Part shown: positions 1-64,000 of the stretch, in pieces
Layout of the letters: the number at the start of each line of letters is the position of its first letter
Position numbering within the stretch: the stretch's first letter is position 1
NCBI RefSeq assembly: GCF_011044495.1
Contig: NZ_CP049143.1
Span: 3,224,001 to 3,288,000, forward strand
DNA: 64,000 bases
Origin: Roseimicrobium sp. ORNL1
GTDB lineage: Bacteria > Verrucomicrobiota > Verrucomicrobiia > Verrucomicrobiales > Verrucomicrobiaceae
Reading direction: 5' to 3'
Position numbers and translations under genes: made by a program
The notes under the pieces: model-generated
What the model saw: the letters and a program-made list of their open reading frames with translations, nothing else
What the model was told of the DNA's origin: nothing
Databases searched by the model: none

Positions 1-2
1 GC

Positions 3-209
3 CGCTTCAACAACAACCTGAACCAGCGTGAAGCTCCGGATTACTGGACCTTCGACGCGATGCTGGGCTATCAGGTGAACGAAAACATCGCCATTCGTCT
101 CAACGTGTACAACCTCGCCGACGAGGACTACATCGACCGCGTGGGTGGTGGTCACTTCGTCCCTGGCCCGGGCCGTTCGGCGGTGGTTTCGCTCAACGTT
201 AAGTTCTAA
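3..209 (+). CDS. TonB-dependent outer membrane receptor, C-terminal end (partial)
   Basis: The reading frame is open from the left edge and gives the last 68 residues of a protein ending in ...SLNVKF. The segment contains 'YNLADEDYIDR' followed by a Gly-rich loop and a final beta strand that ends in phenylalanine. This is the usual finish of a TonB-dependent receptor barrel, where the terminal aromatic residue is recognised by the BAM machinery. The rest of the gene is outside the window. The next gene (PiuC-like) starts 14 bases downstream, and a PepSY protein follows. That is the gene order of siderophore receptors of the Fiu/PiuA type, so a ferric catecholate substrate is likely but not shown. 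Confidence 0.8.
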   Translation, partial: RFNNNLNQREAPDYWTFDAMLGYQVNENIAIRLNVYNLADEDYIDRVGGGHFVPGPGRSAVVSLNVKF

Positions 210-223
210 GACAAAGCTGAATA

Positions 224-916
224 ATGCTGATCCGCATCCCTGACGTTCTAAACGCAGAACAAGTCGCGCACGCGCGGCAGGTGCTGGACCAGGCAGAGTG
301 GACTGATGGCCGGGTAACCGCCGGTCATCAGTCTGCCAAGACCAAGGACAACATGCAGATTCCTGAGGGGCATCCCGCCGCGAAGGAACTGGGTGGCATG
401 ATCCTGGATGCCTTGAGCCGCAACCCCCTCTTTCTTTCTTCAGCGCTTCCGCTGAAGATCTTCCCCCCGTTGTTCAATCGCTATACCGGGGGCCAGTCCT
501 TCGGCACGCATGTGGACAATGCCATCCGCCAGGTGCCGGGCACCCCGCTGCGCATTCGCACGGACTTGTCCGCCACGCTTTTCTTCGCAGATCCCGAAGA
601 GTATGACGGTGGTGAACTGTGCATCGAAGACATGTATGGCGTGCAGCGCGTGAAGCTGCCGGCCGGTCACATGGTGCTCTATCCCGCGACCAGCCTGCAT
701 CACGTGACGCCTGTCACCCGTGGCGCGCGTGTTTGCTCCTTCTTCTGGCTGCAGAGCATGATCCGCGATGACATGCAGCGCTCTCTGTTGTTTGATCTCG
801 ATCTCGCCATCCAGCGTCTGAGCCGTGACCTTCCCGGCAATGACACGGTGGAGAAGACGAACGTGCAGCTCACGGGCGTATATCACAACTTGCTCCGCCA
901 ATGGGCGGAGATGTAA
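224..916 (+). CDS. PKHD-type Fe(II)/2-oxoglutarate dioxygenase, PiuC/YbiX family
   Basis: This 230-residue protein has the length and pattern of the PiuC/YbiX family of 2-oxoglutarate- and iron-dependent hydroxylases. The metal triad is visible as H96-x-D98 ('THVDNA') and H159 ('TSLHHV'). A downstream arginine near residue 169 ('TRGARV') would hold the co-substrate. The C-terminal part (about 180-230) is the helical tail typical of the family. Family members are encoded next to TonB-dependent siderophore receptors, and their substrate is not settled. Here the gene sits 14 bases after a receptor gene and before a PepSY membrane protein, which suggests one iron-regulated transcript. No Fur box is in the visible sequence, because the promoter would lie left of the window. 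Confidence 0.9.
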
Positions 917-1023
917 AAGACGAGTTCCAACCAAACATAGGCCGCTTCAGATGCATGCTCCTTGCCGGAGTTTGCATCGAGAGCGGCCTTTTCCACTCTC
1001 AAACCGTTCTCAGTTTCTCCTTC

Positions 1024-2166
1024 ATGCTTCGCGTTCTCCGCAGTCTGTTCTTCTGGTCGCATCTCGCTGCTGGTGTTGTGGCCGGCTTGATCATCCTCGT
1101 CATGGCCGTGACGGGCGCGCTCATGACCTATGAGCGCCAGATTCTGGAATGGGCGGATGGGTATAGCGTCACAGCGACGCAGAAACCGGCGGACATCTCT
1201 TTGGAGAAGCTTCTGGGCCGCATAGGCGAGCATGCCAAGGAAGGTCCCGCGCCCTCCGGTGTGATGATTCTTTCAGAGGCGAACTCTTCCGTCGCCGTGA
1301 GCCTTGGCCGTGAGAAACAAATCTATGTGCACCCAGAAAGTGGCGATCTGCTGGGTGAGGGGAATCCAGGCCTGCGCGGCTTCTTCAAGTTCGTGCTCAG
1401 CGTGCATCGCTGGCTTGCAGCGCAAGGTGACTACAAGGACATTGGCGGCAACATCACCAAGGCCGCAAACGTCGCCTTCCTGCTGCTGATGCTCACCGGC
1501 ATCTACCTCTGGTGGCCCAAGAACTGGACATGGCGCGCCATCCACATGCGCACCACCATGAACTTCAAGATTCATGGCAAGGCCCGCCATTGGAACTGGC
1601 ACCACGCCCTCGGCTTCTGGGGCATCCTTCCTCTTTCCATCATCGCGCTCACCGGACTCATCATGTCCTACACGTGGGCGAACAATCTGCTCTTCACCCT
1701 GACGGGTACCGAGGCGCCTCCCCCGCGACAGGCATCTCCCGGTGGTGGCAAAGGTGGTTCGCCTCCCAAGCAACAACACCCGACCCCTGAACAATGGAAG
1801 GGCCTCGATGCCGCGTGGAAACTCGCCGCTGCCAAGCTGCCCGAGTGGGAGAGTATCCAGGTGAAATTGCCTGAGAAGCCCGGTGCACCTGCCGCCTTCA
1901 CGATTGCCACTTCGCATCGCGGTCGGCCCGACTTGAAGTCCACGCTCACGGTGGATCTCAAAACTGGAACCGAGTCCGCGTGGGAAACGTTCAGTGACTT
2001 CAATACCGGCAAGCAACTCCGTTTCTGGGCTCGCTGGGTGCACACCGGCGAAGCCGGCGGCTGGATTGGCCAGACCTTTGCAGGACTCGCGTCACTCGCC
2101 GCTGCGCTGCTCGTGTGGACCGGATTCGCGCTCACTTGGAAACGGTTCTTCAAGAGACGCGCGTAG
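1024..2166 (+). CDS. PepSY-associated membrane protein (PiuB-like)
   Basis: The chosen ATG gives 380 residues starting MLRVLRSLFFWSHLAAG, the standard opening of PepSY_TM proteins. The frame also stays open upstream to 901, but that would overlap the previous gene. Residues about 10-38 form the first membrane helix. A periplasmic PepSY-like region follows, and further helices occur near 140-160, 200-225 and 350-370. A Gly/Pro-rich low-complexity loop (about 235-255) precedes the second periplasmic domain. Such proteins are encoded with siderophore receptors and are thought to act as inner membrane ferric-siderophore reductases or transport helpers. The position behind a receptor and a PiuC-like enzyme supports a role in iron uptake. 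The exact substrate is unknown. Confidence 0.85.
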   Translation: MLRVLRSLFFWSHLAAGVVAGLIILVMAVTGALMTYERQILEWADGYSVTATQKPADISLEKLLGRIGEHAKEGPAPSGVMILSEANSSVAVSLGREKQIYVHPESGDLLGEGNPGLRGFFKFVLSVHRWLAAQGDYKDIGGNITKAANVAFLLLMLTGIYLWWPKNWTWRAIHMRTTMNFKIHGKARHWNWHHALGFWGILPLSIIALTGLIMSYTWANNLLFTLTGTEAPPPRQASPGGGKGGSPPKQQHPTPEQWKGLDAAWKLAAAKLPEWESIQVKLPEKPGAPAAFTIATSHRGRPDLKSTLTVDLKTGTESAWETFSDFNTGKQLRFWARWVHTGEAGGWIGQTFAGLASLAAALLVWTGFALTWKRFFKRRA

Positions 2167-2270
2167 GAAAGTAGTCCGCCGAGTCTCGGCGGTCAGTGGG
2201 AGGATGGCATGCGCTGGTGAAAAATGCAGGGGAGATTGATGTGCAGCAGGCAGATGACGCCATAAGCCCG

Positions 2271-2509
2271 CCGCCTCCGCCCGCGATAATCGGACGCGCA
2301 GGAGCGCATCCCTACCGCAATTTTTTGAGAGAGACGTTCACTTCGGGGGACCTGGGGCGTGGGTTCCCTTTCATCACGCTCAGTGGATTTGCGAAAAGAA
2401 CGCATCGGAGCCCCCGATTTTGCTACTCGCCCTCCGCACAATCGTCCCTCCTGCAAAATGGGCGGTAGGGATGCGCTCCTGCGCGTCCGACTATTGCGGG
2501 CGGAAGCGG
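2271..2509. repeat. MITE-like inverted-repeat element, family 1, copy A
   Basis: This fills most of the gap between 2167 and 2568, which holds no gene. Arms of about 48 bases (2271-2318 and 2461-2509) are near-perfect inverted copies. Both contain the core GGTAGGGATGCGCTCCTGCG in opposite orientations, and they differ at only a few positions. The spacer of about 140 bases has no convincing reading frame. A second, diverged copy is at 11493-11726. Just upstream, at 2176-2192, lies a perfect 7-bp hairpin (CCGCCGA/TCGGCGG). It has no T-run but could stop transcription from the PepSY gene or belong to the element. No target duplication was identified. Confidence 0.8.
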
Positions 2510-2568
2510 TAGGTCACCTCGTCGCAAATCGACTTCGCGTTGTCCCGGCCACCACGCGCTGCACCCAA

Positions 2569-3522
2569 TCAAGGAATCCCTTCGCTCACGCCGAGCGCGT
2601 GATATCCCTTGGGTATCTGATACGCCTTGTAGCCATCTGTGCCGACATCTTTGGCTTCAATGAACTCCCAGGTTCGTTCCATCGTCCCTTCGCCCCCGAA
2701 GCTGAAGGTATGTTTCCATACCGCGGGGAGGAAGGGAACAGATGACACACTCTTCCATGGGGCCGTGGACTCCATGATTTCCTCTCTGCCGGCGACATCC
2801 GTCATGGTCACCTTGGTGCAGGTGAACCCGGGGAGGGAGAAGTGAGCTTTCACAAAGGTGTTATCGAGGAACTTGAAAGTGACTTCGATGCTTGTGTTGT
2901 CCCGCGAGGCGATCTCTCCCTCAGGCATCACATTGGGGTAACCACCTCTATGCAGGCGATGGATAAGAACCAGCGGAGGGCACGCGGTCATGCTGTTGAA
3001 CAAGATATTGCTCTTTTCCGAGGCATCGATACATCGGTTGCTGTGGTCGATGTTCTGATGGCGTCCCTCAGTTTCACCGATGTATTCAGCGGACAGTGAT
3101 TTCTTGTCTCCCTTCAGGCTGGTGTTGGAGCCGTGAAATCGTCCGTAGTCATGATACCGAAGCGTCCAAATGGAGTAGCTCACCTTCGCGAAGCTGTGAG
3201 ATTCCTCCATCGCTTTCTCATTGAGTATGTCCAAGTCACGCCTCCGTGCGTTCTGCTCACTGGAGGGTGAGATGGCCTCGAGCTTCTTCACATTTTGCGC
3301 ATGCTGCTCTGCCATCCGTGGCGATGGCGGGACTACCAGTGTTTGCTTCCATTTTAGCTCCAGGGTGGAAATGTACTTCAACTGATCCTCAAGCTTTTGC
3401 ACCACCTGCGCCACCGTGAGCGCGTTCTGAGCCGGCGCCTCTTGAGCCTCCGCATGGATGATTGGCATCACAAGAGACACCGCTGTTGCCAGGCTACAAA
3501 GATGGGAAGTTCTACGCATCAT
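2569..3522 (-). CDS. secreted protein of unknown function
   Basis: I do not recognise a family. The frame extends upstream to a GTG at 3585, but the tandem ATG at 3522/3519 puts a normal signal peptide at the N-terminus: MMRR, then a hydrophobic stretch, then a probable cleavage after HAEA. This gives 317 residues. The mature protein starts with an Ala/Gln-rich segment and a helical region (VQKLEDQLKYISTLELKW). A mixed region with several beta-like segments and two conserved-looking Cys residues follows. Overall size and the opening 'L..l...y..i.tl..kw.q' pattern recall the LolA-like or sorting-type secreted proteins common in planctomycetes and verrucomicrobia, but this is only a resemblance. 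It lies tail-on to a repeat element and head-on behind the glycosyltransferase operon, on the same strand. Confidence 0.65.
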   Translation of the reverse strand: MMRRTSHLCSLATAVSLVMPIIHAEAQEAPAQNALTVAQVVQKLEDQLKYISTLELKWKQTLVVPPSPRMAEQHAQNVKKLEAISPSSEQNARRRDLDILNEKAMEESHSFAKVSYSIWTLRYHDYGRFHGSNTSLKGDKKSLSAEYIGETEGRHQNIDHSNRCIDASEKSNILFNSMTACPPLVLIHRLHRGGYPNVMPEGEIASRDNTSIEVTFKFLDNTFVKAHFSLPGFTCTKVTMTDVAGREEIMESTAPWKSVSSVPFLPAVWKHTFSFGGEGTMERTWEFIEAKDVGTDGYKAYQIPKGYHALGVSEGIP

Positions 3523-3630
3523 GGTCGCGAAGGCAGAAGCTGTTTGTTGCACCGTTCTACCAACTGAGGAGGCAAACGGCAACACAATCTGGTCATCTGT
3601 GCTGCAGCGAACAGTGCGGCACAGGGTGGC

Positions 3631-4917
3631 TCACGCCGCTGCAGACTGCCAGATCTGGTGGTCTTCCACCATGCGTGCATTGGTCAGGAGCGCGGCTTCG
3701 AGATGGCGAACGGGCGGCGAGGGTGTGAGGGAGCGGAGCACGTCCAGATACGCCGGCAGCACCGCCTTTTCCAGGTCGCAAACCTGCACCAGAACCTCGC
3801 GTTGGCGCTGGGCATGGTCTGCGGCCCAAGCGGGATGGTCCACGCACCTCGCCATGGTTTCCGCCGTCGACCGGGCATTGTCCCTCTCGCGCAGAAGCAG
3901 CGGATCACCCTCCGGCAGGAAAGAACCGACACCTGAGTTTCGCGGGAAGATGACAGGGAGGCCCGCTGCAGATGCCTCCAGAGGAGCATAACCAAAAGCT
4001 TCGTGCGTGTTGAGCAGCATCACGGCTGCATCATAGCGGGACAGGCTGGCCAGCAATTCCTCTTTGGGCACAGGTCCCGCGAGTGTCACAGCGTCGCTGA
4101 GACCATCCCGAAGGATCCGCGCACGGAGAGAATCGAGGAACGGCGGTGAATGACATGGCCCCTGAATGGTGAGATGGATCTTGCGACCGGGCCGGATGGA
4201 CAGCAGATGCTGAAATGCCGTCAGCAACTCGACGATGCCCTTTTCCTGTGTGATCTGACCAAAGCAGATGAAGCTGAAGATGCCGTCATCCCGCTCTCGT
4301 GGAGGCACGGAGGAAGGCGTCGTGGTGGGGAACTGGATGCCATTGGGAATTACCAGGTGTTTCCCGTAACCTCCCAGCTCTTCGTTCTTCTCGCGGGTGA
4401 ACTCTGAGCAGGAGATGGCGGTGAGCCGTGCTTTGGCCCGAGCCACGCGACCAGGTGGAGCCTGATGGGCGCCCAGCGGAACATCCAGGAAGTCCATGTG
4501 GTGTATTACCGTCGGGTACCCTGCATACGCCAGGCACTCGAGGATGCCGAGCGTGCCCAGGCCTACGATATTAAAAGCCCAGACCACGTCAGGTCGAAAG
4601 GCTTTCCACTGTTCCAGGAGTGCGGAGACATTCGCCGGGATGGTGCCCGCCTGAGCTCTCTCGTACCTCGTGTGCCACTCCGGAGAGGTATGGAGAGCCG
4701 GTTGCTTCTCGTATTCAAACAAGGCGGCAAAGATGCGTTTGATACGCGCGGTGCCGACGGGCTCATGAAGCCGGTGGAGCCTGCCGACGACCCGGGAGGT
4801 GAGTACCTCCACCTCGTGTCCCGCTTGGGCGACCCGTTCCGCGATCTCCGCGCAGCCCAACTCGTAGCCGCCCAACACATGGGGAGGATAGAGATTGGAG
4901 ATGATGGAGATCTTCAT
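3631..4917 (-). CDS. glycosyltransferase, GT4 family (GT-B fold)
   Basis: The product has 428 residues. The N-terminal Rossmann domain opens with MKISIISNLYPPHVLGGYE, the acceptor-side loop of GT4 enzymes. The C-terminal domain has the donor-binding EX7E motif, E306 to E314 (EAFGYAPLE), followed by the loop 'ASAAGLPVI'. The stretch near 218-228 ('CFGQITQEKG') is the usual phosphate-binding entry of the second domain. It would transfer a nucleotide-activated sugar to a glycan or lipid acceptor in the cytoplasm. It is the last gene of a three-gene minus-strand operon, 26 bases behind another glycosyltransferase. Donor and acceptor cannot be told from sequence. Confidence 0.88.
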   Translation of the reverse strand: MKISIISNLYPPHVLGGYELGCAEIAERVAQAGHEVEVLTSRVVGRLHRLHEPVGTARIKRIFAALFEYEKQPALHTSPEWHTRYERAQAGTIPANVSALLEQWKAFRPDVVWAFNIVGLGTLGILECLAYAGYPTVIHHMDFLDVPLGAHQAPPGRVARAKARLTAISCSEFTREKNEELGGYGKHLVIPNGIQFPTTTPSSVPPRERDDGIFSFICFGQITQEKGIVELLTAFQHLLSIRPGRKIHLTIQGPCHSPPFLDSLRARILRDGLSDAVTLAGPVPKEELLASLSRYDAAVMLLNTHEAFGYAPLEASAAGLPVIFPRNSGVGSFLPEGDPLLLRERDNARSTAETMARCVDHPAWAADHAQRQREVLVQVCDLEKAVLPAYLDVLRSLTPSPPVRHLEAALLTNARMVEDHQIWQSAAA

Positions 4918-4943
4918 AAACTGGATTCACTACGACAGGCTCG

Positions 4944-6116
4944 TCATGCACGGGTGATTGCGGGAAGGATGGAAGGTGAGCTTATCGAAGGGAAGATCAT
5001 CTCGCGTACTCGTTCCCAGTAATCATCCCAGAGATAGCCCTGCTGCAGGAGTATCTGAGCCATGGAGACCCTCTGCTGAATGATCGGGGCGGGGCTCGCG
5101 GCGATAGACTCGATGCACTCCTTCAGCCTGGTGACGTCCCGCTCGGGATAGAGAAAGTCAGCAAGGCCCAAGTCCTCCATGATGCGACGGAACGGTGGAA
5201 TGTCTGATGCGACCGGCAGTACCCCGCGCGCCACCGCCTCCAGAAGGACAAGGCCCAGGAGTTCGGGTTGGTCGATGCGCCGTCCATCAAACAGCTCGTA
5301 GGAGGATGAGGCCACCAGCATCTGACAGGCATCCATCATCGCGAGCTTCTCTGTTTCTGTGATCTCACCCGTGAACACAACTTTTCCGAGCGTGGGCACG
5401 CGGCGCAGAAAGTCGCAGTACATGTCATCACGAGCTGGGCCGATGAGGTGGAGATGCGCGTCCTCAGGCAGCGCTTCGATCGTGATTTCAAAGGCTTTGT
5501 GAGGCATGACACGGCCCACGGCACAGATTTGCGGAGGCCTGTCTTTCACGGCATCGGCAGCCGGTAGATGCGGGCGAAGCATGTTGCGCCAGATGCCCGC
5601 TCCGGGTGCTGCCTGATGAACCCTGCCAGGAACGCGATGACGCTCCAAGGCGTAAGGAGAGATCTCCACCAACCAATGGTTGGGTGCGGGCTGATACATC
5701 TGCTCAAAGAGATGCCTCGCTGCTTCGAACCCGAGGCTCGTCATGAGAAGCGGCTGATCCGGGGCCATGCAGCAGACAAAATCAAACAGAAGCGGACTGC
5801 CGAGATATTGATGAATCCATACCACATCCGACTGCCCCGCCAGTTCGAGAACACGGCTGAAAGGAAGCTCTTCCACGATGGGACAGGCGGCCCCATCGAC
5901 GTGTACTACGATCCAGGGAAGATCCATGCGGCTGGCCTGTGCGGCTTCGCGCAAGGTGGGGTTATCCACGGGGGAGGCCAGCCACACATGATCTCCGTGG
6001 GAGGAAATGGAGAGTGCCGTGTTGAGCGTATACGCCTCTCCGCCGCCCACGCAGTCCAGGGTGTGGAGGCTGACGAGCAGGACGCGTTTCATCTCGACGG
6101 GGACGCGAGCGCTCAT
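4944..6116 (-). CDS. glycosyltransferase, GT4-like (GT-B fold)
   Basis: The 390-residue product begins MSARVPVEMKRVLLVSLHTL and has the Gly-rich loop DCVGGGEAYT at 21-30. The C-terminal domain shows 'AVGRVMPHKAFE' (199-210) and an EX7E motif, E285 to E293 (ELLGLVLLE). I keep the first ATG because it overlaps the stop codon of the upstream small gene as ATGA, a typical translational coupling. Starting at the second Met (6092) would break this. It is the middle gene of the operon and probably works on the same glycan as the 428-residue enzyme downstream. The sequence is more diverged than its neighbour in the N-terminal domain. Confidence 0.85.
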   Translation of the reverse strand: MSARVPVEMKRVLLVSLHTLDCVGGGEAYTLNTALSISSHGDHVWLASPVDNPTLREAAQASRMDLPWIVVHVDGAACPIVEELPFSRVLELAGQSDVVWIHQYLGSPLLFDFVCCMAPDQPLLMTSLGFEAARHLFEQMYQPAPNHWLVEISPYALERHRVPGRVHQAAPGAGIWRNMLRPHLPAADAVKDRPPQICAVGRVMPHKAFEITIEALPEDAHLHLIGPARDDMYCDFLRRVPTLGKVVFTGEITETEKLAMMDACQMLVASSSYELFDGRRIDQPELLGLVLLEAVARGVLPVASDIPPFRRIMEDLGLADFLYPERDVTRLKECIESIAASPAPIIQQRVSMAQILLQQGYLWDDYWERVREMIFPSISSPSILPAITRA

Positions 6117-6502
6117 TCCTCGGCGGGAGCGGGTTTGTGCGAAGCCTTTTCAGCCTGGGCTGACTGAAGCGCCTGCTCGATTCTCGCGAAGAGCCTGGCG
6201 AGTCGCTTGTCCGAATTCCTGCGGCCAAGTCGCCGCACGGGGTGGAGGCTGCGCAACTCCCGGTTTCTTGCTTCGTCGAAACGCCTGACGTCTTGGGATG
6301 CTTTTTCCAAAAGAGAGCGAACTTTGTTCAAACGCTTGGAGAGTGTCGCTGCTCGTTTCTCGGAGACGGGGACGGAGATGGGCGGCAGGGGGACGGGGCC
6401 CGTCTTCTTCCTGACCCTGGCCTTTTCCGCTGCGGCAGCGATCCACTGCTGGAGCACTGCTGCATCCAGCGACAATGGCGGACGGGGGGCTGAGTCAGGC
6501 AT
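6113..6502 (-). CDS. small basic helical protein of unknown function
   Basis: The ATG at 6502 gives 129 residues. A longer frame exists upstream, but it runs under the promoter side of the opposite gene and reads as low-quality sequence. The protein is rich in Ala, Arg and Lys. It has a Pro-rich linker at about 35-45 (GPVPLPPISVPV) and long helices after it (KRAATLSKRLNKVRSLLEKASQDVRR and similar), likely a coiled coil. There is no signal peptide or membrane helix. Its stop overlaps the start of the next glycosyltransferase gene (ATGA), so it belongs to that operon. It could be an adaptor or scaffold for the two enzymes. No known family was recognised. Confidence 0.6.
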   Translation of the reverse strand: MPDSAPRPPLSLDAAVLQQWIAAAAEKARVRKKTGPVPLPPISVPVSEKRAATLSKRLNKVRSLLEKASQDVRRFDEARNRELRSLHPVRRLGRRNSDKRLARLFARIEQALQSAQAEKASHKPAPAEE

Positions 6503-6692
6503 GGGAGTCGCGCTTTCTCCATTCCCTGCAAATTGCGCGCTTGCAATACCACGTGTGCAAATTCGTAGGCAGGGGTGGGGCATGGCAAATCCCACCTCGG
6601 GGACCTTGCGACACTGCGCCTCATCCACCATTGGATTCCTCTGGACGACCCATGTCGATTTATGGTTGAATGGAAAAACACTAATTTGCGCA

Positions 6693-7130
6693 ATGAAAAC
6701 TATCTCCCTGTTTAGCGCCACGATGATTTCCCTGCTGCTGTTGCTGCTCCCTGCCTGCACCGGCATCGACTGGGAGGGCAAGCAAGCCTGGCAACTGCGC
6801 TGCCATGACGCTCAGACCGGATACTGGAAGGCGTGGGCAAATCTGCAACCTGGTCCCGGAGGACCGAAGGATCTCCACGTCACGGCCAAGGCAGAGGTGA
6901 ACTCCGGCGGCTGGGAGGTGAAACTCACGAAACGCTCACCTCAAGGAATCAACCCGCGTATCTTGCAATTGGAACTCCATGTCACTTCACCCAGCGGGCC
7001 TGCCACTCAAGTGAAGACAGAACTGGATGTGAAGTACACCGAGAAAGGCGGCGCTCCCTTGTTCGATAAGGTGGAGGTCTTCTGCGGCGAGAGACTGCTC
7101 ACCACCAAGCTCGTGGAGCAGGTCCACTGA
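6693..7130 (+). CDS. small lipoprotein
   Basis: The product has 145 residues. The N-terminus MKTISLFSATMISLLLLLLPAC is a lipoprotein signal with the lipid-bearing Cys at position 22 (lipobox LLPAC). The frame is open further upstream, but this ATG is the only start that puts the signal at the end. The mature part is short and probably a single beta-rich domain. I see no recognised motif. The gene is divergent from the glycosyltransferase operon (190 bases between starts) and is followed by a strong hairpin that it shares with the convergent TPR gene. Confidence 0.7.
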   Translation: MKTISLFSATMISLLLLLLPACTGIDWEGKQAWQLRCHDAQTGYWKAWANLQPGPGGPKDLHVTAKAEVNSGGWEVKLTKRSPQGINPRILQLELHVTSPSGPATQVKTELDVKYTEKGGAPLFDKVEVFCGERLLTTKLVEQVH

Positions 7131-7162
7131 TCTCCAGGAACCAGGGATTTCCTGTTTTGACA

Positions 7163-7196
7163 GATGCTGGCGGGGGTTTTCCAACCCGCCAGCATC
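7163..7196. terminator. bidirectional hairpin terminator between convergent genes
   Basis: A perfect 12-bp stem (GATGCTGGCGGG / CCCGCCAGCATC) encloses a 10-base loop. It lies in the 77-base gap between the lipoprotein gene and the convergent TPR gene. There is only a short T-run, so efficiency is uncertain, but position and perfect pairing favour a terminator for both genes. Confidence 0.75.
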
Positions 7197-7207
7197 CGAC
7201 TCTTGTC

Positions 7208-8605
7208 TCACACCACCATCGGCCCGCTGGTGCCGAGATGCTGCTCGCGCAATTCCTGCAGCCGTTTGTCTGCGGCATGCAGGTCGCTGACAATCTCCAC
7301 CAGGGCCGCCTTCTGCTGCGAGTTTGCCCCACGCGCGCGTTGTTCGATGTTCAGCGCCGCATCCCAAATCACCGAACTCGCGAGATGATGCATCTCCTCC
7401 GAGGTGACGGGTGCGCCCGGGGATTTCTCCGGATCCATGCACTCCAGGATGAACTCCGCGAGGAAGTGAGGCTGGCGGATGAAGAACACACGCACGCCAA
7501 AGCGGAACAGTTCCACGGCCATGAGGCGGAAGCCCTCCAGTCCACGCTGCTCCCAGAGACGCTCCAGGGCCATGCCTTCATCCACCGTGTCCGTGACTTC
7601 GGTGATCCAGTCATCCACCTCAGGTGCATCGTGAGGGGTGCGATCCAGCATGGTGGCCAGCGCGCGGCAGAGGAGGTGGCGAGACTTGATGCTCACTTCC
7701 GTGGAGAGCAGGTCCTGTTCCTCGAAACGCTTCACGTGCGCAATCGCCTTGCGGGCTTCCTCCGCGACTTCCTCGGCGTGCTCGCGCCCTTGTTCCATGC
7801 GGGCAGCTGCGTGGCACATCATGGTGCAGCCAAGAGTGCCGTTGTATTCCACAGAATCCTTTTGCGTATGGATCTCCATCATCGCCGTGGCCGAGGCGAA
7901 GGACTTGATGGCCCCTTCCACACCCTCCGGCGAGTTCTGCGCCATGAGCGCGTGACCGCGATTCATATAAGCCACGGCATAGCGCACCACGAAGGGAGGA
8001 TGGTCAAAGCCGCCAATCTCCTCCAGGCAACTGATCGCTTCATCATAGGAGCGTACGGCTTCTTTGAGGTCATCGGTTTTTCCCAGCCGGGTGAGAGCAT
8101 CTCCGCGATTCATCCACGCGGCGGCGAGTCCCCAGCGGACATTGGGCATGTCGCGAGGCAGGTTCTTGCGATGCTCCGCGGACTTTTCGAAACAGGTCAC
8201 TGCCTCACGCAGCAGGTCGGCGTCACTGGACTGCAGCAGGGTGATACCCTTGTTGGTCAGAATGTTGGCCGCGAGCTGGCGGTCAAACGGGGAGGCATCA
8301 GCCGGCACCGTGGTGCTCGCCACCGCAGCCAGCGCGTGGTCATAGGAGGCGAGGGAATCCACTCGCCCCTCGGCGGTCCGCTGGTCACGCTGGGCATTTC
8401 CGCGGCATAGAAGCAGACGACCCGCCAGAAGGGGAGCAGGGCCAAAATCATTTTTCGATAAAATGTTTAATGCCTTCAATCCTTCCTCGGCGCGGGCGAT
8501 GGACTGGCGGCAAGCGGCGGGCGAACCCTGGGCGTGGAGCTGCTCCGCCTGCTCTGTAAGAGCGAGGATGGGCGAAAGATTGGGGGAATTGGTCTCGGTT
8601 TGCAC
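7208..8605 (-). CDS. tetratricopeptide-repeat protein, cytoplasmic
   Basis: The 465-residue protein starts at a GTG; no internal ATG is near. No signal peptide or membrane helix is seen. Several helix pairs with TPR spacing are visible: 'LAANILTNKGITLLQS..LLREAVTCFEKS' (about 110-145), 'RWGLAAAWMNRGDALTRL..LKEAVRSYDEAISCL' (about 155-195) and 'VRYAVAYMNRGHALMAQ..VEGAIKSFASA' (about 205-240). These have the small residues expected at turn positions. The C-terminal third is helical without clear repeats. It is likely a protein-interaction scaffold. The partner is unknown, because the neighbouring genes on both sides are on the other strand. Confidence 0.75.
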   Translation of the reverse strand: MQTETNSPNLSPILALTEQAEQLHAQGSPAACRQSIARAEEGLKALNILSKNDFGPAPLLAGRLLLCRGNAQRDQRTAEGRVDSLASYDHALAAVASTTVPADASPFDRQLAANILTNKGITLLQSSDADLLREAVTCFEKSAEHRKNLPRDMPNVRWGLAAAWMNRGDALTRLGKTDDLKEAVRSYDEAISCLEEIGGFDHPPFVVRYAVAYMNRGHALMAQNSPEGVEGAIKSFASATAMMEIHTQKDSVEYNGTLGCTMMCHAAARMEQGREHAEEVAEEARKAIAHVKRFEEQDLLSTEVSIKSRHLLCRALATMLDRTPHDAPEVDDWITEVTDTVDEGMALERLWEQRGLEGFRLMAVELFRFGVRVFFIRQPHFLAEFILECMDPEKSPGAPVTSEEMHHLASSVIWDAALNIEQRARGANSQQKAALVEIVSDLHAADKRLQELREQHLGTSGPMVV

Positions 8606-8693
8606 AAGAAGGGACTAATGGGATGAATTCGCTGAAATTGAGACGCAGCCGCAACTTGACGCAACTGCGCTCCGTTCTACTCTTTCGACCTGC

Positions 8694-9536
8694 TTGAAAC
8701 TGTCAACTGCACCTCCACCTTTATCTGCGGCGCCGCCACCCCGGTTGCCGCGGGTGGGTGGAATCCGGTCCGAGCTGGTGCGCTACACGATGCAGAGTGG
8801 TCGCATCGGGGCGCGCATGTGGCTTGCGTGTGCCAATGCCATCCTTGCGAGCTTTCTCGTGACGGGTGGCGTGGGGTTGTACCAGGCCCCCTTTGAGCTG
8901 AGCCTCTACGAAGAGGGCAACACCGACCGGGATGCCAATGATGAAACCATGGGTGGCATGGTGGAACTGCAAGCGGATTCCGTGGAGCAGGAGGTTGTTC
9001 CCGAGGAAGAGGTGGTGGAGGAAGTCGTGCCCGAAGAGGTGGTGGTGGAGCAGCCCGTGCCGGAGATCGTGGAGCCGGTCGTGCCAGAGAATGTGATCTT
9101 CCCCGTGCCTGAGAAGCAGGAGATCGTTGAGCCCATCAAGATGGAAGAGGTGAAGCCCAAGCCGGAGCCGAAACCCAAGCCCAAACCTCAGGCGCCGCGT
9201 CCGCGACCGGCCACGGTGCAGTCCACAGGTACGGGCACGGGATCTGGCGCGAGTGGCGCAGGGCAGGGGATGCGCACCGGTGGCACAGGCAGCATAGGCA
9301 AGCGGCCTGCACCACCCTATCCTTCCTGGGCACGGGCCAAGGGAATCTCCGGCAGTCCGAAGTTTGTCATCGCTTGCGACGCCACCGGTACCATCACGTC
9401 AATTCGTGTGCTGAGCACGAGCGGCAATTCTGAGCTGGACAATTACGCTTTGAGCTGGATTCAGCGCCGCTGGCGTTTCCCAGCAGGAGCGGCCACGACT
9501 TATACCGTTCCCTTCATCTTTCAGCTCCGTCGCTAA
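8694..9536 (+). CDS. TonB-family energy transducer
   Basis: The product has 280 residues from a TTG. An ATG at 8790 would give 248 and still keep the membrane helix. The order is: cytoplasmic Pro-rich start, one membrane helix at about 42-65 (WLACANAILASFLVTGGVGLY), an acidic Val/Glu/Pro segment (about 95-150), a Lys-Pro run (about 150-170), a Gly/Thr/Ser linker, and a C-terminal domain (about 205-280) with 'PPYPSWARAKGISGSPKFVIACD'. This is the classical TonB layout: the periplasmic arm spans the envelope and the C-terminal domain contacts the TonB box of outer membrane receptors. ExbB and ExbD homologues follow directly. It probably energises receptors such as the one at the left edge. Confidence 0.9.
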   Translation: MKLSTAPPPLSAAPPPRLPRVGGIRSELVRYTMQSGRIGARMWLACANAILASFLVTGGVGLYQAPFELSLYEEGNTDRDANDETMGGMVELQADSVEQEVVPEEEVVEEVVPEEVVVEQPVPEIVEPVVPENVIFPVPEKQEIVEPIKMEEVKPKPEPKPKPKPQAPRPRPATVQSTGTGTGSGASGAGQGMRTGGTGSIGKRPAPPYPSWARAKGISGSPKFVIACDATGTITSIRVLSTSGNSELDNYALSWIQRRWRFPAGAATTYTVPFIFQLRR

Positions 9537-9565
9537 GATATCCCGCCAGTCACTCAAGATAAGTA

Positions 9566-10228
9566 ATGACCATCGAAATCACACCCATCCTCGGCAACGC
9601 CATTGTGGAATACGTCCATAAGGGCGGCCCGATCATGTATCCCATCCTGCTGACGGCGGTGGTGGCCATCTGTATTCTCGCTGAGCGTATCACCTGGTGG
9701 CTGCGCCTTACCGGGCGCCGCGATCCCAAGCGGCTGGAGTCGGTGTACGGTGCGATTGAAGAGGGGAACATGAAGGAGGCCATCCAGCTTTCCCGCAATT
9801 CCTCCGACCCGGTCATCCGCATGATACATCATGGTTTGAACCATCATCACAGCTCCTTGCAGGGCGCGCTTGAAGTCGCCGCCGGACTGGAGATGCAGAA
9901 GGCGGGCCGTTTCCTGAATGCCATGGATACCATCGTGACACTCGGGCCGCTGCTCGGCCTGCTGGGCACGGTGACGGGGATCATGGGTTCCTTCACCTCC
10001 ATCGGTGACAGCGAACTCGCCGTCGAAAAGGTGACGGGCGGTATCGGTGAAGCACTCATCGCCACGGCAGCTGGTCTTGGGATCGCCATCAGCACGCTCA
10101 TTCCGCTGAACTACTTCCACTCGCGTCTGGCGAAGTTCCAGTTCGACCTCGAAGCCGCCGCCACGAACGTGACCGTGCTCGTGGCGCAGAATGAGGCGGA
10201 GCAGAAGAGCCTCGGCTACACGGCGTAA
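9566..10228 (+). CDS. exbB: ExbB/TolQ/MotA-type proton channel subunit
   Basis: The 220-residue protein has three membrane helices: about 18-38 (IMYPILLTAVVAICILAERIT), about 125-150 (IVTLGPLLGLLGTVTGIMGSF) and about 168-190 (ALIATAAGLGIAISTLIPLNYF). A cytoplasmic loop lies between the first two. The segment 'LGPLLGLLGTVTGIM' and the final 'EALIATAAGLGIAI' are signature stretches of the MotA/TolQ/ExbB family. With the ExbD-like protein encoded 36 bases downstream it forms the inner membrane motor that uses proton flow to drive the TonB-like protein encoded upstream. The genes are closely spaced on the same strand. Confidence 0.93.
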   Translation: MTIEITPILGNAIVEYVHKGGPIMYPILLTAVVAICILAERITWWLRLTGRRDPKRLESVYGAIEEGNMKEAIQLSRNSSDPVIRMIHHGLNHHHSSLQGALEVAAGLEMQKAGRFLNAMDTIVTLGPLLGLLGTVTGIMGSFTSIGDSELAVEKVTGGIGEALIATAAGLGIAISTLIPLNYFHSRLAKFQFDLEAAATNVTVLVAQNEAEQKSLGYTA

Positions 10229-10264
10229 CTTTTTGCCAAGCACAGCAGCCACCAGCCTGAGCTC

Positions 10265-10798
10265 ATGAAGCTACGCTCTCCCATTCCCCAGAAGAAGGCT
10301 CGATTGGAGATCATCCCGTTGATCGACATCATGTTCTTCCTGCTCGCCTCGTTCATGCTCGTGAGCCTGACGATGGCGAAGCAGCAGACCATCAAGGTCT
10401 CCCTGCCCACTGCCACCACGGCGAAGCAGGACTTCAAGCCGGACATGATCAACCTCGCGGTCGATGCCAGCGGCAACTACTTCATGGATACCAATCGCAT
10501 GACGCTGCCAGAACTGGAGAAAGCGTTGTTCGAGAAGTTCAAGGTCAACGCCGAGACTCCCGTATACATCAGCGGGGATGCCAATGCCCGCCATGGCTCC
10601 ATGGTGCAGGTTCTCGACACGGTGCGCCGAGTCGGTTTCCAAAAGGTGGCCTTCCAGACGAAGGCTCCTGACATGGCGAAGGGCCCGGCTGGTGCTACCG
10701 CTCCCGGTGCTGCTGCGACTCCTGCGTCAGCGCCAGCGCCAGTCCCGGCACCTGCCCCCGTTTCCGCTCCAGCTCCCGCATCTGCACCTGTTCAGTAA
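10265..10798 (+). CDS. exbD: ExbD/TolR family protein with Pro-Ala tail
   Basis: The product has 177 residues. A short cytoplasmic N-terminus is followed by a single membrane helix (about 17-38, IPLIDIMFFLLASFMLVSLT). Asp21 sits where the proton-carrying Asp of ExbD/TolR lies. The periplasmic domain (about 55-135) has 'DASGNYFMDTNRMTLPELEKAL' and 'VYISGDANARHGSMVQVLDTVR', both typical. Unusual is a C-terminal tail from about residue 139 made almost entirely of Pro, Ala, Val and Ser (repeats of the type APxPAPAP). It is not needed in known ExbD proteins and may reach towards the peptidoglycan or a partner. Confidence 0.92.
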   Translation: MKLRSPIPQKKARLEIIPLIDIMFFLLASFMLVSLTMAKQQTIKVSLPTATTAKQDFKPDMINLAVDASGNYFMDTNRMTLPELEKALFEKFKVNAETPVYISGDANARHGSMVQVLDTVRRVGFQKVAFQTKAPDMAKGPAGATAPGAAATPASAPAPVPAPAPVSAPAPASAPVQ

Positions 10799-10804
10799 GC
10801 CGTC

Positions 10805-11356
10805 ATGACGAAGTTTCTTGGAGTATTGTTGGCAGTGCTGGTGCTTGGTATCTGCGGTCTCTGCGCGAAGCAGTGGATCCGCGAGACGGAACTGCGCACC
10901 AGTCTGAAGGAAGTGGAAGGCCTGCTCGATGAGGAGCGTGGCAAGCGCAACACGCTTGAGGAAAAGCTTTCCGCTTGGGAGAAGGAAATCAAGCAACTCA
11001 CCCTGCGCATTGATGAACAGGGGGCGAAGATTGCTGCTCAAGAGCAGGAGGCGAACGCCACCAAGCTGCAGCTCGCCGAAGCCACCGCACGGGCGGAGAA
11101 ACTGCAGAAGAAACTCGCCGCCAATGCCACCGGCATGGAGCAGAGCAAGGAGACCATTGAAAGTCAAAACGCTGCCGTCATCGCCCAGAATGAGGCCGTA
11201 AAGAAGCAGAACGAAACCATCGAGAAGCAGAACCAGATGCTCAAGGATCTAGCCACCGAACGTGATGGCGTCGTGGACAAGCTCAATACGCGCACCACGG
11301 AGTACAACGATCTCATGACGAAGTACAACGAGCTCGCGAAGAAGGCGGCGCAGTAG
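10805..11356 (+). CDS. membrane-anchored coiled-coil protein of the TonB operon
   Basis: The 183-residue product starts 6 bases after exbD. Residues 4-20 (FLGVLLAVLVLGICGLC) form one membrane helix or uncleaved signal. The rest is an uninterrupted heptad-like coiled coil rich in Glu, Lys, Gln and Ala. It contains short internal repeats of the type 'QNEAVKKQNETIEKQNQ' (about 125-145). No enzymatic motif is present. Tight linkage to tonB-exbB-exbD suggests it serves the same complex, for example as a periplasmic spacer or stabiliser. Such a fourth gene is not part of the canonical system. Confidence 0.75.
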   Translation: MTKFLGVLLAVLVLGICGLCAKQWIRETELRTSLKEVEGLLDEERGKRNTLEEKLSAWEKEIKQLTLRIDEQGAKIAAQEQEANATKLQLAEATARAEKLQKKLAANATGMEQSKETIESQNAAVIAQNEAVKKQNETIEKQNQMLKDLATERDGVVDKLNTRTTEYNDLMTKYNELAKKAAQ

Positions 11357-12100
11357 GGGTGGGGGATAAGGAAAAAGGGGTTCGTCGAGTTTTCGACAGG
11401 GTGAGCGGGGGCTGTTTCATGATCGCGAAGCTGACGACTGCGGCGTGCTTCGCGAAGTAGAACATGGAGTTGGTTTGCGGTGCGGTGTCCCACCGCCTCC
11501 GCCCAACTATAGTCGGACGCGTAGGAGCGCATCCCTACCGCAGGTTTGATGAGGGAACGCTCACCCTAGAGGAGGAGGGTGGTGTTACCGCTTTCCATTG
11601 GGATTGGTGAACAGAAAAACGTTTGGGAGCGATTGAGCTCCTCCCCCGTCCCGCACATAAGCGCCTTCTCTAGATATGGCGGTAGGGATGCGCTCCTGCG
11701 CGTCCGTTTATAGCGGGCGGAGGTGGGAGGGCTGCAACGTTGTGAGGTGACCCGCGTTGTTACGTTCATGGCATTCAGTTGCTTCTGCGAAGTGCATGAG
11801 CACCACGAAAGCTCTGGGCATGAATAAGTGTGCATAAAGACTTATTGTGTAGCGGCTCTCGTGGTTTGTTGCATGCATTCGTGTTAGGCGGGCGCACTTG
11901 TGGTTCTTGATTGATTCGCTGATAACAATTCCGCCAACGGTGATATTGCACGATATCACTCTCTGCCAGGAACTTCCCAGCCTGGCATGGGTCTGTGGTT
12001 ATTTCTTAATTTAGTAGAGAAAATACTGGCGTCATCTCCTCGAATGGAGGGCTGATTTTTTTGCCCTCTACTCTGCCTGCTTGCTTCCGGAGGCATTGCT
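11357..12100. other. long intergenic region with repeat element and autotransporter leader
   Basis: This holds no convincing gene. It contains the family-1 inverted-repeat element copy B (11493-11726), a small palindrome at its left (GTCGA...TCGAC near 11380) and A/T-rich DNA at 11780-12060 that probably carries the promoter of the autotransporter. A good ribosome binding site, GGAGG at 12089-12093, stands 7 bases before the autotransporter ATG. Confidence 0.6.
11493..11726. repeat. MITE-like inverted-repeat element, family 1, copy B
   Basis: Arms of about 48 bases (11493-11541 and 11678-11726) are inverted copies. They match the arms of copy A at 2271-2509, including the core GGTAGGGATGCGCTCCTGCG. 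The inner parts of A and B are alignable but clearly diverged (for example a shared stretch around GATT-G-GAA-AGAA-CG), so the copies are old or evolve fast. There is no coding capacity. Confidence 0.8.
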
Positions 12101-15100
12101 ATGGAAGGAATAAATCCCCTGGCTGCGCGTTTTCGCAGCCCATGTAAGCTGTTCTCAACGAATCCCAGGTTGGCAATGACCGCCATATTGGTCGTTGCCT
12201 TCAGTATCAACCTTGAATATGCGGGCATGAGTCAGGTCGTGACCCCGGTTTCCGTCAACGGAACTCCCACGACGGTGCCGGCAGGATCGATCATCAATGT
12301 GGCCAATCCTGCAATCCCGGGCTTGAATGCCATCAATCCCGGTGGCGTCATTACGGCCAACAACATCACCATCAATCTCGGTACAGGAGCCACGATTGGA
12401 GCCTCCGCGGCAAGCGGTGGTGTCATCCATCTGAGCGGATCCAGCGTCCTCACGGTGACGACCTCCGCCAACCAGAGAGGTGTCCTGTCGGTAGGCAGCG
12501 GCAGTTTGATCGATGGAACGGGGACCACCATCACCACCGGCGCAGCAGCAACCACCGCAAGCAACCTCAATGCCCTACGCGTTGAGAGCGGCGGTGCTGC
12601 CACATTCGTCAATGCCGCCATCTCCACCCGTGGCGGTGGGAATGGCACGTTGAACCACGCCGTCTTTGCCACGGGATCCGGCAGCACCGTTTCCCTGACA
12701 GGCGGCACGGTCGAAACGTTGTCACGGGGTTCCACCGGTTTGCGAGCAGAGGATGGTGCGGTAATCACGCTCAGTGGAACTCAGGTCACCACGACGGGAA
12801 CTTATGTTGCTACCACCTTTCTGGGCAGCCATGCCCTGCATGCCATCGGAACCGGGACTGAAATCAATGGCACCGGCGTCATTTTGAATGTCTCGGGAGC
12901 GACCGGGACTGGGGATGCCGCGCTGGCCGAAGGTGGAGGGAGCATTTCGTTGATTGGCAGCACGCTTACCGCAAATAGTTCCTCGCCCACGGATGCTGCT
13001 CCCTCGTCGGCGGCGCGGGCGATTTCGGGCGGCACGTTTCAAATAAGTGGTGTCGGCAGCACAATCACCGCGACAGGTACCCGTGGACATGGTGTCTCGG
13101 TTCAGGATGCAGGCTCTTCCGCTTCAATCAGCGACACCGCAATCGCCGTAAGTGGTCCCCGGGCCTATGGCATCCAGATCATCGCAGGGGGCACCGCGAC
13201 CGTGACTGACAGCTCCATCTTGGTCACCCAACTGGGCGGAGTTCAGGTGGAGAATATCGGTTCCAGTATCGAACTGACAAACACCACGGTCCGAACTACG
13301 GGTCCTACCAGCTACGGTGTGAGGACGATCACGGGTTCTTCGGCGACCATCACAGGTGGATCCGTGACCACGGAGGGGCGTGATTCCGCGGGCCTGGCTG
13401 CATCCAGCCCTCTTGGCGGTTCTTCCACGATCCACGCCACCAATGTTACGGTCGTGACCAGCGGCATCGACAACTCCATGGGGGCGATCGCCGACCAAGC
13501 AGGTGATATCACATTGAACGGGGGATCCGTCACCACCTCGGGAAACAGTGTCCGCGCCGGCGCACGCGCACATGGCCTTGCAGCCCGCAATCCGGAAGCC
13601 AGTCTCATCGCCATTGGTACCAGCGTCCTGACAACGGGTGAGGAGGCCATGGGTGTGGTGGCAGATGATGGGGGTGTCGTGACGTTGTTAAACAACACCA
13701 TCACCACAACGAATCGGTTGGGACTCGGTCTCTTTTCCGTGGTGGAGCAGGTGGGACCGCAGTTCCCTGCCACCATCACGGGTACCAATCTCACGGTGGA
13801 GACCTCTGGCCTGAATGCGTACGGGGTGCTCGCTCAGCAGAACTTCCTCGCTGCCCCGGCATTGGTGGAAATCTTCAACTCTTCTGTGACCACGCACGGA
13901 GAGAATGCCGTGGGATTGCGCGCCGTGTCGGGAGGGACGGTGATTGCCCACAATAGTTCCGTGTCCACTCAGGGATTGAGGGCTCACGGAATACTGGCCA
14001 GGAGCAGTCCCAGTTCAGTCACGGTAAACAACTCGAACGTCATTTCCACAGGTGAATTCGCACATGGAGCGGTCGCCGAGAACGGTGGCCTCATTGTGGG
14101 GAACAATTCACTGGTGATGGCCACGGGAAACTTGTCCGCAGCGCTCTTCGCCCTTGGTGAAGGTGGGCCCGTTTCCGTCGCGAGATTCACCAGCAGCCGC
14201 CTCATCAATCGGAGTGGCCCTACCATCGCCGTGGCAGGGGCCGCCAACATCACGCTCACCAACTCATTCGCTGGCGGAAGTGGGGAGTGGTTGCGCGTCG
14301 CCACTGCCGCCGACTTCCCCCTCCTCACAGCGCCGGAACCAGCCATCGTGGGAATTCCCGACACGCCCGACCCCGAGTTTCCTCCTGACGAGCCCGAACC
14401 TGAGCCTGAACCCTTCGCCGCGCCTGCCATCGTCGCACTCGCGGCCACACCGGGCCTGGCAAACATCACTCTCGTGAACTCTACGGTGGTGGGCTCGGCC
14501 TTCACCGCCCCGGGAAGTGTTTCCAATCTCACCATGGTGGACAACAGCCTCTGGGAAATGACCGGGAGTTCGAACATCACGAACCTTCACATCGTGGACA
14601 GCTACATCCACTTCTCCACACCGACGGGACCGGAGTTCAAAATCCTCACCATCAATGGCAATCTCTCCGGGCAGCGCGGACTCTTCGGCATGAATACCGA
14701 TCTCCGGCGCATCCTGGGAGATCTCCTGGTGATTGAGGGGCTGGGGCAGGGCAATCATCAACTGCTGATCTTCAATCGTGGCGGCAGTCCCACGGGCCCC
14801 GGGCAGGCGTTGCGCGTGGTCCAGACGACTGATGGTGCCGCAGGCGCAATCTTCAAACTGGCGAACCCTGGTGAGAAAGTGGAGGCGGGCGTCTTCGTCT
14901 ACCGCCTGCGTCTGGGGAACAATCAGGGCAACACGCCTGATCCCACAGCATGGTACTTGGTGAATGAAATCGTGGATGTAGATGGCGGAATCGGAGGCGG
15001 AGGTGGTGGCGGCATTCCTGAACTCAGTGCCGAGGGTCACGTGATCACCAGCACCGCAGCGGTACTGCCGGTGATCTGGTTTGGCGAACTCAACACGCTC

Positions 15101-16030
15101 CATGAACGCATGGGTGAACTGAGATTAGGATATGCACCCACTCCTGCTCGACATGACCCAAAGAACCCCGTTGCTGTGGACGGGAAATACGTGGTGCCAG
15201 TCAAAACCCCAGCCCCGGTACAACCGGCCGAGCAGCGCTGGGATGTGTGGCTGCGTGGTTATGGTAGACGCCTGAATGCGGATCCTGGAGGAGTCAGCAG
15301 CTTTGACGAGTACCTCTGGGGCATTTCCATGGGTGTGGATCGATCATTCCGTTTGGAGAATGGGCGCTTCTGGCTTGGGGCGTACGGCGGCTATAGCGGT
15401 GCGGATCGTGACTTTGACGAGCGCGGCGAAGGCGACACGGAAAGTGCCTATGGTGGTGTCTATGGCACCTGGATGACAGACAGTGGCTGGTATCTCGATG
15501 TCGTGGGCAAGGTGAACCGGTTCGAGAATGAGTTGGGTCCAGTTTCGAACCTCGGGGAGCACTTCCACAGCAGCTATCACAACTGGGGTCTGGGCCTCTC
15601 GGTGGAAGTGGGACGTCAGTTCCCGTTGGGCAAGGGATGGTTTGTGGAGCCGCAGCTGCAGGCCGCCTACACACACATCACCGGCGGAGATTACACCACG
15701 GAATCTGGAATCGGCGTGAACGCGGACGAGGCCGATGTCTTCCAATTGAGGGCTGGTGTCATCGTGGGATGCCGGATCGAACACAACGGGTCCATCTGGC
15801 AGCCGTATGTCAGGGCCTCAGTGATCGATGCCCTGACGGAGGGGGGCCGTATCAACGCCGACGGTGCGGATTTGAATGTGGATCTGGACGGCGTGCGCTT
15901 CGAAGGTGGAGTGGGTCTTATCACTCAGCTCACCTCGCGCGATCAACTTTACATGGAGTACACGGCAGCGTTCGGCGATAAGATCGATGAACCCTGGAAT
16001 GTGAGCCTTGGGTTCCGCAGGCTTTGGTAG
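12101..16030 (+). CDS. autotransporter with beta-helix passenger and C-terminal barrel
   Basis: The 1309-residue protein uses the ATG behind GGAGG. The N-terminus has a long signal region; the hydrophobic part AMTAILVVAFSINLEYAG lies at about 25-42. The passenger (about 50-1000) consists of repeated short segments such as 'TTSG..A.G..A..GG.I...nssV.T.G', with many Gly, Thr, Ser and Asn. This is typical of a right-handed beta helix. An acidic Pro-rich hinge interrupts it at about 750-772 (PDEPEPEPEP). The translocator barrel starts near 1047 (RWDVWLRGYGRR) and ends in ...LGFRRLW; a terminal aromatic residue suits BAM recognition. The barrel threads the passenger to the cell surface (type Va secretion). 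No protease or lipase motif is seen, so the role is probably adhesion or surface structure. No passenger-processing gene is nearby. Confidence 0.92.
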   Translation: MEGINPLAARFRSPCKLFSTNPRLAMTAILVVAFSINLEYAGMSQVVTPVSVNGTPTTVPAGSIINVANPAIPGLNAINPGGVITANNITINLGTGATIGASAASGGVIHLSGSSVLTVTTSANQRGVLSVGSGSLIDGTGTTITTGAAATTASNLNALRVESGGAATFVNAAISTRGGGNGTLNHAVFATGSGSTVSLTGGTVETLSRGSTGLRAEDGAVITLSGTQVTTTGTYVATTFLGSHALHAIGTGTEINGTGVILNVSGATGTGDAALAEGGGSISLIGSTLTANSSSPTDAAPSSAARAISGGTFQISGVGSTITATGTRGHGVSVQDAGSSASISDTAIAVSGPRAYGIQIIAGGTATVTDSSILVTQLGGVQVENIGSSIELTNTTVRTTGPTSYGVRTITGSSATITGGSVTTEGRDSAGLAASSPLGGSSTIHATNVTVVTSGIDNSMGAIADQAGDITLNGGSVTTSGNSVRAGARAHGLAARNPEASLIAIGTSVLTTGEEAMGVVADDGGVVTLLNNTITTTNRLGLGLFSVVEQVGPQFPATITGTNLTVETSGLNAYGVLAQQNFLAAPALVEIFNSSVTTHGENAVGLRAVSGGTVIAHNSSVSTQGLRAHGILARSSPSSVTVNNSNVISTGEFAHGAVAENGGLIVGNNSLVMATGNLSAALFALGEGGPVSVARFTSSRLINRSGPTIAVAGAANITLTNSFAGGSGEWLRVATAADFPLLTAPEPAIVGIPDTPDPEFPPDEPEPEPEPFAAPAIVALAATPGLANITLVNSTVVGSAFTAPGSVSNLTMVDNSLWEMTGSSNITNLHIVDSYIHFSTPTGPEFKILTINGNLSGQRGLFGMNTDLRRILGDLLVIEGLGQGNHQLLIFNRGGSPTGPGQALRVVQTTDGAAGAIFKLANPGEKVEAGVFVYRLRLGNNQGNTPDPTAWYLVNEIVDVDGGIGGGGGGGIPELSAEGHVITSTAAVLPVIWFGELNTLHERMGELRLGYAPTPARHDPKNPVAVDGKYVVPVKTPAPVQPAEQRWDVWLRGYGRRLNADPGGVSSFDEYLWGISMGVDRSFRLENGRFWLGAYGGYSGADRDFDERGEGDTESAYGGVYGTWMTDSGWYLDVVGKVNRFENELGPVSNLGEHFHSSYHNWGLGLSVEVGRQFPLGKGWFVEPQLQAAYTHITGGDYTTESGIGVNADEADVFQLRAGVIVGCRIEHNGSIWQPYVRASVIDALTEGGRINADGADLNVDLDGVRFEGGVGLITQLTSRDQLYMEYTAAFGDKIDEPWNVSLGFRRLW

Positions 16031-16042
16031 TGTCGCTTCTGC

Positions 16043-17332
16043 TTAGGCGAGCAGCGCACCCGTCTCCGGCTCGCTCAGGGCTTCGCTAAGCTTCTGCTCC
16101 AGCGCATCCGCCGGCACTTCGCTCTTGAAGCGCGTGCGCATGTTCTGCAGCGTGAGCATGGGATACTCAGCACCCACCACGACCCCAAAGTGCGCCTTGC
16201 TGTTGTCCGCTGCCTGGAACTGCTTGCCGACCTTTTGCGCGGTGAAGCTGTAGTCGGCACGCATGCCAGCCTGACGCAGGCGCTGCACGATGGCCAGCGC
16301 ATTGCTGCGCTGTGCTTCATCTGCGATGATCACGTAAGCATCCAGGGCAGAGGCCTGATGCGTCCACTGGTCCATGGCTGCTTGTGCTGCGGGCGTAACC
16401 TTGATGAGTTCGCCGAGGACCACATCACCCATGGCGAAACCGCACGCAGGGAGATTCACGGAACCGTCGCTGAGGAGACCTACGAGATTGTCATAACGAC
16501 CGCCGCCGGCGATGGCGCGCAGACCATGCTTCACATCAAACGCCTCGAACACCGTGCCGGTGTAGTAGGCGAGACCACGCACGATGCCGGGGTCGATCTT
16601 CACATACTGCCAGAGGCCACGGGCGGAGAGATTCTCACGCAGAGGAGCGAAGGTGGGATGATCTTCATTCACCGAGGCGATGAACTCACGCACCTGCGCC
16701 AGTGAAATGCCCAGTGCCTGGAGCTTCTCATCCGTCACGGCTTCGGGAGCGCGTTCCATCTTGTCGATGACCTGAAGAAAAGAGGCGTTCTTCTCTTCAT
16801 CGAGCGAGAACTTCGCTGCGAAGTCCGCCCACAGGCGACGATCACTCAGGCGAATCACAAAGTCGCCCGGTTCCAAGCCGAAGGTGCGCAGGCTTTCGAT
16901 GGCAAAGGCCACCAGCTCCGCATCCGCCGCAGGGGAGGACTCGCCGAGGATATCGACATTGTATTGATAAAACTCACGGAGGCGTCCGCGCTGCTGGCGC
17001 TCATAGCGAAAGCATGGACCAATCTGAAACCACTTCATGGGCTTCGGATAGTCGCGCTGCTTTGCGGCGGCCATGCGTGCGAGCGTGGGCGTCACCTCAG
17101 GGCGCATGGAGACTTCCTCTTCACCCTTCGTGGTGAAGCAGAAGAGCTGCTCCGTGATCTCCTGCCCGCTCTTCTTGCGATACAGGTCCGTGCTTTCCAG
17201 CATGGGGCCTTCGTATTCCACGAAGCCATGGCGTGCGGCCACTTCGCGCCAGCGGGCGAAGATGTAGTTGCGCCGACCACAATCTTCCGGGAGGAAATCT
17301 CGGAAGCCTTTGACTGTCTGGAAACTTGGCAT
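16043..17332 (-). CDS. hisS: histidine--tRNA ligase
   Basis: The ATG at 17332 gives 429 residues beginning MPSFQTVKGFRDFLPED, the normal HisRS opening. A GTG 24 bases upstream is less likely. Class II motif 2 is seen as FRYERQQRGRLREF (about 109-122). The histidine-specific loop is GLAYYTGTVFEAFD (about 257-270), followed by GGRYDNLVG. The C-terminal anticodon-binding domain covers about 325-415 (DAYVIIADEAQRSNALAIVQRLRQAGM). It charges tRNA-His in the cytoplasm. The gene is convergent with the autotransporter gene, with only 12 bases between the two stops and no obvious terminator. Confidence 0.96.
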   Translation of the reverse strand: MPSFQTVKGFRDFLPEDCGRRNYIFARWREVAARHGFVEYEGPMLESTDLYRKKSGQEITEQLFCFTTKGEEEVSMRPEVTPTLARMAAAKQRDYPKPMKWFQIGPCFRYERQQRGRLREFYQYNVDILGESSPAADAELVAFAIESLRTFGLEPGDFVIRLSDRRLWADFAAKFSLDEEKNASFLQVIDKMERAPEAVTDEKLQALGISLAQVREFIASVNEDHPTFAPLRENLSARGLWQYVKIDPGIVRGLAYYTGTVFEAFDVKHGLRAIAGGGRYDNLVGLLSDGSVNLPACGFAMGDVVLGELIKVTPAAQAAMDQWTHQASALDAYVIIADEAQRSNALAIVQRLRQAGMRADYSFTAQKVGKQFQAADNSKAHFGVVVGAEYPMLTLQNMRTRFKSEVPADALEQKLSEALSEPETGALLA

Positions 17333-17439
17333 GGGAAGGGGGCGCGTGATATGCACCCGCCTGCCCGGGAAATCAAATGCGAATGATCCTGCGCCACGCC
17401 ATGGCGCACGCCATCACGAGGAGCGGAGGAAGGTGGAAA

Positions 17440-17712
17440 TCAGGCTGCTGCCTTTTCCTTTTTGGTGCTGCTCTTGGCCGCCTTCTTCTTCGCAGGAGCC
17501 TTCGCCTTAGGTTTCGCGGCCTTCGGCGCTGGCGTATCCGTGGCGACAGCGCTGGTGAGCCAGTCCGTCAGGGGAATCCAGGCCTCGGAACCGTGCACGC
17601 GGACGAAGTCGCTCTCGCACAGGATGCCTCTCTTCTGGAAGTCCACGATTTCAGCGGGGGCGAAGCCTCCGAATTCGGTGAAGTTGCGGCTGATGTAGAC
17701 AAGGTCGTTCAT
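17440..17712 (-). CDS. GYF_2-like domain protein with Lys/Ala-rich tail
   Basis: The 90-residue product shows, at about 4-52, the pattern of GYF_2 domains: YISRNFTEFGGFAPAEIVDF, then 'RGILCESDFVRVHGSEAWIPLTDWL', with the Gly-Phe turn and the conserved Trp near the end. The C-terminal 30 residues are a Lys/Ala/Pro-rich tail of histone H1-like composition, which could bind nucleic acid. It lies upstream of hisS on the same strand, about 100 bases away, and might be co-transcribed. Function is unknown. Confidence 0.65.
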   Translation of the reverse strand: MNDLVYISRNFTEFGGFAPAEIVDFQKRGILCESDFVRVHGSEAWIPLTDWLTSAVATDTPAPKAAKPKAKAPAKKKAAKSSTKKEKAAA

Positions 17713-17937
17713 TCGTTCAGAGGTAGATGGTTAGTGCCAGATGGTAGGTGTTCGAGTTTGGGGAAGTATGGTTCGCACCGCGGGGTGGCTGGCAACCGAA
17801 CTAATCGTTACAGGCCAAAATCCCGGATGTACGGAGGTCCGGTTTATTCACCTCTTTAAACAAGCAGATACTGTGCCGGATTGGTGTGTGCGGTCACCCG
17901 GAGCTGGACATCGGGCAAGTTCATCGCATCATCGCTG

Positions 17938-18999
17938 ATGTTGAAGTGGATGCGGCTGAAGGATTACCGGTGTTTCGAGGCGGCTGAGGTGCCGTTTCAT
18001 GCCGGGACCACGCTGCTGGTGGGTCGGAATGCGCAGGGAAAAACCTCCCTGCTGGAGGCTGCGTGCCTGTTGATGCGGCTGCAGTCCCCACGCACGAATG
18101 CACGCACAGACTTCATCCGTTTCGGAGCCAAGGCCTGCGTGATCGAAGGACGGTGGAATGAGGCGAGGCTGCGGTTCGGACAAAGCGCGACGACGCGGCG
18201 GCTGGCGGTAAACGAAGGGGTGTGCGGGAGGAGTGGAGACTACCTGAAGAGCACAGCTCGCGTGGTGTGGATGGACCATGCGGACATGAACCTGGCGCGC
18301 GGCAGCGCGGAGTACCGGAGGCGGTACTTGGACTTTACGGCGGCGCAGTTGTTTCCCGCGTATCTGCCGGCGCTGAGGAACTATGAACGGGCGTTGCGCA
18401 GCCGGAACTTTTTGTTGAAGCGCGATGCGGTGATCGCGTGGAAGCAGGTGGATGCGTATGGAGCGCAACTCGCGGCACATGGCGAGGTGCTGGCGCGGCT
18501 GCGTGCAGAGTTGGTGGAACGTCTCGCGCCTCATGTGCAGCATGCGCACGCGGCGGTGAGCGGCGCGACGGAGGATGCGGCGATTGCGTACTGGCGTGGC
18601 TTTGAAGGAAACTCGATGGAGCAGGCGTTGCTCGATGCGCGCGCGGAAGAGCAGCGGGTGCGCAGCACGGCGCTGGGGGTGCATCGGGATGATGTGCGTC
18701 TCGAAGTGAATGGACGCGATGCGGGCGCGTTTGCCTCGGAAGGACAGCAACGGACACTGTGCCTGGCGCTGAAACTCGCACAGGCGCGTGTGCTGGAGGA
18801 CGGAGCAGGGGAACCGCCGCTGCTCTTGTTGGATGACATCTTTGGGGAACTGGACAAGCGAAGGCGGGCGGCGCTGCTGGAGCACTTGCCGAAGCATGCG
18901 CAGAAGATTATCACGACGACCTTTACGGACTGGGCGGATGAGGAGAGATTCCAGGGAAGTGTGATTGAAGTTGAATCAGGCCGGCTTGCTCCGCGCTAG
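17938..18999 (+). CDS. recF: DNA replication and repair protein RecF
   Basis: The chosen ATG gives 353 residues starting MLKWMRLKDYRCFEAAEV, which matches the RecF start. The frame is open upstream, but that part has no family similarity. Walker A is GRNAQGKT at 29-36, the ABC signature is in 'FASEGQQRTLCLALKLA', and Walker B is PPLLLLDDIFGELD near 292-305. The central coiled region 'HADMNLARGSAEYRRRYLDF' is characteristic. RecF loads RecA at single-strand gaps with RecO and RecR. It stands alone here, away from dnaA-dnaN-gyrB. A decayed copy of its last 30 codons is at 20544-20645, beyond the sigma factor gene. Confidence 0.93.
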   Translation: MLKWMRLKDYRCFEAAEVPFHAGTTLLVGRNAQGKTSLLEAACLLMRLQSPRTNARTDFIRFGAKACVIEGRWNEARLRFGQSATTRRLAVNEGVCGRSGDYLKSTARVVWMDHADMNLARGSAEYRRRYLDFTAAQLFPAYLPALRNYERALRSRNFLLKRDAVIAWKQVDAYGAQLAAHGEVLARLRAELVERLAPHVQHAHAAVSGATEDAAIAYWRGFEGNSMEQALLDARAEEQRVRSTALGVHRDDVRLEVNGRDAGAFASEGQQRTLCLALKLAQARVLEDGAGEPPLLLLDDIFGELDKRRRAALLEHLPKHAQKIITTTFTDWADEERFQGSVIEVESGRLAPR

Positions 19000-19079
19000 C
19001 TCACAGACGCATCCGCGCTTCATCGCAGACCATCACTTCAGTATTTTTCTTTGTCATCGTCTGGAGCTGCTTGACCGCC

Positions 19080-20390
19080 TCATTCGTTGTCGGTCTTTGC
19101 TTCGACTGGCATTTCCACGACCCCGACTCCATTGCTGGATTTTTTCAGAGTTGGGTCCATGAGAAATTCGAGGGCCGCTCTTTGGTACTGGATTGCCACC
19201 CACTCCTTCGCCTGATCGGCATCCCCGGACGAGGCGACTTCCAGCCAAGTCCGGCCGTGAGGTTCTGCCAGCTCAGCGGACTGAGGCAAACTCAAAGTGG
19301 CGGTCGTACCGGGTGGTAGCCTGTCGGGGCCCAGCGCAGCTTCGATCTCATTCATCGCCTGGAGAAGGCGGGGGGACACTGCTCCCCCGAAGTTGCCAAA
19401 GAAACGGTATCTCAGTTTTTGAAATTCCGGATCCTCGTCCAACTGTTCGTTTGTGAGACCCGCGAAGCGCTGCACCATGGCATCGACTCGGGAGCGCATC
19501 CCGGGCATCACAGGATCGGAAAACTCCTGCTCCTGGTCTGCGGCCATGTTCCCGGACTTGGTGACTTCCGAGCCGACAGAACTCGAGGAAGATCGTGCGG
19601 TCGCAGGCTTTTTTACCAGGGGTGTGACGGCTGGTTCCCGTCGATCAAGAAGATGAGCGGTGGGAAGAACGACGGCAATGATGGCTACGGCGGCAAGGAG
19701 GATTTTTGAGGCCTTCATGGCGAGGATGGCTGAGTGAAAAGTGCTCACCGAGGCACCCGGAGGCGTGCCCCCTGCGGCGATCGATCCGGACCAACTCACT
19801 GACGACAGGGAATTGGCTGAAGAGGCTTGCGCGCTTGTACCTGTGGCCAGCGCGGCACCGGCAATGAGCCCCCTGGAACGGACCTTTTTCTTTAATTCAC
19901 GAATTCCCGCATCGAGATATCGCGACACTGTTGCCTGACTGATACCCCTGCGTTGGGCGATCTCCTGTTGGGCTCGTCTCTCGATGTAGTGATCCTCGAT
20001 ACACTCTTTCCATGGCGTTGGCAGTTCGCTGAGGAACTGCCTGATGTCCGGCTCCAGCATGGTCCACGGGAGATCATCTGTATCACTTGACGCCAGTGCC
20101 ACGGCTGCGGCCTCGTTTCGCCGCCGCCGTGCTTCTCCCCGAACGGCGTTCCTCGCCTTTCGTCCAGCGACCCGGCATAGCCACGCGGCCACCGACTCCA
20201 AAGGGTGATGTCCATGGCGCGCCAGTGCGAGAAAGGTTTCTTGGGTCACGTCTTCTGCGAGCGTGGCATCGCGAGTGATGCGCCGTGCCGTCGCATGGAC
20301 CATGGCCGCATGGTTCTTCACCACATTTCTGAAGTCGTGGGCGTCCGAAGCGCCGGGCGGATGATTCTGCGGGCAGGGGTTCTGTTCCAT
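19080..20390 (-). CDS. ECF-type sigma factor with C-terminal membrane-anchored extension
   Basis: The ATG at 20390 gives 436 residues. Sigma region 2 is at about 19-88 (HAAMVHATARRITRDATLAEDVTQETFLALA). Region 4 is at about 122-172 with the helix-turn-helix RRAQQEIAQRRGISQATVSRYLDAGIRELKKK. Beyond residue 175 a Ser/Ala/Gly linker leads to 'MKASKILLAAVAIIAVVLPTAHLL' (about 225-248), a membrane helix. A domain of about 185 residues of unknown type follows, which would be outside the membrane. So sigma, linker, helix and outer domain form one chain. It may act like a membrane-tethered sigma factor released on a signal, or it may be a fusion of a sigma factor gene with an anti-sigma-like or sensor gene. 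The gene is convergent with recF. Confidence 0.85.
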   Translation of the reverse strand: MEQNPCPQNHPPGASDAHDFRNVVKNHAAMVHATARRITRDATLAEDVTQETFLALARHGHHPLESVAAWLCRVAGRKARNAVRGEARRRRNEAAAVALASSDTDDLPWTMLEPDIRQFLSELPTPWKECIEDHYIERRAQQEIAQRRGISQATVSRYLDAGIRELKKKVRSRGLIAGAALATGTSAQASSANSLSSVSWSGSIAAGGTPPGASVSTFHSAILAMKASKILLAAVAIIAVVLPTAHLLDRREPAVTPLVKKPATARSSSSSVGSEVTKSGNMAADQEQEFSDPVMPGMRSRVDAMVQRFAGLTNEQLDEDPEFQKLRYRFFGNFGGAVSPRLLQAMNEIEAALGPDRLPPGTTATLSLPQSAELAEPHGRTWLEVASSGDADQAKEWVAIQYQRAALEFLMDPTLKKSSNGVGVVEMPVEAKTDNE

Positions 20391-21305
20391 AGCTCGGGTT
20401 CTCTCCAAACTGACACCGGCAAGGCGAGTTTTATGCAAGAAATGTGAGGATGGGATCTACTGCAGGTGCATTCGAATGACATCTCTGCAGATGTGCTGAG
20501 GAGGCGCCGCACCGCATCGGCTGGTACCTCTGCTGTCGTATACGTAGAAGATTATTACGACGACGTTTGTCGATTGGGCGGATGAGGAAACCTCCTCGGA
20601 ACGGTGATGAAGGTCAAAGGGGGAAAGCTGGTGGTGCGCACGTGACCTTGCAGATACATCACCTCAAGACAGAGTGTTCTCACTCGTCCTTTCCGCTTCC
20701 TTTGGTGACATGAACCATCGCTTCATGTTTCCTGACTGGGTCGCGGAATACGCCAGGCTGAGTGGGGCAGGGGAGTTCAGGAGACGGCCAGTCGTTGCTC
20801 ATGATGCAGATCTCTCCCGAGTCACGGGCGAGTGTTCTTGATGCAGAAAAATGGGGTCCCGGCTGGTGGGCCTGCAATGCAACCGGGTTCACGTCCCTTT
20901 GAGTCGGTGGGGGCTGCCTGGTGCCAGCTTTGTTGGTTGAAAAATGGCCAGTCCTGGCGACCTGCCTCCGGGGTGTACGTTGGCAAGGTGGCTCCTAGGC
21001 GAATTAGTGCTTCTTCGTAAGAATGTCGCGTGCAGATGGCATGATTTCCGCTGCACATGCCTGATAGTGAGGCGGTTGACTAAGCATGTTCCATGCCATG
21101 CCGCCGAGGGCACCCTGAATGAGAATGCCAAGAAGGTTTCCCTTGACGAACTATTAGGGGGTTTTTTACTGGCGGTCAGCCGGTTGCCGCTGCATTCAAG
21201 GGTCCAGTTCTAGAAACTGGCACTTTCCACGAACGCTCAAGACCCGGTGTCCCTTTCCCTGATTCCGATCACTTTGCTCAACTTCTACCCAATTTAACGA
21301 ACCCC
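20391..21305. other. long non-coding stretch between the sigma factor gene and mreB
   Basis: Only short, unconvincing frames are seen. It holds the recF remnant (20544-20645) and, near the right end, a small inverted repeat CCAGTT/AACTGG at 21204-21220 whose role is unclear. The promoter of the mre operon must lie in the last 200 bases, but I see no strong -35/-10 pair. Confidence 0.5.
20544..20645 (+). pseudogene. decayed copy of the recF 3' end
   Basis: The stretch AGAAGATTATTACGACGACG and the 85 bases after it match the last codons of recF at 18901-18999. Translated, it reads KIITTTFVDWADEE, then after a one-base shift GTVMKVKGGKLVVRT and a stop. RecF here ends KIITTTFTDWADEERFQGSVIEVESGRLAPR. 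Nucleotide similarity is high at first and lower later, with a frameshift in between. No upstream recF sequence is present. It is therefore a fragment, not a gene, left by duplication or by insertion of the sigma factor segment. Confidence 0.75.
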
Positions 21306-22340
21306 ATGTCTTTTTTTGGACGCCTGTTTGGATTTGCCGCCAATGATATCGGCATTGACCTCGGTACCGCGAATACTCTCGTTTACGTCAAAGACAACGG
21401 CATCGTCCTCCGCGAGCCTTCCGTGGTGGCGGTGAAGGCCGGCACCAACGAAGTGGTGGCCGTCGGAGATGATGCCAAGCGCATGCTGGGCCGTACGCCC
21501 GGCAACATTGTGGCCATCCGCCCGCTGAAGGATGGCGTGATTGCAGACTTCAAGGTGACGGAAGCGATGCTGCGTCACTTCATCCGCAAGGTGCACAACC
21601 GCCGCACCTTCGCGAAGCCGCGCGTCGTCGTGGCCGTGCCCTCCGGCATCACGGAGGTGGAGAAGCGCGCCGTAAAGGAAAGCGCAGAGCAGGCTGGCGC
21701 CCGTGAAGTGTATCTTATTGAAGAACCCATGGCCGCCGCCATCGGCGTGGGCCTACCGGTGCAGGAAGCCGCAGGCAACATGATTGTGGACATCGGCGGT
21801 GGTACCACGGAAGTGGCCATCATCTCGCTGAGCGGCATCGTGTACAGCCGCAGCGTGCGTGTCGCCGGTGACGAGCTGGACGAGGCGATCATCAACTACA
21901 TGAAGCGCGCGTACAATCTGATGATTGGCGAGCGCACGGCGGAAGAAATCAAGCTGCGCATCGGCTCCGCCTACCCGCTGGGCAAGGAGACCACCATGGA
22001 AGTGAAGGGCCGCGACATGGTCGCCGGCCTTCCGAAGACCATCACCATCACCAGCCAGGAAGTGCGTGAGGCCATGCTGGAGCCTCTGAACACGATCATT
22101 GACGCCGTGCGTACCACGCTGGAGCGCTGCCCCCCTGAACTCTCTGCCGACCTTGTGGACCGCGGCATCATGCTCGCGGGTGGCGGGGCGCTTCTGCGCG
22201 GGCTGGACAAGCTGCTGCAGGAAGAGACGGCGCTGCCGGTGCATGTGGCGGAAGATCCGCTCAGCGCCGTGGCGGAAGGCGCGGGCCGTGTGCTCAGCGA
22301 AATCGAATTTCTGCGCAAGGTGAGCACCTCGGAGGCCTGA
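21306..22340 (+). CDS. mreB: rod shape-determining protein MreB
   Basis: The 344-residue actin homologue shows phosphate-1 motif [10 protein letters not shown] at 18-27, phosphate-2 motif [10 protein letters not shown] at 162-171, and the adenosine motif [14 protein letters not shown] near 290-305. The N-terminus [10 protein letters not shown] is amphipathic and would bind the membrane. MreB filaments guide the elongasome. It is the first gene of an operon with mreC, mreD and mrdA, in the classical order, which implies a rod- or otherwise elongated cell. Confidence 0.97.
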
Positions 22341-22430
22341 GATGTCCATCTGGCAGGTGAAGCCAGATACACTGCCGGAATACTCCCAGTGGGTGTCACC
22401 GGGTGAATCCTGAGCCGGAGCCTTGTATCC

Positions 22431-23255
22431 ATGAATAAACTCAATGTGGCGGCCCTTCTGCTGTTCCTAGCGGCAGTGGTGGCAGTGTTTACCTTGAAGA
22501 CGCCGCAGACCCGCGCCATCCAGACGTGGGTCATGGGAGTGCTGTCTCCGTTCATCCGCGGCGGCGCCCAGGTCGAGCAGCAGGTCCAGCAGGTCACTGC
22601 CAGTCCCCGGGACGTGGCTGCCCTCGAAGATGAAAACCGCCGCCTCCAACAAGAGGTGGACAAACTCAGCATCACCGCCAGGAAGTACGAGGACGCACTC
22701 GCGGAGAACAACAAGTTCCGCGGCATGCTGGAGTACCGCCAGCAGATCGACATGAAGCTCACCGCCGCCCGCGTGCTGCGCCGCTCCTCGTCGAACTGGT
22801 GGAATACGGTCATCATCGACAAGGGCACCGCAGATGGCGTGGGTACGGACAGCGCAGTCATCACCTACGTGGGCCAGATCGGCATGGTGGGGAAGACGGG
22901 CAAGGTCGCCCTGCATACCGCGGAAGTGATCCTGCTTACAGACGAAGAGTGCCGCGTGGCTGCCCGCATTGAGGGCATGCAGGCGCAGGGCATCCTGATG
23001 GGGGAGCGCGGGGGCTTTGAAACACGGCCCGACCTGCGGCTGAAGTTCCTGGACCGCACCCTGAAGATCAACCCCGGAGCGGCCGTTTATTCCACCGGAG
23101 AAGGCGGGGTATTCCCCGGTAACATCCTCTTGGGGAAGGTAAAGACGTTTGAGATTCGTGACATTTCCGGCGAAGCCGTGGTAGAATCTGCCGTGGATTT
23201 CTCCCTGCTCCAAGATGTGTTCGTGGTGCACAAGGAAACAGCCAATACACCATGA
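22431..23255 (+). CDS. mreC: rod shape-determining protein MreC
   Basis: The 274-residue product has a membrane helix at about 5-22 (NVAALLLFLAAVVAVFTL). A coiled coil follows (about 60-95, DVAALEDENRRLQQEVDKLSI). Two beta domains come next, with 'RRSSSNWWNTVIIDKGTADGVGTDSAVI' and 'GGFETRPDLRLKFLDRTLKINPGAAVYSTGEGGVFPGNILLGKV', both MreC hallmarks. It links MreB to PBP2 in the periplasm. It lies 90 bases behind mreB and overlaps mreD by four bases (ATGA). Confidence 0.95.
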   Translation: MNKLNVAALLLFLAAVVAVFTLKTPQTRAIQTWVMGVLSPFIRGGAQVEQQVQQVTASPRDVAALEDENRRLQQEVDKLSITARKYEDALAENNKFRGMLEYRQQIDMKLTAARVLRRSSSNWWNTVIIDKGTADGVGTDSAVITYVGQIGMVGKTGKVALHTAEVILLTDEECRVAARIEGMQAQGILMGERGGFETRPDLRLKFLDRTLKINPGAAVYSTGEGGVFPGNILLGKVKTFEIRDISGEAVVESAVDFSLLQDVFVVHKETANTP

Positions 23256-23875
23256 GCTTCGTTTATAACTTCCTGGTGTTTGGCCTCCTGGCGCTTTCGT
23301 TCGGGATGCAGGAGTTCATTCCTGCGATTGCCTTTGCGCAATATGCGCGGGTGCTGTTGCCTCCGGTCTTCTTCCTTTCCGCGTCCCTCAGTGTCACCTT
23401 TCCTGTGATGCTCATCCTGGCCCTCTTCACCGGCCTGGTGTGGGATGCGCGGCACCTTCCGTACCGCCCGGAGAAGGTGCCTGCTCTGGAGGCCACCGAG
23501 TTGGTGACTGAGAATCATCTGGAAAAGAATGTAAACATCACTGCCATGCCGGTGGGCTACTCGATCATCCTCTTTGGCATGATCGGCGCGCTCATGCAGG
23601 GCATTCGTCCGCTGTTTCGCCGGGGGCGCTGGGAGCTTCCCGTGCTGATGGTGGGTGTGGGCACCTTCGCGTGGCTGCTCACGGAATATTTGCTGCTCTC
23701 CTTCGTCCGGGGCAGTTTTGCGTTTCAACCTGGGATGTGGACCAAGCTGGTGACCAATACGTTACTGGCCATGCTCGTTTCACCGCTCCTGTTGTTCCTT
23801 CTTCATACGCTTGCGCGTCTGGTCCACCATGAAGTGAGGAATGAGGGGCTAGCTTACCGCTACAATGGTCGTTAA
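23252..23875 (+). CDS. mreD: rod shape-determining protein MreD (diverged)
   Basis: The 207-residue product has several hydrophobic helices (about 5-25, 35-60, 105-125, 130-155 and 165-190). Sequence similarity to known MreD is weak, as is usual for this family. Identity rests on size, topology and its exact position between mreC and mrdA. It overlaps both neighbours (4 bases with mreC, 11 with mrdA). It would be the integral membrane part of the elongasome. Confidence 0.8.
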   Translation: MSFVYNFLVFGLLALSFGMQEFIPAIAFAQYARVLLPPVFFLSASLSVTFPVMLILALFTGLVWDARHLPYRPEKVPALEATELVTENHLEKNVNITAMPVGYSIILFGMIGALMQGIRPLFRRGRWELPVLMVGVGTFAWLLTEYLLLSFVRGSFAFQPGMWTKLVTNTLLAMLVSPLLLFLLHTLARLVHHEVRNEGLAYRYNGR

Positions 23876-26090
23876 GTACCGCCTCCGCCTTTATATCTTC
23901 ACCATCATGCTGCTGGTGGGCTTCGGCGCCCTGGCGCAGCGCTTGTGGAATCTCAGCGTTGAACGAAACGAGGAGTTCGTTCACAAGATTCCTACCACCA
24001 AGGAATGGCGTGCCCGCGTGCCCGGCACCCGCGGCGAGATCAAGGATCGCAACGGGATCACCCTCGTGGCGAACAAGCCCTCTTTCGAAGTGCGCATCGA
24101 CCTCAAGACGCTGGTGGATGAGTACAAGAAGATGCTCGAAGTGGAGAATAAGGGCCTGCCAAAGGAACTCCGGCGCGAAGTGCCCATGCGAAACTTCCTT
24201 TTCCCGAATCGAGGCATCATGCGCTCGAAGGAGGAGATCGACATCGTCGCCATCTTTGACGAGGTGATCATCGGCTCGTTGAACCAGCTTGGCCTTTCCA
24301 AGGAGTACAATGCCAAGAACCTTCAGGTTCACTACCGCACGCATCGCGGTGTGGTGCCTTGGGCCTATCGCAGTGACCTTTCCTTCGAGGAGTTCGCGAG
24401 GTTTGCCGAGCATCGCTTGGGTCTTCCCGGGGTGCACATCGAGGCGCGGCCGGTGAGGCAGTACCTGTATGACTCCATGGCCTGCCATGCGCTCGGTTAT
24501 GTGGCGGGTGCGGACGTGGAGAAGGTGTCTGAAGAAGAGATTAAGGAGTGGGACTCGTATGTCCCTGATGACTACGGCGTTGCCGGCCTCGAAAAGAGTT
24601 TGGATGATGACCTTCGTGGACGCCCAGGCATCCGCACCTGGCTGCAGAATGAAAAGGGCAGACTCGTGCGGGAAATCAGCTATCAGGAGCCGCGGAAGGG
24701 GAATGATGTGTATCTCACCATCGACGCGCGCATCCAGATGATTGCCGAGATGGCGCTGCGTGAGAGCACGCCCAAAATTGGCCGCGGTGCCGTGGTGGTG
24801 CTGAATCCGTCCACCGGCGAGGTTCTGGCCATGGCATCGGTGCCTTCGTACAATCCCAACAAGTTCATTCCCTCCATCAGCAAGACAGACTTCCTGGAGT
24901 ACAACAGCAATCCCACCAACCCCCTGCTGAACCGCTCCGTCCGCAGCTTCGTGCCAGGATCGACCTACAAGATCATGACCTCGCTGGCGGGCGTCCTCGC
25001 GGGAATTCAGAAGGACGTGTGGAACTGCCCCGGCGGCCTCACCTTCGGTAATCGCTATATGCAGTGCTGGATTGGCCAGAAGGGTGGCGCGCATGGCAGC
25101 ATGACGCTCTCGGATGGAATCAAGAACTCCTGCAACTGCTACTTCTACAAGTACGGCAATCACGCAGGTGACGCCAACATGACCAAGGCGGGCGACATGC
25201 TGGGCCTTGGCACACGCACCGGTATTGAGCTGGAAGAAGAGGATCCTGGCATCCTGCCGACCAAGCGCTGGTGGAATGTGAACCGTCCCAAAGAAACGTT
25301 TTCAGAGGCAACCATGGCGAACATCTCCATTGGCCAGGGGGCAGTGCAGGCCAGCCCCCTCCAGATGGCCGGTGTGGCCGCTGCCGTGGGCAACGGCGGT
25401 CTCGCCTTCAAGCCGCACCTGTTGAAGAAGGTGATGGACGGCAACGAACTCGTCCGTGAGCAGAAGCCGGATCTGCGTGCGAACTTCGCGGACTTCGGAC
25501 TCACGCCAGAGAAGATCGATCTCGTGCGCAAGGGGATGTGGCGCGTGGTCATGGAGGACGGCGGCACGGCCCGCGCGGCCCGCATCACCAACGTGGAAGT
25601 GGCAGGCAAGACAGGCACTGCCCAGAACTGGCGGCACAATGAAAAGGGCGAGTCCGTGAAGGACAACCACACCCTCTTCATCACCTTTGCCCCCTATGTG
25701 AATCCCAAGTTCGCCTGCTGCATTCTCGTGCAGGGGGGCAAGGGCGGCGGCGTAAGCGCGGCTCCTATTGCGAAGCGCGTGATGGAACAGGCGCTCGCAC
25801 TGGAGACTGGCTATCAGGTGGCCCTGGCACAGGTGCCGGAAGTAAAGGGAGACTTCACTCCCGTCGATGCAGTTAGTTTTGAAGGCGTGGCGCCCGTGCA
25901 GATTCCCGGCGCCAGCGAGGAAGAAGCCGGTGACTCCGGCGACAACGAGCCCCCGCCGAAGCGGACGCCCCGTGCCGAACAGAACGTGCGTGTCCGCGCC
26001 CCCGTCCGCCAGGAGGCGGATGAAGAGGGCAGCCGGAACGTGCGCAACCAGCAGAAGCCTGGTCTCTTCAAGCGACTCTTCGGCAGATAA
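23865..26090 (+). CDS. mrdA: penicillin-binding protein 2, peptidoglycan transpeptidase
   Basis: The 741-residue product has one membrane helix (about 8-27), then a pedestal domain with GTRGEIKDRNGITLVANKPS (54-73). The catalytic motifs are SXXK at S366-T-Y-K369, SXN at S422-C-N424 and KTG at K582-T-G584. The region between 85 and 200 is longer than in E. coli PBP2. The C-terminus (about 660-741) is a charged, Pro/Arg-rich tail not needed for catalysis. It cross-links new peptidoglycan during elongation, together with the MreBCD proteins encoded upstream. I see no separate rodA in this operon. Confidence 0.95.
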   Translation: MVVKYRLRLYIFTIMLLVGFGALAQRLWNLSVERNEEFVHKIPTTKEWRARVPGTRGEIKDRNGITLVANKPSFEVRIDLKTLVDEYKKMLEVENKGLPKELRREVPMRNFLFPNRGIMRSKEEIDIVAIFDEVIIGSLNQLGLSKEYNAKNLQVHYRTHRGVVPWAYRSDLSFEEFARFAEHRLGLPGVHIEARPVRQYLYDSMACHALGYVAGADVEKVSEEEIKEWDSYVPDDYGVAGLEKSLDDDLRGRPGIRTWLQNEKGRLVREISYQEPRKGNDVYLTIDARIQMIAEMALRESTPKIGRGAVVVLNPSTGEVLAMASVPSYNPNKFIPSISKTDFLEYNSNPTNPLLNRSVRSFVPGSTYKIMTSLAGVLAGIQKDVWNCPGGLTFGNRYMQCWIGQKGGAHGSMTLSDGIKNSCNCYFYKYGNHAGDANMTKAGDMLGLGTRTGIELEEEDPGILPTKRWWNVNRPKETFSEATMANISIGQGAVQASPLQMAGVAAAVGNGGLAFKPHLLKKVMDGNELVREQKPDLRANFADFGLTPEKIDLVRKGMWRVVMEDGGTARAARITNVEVAGKTGTAQNWRHNEKGESVKDNHTLFITFAPYVNPKFACCILVQGGKGGGVSAAPIAKRVMEQALALETGYQVALAQVPEVKGDFTPVDAVSFEGVAPVQIPGASEEEAGDSGDNEPPPKRTPRAEQNVRVRAPVRQEADEEGSRNVRNQQKPGLFKRLFGR

Positions 26091-26142
26091 TTTTGTCTTT
26101 GGATTGCCTGCTAACCGCAACCTCATTTAAATTTTTACGCTT

Positions 26143-27756
26143 ATGGCTTTGGAGTTTGTCAAAAACGGTATCAAACGAATCACGCAGTTCATCACCGGGA
26201 AGAAGGATCCCACCCAGGGCACTCGCATTGTGATCAATTGCGAGAAGCTCGAGAATCGCGTGGCCCTGCTCGAAAACGGCATCCTGGAGGAATACTCGGT
26301 GGAGCGCGTGGGCACCACCCACCTGGTGGGCAGCATTTACAAAGGCCGCATCAAGAACATCGAGCAGGGCCTCAAGGCCATGTTCGTGGACATCGGCCTG
26401 GAGAAAAACGCCTTCCTGCATTTCTGGGACGCCATCCCTGAGGCGCTTAACACCCAGGCCATGGAAGAGGTGAGCCGCGGCGGCAAGGGTGGACAGAAGA
26501 AAAAGAGCATCAACGCCAAGGACATTCCCGACCTCTATCCTGTGGGCTCGGAAATCCTCGTGCAGATCACCAAGGGGCCCGTGGGCAACAAGGGACCGCG
26601 TGTCACCACGAACATCTCACTGGCCGGCCGTCTGCTCGTGCTCATGCCGCAGAACGAATCCTGCGGTATCTCGCGCAAGATTGACGATCCGAAGGAACGC
26701 ACCCGCCTGCGCCGCATCATCGAGGGACTCAGCCTTCCCGAGGGCATGGGCATCATCCTGCGCACGGAGGCCTCCGGCAAGCGCACCCGCCACATCGTGC
26801 GCGACTTGAGCATCCTGCTGGAGCAGTGGAAGGATATCGCTGCGCGCCGCGACAGCCAGAAGGCACCCTGCTGCTGCTTCGAGGAGCCAGACATCTTCGA
26901 GCGCACCGTGCGTGACTTCCTCACGGAAGACCTCGATGAGATCGTCTGCGATGATCCGGCCACGGTGGATCGCATGAAGGAACTCGTGGCGCCGATTTCG
27001 CGCCGCGCCCAGCGTCGCATCACCTTGTTCAACGGCCCCGGCGCGTTGTTTGAGAAATACAATGTACAGCGCCAGATCGACACCGCATTCTACCGCCAGG
27101 TGTGGCTGAAGTGCGGCGGCTACATCGTCATCGACCAGACCGAGGCGCTCATCGCCATCGACGTAAACACCGGACGCAACAAGGGAAGCGGCCAGAACGT
27201 GGACAAGGTCATCCTCCAGACGAACATGGAGGCGGCCGCGGAAGTCGCCCGCCAGCTGCGCCTGCGCAACATGGGCGGTCTTGTGGTGGTGGACTTCATC
27301 GACATGAAGCACGGCAAGGATCGCTCCGCCGTGTACAAGTCGATGGTCGATCACACCCAGCGTGACAAGGCCAAGACGCAGATCCTGCAGATTTCGCAGT
27401 TCGGTCTGATGGAAATGACCCGTCAGCGTCTGCATGAGAGCCTGAGCGATGCCATGTTTGAGGAGTGCGCGCACTGCAAGGGCCATGGTCAGATCAAGAC
27501 ACCGCTCACCATGAGCGTGGAAATCCAGCGCCGCCTCACCTCCGTGCTGGCCCGTCTGCCGGAGAACAACCGGGATGTGGTCGTCGTCATCCACCCGGAT
27601 GTCATGCAACGCCTGCGTTCCTCGGACGATCAGATTCTTGTCGATCTCGAGCGCAAGTATCAGGCTCGTCTCACCTTCCGCACGGATCCCACGTACATGC
27701 GCGAGCAGGTGCTGCTGGCAAACTCGAAGACCGGCGAGGAAATCAAGCTGGCGTAA
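26143..27756 (+). CDS. rng: ribonuclease E/G family endoribonuclease
   Basis: The product has 537 residues. The N-terminal S1 domain is at about 35-130 (LVGSIYKGRIKNIEQGLKAMFVDIGLEKNAFLH), interrupted by a Lys/Gly-rich insert (about 110-125). The DNase I-like catalytic domain carries D340 (AIDVNTGRNKG) and D384 (VVVDFIDMKHGKDRS), matching the Mg-binding Asp pair of RNase E. A zinc-link-like motif CAHCKGHGQI is near 445. No long C-terminal scaffold is present, so it is of RNase G size. It cleaves single-stranded RNA in rRNA maturation and mRNA decay. Its place after mrdA resembles the mreBCD-rng order in proteobacteria. Confidence 0.94.
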   Translation: MALEFVKNGIKRITQFITGKKDPTQGTRIVINCEKLENRVALLENGILEEYSVERVGTTHLVGSIYKGRIKNIEQGLKAMFVDIGLEKNAFLHFWDAIPEALNTQAMEEVSRGGKGGQKKKSINAKDIPDLYPVGSEILVQITKGPVGNKGPRVTTNISLAGRLLVLMPQNESCGISRKIDDPKERTRLRRIIEGLSLPEGMGIILRTEASGKRTRHIVRDLSILLEQWKDIAARRDSQKAPCCCFEEPDIFERTVRDFLTEDLDEIVCDDPATVDRMKELVAPISRRAQRRITLFNGPGALFEKYNVQRQIDTAFYRQVWLKCGGYIVIDQTEALIAIDVNTGRNKGSGQNVDKVILQTNMEAAAEVARQLRLRNMGGLVVVDFIDMKHGKDRSAVYKSMVDHTQRDKAKTQILQISQFGLMEMTRQRLHESLSDAMFEECAHCKGHGQIKTPLTMSVEIQRRLTSVLARLPENNRDVVVVIHPDVMQRLRSSDDQILVDLERKYQARLTFRTDPTYMREQVLLANSKTGEEIKLA

Positions 27757-27775
27757 CGCGAATTACAAATCAAGG

Positions 27776-27801
27776 AGGGGCGACTTCAGTCGCCCCTTTT
27801 T
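27776..27801 (+). terminator. rho-independent terminator of the mre-rng operon
   Basis: A 10-bp perfect stem AGGGGCGACT / AGTCGCCCCT with a two-base loop is followed by TTTTT, 20 bases after the rng stop codon. A second hairpin (TTCGCGCT / AGCGCGAA, 27800-27818) overlaps its end and could serve the opposite strand. Confidence 0.9.
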
Positions 27802-27869
27802 CGCGCTTCGAGCGCGAATCAACGGCAGCTGAAGCAGCCGCTCCTTGGGTGGTGCGGCGCTCCTACTCC

Positions 27870-30800
27870 CTATTGCGAGACCGCACCCTCCTTCGGTTGC
27901 TGCAGTCTCTTCAAGAGGGCGGCACGCTGGCTCTTGGCTCCAGGTCCCATCTTTTTCTCGTCGAGGGCGAGCAGGTCTGACGAGGCTTCCTCGTCGCGTT
28001 TGAGTTGGGCGAGCAACTCTGCCTTACGACAGATGAAGGCGGCGGAGGTGGCGTAGTCAGCGGTGGATTGACTGATCGCGAGATCAAACGCTGCGAGCGC
28101 TTCATCGGTGAGTCCACGTTGCGCCAGCACATCTGCGGCTTCGCCGGCAGTGCGGCCCTTGCGAGGAAGGGCCTCAGCGAGAATCTTCCAGACGGCGGGG
28201 ATTTCCTCGGGTTTGAAGGCCTTGTCCTTGGTCAGCGTGCTGATGAGGTTGGCAACATTGGTGCCGCTTTCGGGATAGCGTGGGCCAATCCATTCATCCT
28301 TCAGCAGGGCACCGACGAGTGCGGCCCGGTCTTCCGGCTTGCTGCGGAGCTTGGCGTCCTGGTTCATCGTGTCGAGATAGGCCCAGACGCGGAAGTGATC
28401 TGAAAGAGAGGCATTCAGTTTCTGCGCGCGGTCCACGGTGAGTGTCTTGCGCCAGGCGGTGATGGCTTCCGGGTGGCCTTCCAGGTGATGGATGAGAAGC
28501 TTCAGGCCGACAGCGTCTGAGACGTGCTCGCTGTACAGTTCATCCGGCGTCTTGGTGAGGATGTGATCCACGAATGCCAGCATGGCCGTGCGGTCAGGTT
28601 TCTGCTGGCTGCTCCACTGGTACGGCACTGCCCACAACGCATCCCACACACAGTTTCGTGCGACGGCCTTGCGGTAGTACTCGTGCTGGGTCGAGTCGGT
28701 GACCAGTGCCCTGTCGTAGGCTTCGATGGCGGCCTTCGTGTCGCCGCTCCAGAGCTTCCTGCCGATACTGGCCACCATGGGCTTGAGCCGGCGGTAGGAT
28801 TCCTGGGAATTCTGGGACTTTGCCAGGGCAGCGATATCCACCTTGGCTGCGGCTTCGTCGAAGTCGGCGGAGAGTGGTTCGTAGCAGTAGTACTGCTGGC
28901 CGAACTCCTCAAGGCACGAGCGCTTCACCTCGGGATTGGTAAAGGTGATATCCTTCATCCGCTTCGTGAGCGCGAGCATGCGCTTGCGGCGGTCCGTGTA
29001 GTTGGGAATGGATGCCTGATCGGGCTTGGGCGGGTCTGGCAGGTTCGAGAGGATGACTTCGCTGAGGAAAACTGCATCCGCGTCTGCTTGTACGGTGGGC
29101 AATTGAGTCACGGCCTGCGCGACCTCGGCATTCCACACCAGGCTCTTCTCATAGGGGTATGTGATGGATGACGCGAATGCATGGGTCCACTCGACCGCAT
29201 CCTTCACACGGCCTTCCGAGGCCAGCACCGCCAGGAAGGACGGGTCATCCCGAAGCTGATCGAGGAAGGAGAGGCGCATTTCCCCCAGCCACTTTTCATT
29301 GCCGGCATGGGCCGCCATGCGCAGGACATTCAAGATTGGCCAGTCATGCGGGTCATACACTGGGTTTTCACCCGGCGTCAGCAGGGCATTGCGTTTCTGC
29401 CAGGCTGCCCAGTGCGCCTGCGCGAGATTTTTCCATGCATCATCGGCTGGCAGACGGCACCATGCCTTGAGAAGCCAGCCGTATTGGTAGCCGTGCATGC
29501 ACTGCAGCTTTTGTTGAGCGTCCAGCGAGAGCTGACCCGCCACCGCTGCGACTTCCACAGGAATGGATTCCGGGGCGCGGTAGCAAAGGTGATGGGTCAG
29601 AGCCAGCCTGGCGCGCGGGTGCAGCTTCTCATCCCGCAGGCGTGCGATCTCATGCTGCCACACTGCGTGCACTCCACCGAGTTCCGCGAGTGCCTTTTGC
29701 ATGTCGGCATTTCCCCGCGCACCGGGATCCGTGGCCAGGAAGAATCGTCCGGCGAGAGCCAACTCCTTTGCCAGCGCTGACAGTGCCGTCATGGCAGGAT
29801 CACTTGCGGCCTTCTCCGCCCATTGCAGCGTGGGGATGCGCTGAGTGAGGGGGAGGCGGGTGTAGAAGTCGTAGAAGGCCAGCGGCAGCAGGGTGTGCGG
29901 TGTATCGCCCAGCTCTTCCTGCAGTGCGGTCAGCATGGCTTGCGAGCTGCTGCCGGTGTTGATGGCACCGCCACCTTGCTTCCATGCATCATGCAGGGCC
30001 TGGCCCCATTTACAGTCGTGGGACCATCCATGCATGGTGAGATTGCCGCTCACATCCTCGTGAAAGAGCTGCATGGAGAGCCCCAGCATCCGTAGCTTGG
30101 GAGACTCCTTGATCGCCCTCGAGAGCATCTCGGAGCGGAGTGTCCATCCATTGCTGGCGGTGTAGTTGTTCCAATCCTCGGTCGCTTGCTTCGCCTCCAT
30201 GAGCTTGCAGGCATGGTTGAAAAACTCCCCGGCCTTCTTCCTGTCGCTGGTGGAGAGCTCGATGAATTTCTTCACCAGCTCCTGCTCGTACTTCTCGTCA
30301 TCGATCTGCAGCTCCTGCATCTTCTTCGCGGTCATCCACTTTTCCAGAAGGCCCTTCTGCTCCGCGAGTTCACCGGCGAAGATGGGCTTCAGTGCCTCCT
30401 TCATCACCGGGTCGAGCGTCGCCATGTTCTTGGCAGTGGCGGACACGTTCAGCCGGATCAGGGATGCCAGGCCGGGGACGCGATCTGCCGGAATGGTAGC
30501 CAGATCGAAACTGCGACGCTTGATGAACTCTGTAAGGGCCGCGTCCACATTTTGCTGAAGCATCACTTCCGTAAGGTCCACCCCAAAGGTGCGGGGCTTC
30601 GACTTCAGCGCTTCGCCCATCGCCTTGCGCACCTCGGGCTTACCTCTCACCACGCTGAAGATGTTGTGCACGATATTCTGCTCATTGAGCACGCGGATGG
30701 TGGTGGCTTCATTGAAGAACCCGGCCTCCTGCAGGAAGGCCATGCTTAGCCCAGCGTCCTCACCCACCTCGTTGATGTTTTGTGCGATGGTGTTGCGCAT

Positions 30801-33800
30801 CCATTCGCCGTGATTGATCAAGCCGGTGATGATGGCGCCCTGCAAGGCAGCTGCCTTGGTCTTGGGACGCTCGGCCAGCGTGGAGAGCATCGTGCCCACA
30901 TTGTAGGCATCGCGATCATTGAAGGAGCCGCCACGACCGTAGCGCGTGCTCACAAAGGCGCTCATGCGCTCAGGCCAGCGGTTCTGATGGGAACCGAGAT
31001 AGGTGGCAATTACCTGCTGGATGAATGCAGCCGTGTCCGCCTCCGGTGCGAGCTTTGCCCGGGTTTCGAGATACAGTTGAAAGTAGCTGCCCTCGTTGTA
31101 GCTCGAGGTGCCTTTCATGAGGGATATCATCGGCTTGTCCAGCACGGGACCGCGGAGCTTGCGTTCGTCCCAGCGGTCCACCAGCCACACGGCGTGTTCG
31201 AGCTGGCGGTAACCCGAGCCAGAGCTTCCTGCGGTTGCGGTACGAAGGAAGGTTTCCGCAGAGTCGGAGAAATCCTGCGGTTCACTGGTCCACACACGCA
31301 CCCTTGTTTTCAGGAGGGCAAATTCGCTGCGGTCCATCGACTGCTGCACGGCGGGGAGGATCTCCGACTCGATGGTTGAAGCCTGCCCATTCTTCCACGC
31401 GCGCCACACCAGAAACTCCGCCGGCTGCGGTCTCCAGAGCGCGGTGATTTCCTCGTAGGCGGAATACCTGCGTGGCTGCAACGGAGTCGGCATCTGACCG
31501 GAGGAATAGAATGCCTTTGATTTCGCGACGAGCTCCGTGGCCAGCGCAGCCAGCTCCTCGACATTGCCGCCCTCGTGCAAGACCAGTCCTGCATGCCAGG
31601 CGAATGCCGAAGGGGCCAGACGTGGATAGAGCATCATGGCCTTGCACAGCCGGTCCATTGCGGCGCGGCGCACCTTGAGCTCTGGAGCGTCTGGTTTGAC
31701 GTAGTTGTAGCGTTTGTCGTCGTAGGGGTCCCTGTCGTACAGGTAGGGCAGGGACTTGCCGCCTCCATATGTGCGGCGGGCCAGCATCGCCGGGAGTTCC
31801 TGCACCCAGTCCAGGTCCGTGCGCATGCGCCGCGCGGCCTCATCACCGGCGTGCTTCTCCAGCACGGCGGACATGGCATTGAAGAGCGCCGCGCGGACAT
31901 CCGTGGTCATGTTGCTGTCATTGGACAGTTCCACGATGATGTAGCCCAGTGCTTGGTTGAAGGCCTTGAGCGGCACGGTTTCCAACAGTGTGATGGCCTT
32001 CTGGGGATCCGTCGGGGCCATCAGCACGAGCAGGCGGATGCGTGAGATGTACGAATCCGGGTGCTTCTGCACGAGATCTTCATAGACCTGGCGCGCGAGT
32101 ACCTTTTCGCCGGCAATCTCCAACAGAGAGGCGTATTCCTCCTGCCTTGCGAGAGCCGCGCCAAGGCCGGGATTGAGGGCGGCCACGAGTTTCGTTTTGG
32201 CGTCGGGGAAGTTCAGCCGTCGCATGAGCGTGGCGCCTTCCTGAACTGCATAGCCGCTGTTGCCATCCCAATAGGAGGAGCGGATGGTGCGCAGTTCAGC
32301 GACGACCGCCTTGATGGCCTCGGCCGGATCGTTCTTGGCCAGGGCCTTCTCCACTCGGGTGCGGCTGGTTTGCCGCGAATAGCCTCCCGAACTTCCACGC
32401 TGGGGCTGGGGAGTCGGAGCCAGCGCGGCCAGCCGCTTCCATTGCTCTGACTCCTCCTTGAGCCCGAGGGTGGCAAAGGCCTCGGCGAGTTCATCACGCT
32501 GCCGGGCATCCAGCTTGGCGCTTCGCAGGCGCCTCGCGGCCTGCTGACCCGCCTCTGCGAAGGGTGCCATCTTCTCCTTTTCCTTCAGGTTCGTGACAGC
32601 ATGGACGATTGCGGCATCCACCTCGGCACGGCGGGCGCCGTCCATGGGGAATGCCTGCATGCGCACCAGCAGCTTCAGCGCGCGCTCATGGTCCCCGGCG
32701 GTACCTGCGTAGCTGGCTGCGAGGAGCAGGTCATCGAGCGTGACATCGTCCCTCCCGGAGCGGGCCTGGAGTTCCTCCTCCACGCGCTTGCTCTGACTGG
32801 CTTTGTACGCCAGGGCGATGCGCATGGACGGATCCTCCACCTTATCCAGCAGGGGAACGATGGCGGCATAGTCATCCTCCGGTCCGGGGCGTGCATAGTT
32901 TTGCGAGCCCGGATTGAAGGGGTCCACGAACTGCATCATCATCGAGAACAGGCCCGGCAGTGAATCGCTGGTAGGGAAGGGAAGGGGACGCAGCAGTGCG
33001 CTGTTTTGGGACGAAGAACGGTAGCTCCAGGCCTTCATCGATTTCTGCGTCGCGACATCTGCTTCACGCAGGGTTTTCATGAAATGATTCCACAGGGTGA
33101 TGTAATCCTCCCACGCGCCTTCGGCCCGGCAGGCATTTGCCGAGTAGAGGATGGAATAGTCAAACGAACCCGGCTTCGCCGGAGGTTGGGTGGTGAAGTT
33201 TCGCACCATGGCCGCGCGCAGTTTCTTTCGGAGCGGATCCGGCAGGTCGATGCGCTGCTGCTCCACCCGGCTGCTGTTCTGGCCGCCACCCAGCATGCGG
33301 GCGAGCTCACTGGTGAGAGACGCATTGATGTCCTTTGCGTTCTCCATGTCAGCCAGTGCCTTCTCCAGCATGGGCAGCCCGACGTCAGTATCCGATTTCA
33401 CAGCGGCAACGGCTGCCCGGAAGGCCGGGAGCGGATACTTCTCCTTGAGAACGTCGAACGCCGCCCGGCATTGTTCGATGGGAAGGGTCCGGCTGCCGCT
33501 CCCGCTCCCACCGTTGAATTCCACGCCGAACATTTGCAGGAGTGGATCCGAGGGGTTTGCCTCCAGAGCCTCCTCCACCACGGTCACGTTCCATGAGGCC
33601 TGCTCATTTGGCTCGAATGCCAGAAGCACCTTCACCTGCCCCGTGCCGGATGCCTCGAGTGATGTGGCGATGCGCGTTCTCTCTGCAGTATCAGCATCCG
33701 CGTGGAGCTGAATGAGATTGGCCAGGGCGTAGCGTCTTGCGGTCGAGACATCCTTGGGAACCTTCACTCCGGAGGACAAGGCCGTGCTGCTACGTTGATA

Positions 33801-36773
33801 CCGCTGGCGGTATTGGGTCGCTTCATACATGGCGCGAAGCGTGCGGTAAATGTCTGATGTGCCAGGCGGTGAGGTCTTGTCGAGATTGCCATAATATGAT
33901 TTCTCCCAGGAAGATTGCAGCGAGGGCAGGGCCTTCTTCAACACCTCCTCCACTTCCTCCTTCGCCGCGGCGACTTGCAGAAACTCGGTGATCGCGCCGC
34001 TCGCGTCGGTGCTCTGATACTGCGCAATGGCTTTGACATAGCGCAGGCGGTAGTCGGCCGGATGTTTCGCAACCAGTGGGGTGAGAAATGCCACCGCCTT
34101 GTCCCAGTGCTGGCGTGCCATCATGGCTTCCGCAAGGCGCAGGGCATCCTTGGGGTCGATCGCGCTGCCACCCATGAGATCTCCCAGCAGGCGGAAGCCA
34201 GTCTCTTCATCTCCTGAACGCAGTTGCGTCATGGCGATGGCCTGCTTGGTACGCCATCCAGTATCCAACGCAGCGGCCTTCTCCAGCGTCTGCATGGCTT
34301 GTTTGAAGTTGCCGGTGTCTTCTTCCACCCGTGCGATCTGATGCAGGAGATCGATGTCCTTCGGCCGCAGGCGTGAGGCTTCGACCAGGCAGCGGCGGCG
34401 TTCGGCATCGTTGTTGGTCACACGGGCGATTTCTGCGAGGGCGAGCCACGGGGTGGCATCTTCACGATTGCGGCGCTGGCGTTCCTGGAAGTTCGCCGTC
34501 ACGTCCTTGATGGCATTCCGCGACTGCGCTGCCTGGGCCAATGCGGCCACCCAGCGTATCTTGTCATCGAGCGACTCGGCCTTCTCCACCAGCCGCAGGA
34601 AGATGCGCTCGGCATCGCCAAACTGTCCCGCGTCCGCATAGGCATTGGCCAGCGCGGCGGCGACGTTATCATCGTCTTCAAACTTCCGCGATGCAGCGCG
34701 CAGGATTTTGATGCTTTCCTGAGGCTTGTTGAGTTGAGTGAGCAGCGCGGCTTCGGTGAGCCAGGGCTGCAGAGCGCCGGGCGAGAGGGTCTTCCATTCG
34801 AGAGCCACCTTCAAAGCTGCCTCGGGTTCGCCGGAGCGGTCCTTCAAGTCGACTAGTCGCTGGAGATGCTGCGAATTGCGGCCCTCCGGCAAAGCGATGA
34901 GTTTCTCCAGCTCCTGTGCAGCGCGCGGCCAGTCCTGGCGGGACTCAATCAATCCCACGAGCCGTGTCTGGGCGAGTAGGGCATGCTCTGCACTCGCTTC
35001 CCGCAGCGTGCGCTCTGAGGTTTCCTTTTCACCGCTCTCTTCGAAGAGCGTTGCAAGGAGGCACCGCTCCGCGATGCTCAACGCTGGCTGGCCTTGCAGC
35101 GATTTAATAGTCGTCGGCACTTGCTGCGCATTCTCCAGGATTTGTACCGCCTGGCGGATGGAGTCCTCCAGCATGCCGGGATCGATCGTGAGGCGGACGC
35201 GATCCAACGCGAGTGGTACGGCAGCCTTCTCCTCCTTAACGCTGATGGCTGCGGTGAGCAGGGGAGCGAGGTAACGCGGATCCTTGCCAAACTCGCCCAG
35301 GCGCGACATCAGCACTTCGTGCGCGGCCTTTGCCTCCTGCCGCGCCAGCAATGCCTGCGAGACGGCGAGCACTTGCTCTTGATCCCCTTTTGCCGCAAGC
35401 TCCTTCCAGATGGCTAGTGCTTGCTCGCGAGAGCCGGTACGATGCAGGAAATGCGCCTGCGCTTCACGCGCGCTGGTGCTCTGCGGAAAGGTTACGATGA
35501 GTTTCTCGAAAGCAGTCTTCGCATCGTCCTTGCGGCCCCAGTTCTCCAGTTGCATGGCCACGCGCAGGTGGTCGTATTCCGTTGCACCGGGCATGGCGAG
35601 ATAGGCATCAAGCGAGGCGCTGGCGGCCTTGGTATCGCCGGAGTGCTGTTGCTGGGCTGCGAGGCGCAGGTGCAGTTCCTTGTCGCCGGGGTTCTGCTCC
35701 AGCAGCAGTTTCGTTTGCGGAATGGCTTCGGTGAAATTCCCAAAGCGCTCCAGCAGATCGAGATAACCTTCACGCAGATCACGGCGACCGGGTGTGCGTG
35801 CCAGCAGATCCTTGTACGTGGCGAAGGCCTGGTCCTTGAGCCCGGTCTCCGCCTGCACGCGGGCGAGGTGTCGCTTGATGGCCACACGCTTGTCTTCCGC
35901 GGTGGCGAGCTTTTCCAGATGACCGGCGAGTCCGCTGAGGTTGTCCTCGCGGCGGAAAATCTGGTCCGTTTGCGCCAGTGCCTCGCTTTCGATCCAGGTA
36001 TCGTAGCCGGACTGCCGGACCACTTCGCTGAGCTGCTCCAGTGCCTCTGCCTTCATGCCGGCGCGCAGGTAGATGTCTGCAAGCCTCATGCGGCGTGTGA
36101 CCTTGGTGTAGGCGTCTTTTGTTTTATCGATGAGGCTCTTCATCAGAGCCACGGCCTCGGTGTAGAGACCTTCATCGAGCTGCACATCCACGACTTCCTC
36201 CGCGAGGTCTTCGTCATCCGCGTGGGCTTCCAGCAGCTTGCGCCAGGCGGTGAGGGCGTCTTCAGGCTTGCCGGTGCGCAACAGCACACGACCGCGCTGC
36301 TTCTCGATTTCCACGGCCAGTGTTTTGTCAGGCTTTTGTTGGAGTGCCTTGTCCAGGCTGTCCAGTGCTTGGGTGAAGTCCAGCATGCGCACCTGAAGCC
36401 GCGCGAGCTCCTGCCAGGCGGGGGGATTGCCAGGATCCGCGGCCAGGCCTTTTTTGAAGGCGGTCACGGCATCCGCTTCATTGCCTCGACGTGTCTCGAA
36501 AAGAGCGAGCAGCAGGTGGTCCCCGGCTTTGGCCTCCGGCTTGGCAGCGACTGCAATGAGGTGCTTTCCGAGTTCGTCCGGCGTGGAGGCCTCATACCAG
36601 GCATCGAGGAAGCGCTCAAAAACCACACCGAACTGCGGTCTTTTGCGCAGCATGTCGAGGTAGCGGCGGGCCTTCTCTGGAGGCTCTGTCTGCGCCTGCG
36701 TCTGCGCCAATACTGGCGCGGCGGCGAGCATCATGAGACCAAGCACAAGTGTGAGGCGGATTCCCATGTTCAT
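27870..36773 (-). CDS. giant exported TPR-repeat protein
   Basis: The tandem ATG at 36773 gives 2967 residues and a clean signal peptide (MNMGIRLTLVLGLMMLAAAPVLAQ). A GTG further up would hide it. The N-terminal 1000 residues are TPR repeats, for example 'LLLALFETRRGNEADAVTAFKKGLAADPGNPPAWQELARLQ' and similar units at roughly 34-residue steps. The middle (about 1000-2400) is helical with less regular repeats. The last 500 residues again show TPR-like pairs (ALAAFDLAISQSTADYATSAAFICRKAELLAQLKRDEEA). There is no membrane helix after the signal and no catalytic motif. It is probably a periplasmic scaffold. It is convergent with the rng operon and stands alone, with its own promoter right of 36800. 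Confidence 0.85.
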   Translation of the reverse strand: MNMGIRLTLVLGLMMLAAAPVLAQTQAQTEPPEKARRYLDMLRKRPQFGVVFERFLDAWYEASTPDELGKHLIAVAAKPEAKAGDHLLLALFETRRGNEADAVTAFKKGLAADPGNPPAWQELARLQVRMLDFTQALDSLDKALQQKPDKTLAVEIEKQRGRVLLRTGKPEDALTAWRKLLEAHADDEDLAEEVVDVQLDEGLYTEAVALMKSLIDKTKDAYTKVTRRMRLADIYLRAGMKAEALEQLSEVVRQSGYDTWIESEALAQTDQIFRREDNLSGLAGHLEKLATAEDKRVAIKRHLARVQAETGLKDQAFATYKDLLARTPGRRDLREGYLDLLERFGNFTEAIPQTKLLLEQNPGDKELHLRLAAQQQHSGDTKAASASLDAYLAMPGATEYDHLRVAMQLENWGRKDDAKTAFEKLIVTFPQSTSAREAQAHFLHRTGSREQALAIWKELAAKGDQEQVLAVSQALLARQEAKAAHEVLMSRLGEFGKDPRYLAPLLTAAISVKEEKAAVPLALDRVRLTIDPGMLEDSIRQAVQILENAQQVPTTIKSLQGQPALSIAERCLLATLFEESGEKETSERTLREASAEHALLAQTRLVGLIESRQDWPRAAQELEKLIALPEGRNSQHLQRLVDLKDRSGEPEAALKVALEWKTLSPGALQPWLTEAALLTQLNKPQESIKILRAASRKFEDDDNVAAALANAYADAGQFGDAERIFLRLVEKAESLDDKIRWVAALAQAAQSRNAIKDVTANFQERQRRNREDATPWLALAEIARVTNNDAERRRCLVEASRLRPKDIDLLHQIARVEEDTGNFKQAMQTLEKAAALDTGWRTKQAIAMTQLRSGDEETGFRLLGDLMGGSAIDPKDALRLAEAMMARQHWDKAVAFLTPLVAKHPADYRLRYVKAIAQYQSTDASGAITEFLQVAAAKEEVEEVLKKALPSLQSSWEKSYYGNLDKTSPPGTSDIYRTLRAMYEATQYRQRYQRSSTALSSGVKVPKDVSTARRYALANLIQLHADADTAERTRIATSLEASGTGQVKVLLAFEPNEQASWNVTVVEEALEANPSDPLLQMFGVEFNGGSGSGSRTLPIEQCRAAFDVLKEKYPLPAFRAAVAAVKSDTDVGLPMLEKALADMENAKDINASLTSELARMLGGGQNSSRVEQQRIDLPDPLRKKLRAAMVRNFTTQPPAKPGSFDYSILYSANACRAEGAWEDYITLWNHFMKTLREADVATQKSMKAWSYRSSSQNSALLRPLPFPTSDSLPGLFSMMMQFVDPFNPGSQNYARPGPEDDYAAIVPLLDKVEDPSMRIALAYKASQSKRVEEELQARSGRDDVTLDDLLLAASYAGTAGDHERALKLLVRMQAFPMDGARRAEVDAAIVHAVTNLKEKEKMAPFAEAGQQAARRLRSAKLDARQRDELAEAFATLGLKEESEQWKRLAALAPTPQPQRGSSGGYSRQTSRTRVEKALAKNDPAEAIKAVVAELRTIRSSYWDGNSGYAVQEGATLMRRLNFPDAKTKLVAALNPGLGAALARQEEYASLLEIAGEKVLARQVYEDLVQKHPDSYISRIRLLVLMAPTDPQKAITLLETVPLKAFNQALGYIIVELSNDSNMTTDVRAALFNAMSAVLEKHAGDEAARRMRTDLDWVQELPAMLARRTYGGGKSLPYLYDRDPYDDKRYNYVKPDAPELKVRRAAMDRLCKAMMLYPRLAPSAFAWHAGLVLHEGGNVEELAALATELVAKSKAFYSSGQMPTPLQPRRYSAYEEITALWRPQPAEFLVWRAWKNGQASTIESEILPAVQQSMDRSEFALLKTRVRVWTSEPQDFSDSAETFLRTATAGSSGSGYRQLEHAVWLVDRWDERKLRGPVLDKPMISLMKGTSSYNEGSYFQLYLETRAKLAPEADTAAFIQQVIATYLGSHQNRWPERMSAFVSTRYGRGGSFNDRDAYNVGTMLSTLAERPKTKAAALQGAIITGLINHGEWMRNTIAQNINEVGEDAGLSMAFLQEAGFFNEATTIRVLNEQNIVHNIFSVVRGKPEVRKAMGEALKSKPRTFGVDLTEVMLQQNVDAALTEFIKRRSFDLATIPADRVPGLASLIRLNVSATAKNMATLDPVMKEALKPIFAGELAEQKGLLEKWMTAKKMQELQIDDEKYEQELVKKFIELSTSDRKKAGEFFNHACKLMEAKQATEDWNNYTASNGWTLRSEMLSRAIKESPKLRMLGLSMQLFHEDVSGNLTMHGWSHDCKWGQALHDAWKQGGGAINTGSSSQAMLTALQEELGDTPHTLLPLAFYDFYTRLPLTQRIPTLQWAEKAASDPAMTALSALAKELALAGRFFLATDPGARGNADMQKALAELGGVHAVWQHEIARLRDEKLHPRARLALTHHLCYRAPESIPVEVAAVAGQLSLDAQQKLQCMHGYQYGWLLKAWCRLPADDAWKNLAQAHWAAWQKRNALLTPGENPVYDPHDWPILNVLRMAAHAGNEKWLGEMRLSFLDQLRDDPSFLAVLASEGRVKDAVEWTHAFASSITYPYEKSLVWNAEVAQAVTQLPTVQADADAVFLSEVILSNLPDPPKPDQASIPNYTDRRKRMLALTKRMKDITFTNPEVKRSCLEEFGQQYYCYEPLSADFDEAAAKVDIAALAKSQNSQESYRRLKPMVASIGRKLWSGDTKAAIEAYDRALVTDSTQHEYYRKAVARNCVWDALWAVPYQWSSQQKPDRTAMLAFVDHILTKTPDELYSEHVSDAVGLKLLIHHLEGHPEAITAWRKTLTVDRAQKLNASLSDHFRVWAYLDTMNQDAKLRSKPEDRAALVGALLKDEWIGPRYPESGTNVANLISTLTKDKAFKPEEIPAVWKILAEALPRKGRTAGEAADVLAQRGLTDEALAAFDLAISQSTADYATSAAFICRKAELLAQLKRDEEASSDLLALDEKKMGPGAKSQRAALLKRLQQPKEGAVSQ

Positions 36774-36948
36774 GGCGGCAGATCTTACCCGGGTTTGGTT
36801 TCCGGCAGCAAGCGCGATTCTGACGTGCATGGATTAACTTTTGTTCACAAGAAGGGCGCTAATTTACAAAGGAACCACCACCACTGGGCTACCCAACTCG
36901 ACGCACCTTTGCCGTGAGGCTGGAACACCGCTTTCCCTGCGCTCCATC

Positions 36949-37479
36949 TCACTTCGTGTGGAGTTCCACATCGGCCCACGCCAGGGCCTTCGCGCGCTCC
37001 CGTTTTCGACGAACGGAAAAGGGGGCGAAGATCAATGTCTCCGCCGGGGCCCATAACACCACCCAGGCCACAATGACGAGGCTCTTGCTCAATGCGGTGA
37101 GCAGCCGCGCACTCCCCAAGGAGAGAATAGCCTCGCTCAGCATGATCAAAGCCGCTACGACCGCGAGGGCCTTCAGGAAACTCCACCATCCCTTCTGATA
37201 GATCGCGCGCAGTTCCTTCCGGGCTTCAATGTACTCTTCATGGAACTGGGTGCGTACCGCCGTCTGCACCTCCTCCTGCCGGTTCTTGTCTTCCGCGGGC
37301 ACCACGACGTCGACCTGGAAACGGGTGCACTTCGGAAATCCCGAAGCCTGCACCCGCAGCACATGCGCAGCCTCAGGATGGAGTCCGGGCTGGGTCAGCG
37401 GCGTGTCTGCAAGATTGAGCAAACGATCCACCGAGCGAACATCCAGACTCAGGCGAATATCTTTCGGTGTCGTCTTCAT
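36949..37479 (-). CDS. membrane protein of unknown function
   Basis: The 176-residue product has a soluble N-terminal half (about 1-95) with 'AAHVLRVQASGFPKCTRFQVDVVVPAEDK'. Two membrane helices follow at about 100-120 (FLKALAVVAALIMLSEAILSL) and 128-148 (LSKSLVIVAWVVLWAPAETLI). The C-terminal tail is basic (SVRRKRERAKA). There is no signal peptide. It is likely an inner membrane protein with most of its mass in the cytoplasm. It reads in the same direction as the giant TPR gene, 175 bases upstream of it, but no functional link is visible. Confidence 0.7.
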   Translation of the reverse strand: MKTTPKDIRLSLDVRSVDRLLNLADTPLTQPGLHPEAAHVLRVQASGFPKCTRFQVDVVVPAEDKNRQEEVQTAVRTQFHEEYIEARKELRAIYQKGWWSFLKALAVVAALIMLSEAILSLGSARLLTALSKSLVIVAWVVLWAPAETLIFAPFSVRRKRERAKALAWADVELHTK

Positions 37480-37828
37480 GGGGGGAGGCAGAAAGAAACC
37501 CGATTTTGTAAGACCTCGAAAAACGACGCATCAGAGAGAATGCGCACATCATCTTCACAAGATGGAAAAGCACGAGTTACCAGACATGGCAGCAGAAGGA
37601 ACACAATGGAGTCTCATGGCAACCAACGCCCGCCATTTGGAAAACAGGACTTTGACAGAATGACGGCTCACGCGACGCAGGTCAATACAGGAAGAGTGCC
37701 AAAACAGCCCAGTTCAATTTTGTCGACAAGATAGAAACTGAGTTCAGACGGACAGGCGCGGCAGAATAAATGTTTTTCTTGAGAATAGGATTGTAAACCT
37801 TCTTCGAATGTGAGGAAATCGCACAGCC
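37480..37828. other. divergent intergenic region, no gene seen
   Basis: It lies between the divergent membrane-protein gene and the RND adaptor gene. No reading frame with coding character and no clear palindrome were found. It must hold both promoters. The A/T-rich part 37740-37800 is the best candidate for the pump promoter. Confidence 0.4.
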
Positions 37829-38935
37829 ATGCGAAGCGAATCAAATCGCCTTCCACTCCTGCTGGCAGCGGGTTTCACGCTATTTGTTGTTGGCTGCTCG
37901 GATGAGCCTGAGGAACGCAAACCTGCCACCCCTCCCGTTACCATCTTCTCACTGCCGGAGGTGGGCGAGGCGCCGTTCCGAAGTTTTCCGGGTGAAGTTA
38001 CCGCCGAGCACAATGTTAACCTCTCCTTCGATGTCGGCGGGCGGCTCGTGGATTTCCCGGTGTATGACGGCAAAGTGGTGAAGCCCGGGGATTTGATTGG
38101 CCAACTGGATCAGAATGACTTCCGCGCCGCTCTCGACAGCGTGCAGGCATCCTTCAGGGCCGCACGCCAGGAGTATGATCGCGGTCGTGGTCTTCTGGAA
38201 CGGAGGGCGGTTTCGCAAAGCGAGGTTGACCGCCTGCGTGAAGCCTTTGAAGTGGTGGAGGCCTCCCAGCGCGCGGCGCAGAAGGCCTTTGATGACACGA
38301 AGCTCTTCGCCCCGATCAAGGGCCGCATCTCCCGCCGCTTCGTGCGCAATTTCCAGAACGTGCAAGCCCGCGAGCCGGTGGTGCTGCTGCAGGATATCAG
38401 TACACTCGAGGTCGACGTACAGGTCCCAGAGGCTCACTTTGCCATGCTGGATCGAAACGTTACTGCCGGAGAATTGAGCAAGCGCATCGAAGGCTCGGTC
38501 GAGTTTCCCGCCATCCCCGGCGAGCGCTTTCCGCTCACGCTTCGTTCCTTCGCCACGCAGGCGAATCCTTCCTCCCGCACCTTTCTCGTTTCCTTTGTCC
38601 TGCGACCTCCCGAGGATCGCAACATCCTTCCCGGCATGACCTGCACGGTGCATCTCCGCTTCCGCAAGGAGGACGGCTCACCACTGGTCCAACCGGGTCT
38701 CTTCCAGATTCCCGTGCGTGCACTGCTCACCGCGGAAGGCAAGACCTGGGTCTGGCGCTGGGACGCCGCGACGGGCAAGGTGGAGCGCGTGCCAGTCGAA
38801 GTGGCCACGCTCGCGGGGGACTCGGTGCAGATTCGCTCGGAGGGTCTCAAGCTGGGTGATGATCTCGTTTCCTCTGGAGTGCGCTTCCTGTCGGCGGGCA
38901 TGACCGTGCGGCGGCTTGAGGGTAACAAGCCTTGA
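37829..38935 (+). CDS. RND efflux periplasmic adaptor (membrane fusion lipoprotein)
   Basis: The 368-residue product has a lipoprotein signal MRSESNRLPLLLAAGFTLFVVGC with Cys23. The order is beta-barrel, lipoyl half (about 60-95, 'VSFDVGGRLVDFPVYDGKVVKPGDLIGQLDQND' type), coiled-coil hairpin (about 100-150, with RAARQEYDRGRGLLERRAVSQSEVDR), the second lipoyl half (KLFAPIKGRISRR), and the beta-barrel and membrane-proximal domains to the end. This is the AcrA/MexA family. It connects the inner membrane pump encoded 9 bases downstream to an outer membrane channel. The coiled coil is short, as in many non-Proteobacterial adaptors. No regulator is adjacent. Confidence 0.92.
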   Translation: MRSESNRLPLLLAAGFTLFVVGCSDEPEERKPATPPVTIFSLPEVGEAPFRSFPGEVTAEHNVNLSFDVGGRLVDFPVYDGKVVKPGDLIGQLDQNDFRAALDSVQASFRAARQEYDRGRGLLERRAVSQSEVDRLREAFEVVEASQRAAQKAFDDTKLFAPIKGRISRRFVRNFQNVQAREPVVLLQDISTLEVDVQVPEAHFAMLDRNVTAGELSKRIEGSVEFPAIPGERFPLTLRSFATQANPSSRTFLVSFVLRPPEDRNILPGMTCTVHLRFRKEDGSPLVQPGLFQIPVRALLTAEGKTWVWRWDAATGKVERVPVEVATLAGDSVQIRSEGLKLGDDLVSSGVRFLSAGMTVRRLEGNKP

Positions 38936-38944
38936 TTCTCCTCC

Positions 38945-41900
38945 ATGAATCCCGCCGAAGCGTCCATCCGCTATCGCACTGTTACGCTTGTATTCACCTT
39001 CCTGATGGTGGTGCTCGGCGTCGGTGCCTACATGAACCTTTCCCGGCTGGAGGATCCGGAGTTCACGATCAAGGACGCGCTCATCATCACGCCTTATCCC
39101 GGCGCCACGGCTGAGGAGGTTTCAGAGGAAGTAACAGATTTGATTGAGCGAGCCGCGCAACAACTTGGCCAGGTGGATCGCGTGGTCTCCCGCTCGGAGC
39201 GCGGGCGCAGCACCGTGACCGTCACCATCAAGGACCAATACGGAGCCAACGAATTGCCGCAGGTGTGGGATGAACTCCGCCGCCGTATCAATGATGCGCA
39301 GCGCGCGCTTCCTCCAGGCGCGGGCCCCTCGCTGGTGCTCGATGACTTTGGCGATGTGTTCGGCATCTTCTTCGCCATCACGGGAGAGGACTACTCCTAT
39401 GCGCAGCTTCACGATGTGACGAAGATGCTCCGCCGGGAACTCCTGCTGGTGGATGATGTGCAAAAGGTCGAGCTCTACGGCGTGCAGCAGGAGGTCATCT
39501 ACCTGGAGGTTTCCCGCGACCGCAGTTCCCAGCTCGGCATCAGTCCGGCAGAGATTCACGCCGCCTTGCGTGAGCAGAATCTCGTGGTGCCCAGCGGTGC
39601 GGTGGATGTCGGTGCCACACGGCTGGCCATCAGCCCCACGGGGGTGTTCCAGACGGTGGAAGAGTTCGGAGAGCTCATCATCCGGCGTGGTGAGCAAAGC
39701 GGGGAACTGGTGCACCTGCGGGACATCGCCACCATCCGCCGGGGTTATAGCGAGCCTCCGGACACCATCTTGCGCTATGATGGCAAGCCTGCCATCGGCC
39801 TCGGCATTTCCACACTCAGTGGTGGCAATGTGGTCACCATGGGAGCTGCCGTGGAACGGCGCATCCGCGATCTCGGCTCGGAGATCCCACTCGGGGTGGA
39901 GTTGCACAAGATCTCCTTCCAGGCGGACACGGTGACCGTCTCCATCAATGACTTCGTCTCGAATCTCGGGCAGTCCGTGGTGATCGTCATCGTGGTGCTG
40001 CTCCTCGCGATGGGCCTGCGAAGTGGATTGATCATCGGGGCCATCCTCCTCATCACCATCTGCGCGACGTTCATCGTGATGCATGCGAATGGGCTCATCC
40101 TTGAGCGCATCTCGCTCGGGGCCCTTATCATCGCGCTCGTCATGCTCGTGGACAATGCCATCGTCATCACGGAGGGCATGCTCATCGCCATTGAGAAGGG
40201 GGTGGACCGCATGAAGGCGGCCAAAGACATCGTCTCGCAGACGGCCATTCCGCTGCTCGGTTCCACCATCATTTCCGTGCTCGCCTTCGGCGCGATTGGC
40301 CTTTCTGATGACTCTACGGGGGAGTACTGCCGCTCGCTTTTTGATGTCCTTCTCATCTCGCTCCTGCTGAGCTGGCTCACGGCTATCACCATCACGCCGC
40401 TGTTTTGTTATCTCTTCCTCACCCCGGGGAAGAAGACTGGCGACGGCCCGCCGAAGGATCCCTATGCAGGCATCGTGTACCAGACCTACAAGAAGCTCCT
40501 GCTGCCCTGCCTGCGCTTCCGCTGGGCCACGGTGCTCGCCTTGGTGGGGCTCATGGCCCTTTCCATCTGGGGCTTCCGCTTTGTCGAAAACAGCTTCTTC
40601 CCCGACTCCACACGCGAGCAGTTCATGGTGGATGTCTGGTCGCCCGTCGGCACACGGCTCGATGCCAGCGCCAAGACGGCGGAGGAAATGGAGAAGCACC
40701 TCAAGTCCATGCCTGGGGTCACCCATGTCACCACCTGCGTGGGCCAGGGTGCTCTGCGCTTCCTGCTCACGTATGCGCCGGAGATGTTCGACTCTTCGTT
40801 TGTGCAGTTCATTGTCGACGTCGATGACCACAACAACATTGCCAAACTGCTGCCACAGGCGCAGAAGGAACTGAGCGAAAAGTACCCGGACGCCCTCATC
40901 ATCACCAAGAGGTTCCTCCTCGGACCGGGTGCTGGCGGACGCATCCAGGCCCGCTTCTCCGGTCCGGATCTCACTGTGCTGCGCTCGCTGTCGGATCAGG
41001 CCATGGCGATACTGCGTGCTGACGGCGGCGCGATGGGCGTGCGCATTGATGCGCGCGATGAGATGCCGGTCGTCCGTCCGCAGTTCTCTGAAGCGCAGGC
41101 GCGGCTCGCCGGTCTCACGCGCACCGACCTGGGGCAGGCCCTAGCGGATGCCACTTCAGGACGCCGCATCGGCATCTATCGCGAAGGAGACGAGCTCATT
41201 CCCATCGTCGCCCGTGCCCCCGAGAGCGAGCGCAGCGATCCGCAGTACATTGAGAACATCCAGATCTTCAGCCCCGTGGTCCGGCGTGGCATTCCCATCC
41301 GCCAGATTGTCTCCGAGTTCTCGACTGAGCTGGAGGATCCCATCGTCACCCGGCGTGACCGGCTGGCCACCGTCACCGTGCATGCCGACCAGACGAGCGG
41401 TCTCGCCAGCACTCTTTTCGAGCGCATCCGCAAACCGATCGAGGACATCCCTCTGCCGCCCGGCTATGCGATGGAATGGGGTGGTGAACACGAGGACTCC
41501 ACCCGGGCCAAGGGCGCGCTCGCGGGAACGCTTCCCATGTTCCTGCTCGCGATGGTGCTCATAGTCGTGTGCCTTTTCAACTCCCTTCGTATCACGGCCA
41601 TCATCTGGCTCACGGTGCCACTCGCTCTCATTGGGGTGGTCATAGGTCTGCTGACCTTCAATCAGCCCTTTGGATTTATGGCGCTGCTTGGCGCACTCAG
41701 CCTCTCCGGCATGCTGATCAAGAACGCCATCGTGCTTATCGATGAGATCAACACACAACTGAAGTCGGGCAAGGTCCCCTGGGACTCCGTGGTGGATGCT
41801 TCCATCAGCCGCGTGCGCCCGGTGCTCATGGCTGTGCTCACCACCGTGTTCGGCCTCATCCCACTCACGATGGATGTCTTCTTCGGCGCCATGGCCGTGA

Positions 41901-42052
41901 CCATCATCGTGGGCCTGCTCTTTGCTTCCGTGCTGACCTTGATCGTCGTGCCCGTGCTTTATGTGATCTTCTTCCGGTTTAAGGATACGGCCGCTCCTGA
42001 TGCTGCACCCGCAGTGCCCGGCAGTGCGGGTGGAGCGGGAGCTACAGCGTGA
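38945..42052 (+). CDS. RND efflux permease, AcrB/HAE1-like
   Basis: The 1035-residue product has the RND layout. One helix at 10-30 is followed by a large periplasmic domain (about 35-330), helices 2-7 (about 335-550), a second periplasmic domain (about 560-860), and helices 8-12 (about 865-1020). The start 'ASIRYRTVTLVFTFLMVVLGVGAYMNLSRLEDPEFTIKDALI' is typical of the group. In helix 4 the proton relay reads LVDNAIV instead of the AcrB LVDDAIV, so only one Asp is kept. This is found in other RND branches. It is driven by proton flow and probably exports hydrophobic compounds. No TolC-like gene is in the window, so the channel must be encoded elsewhere. Confidence 0.94.
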   Translation: MNPAEASIRYRTVTLVFTFLMVVLGVGAYMNLSRLEDPEFTIKDALIITPYPGATAEEVSEEVTDLIERAAQQLGQVDRVVSRSERGRSTVTVTIKDQYGANELPQVWDELRRRINDAQRALPPGAGPSLVLDDFGDVFGIFFAITGEDYSYAQLHDVTKMLRRELLLVDDVQKVELYGVQQEVIYLEVSRDRSSQLGISPAEIHAALREQNLVVPSGAVDVGATRLAISPTGVFQTVEEFGELIIRRGEQSGELVHLRDIATIRRGYSEPPDTILRYDGKPAIGLGISTLSGGNVVTMGAAVERRIRDLGSEIPLGVELHKISFQADTVTVSINDFVSNLGQSVVIVIVVLLLAMGLRSGLIIGAILLITICATFIVMHANGLILERISLGALIIALVMLVDNAIVITEGMLIAIEKGVDRMKAAKDIVSQTAIPLLGSTIISVLAFGAIGLSDDSTGEYCRSLFDVLLISLLLSWLTAITITPLFCYLFLTPGKKTGDGPPKDPYAGIVYQTYKKLLLPCLRFRWATVLALVGLMALSIWGFRFVENSFFPDSTREQFMVDVWSPVGTRLDASAKTAEEMEKHLKSMPGVTHVTTCVGQGALRFLLTYAPEMFDSSFVQFIVDVDDHNNIAKLLPQAQKELSEKYPDALIITKRFLLGPGAGGRIQARFSGPDLTVLRSLSDQAMAILRADGGAMGVRIDARDEMPVVRPQFSEAQARLAGLTRTDLGQALADATSGRRIGIYREGDELIPIVARAPESERSDPQYIENIQIFSPVVRRGIPIRQIVSEFSTELEDPIVTRRDRLATVTVHADQTSGLASTLFERIRKPIEDIPLPPGYAMEWGGEHEDSTRAKGALAGTLPMFLLAMVLIVVCLFNSLRITAIIWLTVPLALIGVVIGLLTFNQPFGFMALLGALSLSGMLIKNAIVLIDEINTQLKSGKVPWDSVVDASISRVRPVLMAVLTTVFGLIPLTMDVFFGAMAVTIIVGLLFASVLTLIVVPVLYVIFFRFKDTAAPDAAPAVPGSAGGAGATA

Positions 42053-42152
42053 GTGATGCCTGTATTGGTGGCGTATATGAAGTTATTCAGTGAGCGCTGG
42101 CACCTGGCACCGAGACGACTCCCAATGGTGTCGAAGAAACGAGTGAGGTGAT

Positions 42153-42400
42153 GAAGCGCTTTGCGTCTTGGAGTGCGGTGGCACAGGCCTCCCTTGAGGC
42201 GGCGACACCGCGTTGAACGGAGGAATCTCGACCTGATGTTCCAGAGAACTTCAGTGAAATCCAGCATCCCAAGCTTCCTGCGGGAGATCATTTTGGGAAT
42301 TGCAATGCCGTCCCGCATCCGTAGCGTTCATTCTCTTCGTTCAAAGCGGTGTCGCGCCTTGGCGCTTGCCGCCGCGCTCCAAGACGCAAAGCGCAGATTC
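42153..42400. repeat. MITE-like inverted-repeat element, family 2
   Basis: The gap 42053-42465 contains no gene but has two inverted arms of about 62 bases (42153-42218 and 42339-42400). Both carry GCTTTGCGTCTTGGAG and GACACCGC, in opposite orientations, with a few mismatches between them. The spacer of about 120 bases has no coding character. The element differs in sequence from family 1. It could fold into a large cruciform or stem-loop and end transcription from the RND operon. No other copy was noticed in the window. Confidence 0.75.
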
Positions 42401-42465
42401 AAGTCGGGAAGACTGGGTCACCTGCACGGTTCTTGTCCAGATGCCTTTCTTTCCTCACACCCGCC

Positions 42466-43329
42466 TCACTCCTCCGCCACCGTGAACGGATGCGCGATGA
42501 GCATCTCGTTGTTCGCATAGATGACCATGTGATACTTCCCTGCGGGAAACTTGTCTGGCAGTTCGAAGGAATAGACCAGCTCGGTATCTTCCAGTGGCCA
42601 GTCTTCCACGGTGATCTCGGAGTTCTTCAAGATGCTCTTCTCGCCCTTGTCATCGATCTGGCCGATGAACATGCGCACGGGCACTCCCTTTGTATTGCCG
42701 CCTGTGGTGGCACACTTGAAGACGAGATCGTTGTCCGAGGTCGTGAGCCCAGTCTTCTCCGTAGACTTGCCATCCTTGAAGGAAAGAATTGTCACGCCCG
42801 TGGCCTTGATGGGCGCCTCGCGGTCCTTGGTCGCCTTCACGAGGTAACCCGCCGTGCCGACGGGCTGGCCCTCGCAGGTGAAGAAGACCTTGAAGAAGCC
42901 CACCGGCCAGTTCTTTTTCAAGTTCCACTCGGCGGGTAGTTTGCCTTCCTTGTCAGTCTTGCCGCTGACTTCCACGATGCTCAGTCCCGCGCCCGCGGTT
43001 GTGCGCATGGCTTTCAGCTTGGCAGTGATCATTTTCTCCGCGCCCTGGGGACCGAAGTCGAAGATGAAGTACTGCTTCTGCTGGTTTTCAGGGAAAGTGA
43101 AATCGCTCAGCTCCGAGCCGGGTCCCGATCGCGTGCCAATGCTGCCTCCGATCTCGACTTTGAACCCACTCTTGCCGACCTCCGCCTTGTTGATGATGCT
43201 GTCGCTGAAGCAGCGCATTCCCTTGATCTCGAATCCGGGGTCCGCCGGCTGCTTCGGCTTGGCGGAGGGGTCCTGGCTCCATGCGAAAACGGCGAAGCTG
43301 AAGCAGAGGCAGATGACAGGCAGTTTCAT
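42466..43329 (-). CDS. secreted protein of unknown function
   Basis: The ATG at 43329 gives 287 residues with a signal peptide MKLPVICLCFSFAVFAWSQ. The mature protein begins with a Pro/Lys-rich stretch. It continues with beta-rich sequence in two parts: about 40-150 (KGMRCFSDSIINKAEVGKSGFKVEIGG) and about 170-285, an Ig-like or FN3-like region with 'SFELPDKFPAGKYHMVIYANNEMLIAHPFTVAEE'. The pattern of the second half looks like a chaperone-free extracellular domain, but I recognise no family. It is opposite in direction to the RND genes and divergent from the MFS gene. Confidence 0.68.
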   Translation of the reverse strand: MKLPVICLCFSFAVFAWSQDPSAKPKQPADPGFEIKGMRCFSDSIINKAEVGKSGFKVEIGGSIGTRSGPGSELSDFTFPENQQKQYFIFDFGPQGAEKMITAKLKAMRTTAGAGLSIVEVSGKTDKEGKLPAEWNLKKNWPVGFFKVFFTCEGQPVGTAGYLVKATKDREAPIKATGVTILSFKDGKSTEKTGLTTSDNDLVFKCATTGGNTKGVPVRMFIGQIDDKGEKSILKNSEITVEDWPLEDTELVYSFELPDKFPAGKYHMVIYANNEMLIAHPFTVAEE

Positions 43330-43676
43330 GGGTGATGATGTTGAAGATTGCGGGAGCAAATTGGAAGGTTGGCGCTTGGTCAGGAAGAAGGGCTGCAGGC
43401 GAGATCATCCTTCACATGATGAAGCAAGGCAGCCCCACAGAAAGGCCAGGTACCCAATGGATTTCATGGTCGTCATGGCAAAGATGTGTTGGAAACAGCG
43501 GTCGACATTTGCCACATGCACCCTCCGGTGAAAAGTCGGAACAGCTATCTGGTAAAAAAGTTTCTCCACTTGAGAAGGATGGGCGCCTGCAGCACGCGGT
43601 TTCCCTTTCATTTCCTGTCATTCTCCGGCAAGTCATTTGCACGCGGGAGGGAATTGGAAGATTTTAACGGCCGCCA
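43330..43676. other. divergent intergenic region, no gene seen
   Basis: It lies between the secreted-protein gene and the MFS gene. Short frames exist on both strands, but none has a ribosome binding site or protein-like composition. No repeat or hairpin of note was found. Confidence 0.4.
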
Positions 43677-44921
43677 ATGCCGCCTTCCTCGTCCGCCACC
43701 ATCATGTTTCGCAACGAAATGTGGCGGTCTGCTCCGGCGGGTATTCTGGACACGGCGTACACCACCTTTGGCATGATCGTGGCGGTGAAGGTTTTCGACG
43801 CGAGTGATGCGGCGAAGGCCATGTTCCTGGGCAGCCCGCGCATCGGGATGATTGCTGCCATCTTTGTGGTGCCGATGCTGCTGCGCATGCGTAGCACGGT
43901 GGCGCAGACGGCTGCGGTCACGCAACTGGTGGCAGGCCTGTGCTTCGCGCTCTCGGCATTGTTTCCGCATTCAGAGGTGATGTTCATCACGGGTATCAGC
44001 CTGGGCTTCATCCTCTTCGCCCTGCAGATCCCGCTCATGACGCAGCTCTACCGGACGAATTATCCCCCGGCGAAGCGTGGCAGGCTCTATGCGATCACAG
44101 GCATCATGCGCGCGCTGGGGGCGGCCGTCTTCAGCTGGGGTGGGGGATGGCTGCTGGGCTGGAATCTGGAGGCGTATCCGTGGCTGCTGTGGTCCTTCGC
44201 CCTGATGGCAGTGCTCAGCGGGTGGCTGACCTATGGATTGCCGGCCACCCCGTGGGAAGTGCCCGAGTCCGGCGACCGGAGCCTCTGGCGCTCGTGGCGC
44301 TGGGTGCGTGAGGACCGCGACTTCCGCACACTGCTTATTTCGTGGATGATGATGGGGGTGGGGAACCTCGTGGCCTTCTCGCTCTTCGTGGAGTTCCTCG
44401 CGAATCCCACCCACGGCATTGCCCTGAGCGCGGACAGGGTGGCGCTGCTCACTGGCGTCGTCCCGTTGCTGGCACGGCTGGCCTCCACCTACCACTGGGG
44501 CATCCTGTTTGATCGCGCTCCTTTCTTCGTGGTGCGCATCACGCTGAATCTCATCACCGCCGCCTCCATCCTCTGCTTTTTCCTGGGGGACAATGAATGG
44601 TGGTGGGGCGCGGGCATGGCGCTTTCGGGACTCTCCCTGGCAGGCGGCAATCTGGCGTGGGCTCTCTTTGTCACCAAGCTCGCACCTGAGCACGCGGTGG
44701 CCGAATACATGAGCGTGCACACGTTTCTCACCGGCATCCGTGGTGTGCTGGCGCCATTTCTGGCCTATGCCATGATCGAGTGGTGGTCATTCACCACGAT
44801 GGCGTGGATTTGCGCCGGTCTGGTGGCGGCGGCGAGTGGATTCATCGCGGTGCGTAAAAAGGGTGAGCGCATTGGGGGCCGGGAAGCTCGACCGGAGCTT
44901 TCCGAAGACGAAGCCCTGTGA
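43677..44921 (+). CDS. MFS transporter
   Basis: The 414-residue product is hydrophobic throughout, with about twelve membrane helices in two halves. The break between halves is near 190-215 (PEVPESGDRSLWRSWRWVREDRDF type loop). The first half has the cytoplasmic loop 'TNYPPAKRGRLYAITGIMRALG' (about 121-142), where MFS motif A-like positive residues occur. The second Met (MFRNEMW, 43704) is an equally good start. The closest general type is a DHA-like or sugar-phosphate-like MFS protein, but the substrate cannot be inferred. The lipoprotein gene downstream starts 49 bases after its stop and may be co-transcribed. Confidence 0.85.
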   Translation: MPPSSSATIMFRNEMWRSAPAGILDTAYTTFGMIVAVKVFDASDAAKAMFLGSPRIGMIAAIFVVPMLLRMRSTVAQTAAVTQLVAGLCFALSALFPHSEVMFITGISLGFILFALQIPLMTQLYRTNYPPAKRGRLYAITGIMRALGAAVFSWGGGWLLGWNLEAYPWLLWSFALMAVLSGWLTYGLPATPWEVPESGDRSLWRSWRWVREDRDFRTLLISWMMMGVGNLVAFSLFVEFLANPTHGIALSADRVALLTGVVPLLARLASTYHWGILFDRAPFFVVRITLNLITAASILCFFLGDNEWWWGAGMALSGLSLAGGNLAWALFVTKLAPEHAVAEYMSVHTFLTGIRGVLAPFLAYAMIEWWSFTTMAWICAGLVAAASGFIAVRKKGERIGGREARPELSEDEAL

Positions 44922-44970
44922 TACATCGATTCTGTTCGATTCTCTTTCGTTCCCTTCCTATCCTTTGAGC

Positions 44971-46068
44971 ATGGTGGATACCCCCTCAACACCCTCGCAC
45001 CTTCATTCATCCCGCATCTCCGCGGCTGGCATCGGTCATGTCCTGTGGAAGCTGTTGTGCGTGGTGCTCATCACTGCGGCATCCTCATGCAAGCCCAAGG
45101 ACCCGAATGAGCAGTACGGCGCGCCGCCTGCGCGCGGTCAGAAGGACAACCGGGTGAAGGTCGCCATTCTGGCGGACTCCCGGGACATGCCCCTGAGGAA
45201 TTACCAGAGCGCCCTGCTTGAACGCCTTATCCGCAAGCGCCCAGCCATGCACGTGGCCCATTACTATGCCGCAGGGAATGCTCTCGCGCAGGCCCGGCAA
45301 ATCCGCGAAGCTGTGGAGTCCGGGGCCAGGTTCATCGTGATCTTTCCACTTCAGGAATCCGTGATCGCCCCGGCCCTGCGGGAAGCCGTTGCCAAGGGCG
45401 TGCGCGTCATCTCGCTCGCAGGAGAACTGCCGGAGGACACCTTCACCGTGTCCATCATCAGCGATGAGCGCCGTCTTGGAGCCATGGCTGCCGATTTCGT
45501 GCTCCAGGCGCTGAAGGCCAAGGCGGCGGATGAGGGACGCCCTGCCACTGTCGGGCGCGTCGTGCAGTTGCGCGGCGACGATGAGAGCGCGAGTGCCACG
45601 GAGCGCGCCTTGGGATTCATCGAAACCCTCCAGCGTGAACCCGGCGTGGTGCTTGTACACGACGCCCCTGGGGGATGGGACGACAAGAATGCCGCCGCGC
45701 GCATCCAGGAGGCCCTGAGGCTCCAGAAGCAGTTCGACGTGGTCTATGCCCACAATGACCTGATGGCTGCCGGCGCCGCGAAGCAACTGCGCGAGACCAG
45801 CGTGGACACCCGTGAGTCCATGCTCATCCTCGGCACCGATGCCGTCCCCGGCGCTGAGGGTGGAGCGAGCCTGGTGAACAAAGGCGTGCTAGATGCCACC
45901 ATCTTCCACCCGCCGCTGGTGGATGTCGCTTGGCGCGAAATCGAACGCTTCCTGGACGATGCCAGCTACGCCCCCAAAAAGCGCCAGAAGGTGAAGCCCC
46001 TCCTCATCACGCCTAGCAACGCCGCCGACTTTGAGCGCCAGTCCCTGCCTGCACCTCAGGTCGAATGA
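44971..46068 (+). CDS. sugar-binding-like periplasmic lipoprotein (type I periplasmic-binding fold)
   Basis: The ATG at 44971 gives 365 residues. The frame is open further left, but that part overlaps the MFS gene. The signal (LLCVVLITAASSC) ends at Cys40, with a slightly irregular lipobox. The rest follows the Peripla_BP_4 pattern: 'VKVAILADSRDMPLRNYQSALLERLI', 'ARFIVIFPLQESVIAPALREAVAKGVRVISLAGELP', 'VSIISDERRLGAMAADFVLQAL', 'VVYAHNDLMAAGAAKQLRE' and 'ILGTDAVPGAEGGASLVNKGVLDATIFHPP'. Such proteins bind sugars or autoinducer-2-like ligands for ABC uptake or for sensor kinases. No ABC permease, ATPase or kinase is next to it, so it is an orphan here. Confidence 0.85.
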   Translation: MVDTPSTPSHLHSSRISAAGIGHVLWKLLCVVLITAASSCKPKDPNEQYGAPPARGQKDNRVKVAILADSRDMPLRNYQSALLERLIRKRPAMHVAHYYAAGNALAQARQIREAVESGARFIVIFPLQESVIAPALREAVAKGVRVISLAGELPEDTFTVSIISDERRLGAMAADFVLQALKAKAADEGRPATVGRVVQLRGDDESASATERALGFIETLQREPGVVLVHDAPGGWDDKNAAARIQEALRLQKQFDVVYAHNDLMAAGAAKQLRETSVDTRESMLILGTDAVPGAEGGASLVNKGVLDATIFHPPLVDVAWREIERFLDDASYAPKKRQKVKPLLITPSNAADFERQSLPAPQVE

Positions 46069-46185
46069 AGTACGGCATGAGGTGAAGCGGCAGAAAGTTA
46101 CAGATTTCTTGAAAAAGCATGCCGCTGAGTTTGACAATACCTTGGTTCTAAGTACTATCACATCCCGCTGCCAAACGCAGCAAAC

Positions 46186-46258
46186 GCACCCGTAGCTCAA
46201 TGGATAGAGCATCTGACTACGGATCAGAAGGTTACACGTTCGAGTCGTGTCGGGTGCA
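46186..46258 (+). tRNA. tRNA-Arg (anticodon ACG)
   Basis: The sequence folds as a full cloverleaf of 73 bases. The acceptor stem is GCACCCG / CGGGTGC with discriminator A. The D arm contains GCTC-AATGGATA-GAGC. The anticodon stem is TCTGA / TCAGA with loop CTACGGA (anticodon ACG). The T arm is ACACG-TTCGAGT-CGTGT. CCA is not encoded. It reads CGN arginine codons through inosine. The gene stands at the border between host backbone and the accessory island, and its 3' end is the probable integration site. Confidence 0.95.
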
Positions 46259-46309
46259 CTTTCACTCTCAGCAAGTTACGCTGAGGATGCTCGACCAGTT
46301 GAGTCGGCT

Positions 46310-46328
46310 GTTGTGCAAAAGTTGTGCA
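46310..46328. repeat. tandem 8-bp direct repeats next to tRNA-Arg
   Basis: GTTGTGCA occurs at 46310-46317 and 46321-46328, an 11-base period that places both on one DNA face, about 50 bases after the tRNA end. Such repeats can be integrase arm-binding sites, but no integrase is present to confirm this. Confidence 0.4.
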
Positions 46329-46464
46329 TTCTGAGAGCCGTTTCCCCACGGAGTTCCGTGGCCTGTGTCTTTCTCCAATTTTCCGAACCCGGCGGGAAAT
46401 CGAAGGGTCAATTTAAGCCGGCATGCCCTAAAGTGGCCAAGGGTGTGCATAGCCTGGGGGCGTA

Positions 46465-46794
46465 GGGTAAACGAAGGGTTGCGTACGAACACCTCCCCTT
46501 TTTGGTGACCATCTGAGTTCGCTCTCGGTAACCCTTGATGTCAGAGCGCGCGGAGGCCCACCGAAGGTGAAGAGTTGAGCGATGTAGGGCACTGCTAGGG
46601 TTTCAGGCGAGTCGAGCCCTCGCTGGGGTGCATGCATTGAGCGATCCTGGCGGACAGGTGCCGCATCGGCGCGGCTGCCATGTGGGAGGGTAACCGAAGG
46701 GTTTCAAATGAGTCTTGAGACTCGGTTCCAGGGGTGTGCGGGCCGATCGTGCTCATACCCTATCCCAACCCTAGGCGTAGGGTAAACGAAGGGT
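46465..46794. repeat. iteron-like direct repeats upstream of the Avs-like gene
   Basis: The gap between tRNA-Arg and the first island gene holds no gene. Three copies of GGGTAAACGAAGGGT or a one-base variant lie at 46465-46479, 46688-46702 (GGGTAACCGAAGGGT) and 46780-46794. A partial copy (CGAAGGGT) is near 46404, and GGTAACCCT occurs in the other direction near 46529. The spacing is irregular (about 220 and 90 bases), so this is not a CRISPR array. Protein-binding sites or debris of a replicon are possible. Confidence 0.55.
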
Positions 46795-46842
46795 ATCTAT
46801 TGATTCCGCGCGTTTTTCCCATTGTCGGCGAGGCGCGAATTG

Positions 46843-46863
46843 GACAAAGTTGGCAAATTTGTC
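46843..46863. promoter_or_regulatory. inverted repeat upstream of the Avs-like gene
   Basis: GACAAA and TTTGTC form an inverted repeat with a nine-base spacer, about 80 bases before the chosen start of the NTPase gene, in A/T-rich DNA. It could be an operator overlapping the promoter. No regulator gene is directly adjacent. Confidence 0.3.
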
Positions 46864-46942
46864 ACCATGCATTAATGGTTCGACTTTGCCATAAGTTCTC
46901 GTGTTGAGGGTAGTTCGTCCTATAGGCTTCAGAAAACTTCGT

Positions 46943-49900
46943 ATGGTCAACGACGCCGTCAGATATTCCCGCGCCGGCGACCGTTTTCACTACCTCTGGG
47001 CTGCACGCCAATGCCTTGAATTGATTGACCTCCGGTCATCTGTAGAAGCAATTACGGTTGAAGGTTCACCGGAACCGACTGCGGCAGGGGAATTGGTGAT
47101 CGACGTGGGGAAAGTGCTGGCCGCTGGCGGTGGCGCGAAATCGGTGCAGTATTTCCAACTCAAACACTCGACATTAAAAACATCGAAGCACATTACGTTT
47201 TCTGAACTCGCCCACACAATGGCTGGATTTGCGGAACGGTTTCGGCATGGGCGTTCCAAGAAAGCCGCGAAGTTCTCAATTACGGAATTCTCCATCATTT
47301 CGAACCGGCAGGTCAGTCCTACGGTGAAAAATGGATTTCAAGCCATCGCTGCGGGTGCAAAGGCACATCCGAAGTTTTCCGCGGATCTCAAGAAAACGAC
47401 CAAGCTCTCGGCGGCTGACTTAAAACTATTTTGTAGCGCGGTTTCGTTCAGGGACGATGAGGGCGATTACCTTCAGCAGGAGAGGGAACTCAAATTCGAA
47501 ATCGCGCCGTACTCGACCTCCGGCTATGAAGACACCGAGGTGCTCAAGCTTGTCGGCATGGTTACCGAGCACGCACTTCCAGAATCCAAGGGCAGGCGGA
47601 GGCGAGGGGCGATAGTAAGAGAGGACGTTCTCAAGCGTCTGGGAGTAGATCACACCAGAGACCTATTTCCTGCGCCTTCCGCGATGGAATCCATCGATGC
47701 GACGTTCTTACGTGAGCAACACGCTGAATTTATTCGTAAGATTAAGGATGCCCCACGGCCCGTCATCCTACACGCGCCTGGCGGGGTGGGGAAGTCGGTG
47801 GTTGCGCAGCAGTTGGCTCGTTCCTTTCCCAAGGGCTCTGTGGGGATTGTCTACGACTGTTTTGGAGGAGGCAACTACTTAAACGAGGCCGAACCTCGAC
47901 ATCGTGCTTGTGACGCTCTCGTTCAAATCGCGAATGAACTCTCGGTGCAGGGTTTGTGCCGAACGCTGCTTGCCAATGCCACGACTCCGCGAGACGTTGT
48001 GATTCGCAGCTTTCTCACACGAGTCAAAGAGGCATGTGAATTGATACGCAGACGTAGCCGCAGCGCTCTGCTTGTCATTCTGGTCGATGCCGCTGACAAC
48101 GCAGAAATGGCAGCAGATGCGGCCAATGAGCCTGGATTCCCGCAAAGTCTCATCCGCCAAGCCTTTCCTGAGAATTGCAGAGTTGTGTTTCTTTGTAGAA
48201 CAGAGCGACGTGAACTACTGAGGCCCCCGACAAAGACCCCGCAACTGCCGCTCAAGCCCTTCAGCCTATCTGAAACGCGCCGTCATTTAAGAACGAGGTT
48301 CAGTAAGGCCAGCCAGGCCGATGGAGTAGAATTCTTCAGGCTTACTGGAGGAAATCCGCGAGTCCAGGCAAACTGTCTCGCAGCGAGGAGTAGCAACGCC
48401 AGGGAGATGTTGGCTTCGTTGGGACCTGGACGGACGACTGTTGACCAACAGATCGCAAAGCAGCTTGATGCTGCCATTTCAAGTCTACGTGATCAGCATA
48501 CCAAGATCGTCGCGGCGCAAATTGATTCAATCTGTAGAGGACTGGCCACACTGCCACCTTTCATTCCAATCCCTGTGCTTGCCGCGGCAGCAAACGTAGA
48601 TGTTGATGCAGTTAAGAGCTTTATAAGCGATCTAGGACGCCCGTTATGGCACTCAGACGATTCCGTTCAATTTCGTGATGAACCCGTCGAGACATGGTTC
48701 CGAACTACCTATGCCGCCTCCAAAGATGAAATTCGGGTATATGCTGAAGCCCTTGAGCCACTCTCTTCCTATTACTCATACGTGGCTCGTGCATTGCCGG
48801 GACTGTGGCATCGCGCCGGTGACCATGATCGGCTAATTGCGATCGCCTTGTCCGATGACTACCTGCCGGAAGAGAATCCAATTGATGTGAGGGATGTTCG
48901 AATCTTTAGACTTCAATATGCGTTCAAGACCGCTCTAAGAGCGAAACGACTCTCCGATGCGGCGAAGGTCGCCCTGCGAGCGGGAGAAGAAATGGCAGGC
49001 AACGACCGGCAGCTTTCGTTGCTGCGGGGCAATATAGACCTAATGGGGGTGTTGCAGGAGCCACATCGCATTCAGGAATGCGCTTACAAGCGCCTTTTAA
49101 AAGGAGGGTGGGCGGGAGCGGAAAACGCCTTCGCAGCCTCTCTACTATCCTCACATTCGGACTTTCATGGCGAAGCTCGGAACTATCTCAATTCTGCTTT
49201 CGAGTGGCTGCACATTCATTTTGAAGAACGAAAAAGACTCCGCAAAGAGCACCCGCACTATATTGACCCACTCTCAGTTTCGGACGTTGTTGAGCTTGCC
49301 TGGGCTGAACTGAATCTATCTGGGACCAAATCGGTGACCAACTATATCTGTAAATGGTCACCCTCTGAATGGATACTTGATATCACCACTTCCGTTGTCA
49401 GGAGGTTGGTGGATGCTGGGCGCTTCAAGGAAATCGAAACCATGGCCCGACATGGAGCCGTGAACGCTCACTTCATAGTCGGATTGGGCGATGAGCTCCT
49501 GAAGAGTTCCAAGCTTCCACCCAAATCTGCCTTACGTTGGACGCTCGATCAATTTGAGGCTGGAAAGGTGCAGATTAACCGCCCAAATGCTGATCCGCTG
49601 ATAGACTATGACACCCCGGCGATTGTTAGCTTTGCGGAAGCATGCGCCTTCCATCGACTCCCATCAGCGAAGATCCTGCTGGTCCTGGCGCCAGCGCTGA
49701 CCATGCCCTCTCTGCATCGTCTCACTAGCGACTACGACACGCTTCGTCGACATACGTTTTCACGGGCTGTTGCCCTCAAAGCAGCATTAGAAGGGAGCGG
49801 ACTTCCGGACATTAAAGTTTTGGTTCCTGACGTTGCCATTGAGGTTAGACAGAATGCCCATTCTGCAGAAGAAAGGCAGAACGCCAGAAGGATGCTATCG

Positions 49901-52900
49901 GCATTGCTCCCACTCTATCATGTCCGAGCCCAAGTGCTCATTGGGGCATCAAACTCACAATCGCTTGATGTGATGGATGTCAAGGTTGCTCAAGAGGATT
50001 CGGCTACCGATTACTGGTCGAGTTCAAGGATTGACTGGTTTTGGGATGAGTTGCTTGGAGTGCGCCTTTCGGTGTTGGCTCTCAAAGGCACTATTTCCCC
50101 AAGCGAATTCAAAGAACTAAAGGCGCAGACCGAAGGTTCGAATGGTCGATTGCGTAGGTTGTTCAATCGCAACTCGATGGCGCGCACGGCCTATCGTCAC
50201 GACCACCTTGTTGAAATTGGACAAGTATGCGAGCGCAGTTGCGTCGCCATCATTGGCGCTGAGCATTCTGAGGAGCCAGAGCAACGCGCAGGTTGGTTCA
50301 TAAGCCTCGCCAGGGCGGTGCTTTCCTTCAATTTGACAGAAGCTTCGGCGTATTTCTGCAAATCAATTGATGCCGTCTCGAAGTTTGGTGATGAGATCCT
50401 GGAAAGATGGGATGCGGTTGGAGCTATTGCTAGGCGAGCAGGTGACGATGCTCCGGAGTTGCCGGAGGTGGCGTATCGCTTTGTTCGCTCAGCGGAGATG
50501 GTAGGCGATACAATTGCCAGGGAAAAGTATTGGGACAGATCAGAAGTATTCCGAATAGCCGTGCGACTGCATGCTCCATCTGCGTTTTGTGCGTTGAGTC
50601 GGTGGCGAGATCGTGACGTAGGTGACTTCCCTGATGAGCTGAAGGCTCTGGCTATCGGATCGATCCAGAACGGAAGCCTCAATCATGTTTCAGGATTCTG
50701 TGTTACAGGCTTTAGCGGCCCGAAAGGTTCGGTAAAGCTTTTGCGGGAATGTATCCAGCGCGAACCCAATGCTGACCTGCGACAGCGGATCTTTGATGTT
50801 TTTGTGGAAGATGCCTATGTGGAAAGTGAGCTGATCGATATTGAATCCAAGCTTGAGAATGTGGCACATGATGGGGAGGTCAAGCTTGAGAATCTTCGCA
50901 AGATGGTCGACATAGCGAAGCGTACCAGACCCCAAATCACGGATTCGTCCAAAGAACAGGGCCACTATGGGGAAGTGCAAGAGGCAGTTGCAGAATGGGT
51001 TCTCCCAGGAATTGAACGACTGGACCTTGCAAGCGTTGCGGGGATAGCAAAGGCTGTTTTAACGCTAGAGGCTTCGAAACGTCGTTGGGAACATGCGAGT
51101 TTCTGGCCTGCAGTAGTCGATAGAATCCCGCGTGGGCGCGAAATTGAATTCTTGAAGGCCGTTGTCCAGGTGAAGCAAGTAGGGTGGCTGGACATGCGCC
51201 ATGTGCTAACGGCTGCTCGGGAGAAGTGGAAGGAACTGATGTCTTTCCAACGACACTGGCCGTCAGTCCTGCGGTCTGTCGGGAGGCGGTTTTACGTAGA
51301 GCTTGCTGGCCGAGGTGGTCTTGATTACTGGACCGATGGCGCGCGATTTGAAGAGTTGGACATTGACTCAGTCAAGCATGGTATTCACGAGGGCATTGAA
51401 GAGGCATCTGCGCTGTTGGACAGCGGTTCGCTCTTTGGCTTTGTCGCGGTACTGGCGAAGCGGTTGTCCTGTGCAGAAGCGCGTGATGTTCTAAACTTCG
51501 CTTTGCAGCGATTTGAGGTCTATATCGACCCGGACTACGCGGATGGAGCTTGGGAACCATGGCTTCAGCCCCCACGGGATACCGGTGCTGCCTTTGCGGG
51601 ATTGTTATGGGCGTCCCTCGGCGCACCTGACTCAGGCGTGCGGTGGGAAGCCGCTCACTGTGTCCGTCGGTTGGTGGAGTTTGGATGTGTCCCTGAGCTT
51701 GGAGCGTTGTTGCAACGAATCAATGAGGATGACGTGGCAGCTTTTCTGGGTAAAGGCCATGCGTTCTACCCTCTTCACGCTCAGCTATACACACTCATAG
51801 GCTTGTCCAGGGGCGCATTGAACAATGTTGAGGTCCTGATACCACATTGTGAGGTGTTCACGCGTATGGCACTTCATTCCATTCCTCATGCCCTAATTCA
51901 ACCGCTCGCCGCCAAGCTCGCTCTCGCCATTGGCGCTGTGGTTCCAGGGACGCTAACTCCAACCGACATTGCTTCATTGCAAGCGGTTGGAGTTAGCCCA
52001 TTTCCCCTCCGTCACCCGGAAGAAGCGGAGAGTTTTGACAGCCCGTTCCACGGAGCGGGACTCGTCGTTCCCGCGGAAGCTCCCGGCTTTGAATTGGACT
52101 TTGACGCCTATTGGTTGCCGTCTCTCGCCAGCGTCTTCGGAGTGCCCAACGGTCAGATTGATGATTTGATGCGGATTGCCTCAGTGAGCAATCTGGGTGT
52201 CGTTGCTCTACGTGGCCAACACCCGGTCGACACGAGGCGAGAACAGTGGAATTCGCAGAATTACTACTCACGTGGAACCTCTCATAGCCACGGTTCATAT
52301 CCTCGTGTGGACACATTCGACTTCTACTATTCCTATCATTCTTTGATGATCGTTGCCTCCAAGCTATTAGCGGCTATGCCCGTAATCTACCGTTACAATG
52401 ATGAAATGGGCGAACGTAACCGGTGGAGGGAGTGGGTCGCACGACACGGACTAACCCGAAGTGACGGGCGATGGCTCTGCGACCGGCGAGATCCTTCATT
52501 GCCGTCGCGGAAGCGGGGAGACACCCCTTACGGACGGATAGAATGGTTGTGCGGTGTTGTAGCTGGCGACTTCTTCGAGGCACTTACCGCTCAAGCTACA
52601 ATTGCTGGAGGACTATGCATCAGCGGATCTTGGCACGACGGCAACTCCAGCAGACAGGAGCACTTTACAGTTTCCAGCGCTTTCGTGCGTCCAGAAATGC
52701 AATCGTCACTAGCGAATGCCCTGCGCACTGCAGAGCATCCCAATCTTGTGGTTACTACCTCTTTTGAGGAGGCCCCTGAGTCCCCATTTGATTTGATGAT
52801 TTGGATTGCAGAACCGGGCGGAGGAGATTCTCGACTTGATGCATTTGATCCACATGCGAACAAACTCTCATACCCTGTTCGTAAAGTGGGACCTCAGGTG

Positions 52901-53248
52901 GTACACGACTATGGTCTGACATCAGATCCTGAAAACAGATACTGGTGGTGTCCAGGCTCCCCTGACCCGGTAGTAATTGCTGAAGCTTGGAGCGAGGGTG
53001 GGAGAGATGAGCGCTATGTTGGACAGCGACGTGGCGAGAGAGTGTTCATATCCGTCGAATTTTTAAAGTCACTATGCAAGCGGTATGGGAGGTCACTGAT
53101 CCTTCTGGTGCAAATCCATCGCTACGAATCCAGGGGCGGCAGCCATGACGATGATGGTTTTTCCTGGTTGCCTAGATCCCATAAAGTTTTCATTTTCTCC
53201 GAAGATGGACTCCTCAAAGACTCCAGAACAGATCATCGAATTGGGTAA
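46943..53248 (+). CDS. Avs-like STAND NTPase with N-terminal Cap4-type nuclease (AVAST type III candidate)
   Basis: The ATG at 46943 gives 2101 residues; a GTG at 46901 is possible. The N-terminal domain (about 1-200) has a PD-(D/E)XK layout of the Cap4/DUF4297 type: E40, D54 (ELVIDVGK) and Q72-L-K74 (VQYFQLKHS). The NTPase core has Walker A APGGVGKS at about 278-285, Walker B VILVDAADNAE with D382, and an Arg at the end of the next strand (FLCRTER, about 415-421). From about 550 to 1750 the protein is helical and TPR-like, the presumed phage-protein sensor. A distinct C-terminal part follows. In known Avs proteins, binding of a phage terminase or portal causes tetramerisation and DNA cutting. 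Size and the overlapping small partner gene fit Avs3. The target is not predictable here. Confidence 0.78.
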   Translation: MVNDAVRYSRAGDRFHYLWAARQCLELIDLRSSVEAITVEGSPEPTAAGELVIDVGKVLAAGGGAKSVQYFQLKHSTLKTSKHITFSELAHTMAGFAERFRHGRSKKAAKFSITEFSIISNRQVSPTVKNGFQAIAAGAKAHPKFSADLKKTTKLSAADLKLFCSAVSFRDDEGDYLQQERELKFEIAPYSTSGYEDTEVLKLVGMVTEHALPESKGRRRRGAIVREDVLKRLGVDHTRDLFPAPSAMESIDATFLREQHAEFIRKIKDAPRPVILHAPGGVGKSVVAQQLARSFPKGSVGIVYDCFGGGNYLNEAEPRHRACDALVQIANELSVQGLCRTLLANATTPRDVVIRSFLTRVKEACELIRRRSRSALLVILVDAADNAEMAADAANEPGFPQSLIRQAFPENCRVVFLCRTERRELLRPPTKTPQLPLKPFSLSETRRHLRTRFSKASQADGVEFFRLTGGNPRVQANCLAARSSNAREMLASLGPGRTTVDQQIAKQLDAAISSLRDQHTKIVAAQIDSICRGLATLPPFIPIPVLAAAANVDVDAVKSFISDLGRPLWHSDDSVQFRDEPVETWFRTTYAASKDEIRVYAEALEPLSSYYSYVARALPGLWHRAGDHDRLIAIALSDDYLPEENPIDVRDVRIFRLQYAFKTALRAKRLSDAAKVALRAGEEMAGNDRQLSLLRGNIDLMGVLQEPHRIQECAYKRLLKGGWAGAENAFAASLLSSHSDFHGEARNYLNSAFEWLHIHFEERKRLRKEHPHYIDPLSVSDVVELAWAELNLSGTKSVTNYICKWSPSEWILDITTSVVRRLVDAGRFKEIETMARHGAVNAHFIVGLGDELLKSSKLPPKSALRWTLDQFEAGKVQINRPNADPLIDYDTPAIVSFAEACAFHRLPSAKILLVLAPALTMPSLHRLTSDYDTLRRHTFSRAVALKAALEGSGLPDIKVLVPDVAIEVRQNAHSAEERQNARRMLSALLPLYHVRAQVLIGASNSQSLDVMDVKVAQEDSATDYWSSSRIDWFWDELLGVRLSVLALKGTISPSEFKELKAQTEGSNGRLRRLFNRNSMARTAYRHDHLVEIGQVCERSCVAIIGAEHSEEPEQRAGWFISLARAVLSFNLTEASAYFCKSIDAVSKFGDEILERWDAVGAIARRAGDDAPELPEVAYRFVRSAEMVGDTIAREKYWDRSEVFRIAVRLHAPSAFCALSRWRDRDVGDFPDELKALAIGSIQNGSLNHVSGFCVTGFSGPKGSVKLLRECIQREPNADLRQRIFDVFVEDAYVESELIDIESKLENVAHDGEVKLENLRKMVDIAKRTRPQITDSSKEQGHYGEVQEAVAEWVLPGIERLDLASVAGIAKAVLTLEASKRRWEHASFWPAVVDRIPRGREIEFLKAVVQVKQVGWLDMRHVLTAAREKWKELMSFQRHWPSVLRSVGRRFYVELAGRGGLDYWTDGARFEELDIDSVKHGIHEGIEEASALLDSGSLFGFVAVLAKRLSCAEARDVLNFALQRFEVYIDPDYADGAWEPWLQPPRDTGAAFAGLLWASLGAPDSGVRWEAAHCVRRLVEFGCVPELGALLQRINEDDVAAFLGKGHAFYPLHAQLYTLIGLSRGALNNVEVLIPHCEVFTRMALHSIPHALIQPLAAKLALAIGAVVPGTLTPTDIASLQAVGVSPFPLRHPEEAESFDSPFHGAGLVVPAEAPGFELDFDAYWLPSLASVFGVPNGQIDDLMRIASVSNLGVVALRGQHPVDTRREQWNSQNYYSRGTSHSHGSYPRVDTFDFYYSYHSLMIVASKLLAAMPVIYRYNDEMGERNRWREWVARHGLTRSDGRWLCDRRDPSLPSRKRGDTPYGRIEWLCGVVAGDFFEALTAQATIAGGLCISGSWHDGNSSRQEHFTVSSAFVRPEMQSSLANALRTAEHPNLVVTTSFEEAPESPFDLMIWIAEPGGGDSRLDAFDPHANKLSYPVRKVGPQVVHDYGLTSDPENRYWWCPGSPDPVVIAEAWSEGGRDERYVGQRRGERVFISVEFLKSLCKRYGRSLILLVQIHRYESRGGSHDDDGFSWLPRSHKVFIFSEDGLLKDSRTDHRIG

Positions 53249-53912
53249 GGCTCTCGTGGCTACTCTAGAGGCCGAAGGCATTGATACGCTATCCGCGTGG
53301 ATGGCGCACTACATCGCGGAGCTGATGGAGGCTGCTGATAAACCCGGGGAGGACAGAGCAGATGCGCAGGAACGCTGTTTTGAGGCGATTCTTCGGCTGT
53401 GGAAACACCGTGCCTCGATGCCGTCTGGTCGCCGTCCATTCGAAGCGTTTGATGTAATTATTCAGACCCTAGACCGACTCAATCCCGATGACCCTCGGAC
53501 CTACTACTTTGAAATGTGGCGACGGAGAGGGCCAAAGGACTCTTCTGATGAAAAGAAGGATGCAGTCGAGAAGATGCTGGAAGTAGCGATGGCGGCAGAT
53601 CGCGCGGCCCGAATTGTAATTCAGTACCTCATATCCGTTGCAGTGGACGGGCGCATTGATGACCTAACACGAACTCTGCTGAAAAACGCCGTCGGGGACG
53701 AAGACGCTTTGGATGTTGACGCCTACAACAAACTGATTGCAGACCTTGCTGCCGGCAAGGCTGACTTTGGGGCAAAGGAACGCGATGCGTTGAAGCGCAA
53801 AATTGAACAGCTAGACCTGTTCCTAAAACTGGGGCAAGGAGTGAGGGAGATGCTTGTTGGGACAGTGGGTGCTTCCGAGCCATCCAATTTGGCTGATTCC
53901 AAGCTCGACTGA
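53205..53912 (+). CDS. small partner of the Avs-like NTPase (Avs3b-like candidate)
   Basis: The ATG at 53205 gives 235 residues and overlaps the end of the NTPase gene by 44 bases in another frame, so the two are co-transcribed and probably translationally coupled. The protein is helical. Characteristic are LSAWMAHYIAELMEAAD (about 30-46) and 'CFEAILRLWKHRASMPSGRRPFEAFDVIIQTLDRL' (about 58-92), a pattern I associate with small genes next to very large ATPases in defence islands. The C-terminal half is charged and possibly a coiled coil. There is no signal peptide or enzyme motif. In AVAST type III a second gene of similar size accompanies the NTPase. Assignment is by context and general resemblance. 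Confidence 0.65.
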   Translation: MDSSKTPEQIIELGKALVATLEAEGIDTLSAWMAHYIAELMEAADKPGEDRADAQERCFEAILRLWKHRASMPSGRRPFEAFDVIIQTLDRLNPDDPRTYYFEMWRRRGPKDSSDEKKDAVEKMLEVAMAADRAARIVIQYLISVAVDGRIDDLTRTLLKNAVGDEDALDVDAYNKLIADLAAGKADFGAKERDALKRKIEQLDLFLKLGQGVREMLVGTVGASEPSNLADSKLD

Positions 53913-53971
53913 GCAGCGGGGACGATTCATAGGTGCCAAAGTATGCGAAGACTGGCTCAATATGGCGCCTT

Positions 53972-54325
53972 TCACTGCTCCGAATGGTCAGTCTGGAGAC
54001 CGGCATCGGACCGCTTTGCCCCTGGCGCGGCTTCGATAAGCGCCCCAATCGTTACGAACACTCCAGCCAGCATTCCGAGTGCGATACAAAATCCCATGAG
54101 GTCGTTCGAACCGAGAAGGAAGTTGATGCCGGTCAGAGCCCACAGGCCGGACGCGGCGAAGGCGACGATCTTGAGCCACAGCATCGGTCGAAGAAGGCAA
54201 ACGATGGTTGCGGCAGAGGGCAAACCGGCGATCAGACCTTCGGCTATGCCCGTATACCTCGCAATCAAGCTTGCAAGCACGACGGTGACTGTTAGCGCAT
54301 GGAAAACGAGGGCAGCGATCTTCAT
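53972..54325 (-). CDS. small membrane protein with four helices
   Basis: The ATG at 54325 gives 117 residues; a GTG ten codons upstream is less likely. Hydrophobic helices lie at about 3-22 (IAALVFHALTVTVVLASLIA), 28-45, 50-70 and 74-100 (GFCIALGMLAGVFVTIGALIEAA). There is no charge pattern of a known transporter. It is 42 bases downstream of the coiled-coil gene on the same strand, so the two form a pair. A membrane effector or anchor role is conceivable but unproven. Confidence 0.6.
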   Translation of the reverse strand: MKIAALVFHALTVTVVLASLIARYTGIAEGLIAGLPSAATIVCLLRPMLWLKIVAFAASGLWALTGINFLLGSNDLMGFCIALGMLAGVFVTIGALIEAAPGAKRSDAGLQTDHSEQ

Positions 54326-54367
54326 TGGCTCAGCGTGCGTTTTTGGCGACTTCACCAGCGTCCGGCG

Positions 54368-55081
54368 TTACCGGTAAATGGCGATGGCTTCTCCGCGCCG
54401 TCGAGCGGCTTCCAATTGCATTTGGATCCGGATTTGGCGCATTTCTTCTGCTATCTGAGCAGCAGATTGCGCTTCGAGCATGCGGATGTGCCGCTCCTCC
54501 TCCCGGACCTGTCGTTCTTCCATCATGCGCCGGGCTTCGTCGCGTGCGACCTGCTGCGCGACCATTTCTTCACGGGCCTGCCGAATTGCTTCCAACTTTG
54601 CCAACTGCTGCTGCCGAGCTTCTTCAGCGTATTGCTCTTTCAGTTGTTTCTGACGCTCTTCCCACTCTTCGGCACCAGGTTGTCTCTGATAGCGCATGCC
54701 TTCAGCTATGGCCAGCCGTCGTGCTTCTGCCGCCTGCTGCTGTTCTTCGGCCTCTTGCTTTTCGCGCCCCAGTTCCTCGGCAGTTTTTTGTTTCACAGGC
54801 TCCGCGGCCTGCCGAGCTTCTTCCACCGCTGCTTTGGCTCGTCCCTCCTCGATGCGCTGCACCACCTCGGGTTCCACAACATTGAAGGTCTTACGTTCTT
54901 CTGCCGTCATCTGGTCCGACCGGACAAAAACGATGGAACCTTGGTGCCGGACCTGAAGGCCGGTCACCTCGACTCGGAGGACCTCCTTCCCTCGAAACTT
55001 CGAGGGGATCGCCCAGGGATCTGCGAGAGCTGAAACAGTGAAAGTCTGCAGCATCACGGCCAGTGCCAAAGTCATCTTCAT
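54368..55081 (-). CDS. exported coiled-coil protein
   Basis: The 237-residue product has a signal peptide (MKMTLALAVMLQTFTVSALA, cleavage before DPW). A short N-terminal globular part (about 21-70, FRGKEVLRVEVTGLQVRHQGSIVFVRSDQMTAEERKTF) resembles a small beta domain. From about 72 to the end it is one long Glu/Arg/Ala/Gln-rich coiled coil. It would stand in the periplasm. Its start is 72 bases from the start of the divergent XRE gene, and the palindrome at 55104-55121 lies between, so that regulator probably controls it. The family is unknown. Confidence 0.7.
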   Translation of the reverse strand: MKMTLALAVMLQTFTVSALADPWAIPSKFRGKEVLRVEVTGLQVRHQGSIVFVRSDQMTAEERKTFNVVEPEVVQRIEEGRAKAAVEEARQAAEPVKQKTAEELGREKQEAEEQQQAAEARRLAIAEGMRYQRQPGAEEWEERQKQLKEQYAEEARQQQLAKLEAIRQAREEMVAQQVARDEARRMMEERQVREEERHIRMLEAQSAAQIAEEMRQIRIQMQLEAARRRGEAIAIYR

Positions 55082-55103
55082 GGTCTCAGGGAAGGTTGGT
55101 TGG

Positions 55104-55121
55104 CGGGTATTTTAATACCCG
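55104..55121. promoter_or_regulatory. perfect 18-bp palindrome, likely operator of the XRE regulator
   Basis: CGGGTATTTTAATACCCG has 8-bp arms around TT. It lies in the 72-base divergent gap, 22 bases from the coiled-coil start and 32 bases from the XRE start, so a dimeric repressor bound there would cover both promoters. Perfect symmetry in such a short gap is unlikely by chance. Confidence 0.75.
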
Positions 55122-55153
55122 TGCATCTTGCGTCAATGGGATTGTTATCCGTG

Positions 55154-55390
55154 ATGGCTCGTCCATCTCAAACAGACCCGCGCGAACGTGCTATTGTCCT
55201 CGCACTCAAGGAAGAACGTCTTCGTCAAGGCATCTCGGCCACGAAGCTGGCACATGACGTGAATGTGAGCCGGAGCACCATCACTCATCTGGAGAATGAT
55301 GACGCTCGTCCGACGCTTTGGGTTCTGTTTAGAATTGCCGACGGCCTAAAAGTCGACTTGCCGACATGGATGGAAAAACACTGTCGTTAG
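55154..55390 (+). CDS. XRE-family helix-turn-helix regulator
   Basis: The ATG at 55154 gives 78 residues; the frame is open upstream over the palindrome, which argues for the shorter form. The helix-turn-helix fills residues about 10-65: 'ALKEERLRQGISATKLAHDVNVSRSTITHLENDDARPTLWVLFRIADGLKVDL', a classical Cro/C1-type domain. There is no further domain, so it is a dimeric DNA-binding protein only. It probably binds the palindrome just upstream and represses itself and the divergent coiled-coil gene. The giant NTPase gene starts 220 bases downstream on the same strand and might be under the same control. The gap between holds no gene. Confidence 0.85.
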   Translation: MARPSQTDPRERAIVLALKEERLRQGISATKLAHDVNVSRSTITHLENDDARPTLWVLFRIADGLKVDLPTWMEKHCR

Positions 55391-55610
55391 AACGGGGTGT
55401 CACTTTTCCAAGCAGGCGCGGCTTGTCTCACCCATAAGATGTGGACTTTCCAGTTCCACGAAATACTCATCGTGAGGGAGCGTCGTCCGCGTTACGGTGA
55501 AGCCTCTGGAGTAAGCTGAAGGCTTGCAGCCTTAAGGCCCAGCAACGAAATACTTGCCCGGCGATCACGCCACAGTCGCTGATTACGACTCGAAAAATCT
55601 GCATAAACCG

Positions 55611-58600
55611 ATGTCTCTTGGTCATCCTCACAGCACTGGATCCGGCGGAGTGGACTTTGAACGTCGGATAGTGACGTTACTCGTCTGTCAGGCACTCGCA
55701 GGAATGACGTCAGTCCCATTGGCTCAGAGCGGGAATTCTATTTGGCTGCAGTGCGGCCATTTGGGAACCGGAATTGACGATGTACTCGTAGAAACCTACG
55801 ATGCGGAGAACTCATGTGTTGGAAACAGATGCTACTGGTCCATTAAGACAACGGTAACCTTTACTGCGAGTGACCGTGAGTTTCAGGAGTTTTGCAAACG
55901 GGCCTGGGAACTCTTTCAAGACACAGACCGCTTCGATGTAACACGGGATTGGATCGCCTTGGGAGTATCTACGACGAGAGCACCAAGGGTTCGACGTCTA
56001 GTAGATCTCGCAGAGCTTGCTCGGTCCTGCCATGGCAGTGAAGATCTTCTTCATCGTCTGTCGATCCGGAAATACCACAGTACGGAATTGTCGGACCTCT
56101 ACACGACAATAAAGCATCTTGTTGGTGTTGTAGATGACCCAACCGGGGATTCGCGGATGCTGGGGTTCCTCAAAAGGTTGTATGTTGCCTCCTTCGATCT
56201 GGATCAAGACGCGAGCCAGGACAAAAGCCGCACATTGGTGATGCTGTCGCTGGCGCTCTCAGGAACGCCGGAAGCCGCTGCTATGTGTTGGAATGCAGTC
56301 TTTGACTTCATTTCGTCGAATTCCGGAAAGGCAAAGCATATCAACGAAGAAGACCTGCGGCGGTTGGGGGCGGAGCAAGGAGTAGAGCTTGAGATAGATC
56401 GACTCCGGGAGCTGCGACTGGCAAAATTGCGTAGGCACTGTGGTGTTACTCGCGGTCAGATTGAGCCACGTCTCCGGGTCACGAACATGCACTTGGAACG
56501 AAGGCTCTTGCTTGAAGAAATCCAACGATGCTTAAATGAGTCACGCGTGGTGTTGGTTCGGGGTGCTGCTGGCTCTGGAAAATCGGCCGCAGCTCTTCAA
56601 GCTGCAGAAGAGTGTGCTGGATGTGCTCAGACATTTTGTTTCCGTGCAGAGGAGTTTCTCTATGTGCATCTGGACACAGCTTTGCACGCGGCAGGTCTCT
56701 CCGAGACGGCATGGGATGAATGGACCGCGCTGCTGCCAGGAGCGGTAGCCGTGGTGCTAGTGGATGGAGTGGAGCGATTGCTGCAGCGTGAAGAAAGCCG
56801 CGAGGCCTTCGCCGATTTACTTCGCACACTGCAAAATCAAGTGCAATGGAAGCTCCTTCTTACCTGCCGAGAGTCTTTCGCGGAAACACTAACCTATGAA
56901 CTTTTGGGCTTCGGCGTATCGGCCGCGTTGGTCAATGTTCCGAAGTTAGAGGAAACCGAACTCGACCAGGCACTTGCGGGCACAACGCTCGCACGCGTCG
57001 TGGAGCGGAATACAGGATTGAGACATTATTTGACAAATCTCAAGTGGCTGGACTTAAGCCTCTCGGCATTGCAGGGACTCCCAGAACAGTCCACCGCTAC
57101 TTGGAGTACTGAGTCCGCATGGCGGAAGCACGTTTGGCGACGACTGGTGTGGGAAAAGAATGGAGCAAGGCGAGAACGCTGCTTGGTGCATGTATCGCGA
57201 GCACGCCTGCAGGTTGCATCAGGTTGGGTCGAGGTTCCTGAATCTCTGTTTGATGTAGCGGAAAGCTTGGTAGCAGACGGTCTGCTGAGAAAGGCCGGGA
57301 CGCAATTCACGACTGCGCATGACCTTCTCGAAGATTGGACTCTTCTCACCTATCTAGATCAGGTGGCCGTCACAGCGCAGAGCTCGATGAGAGCTATGAT
57401 CGATGAGGTCGGTGATTTGCCGCTGATGCGCACCTGTTTCCGTAGTTGGCTAGGAGAGCAGTTGGACAACGGACATCCAGATGCACTAAGGTGGTTGGAA
57501 GCAGCCCTCTCTGCCAGCAATGGACATGAACGATGGCGCGAGGAAGCTCTGCTGTCACTACTTGGAGCACGCGAAGCTTTGGCTATTCTGAAGGCGACCA
57601 AGACACATTGGCTGGCTGAAGATGGGCGTTTATTTGCTGACCTACAGCGCAGTCTTCAGATGGCCTATGTCACTATGGAGGTGCATCCTGACTGCCGCCG
57701 CCCGCGAGGTCCTGGTTGGGCAGCAGTTCTAGATTTTGCGGCTCTTGAAAACAGAGCGTGGTTGCTTCAGCAGTTGGCAACGGTTTCGAAGGTGCTGATG
57801 GGATGGAAGGGAGCAGTAACGCAGATATGCCCACAACCTTCAGGGCTGCAGGCCGCCGGCAGGATCTTGCAAGTCATTTGGGAGGAGGTGACTGAACGAA
57901 GACTAGATTTTACCGAGCTGATTGCGTTTCCGGATAGCTACTTACATGACGACAAGGACCCCTTGGTGCAACTCATCAGTACGGTCGCTGCTACATTTCC
58001 AACATCATTTTTTGAAGCTTTGTCGGAGGAGGGGGATGATGTAGACGAGAGTCGTTGGCGGTACTCTGTGCTGGCCGATAGGGTGCTGACATGCGTGACA
58101 GGTACCTGCCTGAGCTATCACTTATCACGAGCTCAGCCTGAACTCGTGATGCGGTTGTTTCGCAAGCACTGGGGATTGACACCCTCTATACGAAGAGCTC
58201 GACGTGACCAGTACAGCAACGAGCGAGGACTCCTCGGAAACAGGCATTTTCGCGGCTCTTCAGCATTCGTTGGCCCATTCTTGGCGATGTTAAGGCATCA
58301 CCAGTCACATGGCATCGCATTCCAATTGGAGTTCCTGAACTTCTGCATACAAGAGGAGCGAGATTCTGGAGGTGATGGGATTGATGAGTTGGAGCTTTTT
58401 GAATTCACTATTGATGGCCGTTCGTTCTCTCAATGGGGACACCAAGGCTGGTGGCGTGCCTATCGCGGTCATAGTCCGCAACACCATTTGGAGGAGTCGG
58501 CGCTAATGGCGCTAGAAAAGTGGCTTCTGGAGGAAGTCTCTTCGCGCGACGAGTTAGAGACGATCTGTTTGAATCTCATGCAGAATTGCCAAAATCTAGG

Positions 58601-60728
58601 TCTGACCGCGGTCGTTTCCTCAGTGGCGATGGCATTCTCACGGAAATTCATGACGTTTCCGCTGCTTGTTCTACAGCAGCCTAGACTGTTTTCGTTGGAT
58701 CGGCGTCGCTACTTCAATGATCAAAGCAATCGCATGCTGCGAGATAGCGATGATTTACCCTATGAGGCACTGCAGGAGCGCAAGGAAGCAGATGGATTGC
58801 CGCATCGGGACACCCAGCTCGAGCACTACATCATTGAAGCACAATTCGGTCCTGCTCAAGAAAGTATTCAGAACGCGCTTTCGGGCCATAGTCGAGCCTT
58901 GGCAGCGATTGACGTCGAAGAATTGACGCCGCAAACGACTGATGAACTCAACACCCTTCGTTTGCTGATTCATAGGATCGATACGAGGAATCTCTCGGCC
59001 CAACCTCTGAACGACGGCACCGGTAGAATCGCGCTGGTAACAGCCCAATTGCCGGAAGACTTGGACGTCATAGTCAAAGAGGCCGATGAGTCCTACAGTA
59101 CATACGCTCAGGTGCAGTCTGCTTTTTTATGGGCTTCACAAATGTTCGATGAGTATCGAACCGCAGACAGAAGTAGATGGAAAGAGATGTTGCGCGCAGT
59201 GCAACACATGATGCCCAAAGATCCAAACGCAGAATTGCTCTTTGGGGCTGTTCCTGCACAGATTGCTGCTGCGTGCGTGACTTTCTGTTGGGATGAGATG
59301 AGCCAGGAGCAGCTCACATGGTGTTGCGAAACATTGGCAGATTGCCTAGGCAAGGAAGAGTCGGTGACTACTTGGTCAGGGCGAGGGGTTCCAGTCGTCC
59401 GCGGTATGGGCTTTGCCCATGTGGCACATGGTGTTGGTGTGGTCTGTGGTAAGCTGGACTCAGATCATCCCCTAAAACTATCGTTCCTTGAGCGTTGCGC
59501 GATTGGCCTTTCTCATCCGGAAAAGAATGTGGCGGAATCGACGGCGGCTGGCTTGGCCAGCGTGATCGACATGGTGGTTGCGCAAAAGCTCCAACTTGCT
59601 GCAGCTGCGCTAATGTTTGGTCACGCAAGAGCGGAACACGAAGTCAACTACAAGTTCCGAGGTCCCAATGGACCACCGGACTTGAATTGGGAAGAGCGCC
59701 GAGATGCAATGCACGCAGAACTGTTGGGCCGGGTTCGTACCCTGCGCAGATCCTTTGTGAACGGAGAATCGGTAAACGTCGCAAGTCTTGAGCGCGTTTT
59801 CATCAAAGGGTTTATGGGACATCAGAGGCTGGCGAGCACTCTGCGATTACTTGTTCATCATGACACCAATGTGGCTCGGAGAGTTTTTAAACGAGCGTCT
59901 AAGTGGCTCTTCTGCGCTTGGGCGGATGGAACGAGCAGGCGATCGCGACGGCGAAGGAATGACGAATTACATTTAGTAGGTCGTGACGCACGGAATGCAG
60001 TGACTGTCGGGGAGGCGAGTCGCACGATTGCATTGAGGGCGCTAAGCATGCCGAACGAAGGTGAGCAGCTCATGCGCCAGCTCACCCGGCGGCTACGGAT
60101 TGCCTACTTGGGAATGAATACCCGCGAGATACTAGGCGAGCTTGTTTTCGCTGCTGATGCCTGTGGGGCGAGGGAAGCGTTCTGGAAACTTTGGCGAGAA
60201 TGTCGGGATGCGGCACGCCTCCTGGGCCATTTTCTTGGTAGTGAGGATAAGTGGGTGCATCTTGGGGTGCCGGAGCAAACGGCCCTAGAAGCTTACCATT
60301 CGTTGTTGTCTGCGCTATTTTTTAACGGAATGCACTTCCGCGAGAATGATTCTTGGGAACCCTTGGAAGGTCACAAGGACGAAGTTCAAGAGGCTTTTGT
60401 TCTAATGGGCCCAATTGCACTGACACGGTTCGTCAGATTCTTGAGTATTTTGGGCGGTTCCCTGTTGCCTCAAGCGTGGGAACGGCTGGCTGAAAGCATT
60501 GCACAGCTTCAGGGCAGGATCTCTTTGTCTGTTGTGGTCACACCTTCGATCCATCCGATACTTTTGCGACTTATCCAAGGTGAAATTAGTCAGCAGAGAA
60601 TTCCGCAGCAGAACCATCAGAGTTGGAGTTTTATTCAGGAAATTCTGGATGTTCTCGTCAATCAGGGTAGCCCGGAAGCATTTCATTTGCGAGAGACAAT
60701 GACGCGGAGGAAACTGCGCCCTGCGTAA
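55611..60728 (+). CDS. giant STAND-like NTPase with atypical nuclease-like N-terminus
   Basis: The ATG at 55611 gives 1705 residues; the frame is open for 19 more codons upstream. Residues about 10-110 follow the Cap4-like nuclease pattern 'GGVDFERRIV...LAQSGNSIWLQCGH..GIDDVLVE...CYWSIKTTVTF'. It has E17, D56/D57 and K79, but the QxK motif reads S77-I-K79. The P-loop is GAAGSGKS at 318-325, Walker B is VVLVDGVERL with D385, and a TCRE segment (about 418-421) sits where STAND proteins have their sensor. Beyond about 550 there are over 1100 residues of helices, presumably a sensor. It is likely a defence protein activated by a phage component. It is not closely similar to the other NTPase, and no partner gene of the Avs3b kind follows. 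Confidence 0.75.
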   Translation: MSLGHPHSTGSGGVDFERRIVTLLVCQALAGMTSVPLAQSGNSIWLQCGHLGTGIDDVLVETYDAENSCVGNRCYWSIKTTVTFTASDREFQEFCKRAWELFQDTDRFDVTRDWIALGVSTTRAPRVRRLVDLAELARSCHGSEDLLHRLSIRKYHSTELSDLYTTIKHLVGVVDDPTGDSRMLGFLKRLYVASFDLDQDASQDKSRTLVMLSLALSGTPEAAAMCWNAVFDFISSNSGKAKHINEEDLRRLGAEQGVELEIDRLRELRLAKLRRHCGVTRGQIEPRLRVTNMHLERRLLLEEIQRCLNESRVVLVRGAAGSGKSAAALQAAEECAGCAQTFCFRAEEFLYVHLDTALHAAGLSETAWDEWTALLPGAVAVVLVDGVERLLQREESREAFADLLRTLQNQVQWKLLLTCRESFAETLTYELLGFGVSAALVNVPKLEETELDQALAGTTLARVVERNTGLRHYLTNLKWLDLSLSALQGLPEQSTATWSTESAWRKHVWRRLVWEKNGARRERCLVHVSRARLQVASGWVEVPESLFDVAESLVADGLLRKAGTQFTTAHDLLEDWTLLTYLDQVAVTAQSSMRAMIDEVGDLPLMRTCFRSWLGEQLDNGHPDALRWLEAALSASNGHERWREEALLSLLGAREALAILKATKTHWLAEDGRLFADLQRSLQMAYVTMEVHPDCRRPRGPGWAAVLDFAALENRAWLLQQLATVSKVLMGWKGAVTQICPQPSGLQAAGRILQVIWEEVTERRLDFTELIAFPDSYLHDDKDPLVQLISTVAATFPTSFFEALSEEGDDVDESRWRYSVLADRVLTCVTGTCLSYHLSRAQPELVMRLFRKHWGLTPSIRRARRDQYSNERGLLGNRHFRGSSAFVGPFLAMLRHHQSHGIAFQLEFLNFCIQEERDSGGDGIDELELFEFTIDGRSFSQWGHQGWWRAYRGHSPQHHLEESALMALEKWLLEEVSSRDELETICLNLMQNCQNLGLTAVVSSVAMAFSRKFMTFPLLVLQQPRLFSLDRRRYFNDQSNRMLRDSDDLPYEALQERKEADGLPHRDTQLEHYIIEAQFGPAQESIQNALSGHSRALAAIDVEELTPQTTDELNTLRLLIHRIDTRNLSAQPLNDGTGRIALVTAQLPEDLDVIVKEADESYSTYAQVQSAFLWASQMFDEYRTADRSRWKEMLRAVQHMMPKDPNAELLFGAVPAQIAAACVTFCWDEMSQEQLTWCCETLADCLGKEESVTTWSGRGVPVVRGMGFAHVAHGVGVVCGKLDSDHPLKLSFLERCAIGLSHPEKNVAESTAAGLASVIDMVVAQKLQLAAAALMFGHARAEHEVNYKFRGPNGPPDLNWEERRDAMHAELLGRVRTLRRSFVNGESVNVASLERVFIKGFMGHQRLASTLRLLVHHDTNVARRVFKRASKWLFCAWADGTSRRSRRRRNDELHLVGRDARNAVTVGEASRTIALRALSMPNEGEQLMRQLTRRLRIAYLGMNTREILGELVFAADACGAREAFWKLWRECRDAARLLGHFLGSEDKWVHLGVPEQTALEAYHSLLSALFFNGMHFRENDSWEPLEGHKDEVQEAFVLMGPIALTRFVRFLSILGGSLLPQAWERLAESIAQLQGRISLSVVVTPSIHPILLRLIQGEISQQRIPQQNHQSWSFIQEILDVLVNQGSPEAFHLRETMTRRKLRPA

Positions 60729-60866
60729 CGAATGTCCCAAAAGGGACGTCGCGGCACGCTTGGAGGTGGAGGTGGCGAAATCCTTGCGCCACGGTCCCTG
60801 GAGGGCGTTGATTCGGTGATGTGAGCAGTGGAAAGGCGAAGTCTCTTTAAAACGATATCCATCCCT

Positions 60867-61667
60867 ATGTCTGAGTCACAAACCTTCGAGGACGTCACAA
60901 TCTATTCCCATCAGCACACGACGATCCAAGGGCTGGGTATTATGCGCTCGCTCCTTGGTTACTCGCGGATCGAGGCTCGACGTGTCACGGTGAAAGTCGA
61001 ATCATACGCGCAATATACAAGAGCCGTTTCCGTTGCTTTCGTTCCGAGGGGGAAACGAAGCGAGAGAAGCTACAATGAGGCGAGTCGTGTCACTACGGTC
61101 ATCCTGAAGGGCTACGATCATCCTGACGTGCCACACAAAATTGGCTCAGGTCCCGAACCTCTCCTCGATGAAAAATGGCACGAGGAATTTGCACTTTTTC
61201 TCAAAGATTATCGGCTGAAGCCCAGTGTGGAGGTTCTTCTTGATTTAAGGGAGGACGACACTAAGCCGATTCACCCGCCTCCTTCTATTCCTTCGTATAG
61301 ACCGGCGAAGGCGGTTCAGTTCCTCGAGGGCAAGGCATTGTCGGTCTGGGAAGGGCAGCCGGTTGTACGCGAGCATCTGCGCCGAGAACGCAACAAGGCT
61401 ATTGTCCGTGCTAAGAGAGAGGAGGTACTTCGCTTAACAGGGAAGCTCGAATGTGAAGCCTGCGGATTCGATTTCACTGCGTTTTACGGGATAGACTTCT
61501 GCGAGGTACATCACCTTCGCCCCCTCGCTGAGAACCATGGTGCGGTGGAGACAAAGCTCGAAGAGCTTGCAGTGGTCTGCTCCAACTGCCATAGGGTCAT
61601 TCACCGACGTTCCCCGTTCCTTACAATTCAAGAACTTCGGGCAATAATTCAGTCTCGTCGGGTATAA
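60867..61667 (+). CDS. HNH-endonuclease-like protein
   Basis: The ATG at 60867 gives 266 residues; the frame begins 13 codons earlier. The C-terminal domain (about 175-250) has a zinc-binding HNH pattern: C196-x2-C199 (CEACGF), H215-H216 (CEVHHLRPLAE), C238-x2-C241 (VVCSNCHRVIHR), with Asn240 and His246 as the N and H. This matches McrA-type HNH nucleases. The N-terminal 150 residues are an unknown domain with mixed helices and strands, possibly for recognition of a substrate or modified base. It follows the giant NTPase by 138 bases, so co-expression is possible but not certain. It could be a restriction-type nuclease or part of the same system. Confidence 0.8.
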   Translation: MSESQTFEDVTIYSHQHTTIQGLGIMRSLLGYSRIEARRVTVKVESYAQYTRAVSVAFVPRGKRSERSYNEASRVTTVILKGYDHPDVPHKIGSGPEPLLDEKWHEEFALFLKDYRLKPSVEVLLDLREDDTKPIHPPPSIPSYRPAKAVQFLEGKALSVWEGQPVVREHLRRERNKAIVRAKREEVLRLTGKLECEACGFDFTAFYGIDFCEVHHLRPLAENHGAVETKLEELAVVCSNCHRVIHRRSPFLTIQELRAIIQSRRV

Positions 61668-62153
61668 CGTGTGGCGGGAGCAGAGGAATTCTCAGGTATT
61701 GCTGACGGATTTGTCTTGAGCGTCAATGGGTTTGTCGCCAAGTCGGGATTCGTGCGCTGTCGGAGGTTAGGGCCTAAAAGTTAGCTCTCAAACAGGCGCC
61801 GGCACGGTCCCGGCGATAGAGCGTATCCATCTTCTTCGGGTAAGGCTCTGCGATATGGGGACTCTTGTGTATTGGCCGGAATTGGGTGGCCTGGCGATGT
61901 AGCTTACAAGCTTTGACCGGCCCAACAACCACCACTGCAGGTAGTCTGTCCCGTGGGTCGTGGTATCATCGTGTCGACCATTCTCTCTGAGCAAAATCCA
62001 GTCCATACCCCAAAGGAGGCTGGGAGCTGGGAACCCTACGCCTTCCAGCCCCGCCTCAATTTTGAGAATCAATGCCTCCGCTTCGGTCGCATGTCCTGCG
62101 TTCGATGTCGACAAGGTGATTGCATGAAATCAATTACATTTTTATGGTGATGG
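61668..62153. other. intergenic stretch with possible decayed gene
   Basis: No intact gene is seen. On the minus strand at 61788-62114 a frame reads GHATEAEALILKIEAGLEGVGF, which has the look of real protein. It has only a TTG start. Sensible-looking sequence (YGLDFAQREWSTR, then VVVGPVKACKLHRQATQF) continues in another frame with a stop in between, which suggests a frameshifted remnant. No family was recognised. Confidence 0.35.
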
Positions 62154-63986
62154 ATGGCAGAAAATCGTCCCCGCTGGCTCCGTGACTTGGTCCGCTTCCT
62201 CCCGCTGCGGAGTCAGTTCGTGCTGTGTGGGAATGTCCGTGACCAGTATCCAGTGGAGGTGCAGCCAGGGGTGGTCGCTCCTTTACCACTGGTGTCTTGC
62301 GTGGGCATTGAACTGCTGAGGCAGGGAATGGCCCATTTTCTGGCGTTTGACCCCGCGCAGGGTTTTTCCGTGCCAGTGATTTTTGGGCTCGACCCTCAAG
62401 CAGAGCGTGAGTTCTTCGCGAAGATACTGGGCCTCACCTTTGGCGAAAATGGACGCGCCGCAGCGACGCCGGAGCGTTTTTTTGAGCTGCTTGAGGTCAT
62501 CGTCCGGCATTCTGCTGAGCCTATCGTCCTCTTTGCCGATTTTGCCTCGCGACTGCTTATCCGGGCGGATTTGCCGAGCGAGGCAGAGCAGCGCGGATTC
62601 ACCAGGGCGCTGGTGCTCTCCCATCAGGTGTTGCCGCGCCCGATGGGCTCGGAGGGTAGACCGTTCTTCAATCCGGTAATCTGGATCGTCGACAAGGAAG
62701 GTGACCTGCCAGACTGGTTTCTCGTAGGCAATCCGAAAATGCGGCACATCCCAGTGCCGCCTCCCGACCGAGCGGTGCGCCGCGTGATTATCGAGAATCT
62801 AGCCGCCACTTTGAAAAACAATCTCGGAGACGCACAGAAAGACCGCATGGTGGATCTCTTTGTGGAGTCCACCGAGGGGCTACTCGTCAGCGATCTAGTG
62901 GGTATCGCCCAGCTTTGTAGGAGCGAAGGACTGACTCTGGCTGAGATCGGAGAAGGCGTACGCCGGTACAAGCTGGGCGTCACCGAGGACCCATGGAAGA
63001 AAGTGGATCGAGAAAAGATTGGCCAAGCGGGTGCCCTGATCCATCGCCGGGTGAAAGGGCAGGCCCATGCGGTAACTCACATGCTGGATCTGGTGAAACG
63101 TGCTGTATCCGGTCTCGCAACCAAAGAGGGTGGGGGAGGGCGCCCTCGGGGGGTGGCCTTTCTGGCAGGCCCCACAGGTGTCGGTAAAACCGAACTGGCC
63201 AAGACCATCACCGAATTATTGTTTGGGGATGAGACCGCCTGCATTCGTTTTGACATGAGCGAGTTCTCTGCCGAGCACAGCGACCAGCGACTCATCGGCG
63301 CTCCGCCGGGCTATGTGGGATATGACGTGGGTGGGGAGCTGACGAACGCTGTACGGCAGAAGCCGTTTAGTGTGATTCTGTTCGATGAGATCGAGAAGGC
63401 GCATCCGCGTATTTTAGACAAATTCCTACAGGTGCTCGATGACGGTGTGCTGACATCCGGACGTGGAGAACGAGTGTATTTCTCCGAGGCATTTCTCGTG
63501 TTCACCTCCAATCTCGGTATTTACCGGCTTGACGCCCAAGGTGAGCGCGTACCGAACGCGCTGCCCACGGACTCCTACGAAACGGTGCAGGCGAAGGTGA
63601 AGGAGGAGATCGCACGGCACTTTAAGCTGACGCTGGGACGCCCGGAAATCCTCAACCGCCTGGGCGAGAACATCATGGTCTTTGACTTCATTCGCGATGA
63701 GGTGGCAGTGGAGATCTTTGACTCCATGCTTGATGGCCTGGCACAGAAGGCGCAGCGGTCGCAAGGTGTAAGCATCGAAATCTCCGCTGAGGCAAGGCAG
63801 TCCCTGCAAGTATTGTGTCTGGGGGATTTATCGAATGGCGGACGAGGCATCCGAAATCAGCTTGAGGTCCATTTCGTCAATCCACTGGCGCGACTGTTGT
63901 TTGATGCACAAGTCCCTTCGGGAGCCACCTTGCGCATCACAGGATTGCAACAAGGAGCGGCAACGACCTTGGAAGCTGCCTTCTAA
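62154..63986 (+). CDS. ClpB-like AAA+ ATPase with degenerate first domain
   Basis: The product has 610 residues. The first half (about 10-270) has the order of an AAA domain, with QFVLCGNVRDQYP (21-33), a Walker B-like PIVLFADFAS (123-132) and PVIWIVDKEGDLPDW (174-188), but no P-loop. The second half is a ClpA/B-type D2 domain: Walker A GPTGVGKT 339-346, pore loop GYVGY 386-390, Walker B ILFDE with D411/E412, arginine finger R502 (EILNRLGENIMVF) and a small C-terminal domain to 600. There is no Clp N-domain and no M-domain. It is probably a remodelling motor for a dedicated partner. Another ATG stands at 63996, so an operon likely continues past the edge. Confidence 0.85.
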   Translation: MAENRPRWLRDLVRFLPLRSQFVLCGNVRDQYPVEVQPGVVAPLPLVSCVGIELLRQGMAHFLAFDPAQGFSVPVIFGLDPQAEREFFAKILGLTFGENGRAAATPERFFELLEVIVRHSAEPIVLFADFASRLLIRADLPSEAEQRGFTRALVLSHQVLPRPMGSEGRPFFNPVIWIVDKEGDLPDWFLVGNPKMRHIPVPPPDRAVRRVIIENLAATLKNNLGDAQKDRMVDLFVESTEGLLVSDLVGIAQLCRSEGLTLAEIGEGVRRYKLGVTEDPWKKVDREKIGQAGALIHRRVKGQAHAVTHMLDLVKRAVSGLATKEGGGGRPRGVAFLAGPTGVGKTELAKTITELLFGDETACIRFDMSEFSAEHSDQRLIGAPPGYVGYDVGGELTNAVRQKPFSVILFDEIEKAHPRILDKFLQVLDDGVLTSGRGERVYFSEAFLVFTSNLGIYRLDAQGERVPNALPTDSYETVQAKVKEEIARHFKLTLGRPEILNRLGENIMVFDFIRDEVAVEIFDSMLDGLAQKAQRSQGVSIEISAEARQSLQVLCLGDLSNGGRGIRNQLEVHFVNPLARLLFDAQVPSGATLRITGLQQGAATTLEAAF

Positions 63987-64000
63987 CTCTTCACCATGCG

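Follow-up and report, generated by a model that had tools for sequence, protein, structure and literature searches.

Based on the analysis presented here, we suggest that P0001, a protein of Roseimicrobium sp. ORNL1, is an anti-phage STAND protein of the Avs4 type which carries a Cap4/DUF4297-type effector with an altered, likely still active SxK site, and which would sense a phage portal protein, assemble as a tetramer and degrade DNA; we give this reading a probability of roughly 60 %. The gene lies in a stretch of 64 000 nucleotides (contig NZ_CP049143.1, positions 3,224,001 to 3,288,000), which as a whole is referred to here as the window and in which positions are counted unless stated otherwise. 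Its reading frame (55611..60728, + strand), defined by translation and by its Avs4 model matches, is intact and encodes 1705 aa with no internal stop. An alternative TTG start at 55554, 57 bases 5' of the ATG at 55611, would lengthen the protein; the ATG is favoured because the BLASTP matches of relatives to P0001 mostly start at residues 1-10 of the ATG form. An earlier reading, made from the sequence alone, had described a nuclease-like domain followed by a STAND NTPase and a long helical region, and this layout is borne out. The predicted N-terminal PD-(D/E)XK nuclease domain of Cap4/DUF4297 type comprises residues 1-260 (55611..56390; AlphaFold, Foldseek and VIA-align), the STAND NTPase core approximately residues 291-480 (56481..57050; nSTAND1 match at 2.7e-7, Avs4 models and conservation) and the helical sensor region residues 596-1705 (57396..60725; AlphaFold, Foldseek and profiles), with an Avs4 fold up to the C-terminus. 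The Walker A motif GAAGSGKS is found at residues 318-325 and the Walker B motif LVDGVE at residues 383-388, and their key columns are kept across the relatives in a 74-row alignment restricted to proteins of at least 1400 aa (one locus, L043, was left out).

From about residue 290 to its C-terminus, P0001 is an Avs4-type STAND NTPase and sensor. The PADLOC Avs4 model matches residues 291-1245 with an E value of 6.2e-77, and the NCBIfam Avs4 model NF041815 matches residues 291-1244 with 298.1 bits, which does not reach the equivalog cut-off of 1500; for comparison, E. coli Avs4 scores 2064.9 bits with this model and four other Cap4-type relatives score 368-590. The solved E. coli Avs4 (8dgf) matches residues 288-1240 (phmmer E 2e-31), and in a direct BLASTP comparison P0001 and an Avs4 from an E. 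coli plasmid share 21 % identity over 1025 columns. Pairwise sequence comparison traces the likeness as far as residue 1245, and profile and fold carry it on to the C-terminus. A profile made from 65 relatives with P0001 excluded scores 484.6 bits on residues 573-1697 of P0001 and 684.8 bits on E. coli Avs4, and a profile that includes P0001 (A4) matches 8dgf over 473-1586 (E 1.1e-204). The AlphaFold model of residues 596-1705 (pLDDT 81.8, pTM 0.83) matches 8dgf with a Foldseek E value of 9.6e-25 and superimposes on its chain residues 494-1587 with a Z score of 27.3 (rmsd 8.8, 998 aligned residues), and the next row is an unrelated helical protein with a Z score of 10.5. P0001 is therefore like E. 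coli Avs4 in the STAND NTPase and the whole C-terminal helical sensor, but differs from it in the N-terminal 290 residues, which have no Avs4-model match in sequence and a predicted Cap4-type fold; this fold matches Avs3, Cap4 and LmuA, and the absence of 8dgf from the list of fold matches excludes nothing. E. coli Avs4 itself is described as having an Mrr-type nuclease. The earlier suggestion that P0001 may represent an undescribed family of phage sensors goes too far, as both its NTPase and its sensor belong to the Avs4 type up to the C-terminus, even if the NCBI equivalog cut-off is missed by a wide margin.

P0001 shares its genomic island with an Avs3a protein (46901..53248, + strand; PADLOC 1421.9 bits), the first NTPase of the window, and the nuclease domain of P0001 has a predicted Cap4-type fold similar to that of Avs3, which could suggest that P0001 is itself an Avs3 member and a diverged copy of its neighbour. 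We give this explanation hardly any credence: BLASTP between the two proteins gives an E value of only 0.52, no PADLOC Avs3 model matches P0001 at an E value of 1 or better, and the sensor fits the Avs4 fold. An Avs3 identity is thus refuted, and the view that P0001 is not a copy of the first NTPase holds. It also holds that P0001 has no small partner of the kind that accompanies Avs3a, namely Avs3b (53145..53912, + strand; PADLOC and NCBIfam), as no second Avs3b-like gene was found among the neighbours scanned.

Avs proteins are built in three parts and sense phage portal or terminase proteins. The PDB title of 8dgf supports this background, as do passages of three published articles (PMC12931631, PMC11249213 and PMC10286901). 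If P0001 works like Avs4, its long helical C-terminal region would bind a conserved phage protein, the portal, and, as in Avs3 and Avs4, the protomers would build a tetramer with ATP bound. This assembly would pair the N-terminal nucleases, so that DNA is degraded and the infection aborted. A different trigger, such as terminase, a tail protein or some other phage protein, is a serious possibility for such an Avs4-related sensor, if one well short of even odds. The target may differ since P0001 is only 21 % identical to E. coli Avs4 and misses the NCBIfam cut-off, and other Avs types have been described, in a part of PMC12931631, as triggered by terminase, Ksap1 and JADA. However, the Avs4 fold of the sensor extends to its last residues, and Avs portal sensing is reported in a passage of PMC11249213 to tolerate portals less than 5 % similar in sequence, which argues for the portal as the trigger of P0001.

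On the structural model, residues 1-260 are a nuclease domain of the Cap4/DUF4297-type PD-(D/E)XK fold. The AlphaFold model of residues 1-300, made from 75 sequences, has a pLDDT of 87.6 and a pTM of 0.83, and its order of elements (helix 12-29, strands 42-46, 58-63 and 70-79, helix 89-103 and strand 114-120) is that of a PD-(D/E)XK core. The closest solved structures include LmuA (9nxx; Z 14.2, rmsd 3.2, 205 residues), Avs3 (8dgc; Foldseek 5.5e-5, Z 13.9, rmsd 3.9, 212 residues) and Cap4 (6wan; Foldseek 2.1e-4, Z 12.5, rmsd 4.0, 198 residues), followed by Hachiman (8zue, Z 12.0), DUF4297 (8zgi, Z 6.7) and the first restriction enzymes at about 6. Since the predicted fold contains this core, with Cap4 among the best solved matches, the objection that the core might be absent does not apply. 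When the nuclease-domain sequence profile (A3) was compared with PDB sequences, no Cap4 chain was found, and hence the link to Cap4 rests on the fold comparison. According to a passage of PMC11291478, nucleases of the Cap4/DUF4297 type in DUF4297-HerA and Avs3 are activated once assembly pairs them. P0001 shares with the nuclease domains of Cap4, DUF4297, LmuA and Avs3 the fold and the catalytic pair of D and K, but it lacks the D...QxK motif: the same source gives D40...Q53-x-K55 for DUF4297, and the Avs3a of the window has QLK, where P0001 has S77-I78-K79.

The residues named in the sequence-only reading are present as described, and the alignment of 74 relatives (A3) shows how unusual the site is. 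E17 (55659..55661), the acid of the first helix, is Glu in 68 of the relatives and Gln in six, the motif II acids D56 and D57 (55776..55781) are kept in all 74, and the motif III lysine K79 is kept in 73. At S77 of motif III (S77-I78-K79, 55839..55847) all 74 relatives have Gln, and at L101 (55911..55913) all 74 have Asp, as part of a WxDF motif. Of 23 columns with at least 90 % constancy among the relatives, 17 are kept in P0001, including E17, D56, D57 and K79; Gln77 and Asp101 are among the six that it has lost. A further acid, E93 (55887..55889; AlphaFold model and alignments), lies on the helix that follows, 13 residues beyond K79. Some relatives deviate at other positions: L115, L117, L124, L125, L127 and L133 have Gln at the position of E17 and keep D56/D57, Q77, K79 and D101, and L122 has Thr at the position of K79.

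Proteins with the same change were found in other members of the order. A profile of three SxK domains, searched against 372 genomes of the Verrucomicrobiales, gave matches in at least 11 genomes, at least five of which hold at least six SxK proteins in all; the search scores few candidates per genome, and these counts are therefore lower bounds. The six proteins are P0001, two 77 %-identical copies in one genome (G084) and one each in three further genomes (G209, G010 and G161), with open frames of 1745-1810 aa for the five other than P0001; the nuclease domains of the other six matching genomes carry QxK. A second set of 367 genomes, drawn from the phylum and overlapping with the 372, yielded no additional SxK protein, and the other matches in it (G409 and G552) are QxK proteins. 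The two copies in G084 (L134 and L137) are Avs4-like genes on the same contig (C44), with starts approximately 12 kb apart. In a joint alignment of the six SxK proteins with 26 of the 74 A3 relatives and eight of 14 rows of a second alignment (A2), E17, D57, S77 and K79 are present in all six SxK proteins, as is an acid at position 93 (five Glu, one Asp), and Asp101 is present in none. In the 34 rows without SxK, Gln77 and Asp101 are constant and 19 have an acid at position 93. A larger pool of 82 QxK rows, from which L036-L038 (duplicates of named loci), L137, L148 and L149 were left out, has Asp101 in every row and an acid at position 93 in 31; E93 as a feature of SxK proteins only was rejected on this ground. 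E90 was likewise considered as the replacing acid and dropped, because other SxK proteins do not have it. On the evidence of these alignments, the SxK/Asp101 change is a real variant represented by six proteins, and the original observation of a Ser at the Gln position is correct but too narrow, since Asp101 is also absent and an acid stands at position 93 in all six.

The six proteins are far from uniform. In the nuclease domain the identity of P0001 to the other five is only 17-20 %, and these are 26-81 % identical among themselves. Like P0001, these five have Ser77, the acid at position 93, E17, D57 and K79 and lack Asp101, but four of the five have Gly where P0001 has D56, and their sensors are far from Avs4, with 83-118 bits compared to 484.6 for P0001. 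A free tree of the NTPase columns of 39 sequences places P0001 apart from three other SxK rows, a tree in which the four SxK rows are held together is not rejected (AU p 0.126), and with the N-terminal columns the six SxK proteins form one side of a branch with a support of 0. A single event may have given rise to the SxK proteins, and for this reason the motif counts are not independent. Among the literature matches listed, in a coverage that leaves out most subscription journals, no SxK Avs nuclease is named in titles or the openings of abstracts.

The spacing of the remaining residues bears on how the change may affect activity. In the CCGG family of PD-(D/E)XK enzymes, the second acid is located on the helix after the lysine strand, in a pattern given as PDX21-53KX12-13E in a passage of PMC4652773, and a 'PD-XXK-E' form of the active site is mentioned in a part of PMC551604. 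The corresponding residues of P0001 are D57-X21-K79-X13-E93; in the AlphaFold model K79 ends the strand 70-79 and E93 lies on the helix 89-103. This spacing fits the pattern that the passage of PMC4652773 gives for CCGG-type restriction enzymes such as NgoMIV, Cfr10I and BsaWI. We do not claim a family relation between P0001 and these enzymes, only a possibly like solution for the active site. Given this match to the K-X12-13-E site, we consider an active, rebuilt site more likely for P0001 than a dead one. The replacement of Gln77 by Ser would then be part of a coordinated change, together with the absence of Asp101 and the presence of an acid at position 93, and the metal site would consist of E17, D57, K79 and perhaps E93 in a nuclease that is likely still active. 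In its most specific form, this idea holds that Gln77 and Asp101 were given up together in Cap4-type effectors of Avs4-like sensors in the Verrucomicrobiales, that E17, D57 and E93 beside K79 bind the metal in a CCGG-like manner, and that the SxK proteins are a separate lineage of phage sensors which arose once or twice; we consider this possible but doubtful. If the site is indeed rebuilt, the SxK sensor lineage would possibly differ in DNA specificity or metal use.

The opposite explanation is that Ser77 and Leu101 have made the N-terminal domain a dead nuclease and that P0001 acts in another way, for example by activating the HNH endonuclease-like protein encoded 3' of it (60828..61667, + strand; Pfam HNH 6.6e-6; an ATG at 60867 is also possible). 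This would be in agreement with the absence of two residues that are constant in 74 of 74 relatives, with the position of the HNH gene and with the very long branch of P0001 in two trees (2.44 and 2.37), which could reflect relaxed constraint. In addition, the Gln of DUF4297 is among the residues that were mutated to abolish activity; the nuclease-dead form described in the relevant part of PMC11291478 is, however, the triple mutant D40A/Q53A/K55A, in which Asp and Lys were changed as well. Against a dead nuclease, all six SxK proteins retain E17, D57 and K79 despite the low identity of P0001 to the others, and the 2-kb flanks of the relatives yielded no homologue of the HNH gene. We therefore regard a dead nuclease as unlikely. 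The earlier statement that activity may have been lost or changed can be narrowed to this extent, that the retention of these three residues in such divergent proteins speaks against loss, a matter which sequence alone cannot settle.

The combination of a Cap4-type nuclease with an Avs4-type STAND protein is widespread across phyla. A scan of genome contigs with the single P0001 sequence found no relative, and a scan with an alignment (A1) found 113, the best 80 of which were kept; these come from Planctomycetota, Acidobacteriota, Pseudomonadota, Bacteroidota, Chloroflexota, Methanothrix and others and are approximately 21-28 % identical to P0001 in their best segment. Two relatives were found in viral contigs and none in phage records at an E value of 1e-5. 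In 62 of these best 80 loci (61 distinct sequences), an open reading frame of 1550 aa or more includes a match to the N-terminal domain, and the BLASTP pieces reach residue 1238 of P0001 in 54 of the 62 and residue 1690 or beyond in 29. In eight long relatives that were scanned, the Avs4 models match from residues 263-325 on, compared with residue 5 in E. coli Avs4. Long proteins such as those of Herpetosiphon (L112), Pseudomonas (L066), Methanothrix (L053) and Opitutaceae (L060) have the layout of P0001, but, unlike P0001, all 74 aligned N-termini carry Gln77 and Asp101. In a tree of NTPase and middle columns (74 rows), the branch of P0001 is the third longest, at 2.44 compared to a median of 0.21; P0001 falls in a group of 40 rows (SH-aLRT 89) with 39 Cap4-type/Avs4-type proteins and away from E. 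coli Avs4, its exact place being unsure. In the 39-sequence tree, its end branch of 2.37 is the longest. One of the loci (L038:6494-11551, the same gene as L096) has an in-frame TAG that splits the nuclease (311 aa) from the STAND part (1374 aa), and this may be a two-gene form, an error or decay.

No conserved partner gene emerged from the flanks of these relatives. Among open reading frames of at least 100 aa within 3.5 kb of 74 loci, the largest shared family occurs in four loci and consists of recombinase-like sequences, and among those of at least 45 aa within 2 kb, an antisense overlap of the gene's own end recurs in seven loci and all other groups have three members or fewer; 63 of the 74 loci have more than 1.5 kb of sequence upstream and 63 of the 74 more than 1.5 kb downstream. 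None of the window neighbours of P0001 was found in the 2-kb flanks of the relatives. This includes a small XRE-type HTH protein encoded just 5' of P0001 (55154..55390, + strand; Pfam HTH_3 5.5e-12, reading from 55100), a possible regulator. When all open reading frames of at least 100 aa of the loci were compared, the sole match to a neighbour was that of a ClpB/AAA_2-type ATPase (62154..63986, + strand; domain scan) to one Avs4 relative itself.

The gene is located in a stretch of approximately 31.6 kb that is very probably a mobile defence island. A tRNA-Arg(ACG) gene (46186..46259, + strand; tRNA gene call), the attachment site of the island, lies 5' of Avs3a, and a 48-bp repeat (46215..46262, + strand) comprises the last 45 bases of this gene and three more. 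An exact second copy is found beyond the window at G000:C1:3301850-3301897 (L142:17851-17898). This copy, 31.6 kb downstream of the first, stands beside a tyrosine integrase gene, 118 bases past its start codon. Between the repeats lie Avs3a and Avs3b, the HTH gene, P0001, the HNH protein and the ClpB-type ATPase, and also genes for a radical-SAM-type protein, a 2096-aa kinase-helicase-nuclease and a DUF3987 protein. The 2096-aa protein (L142:4665-10955) has kinase, DUF4011, helicase and MTES_1575 nuclease domains and PADLOC matches to PDC-S37, Hhe and MkoA. In G063, a genome of the same genus, this tRNA and repeat (88 %) recur approximately 28 kb apart. The site there holds mostly different DNA, which is similar at the integrase end and in one stretch of 316 bases, with no other nucleotide match to the parts compared, and the genome holds no relative of P0001. 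The GC3 values of P0001 (0.534) and Avs3a (0.527) are low compared with those of two open reading frames outside the island (0.783 and 0.745). The tRNA gene, the repeat, the integrase, the defence cargo, the low GC3 and the different content in G063 together lead us to this assignment. Elsewhere in the window, a dispersed REP-like repeat is located at about 42157-42403; a query holding it matches its own genome at 111 places and G063 at 91, nearly all on the repeat stretch and in both orientations. On the - strand, positions 27870-36830 form an open reading frame of 2986 aa.

While the Avs4-type sensor is of a known kind, the SxK motif with the loss of Asp101, in P0001 and five divergent proteins of the Verrucomicrobiales, is new. 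Our findings show that many bacterial phyla, and archaea too, have Avs4-type sensors that carry a Cap4-type nuclease. The SxK proteins are a natural test of which residues a Cap4-type nuclease needs, as two otherwise constant residues are absent together and the rest are kept. In Roseimicrobium sp. ORNL1, the island sets Avs3 and Avs4-type sensors of phage proteins side by side in one mobile element, and this adjacency raises the question of whether such sensors complement each other.
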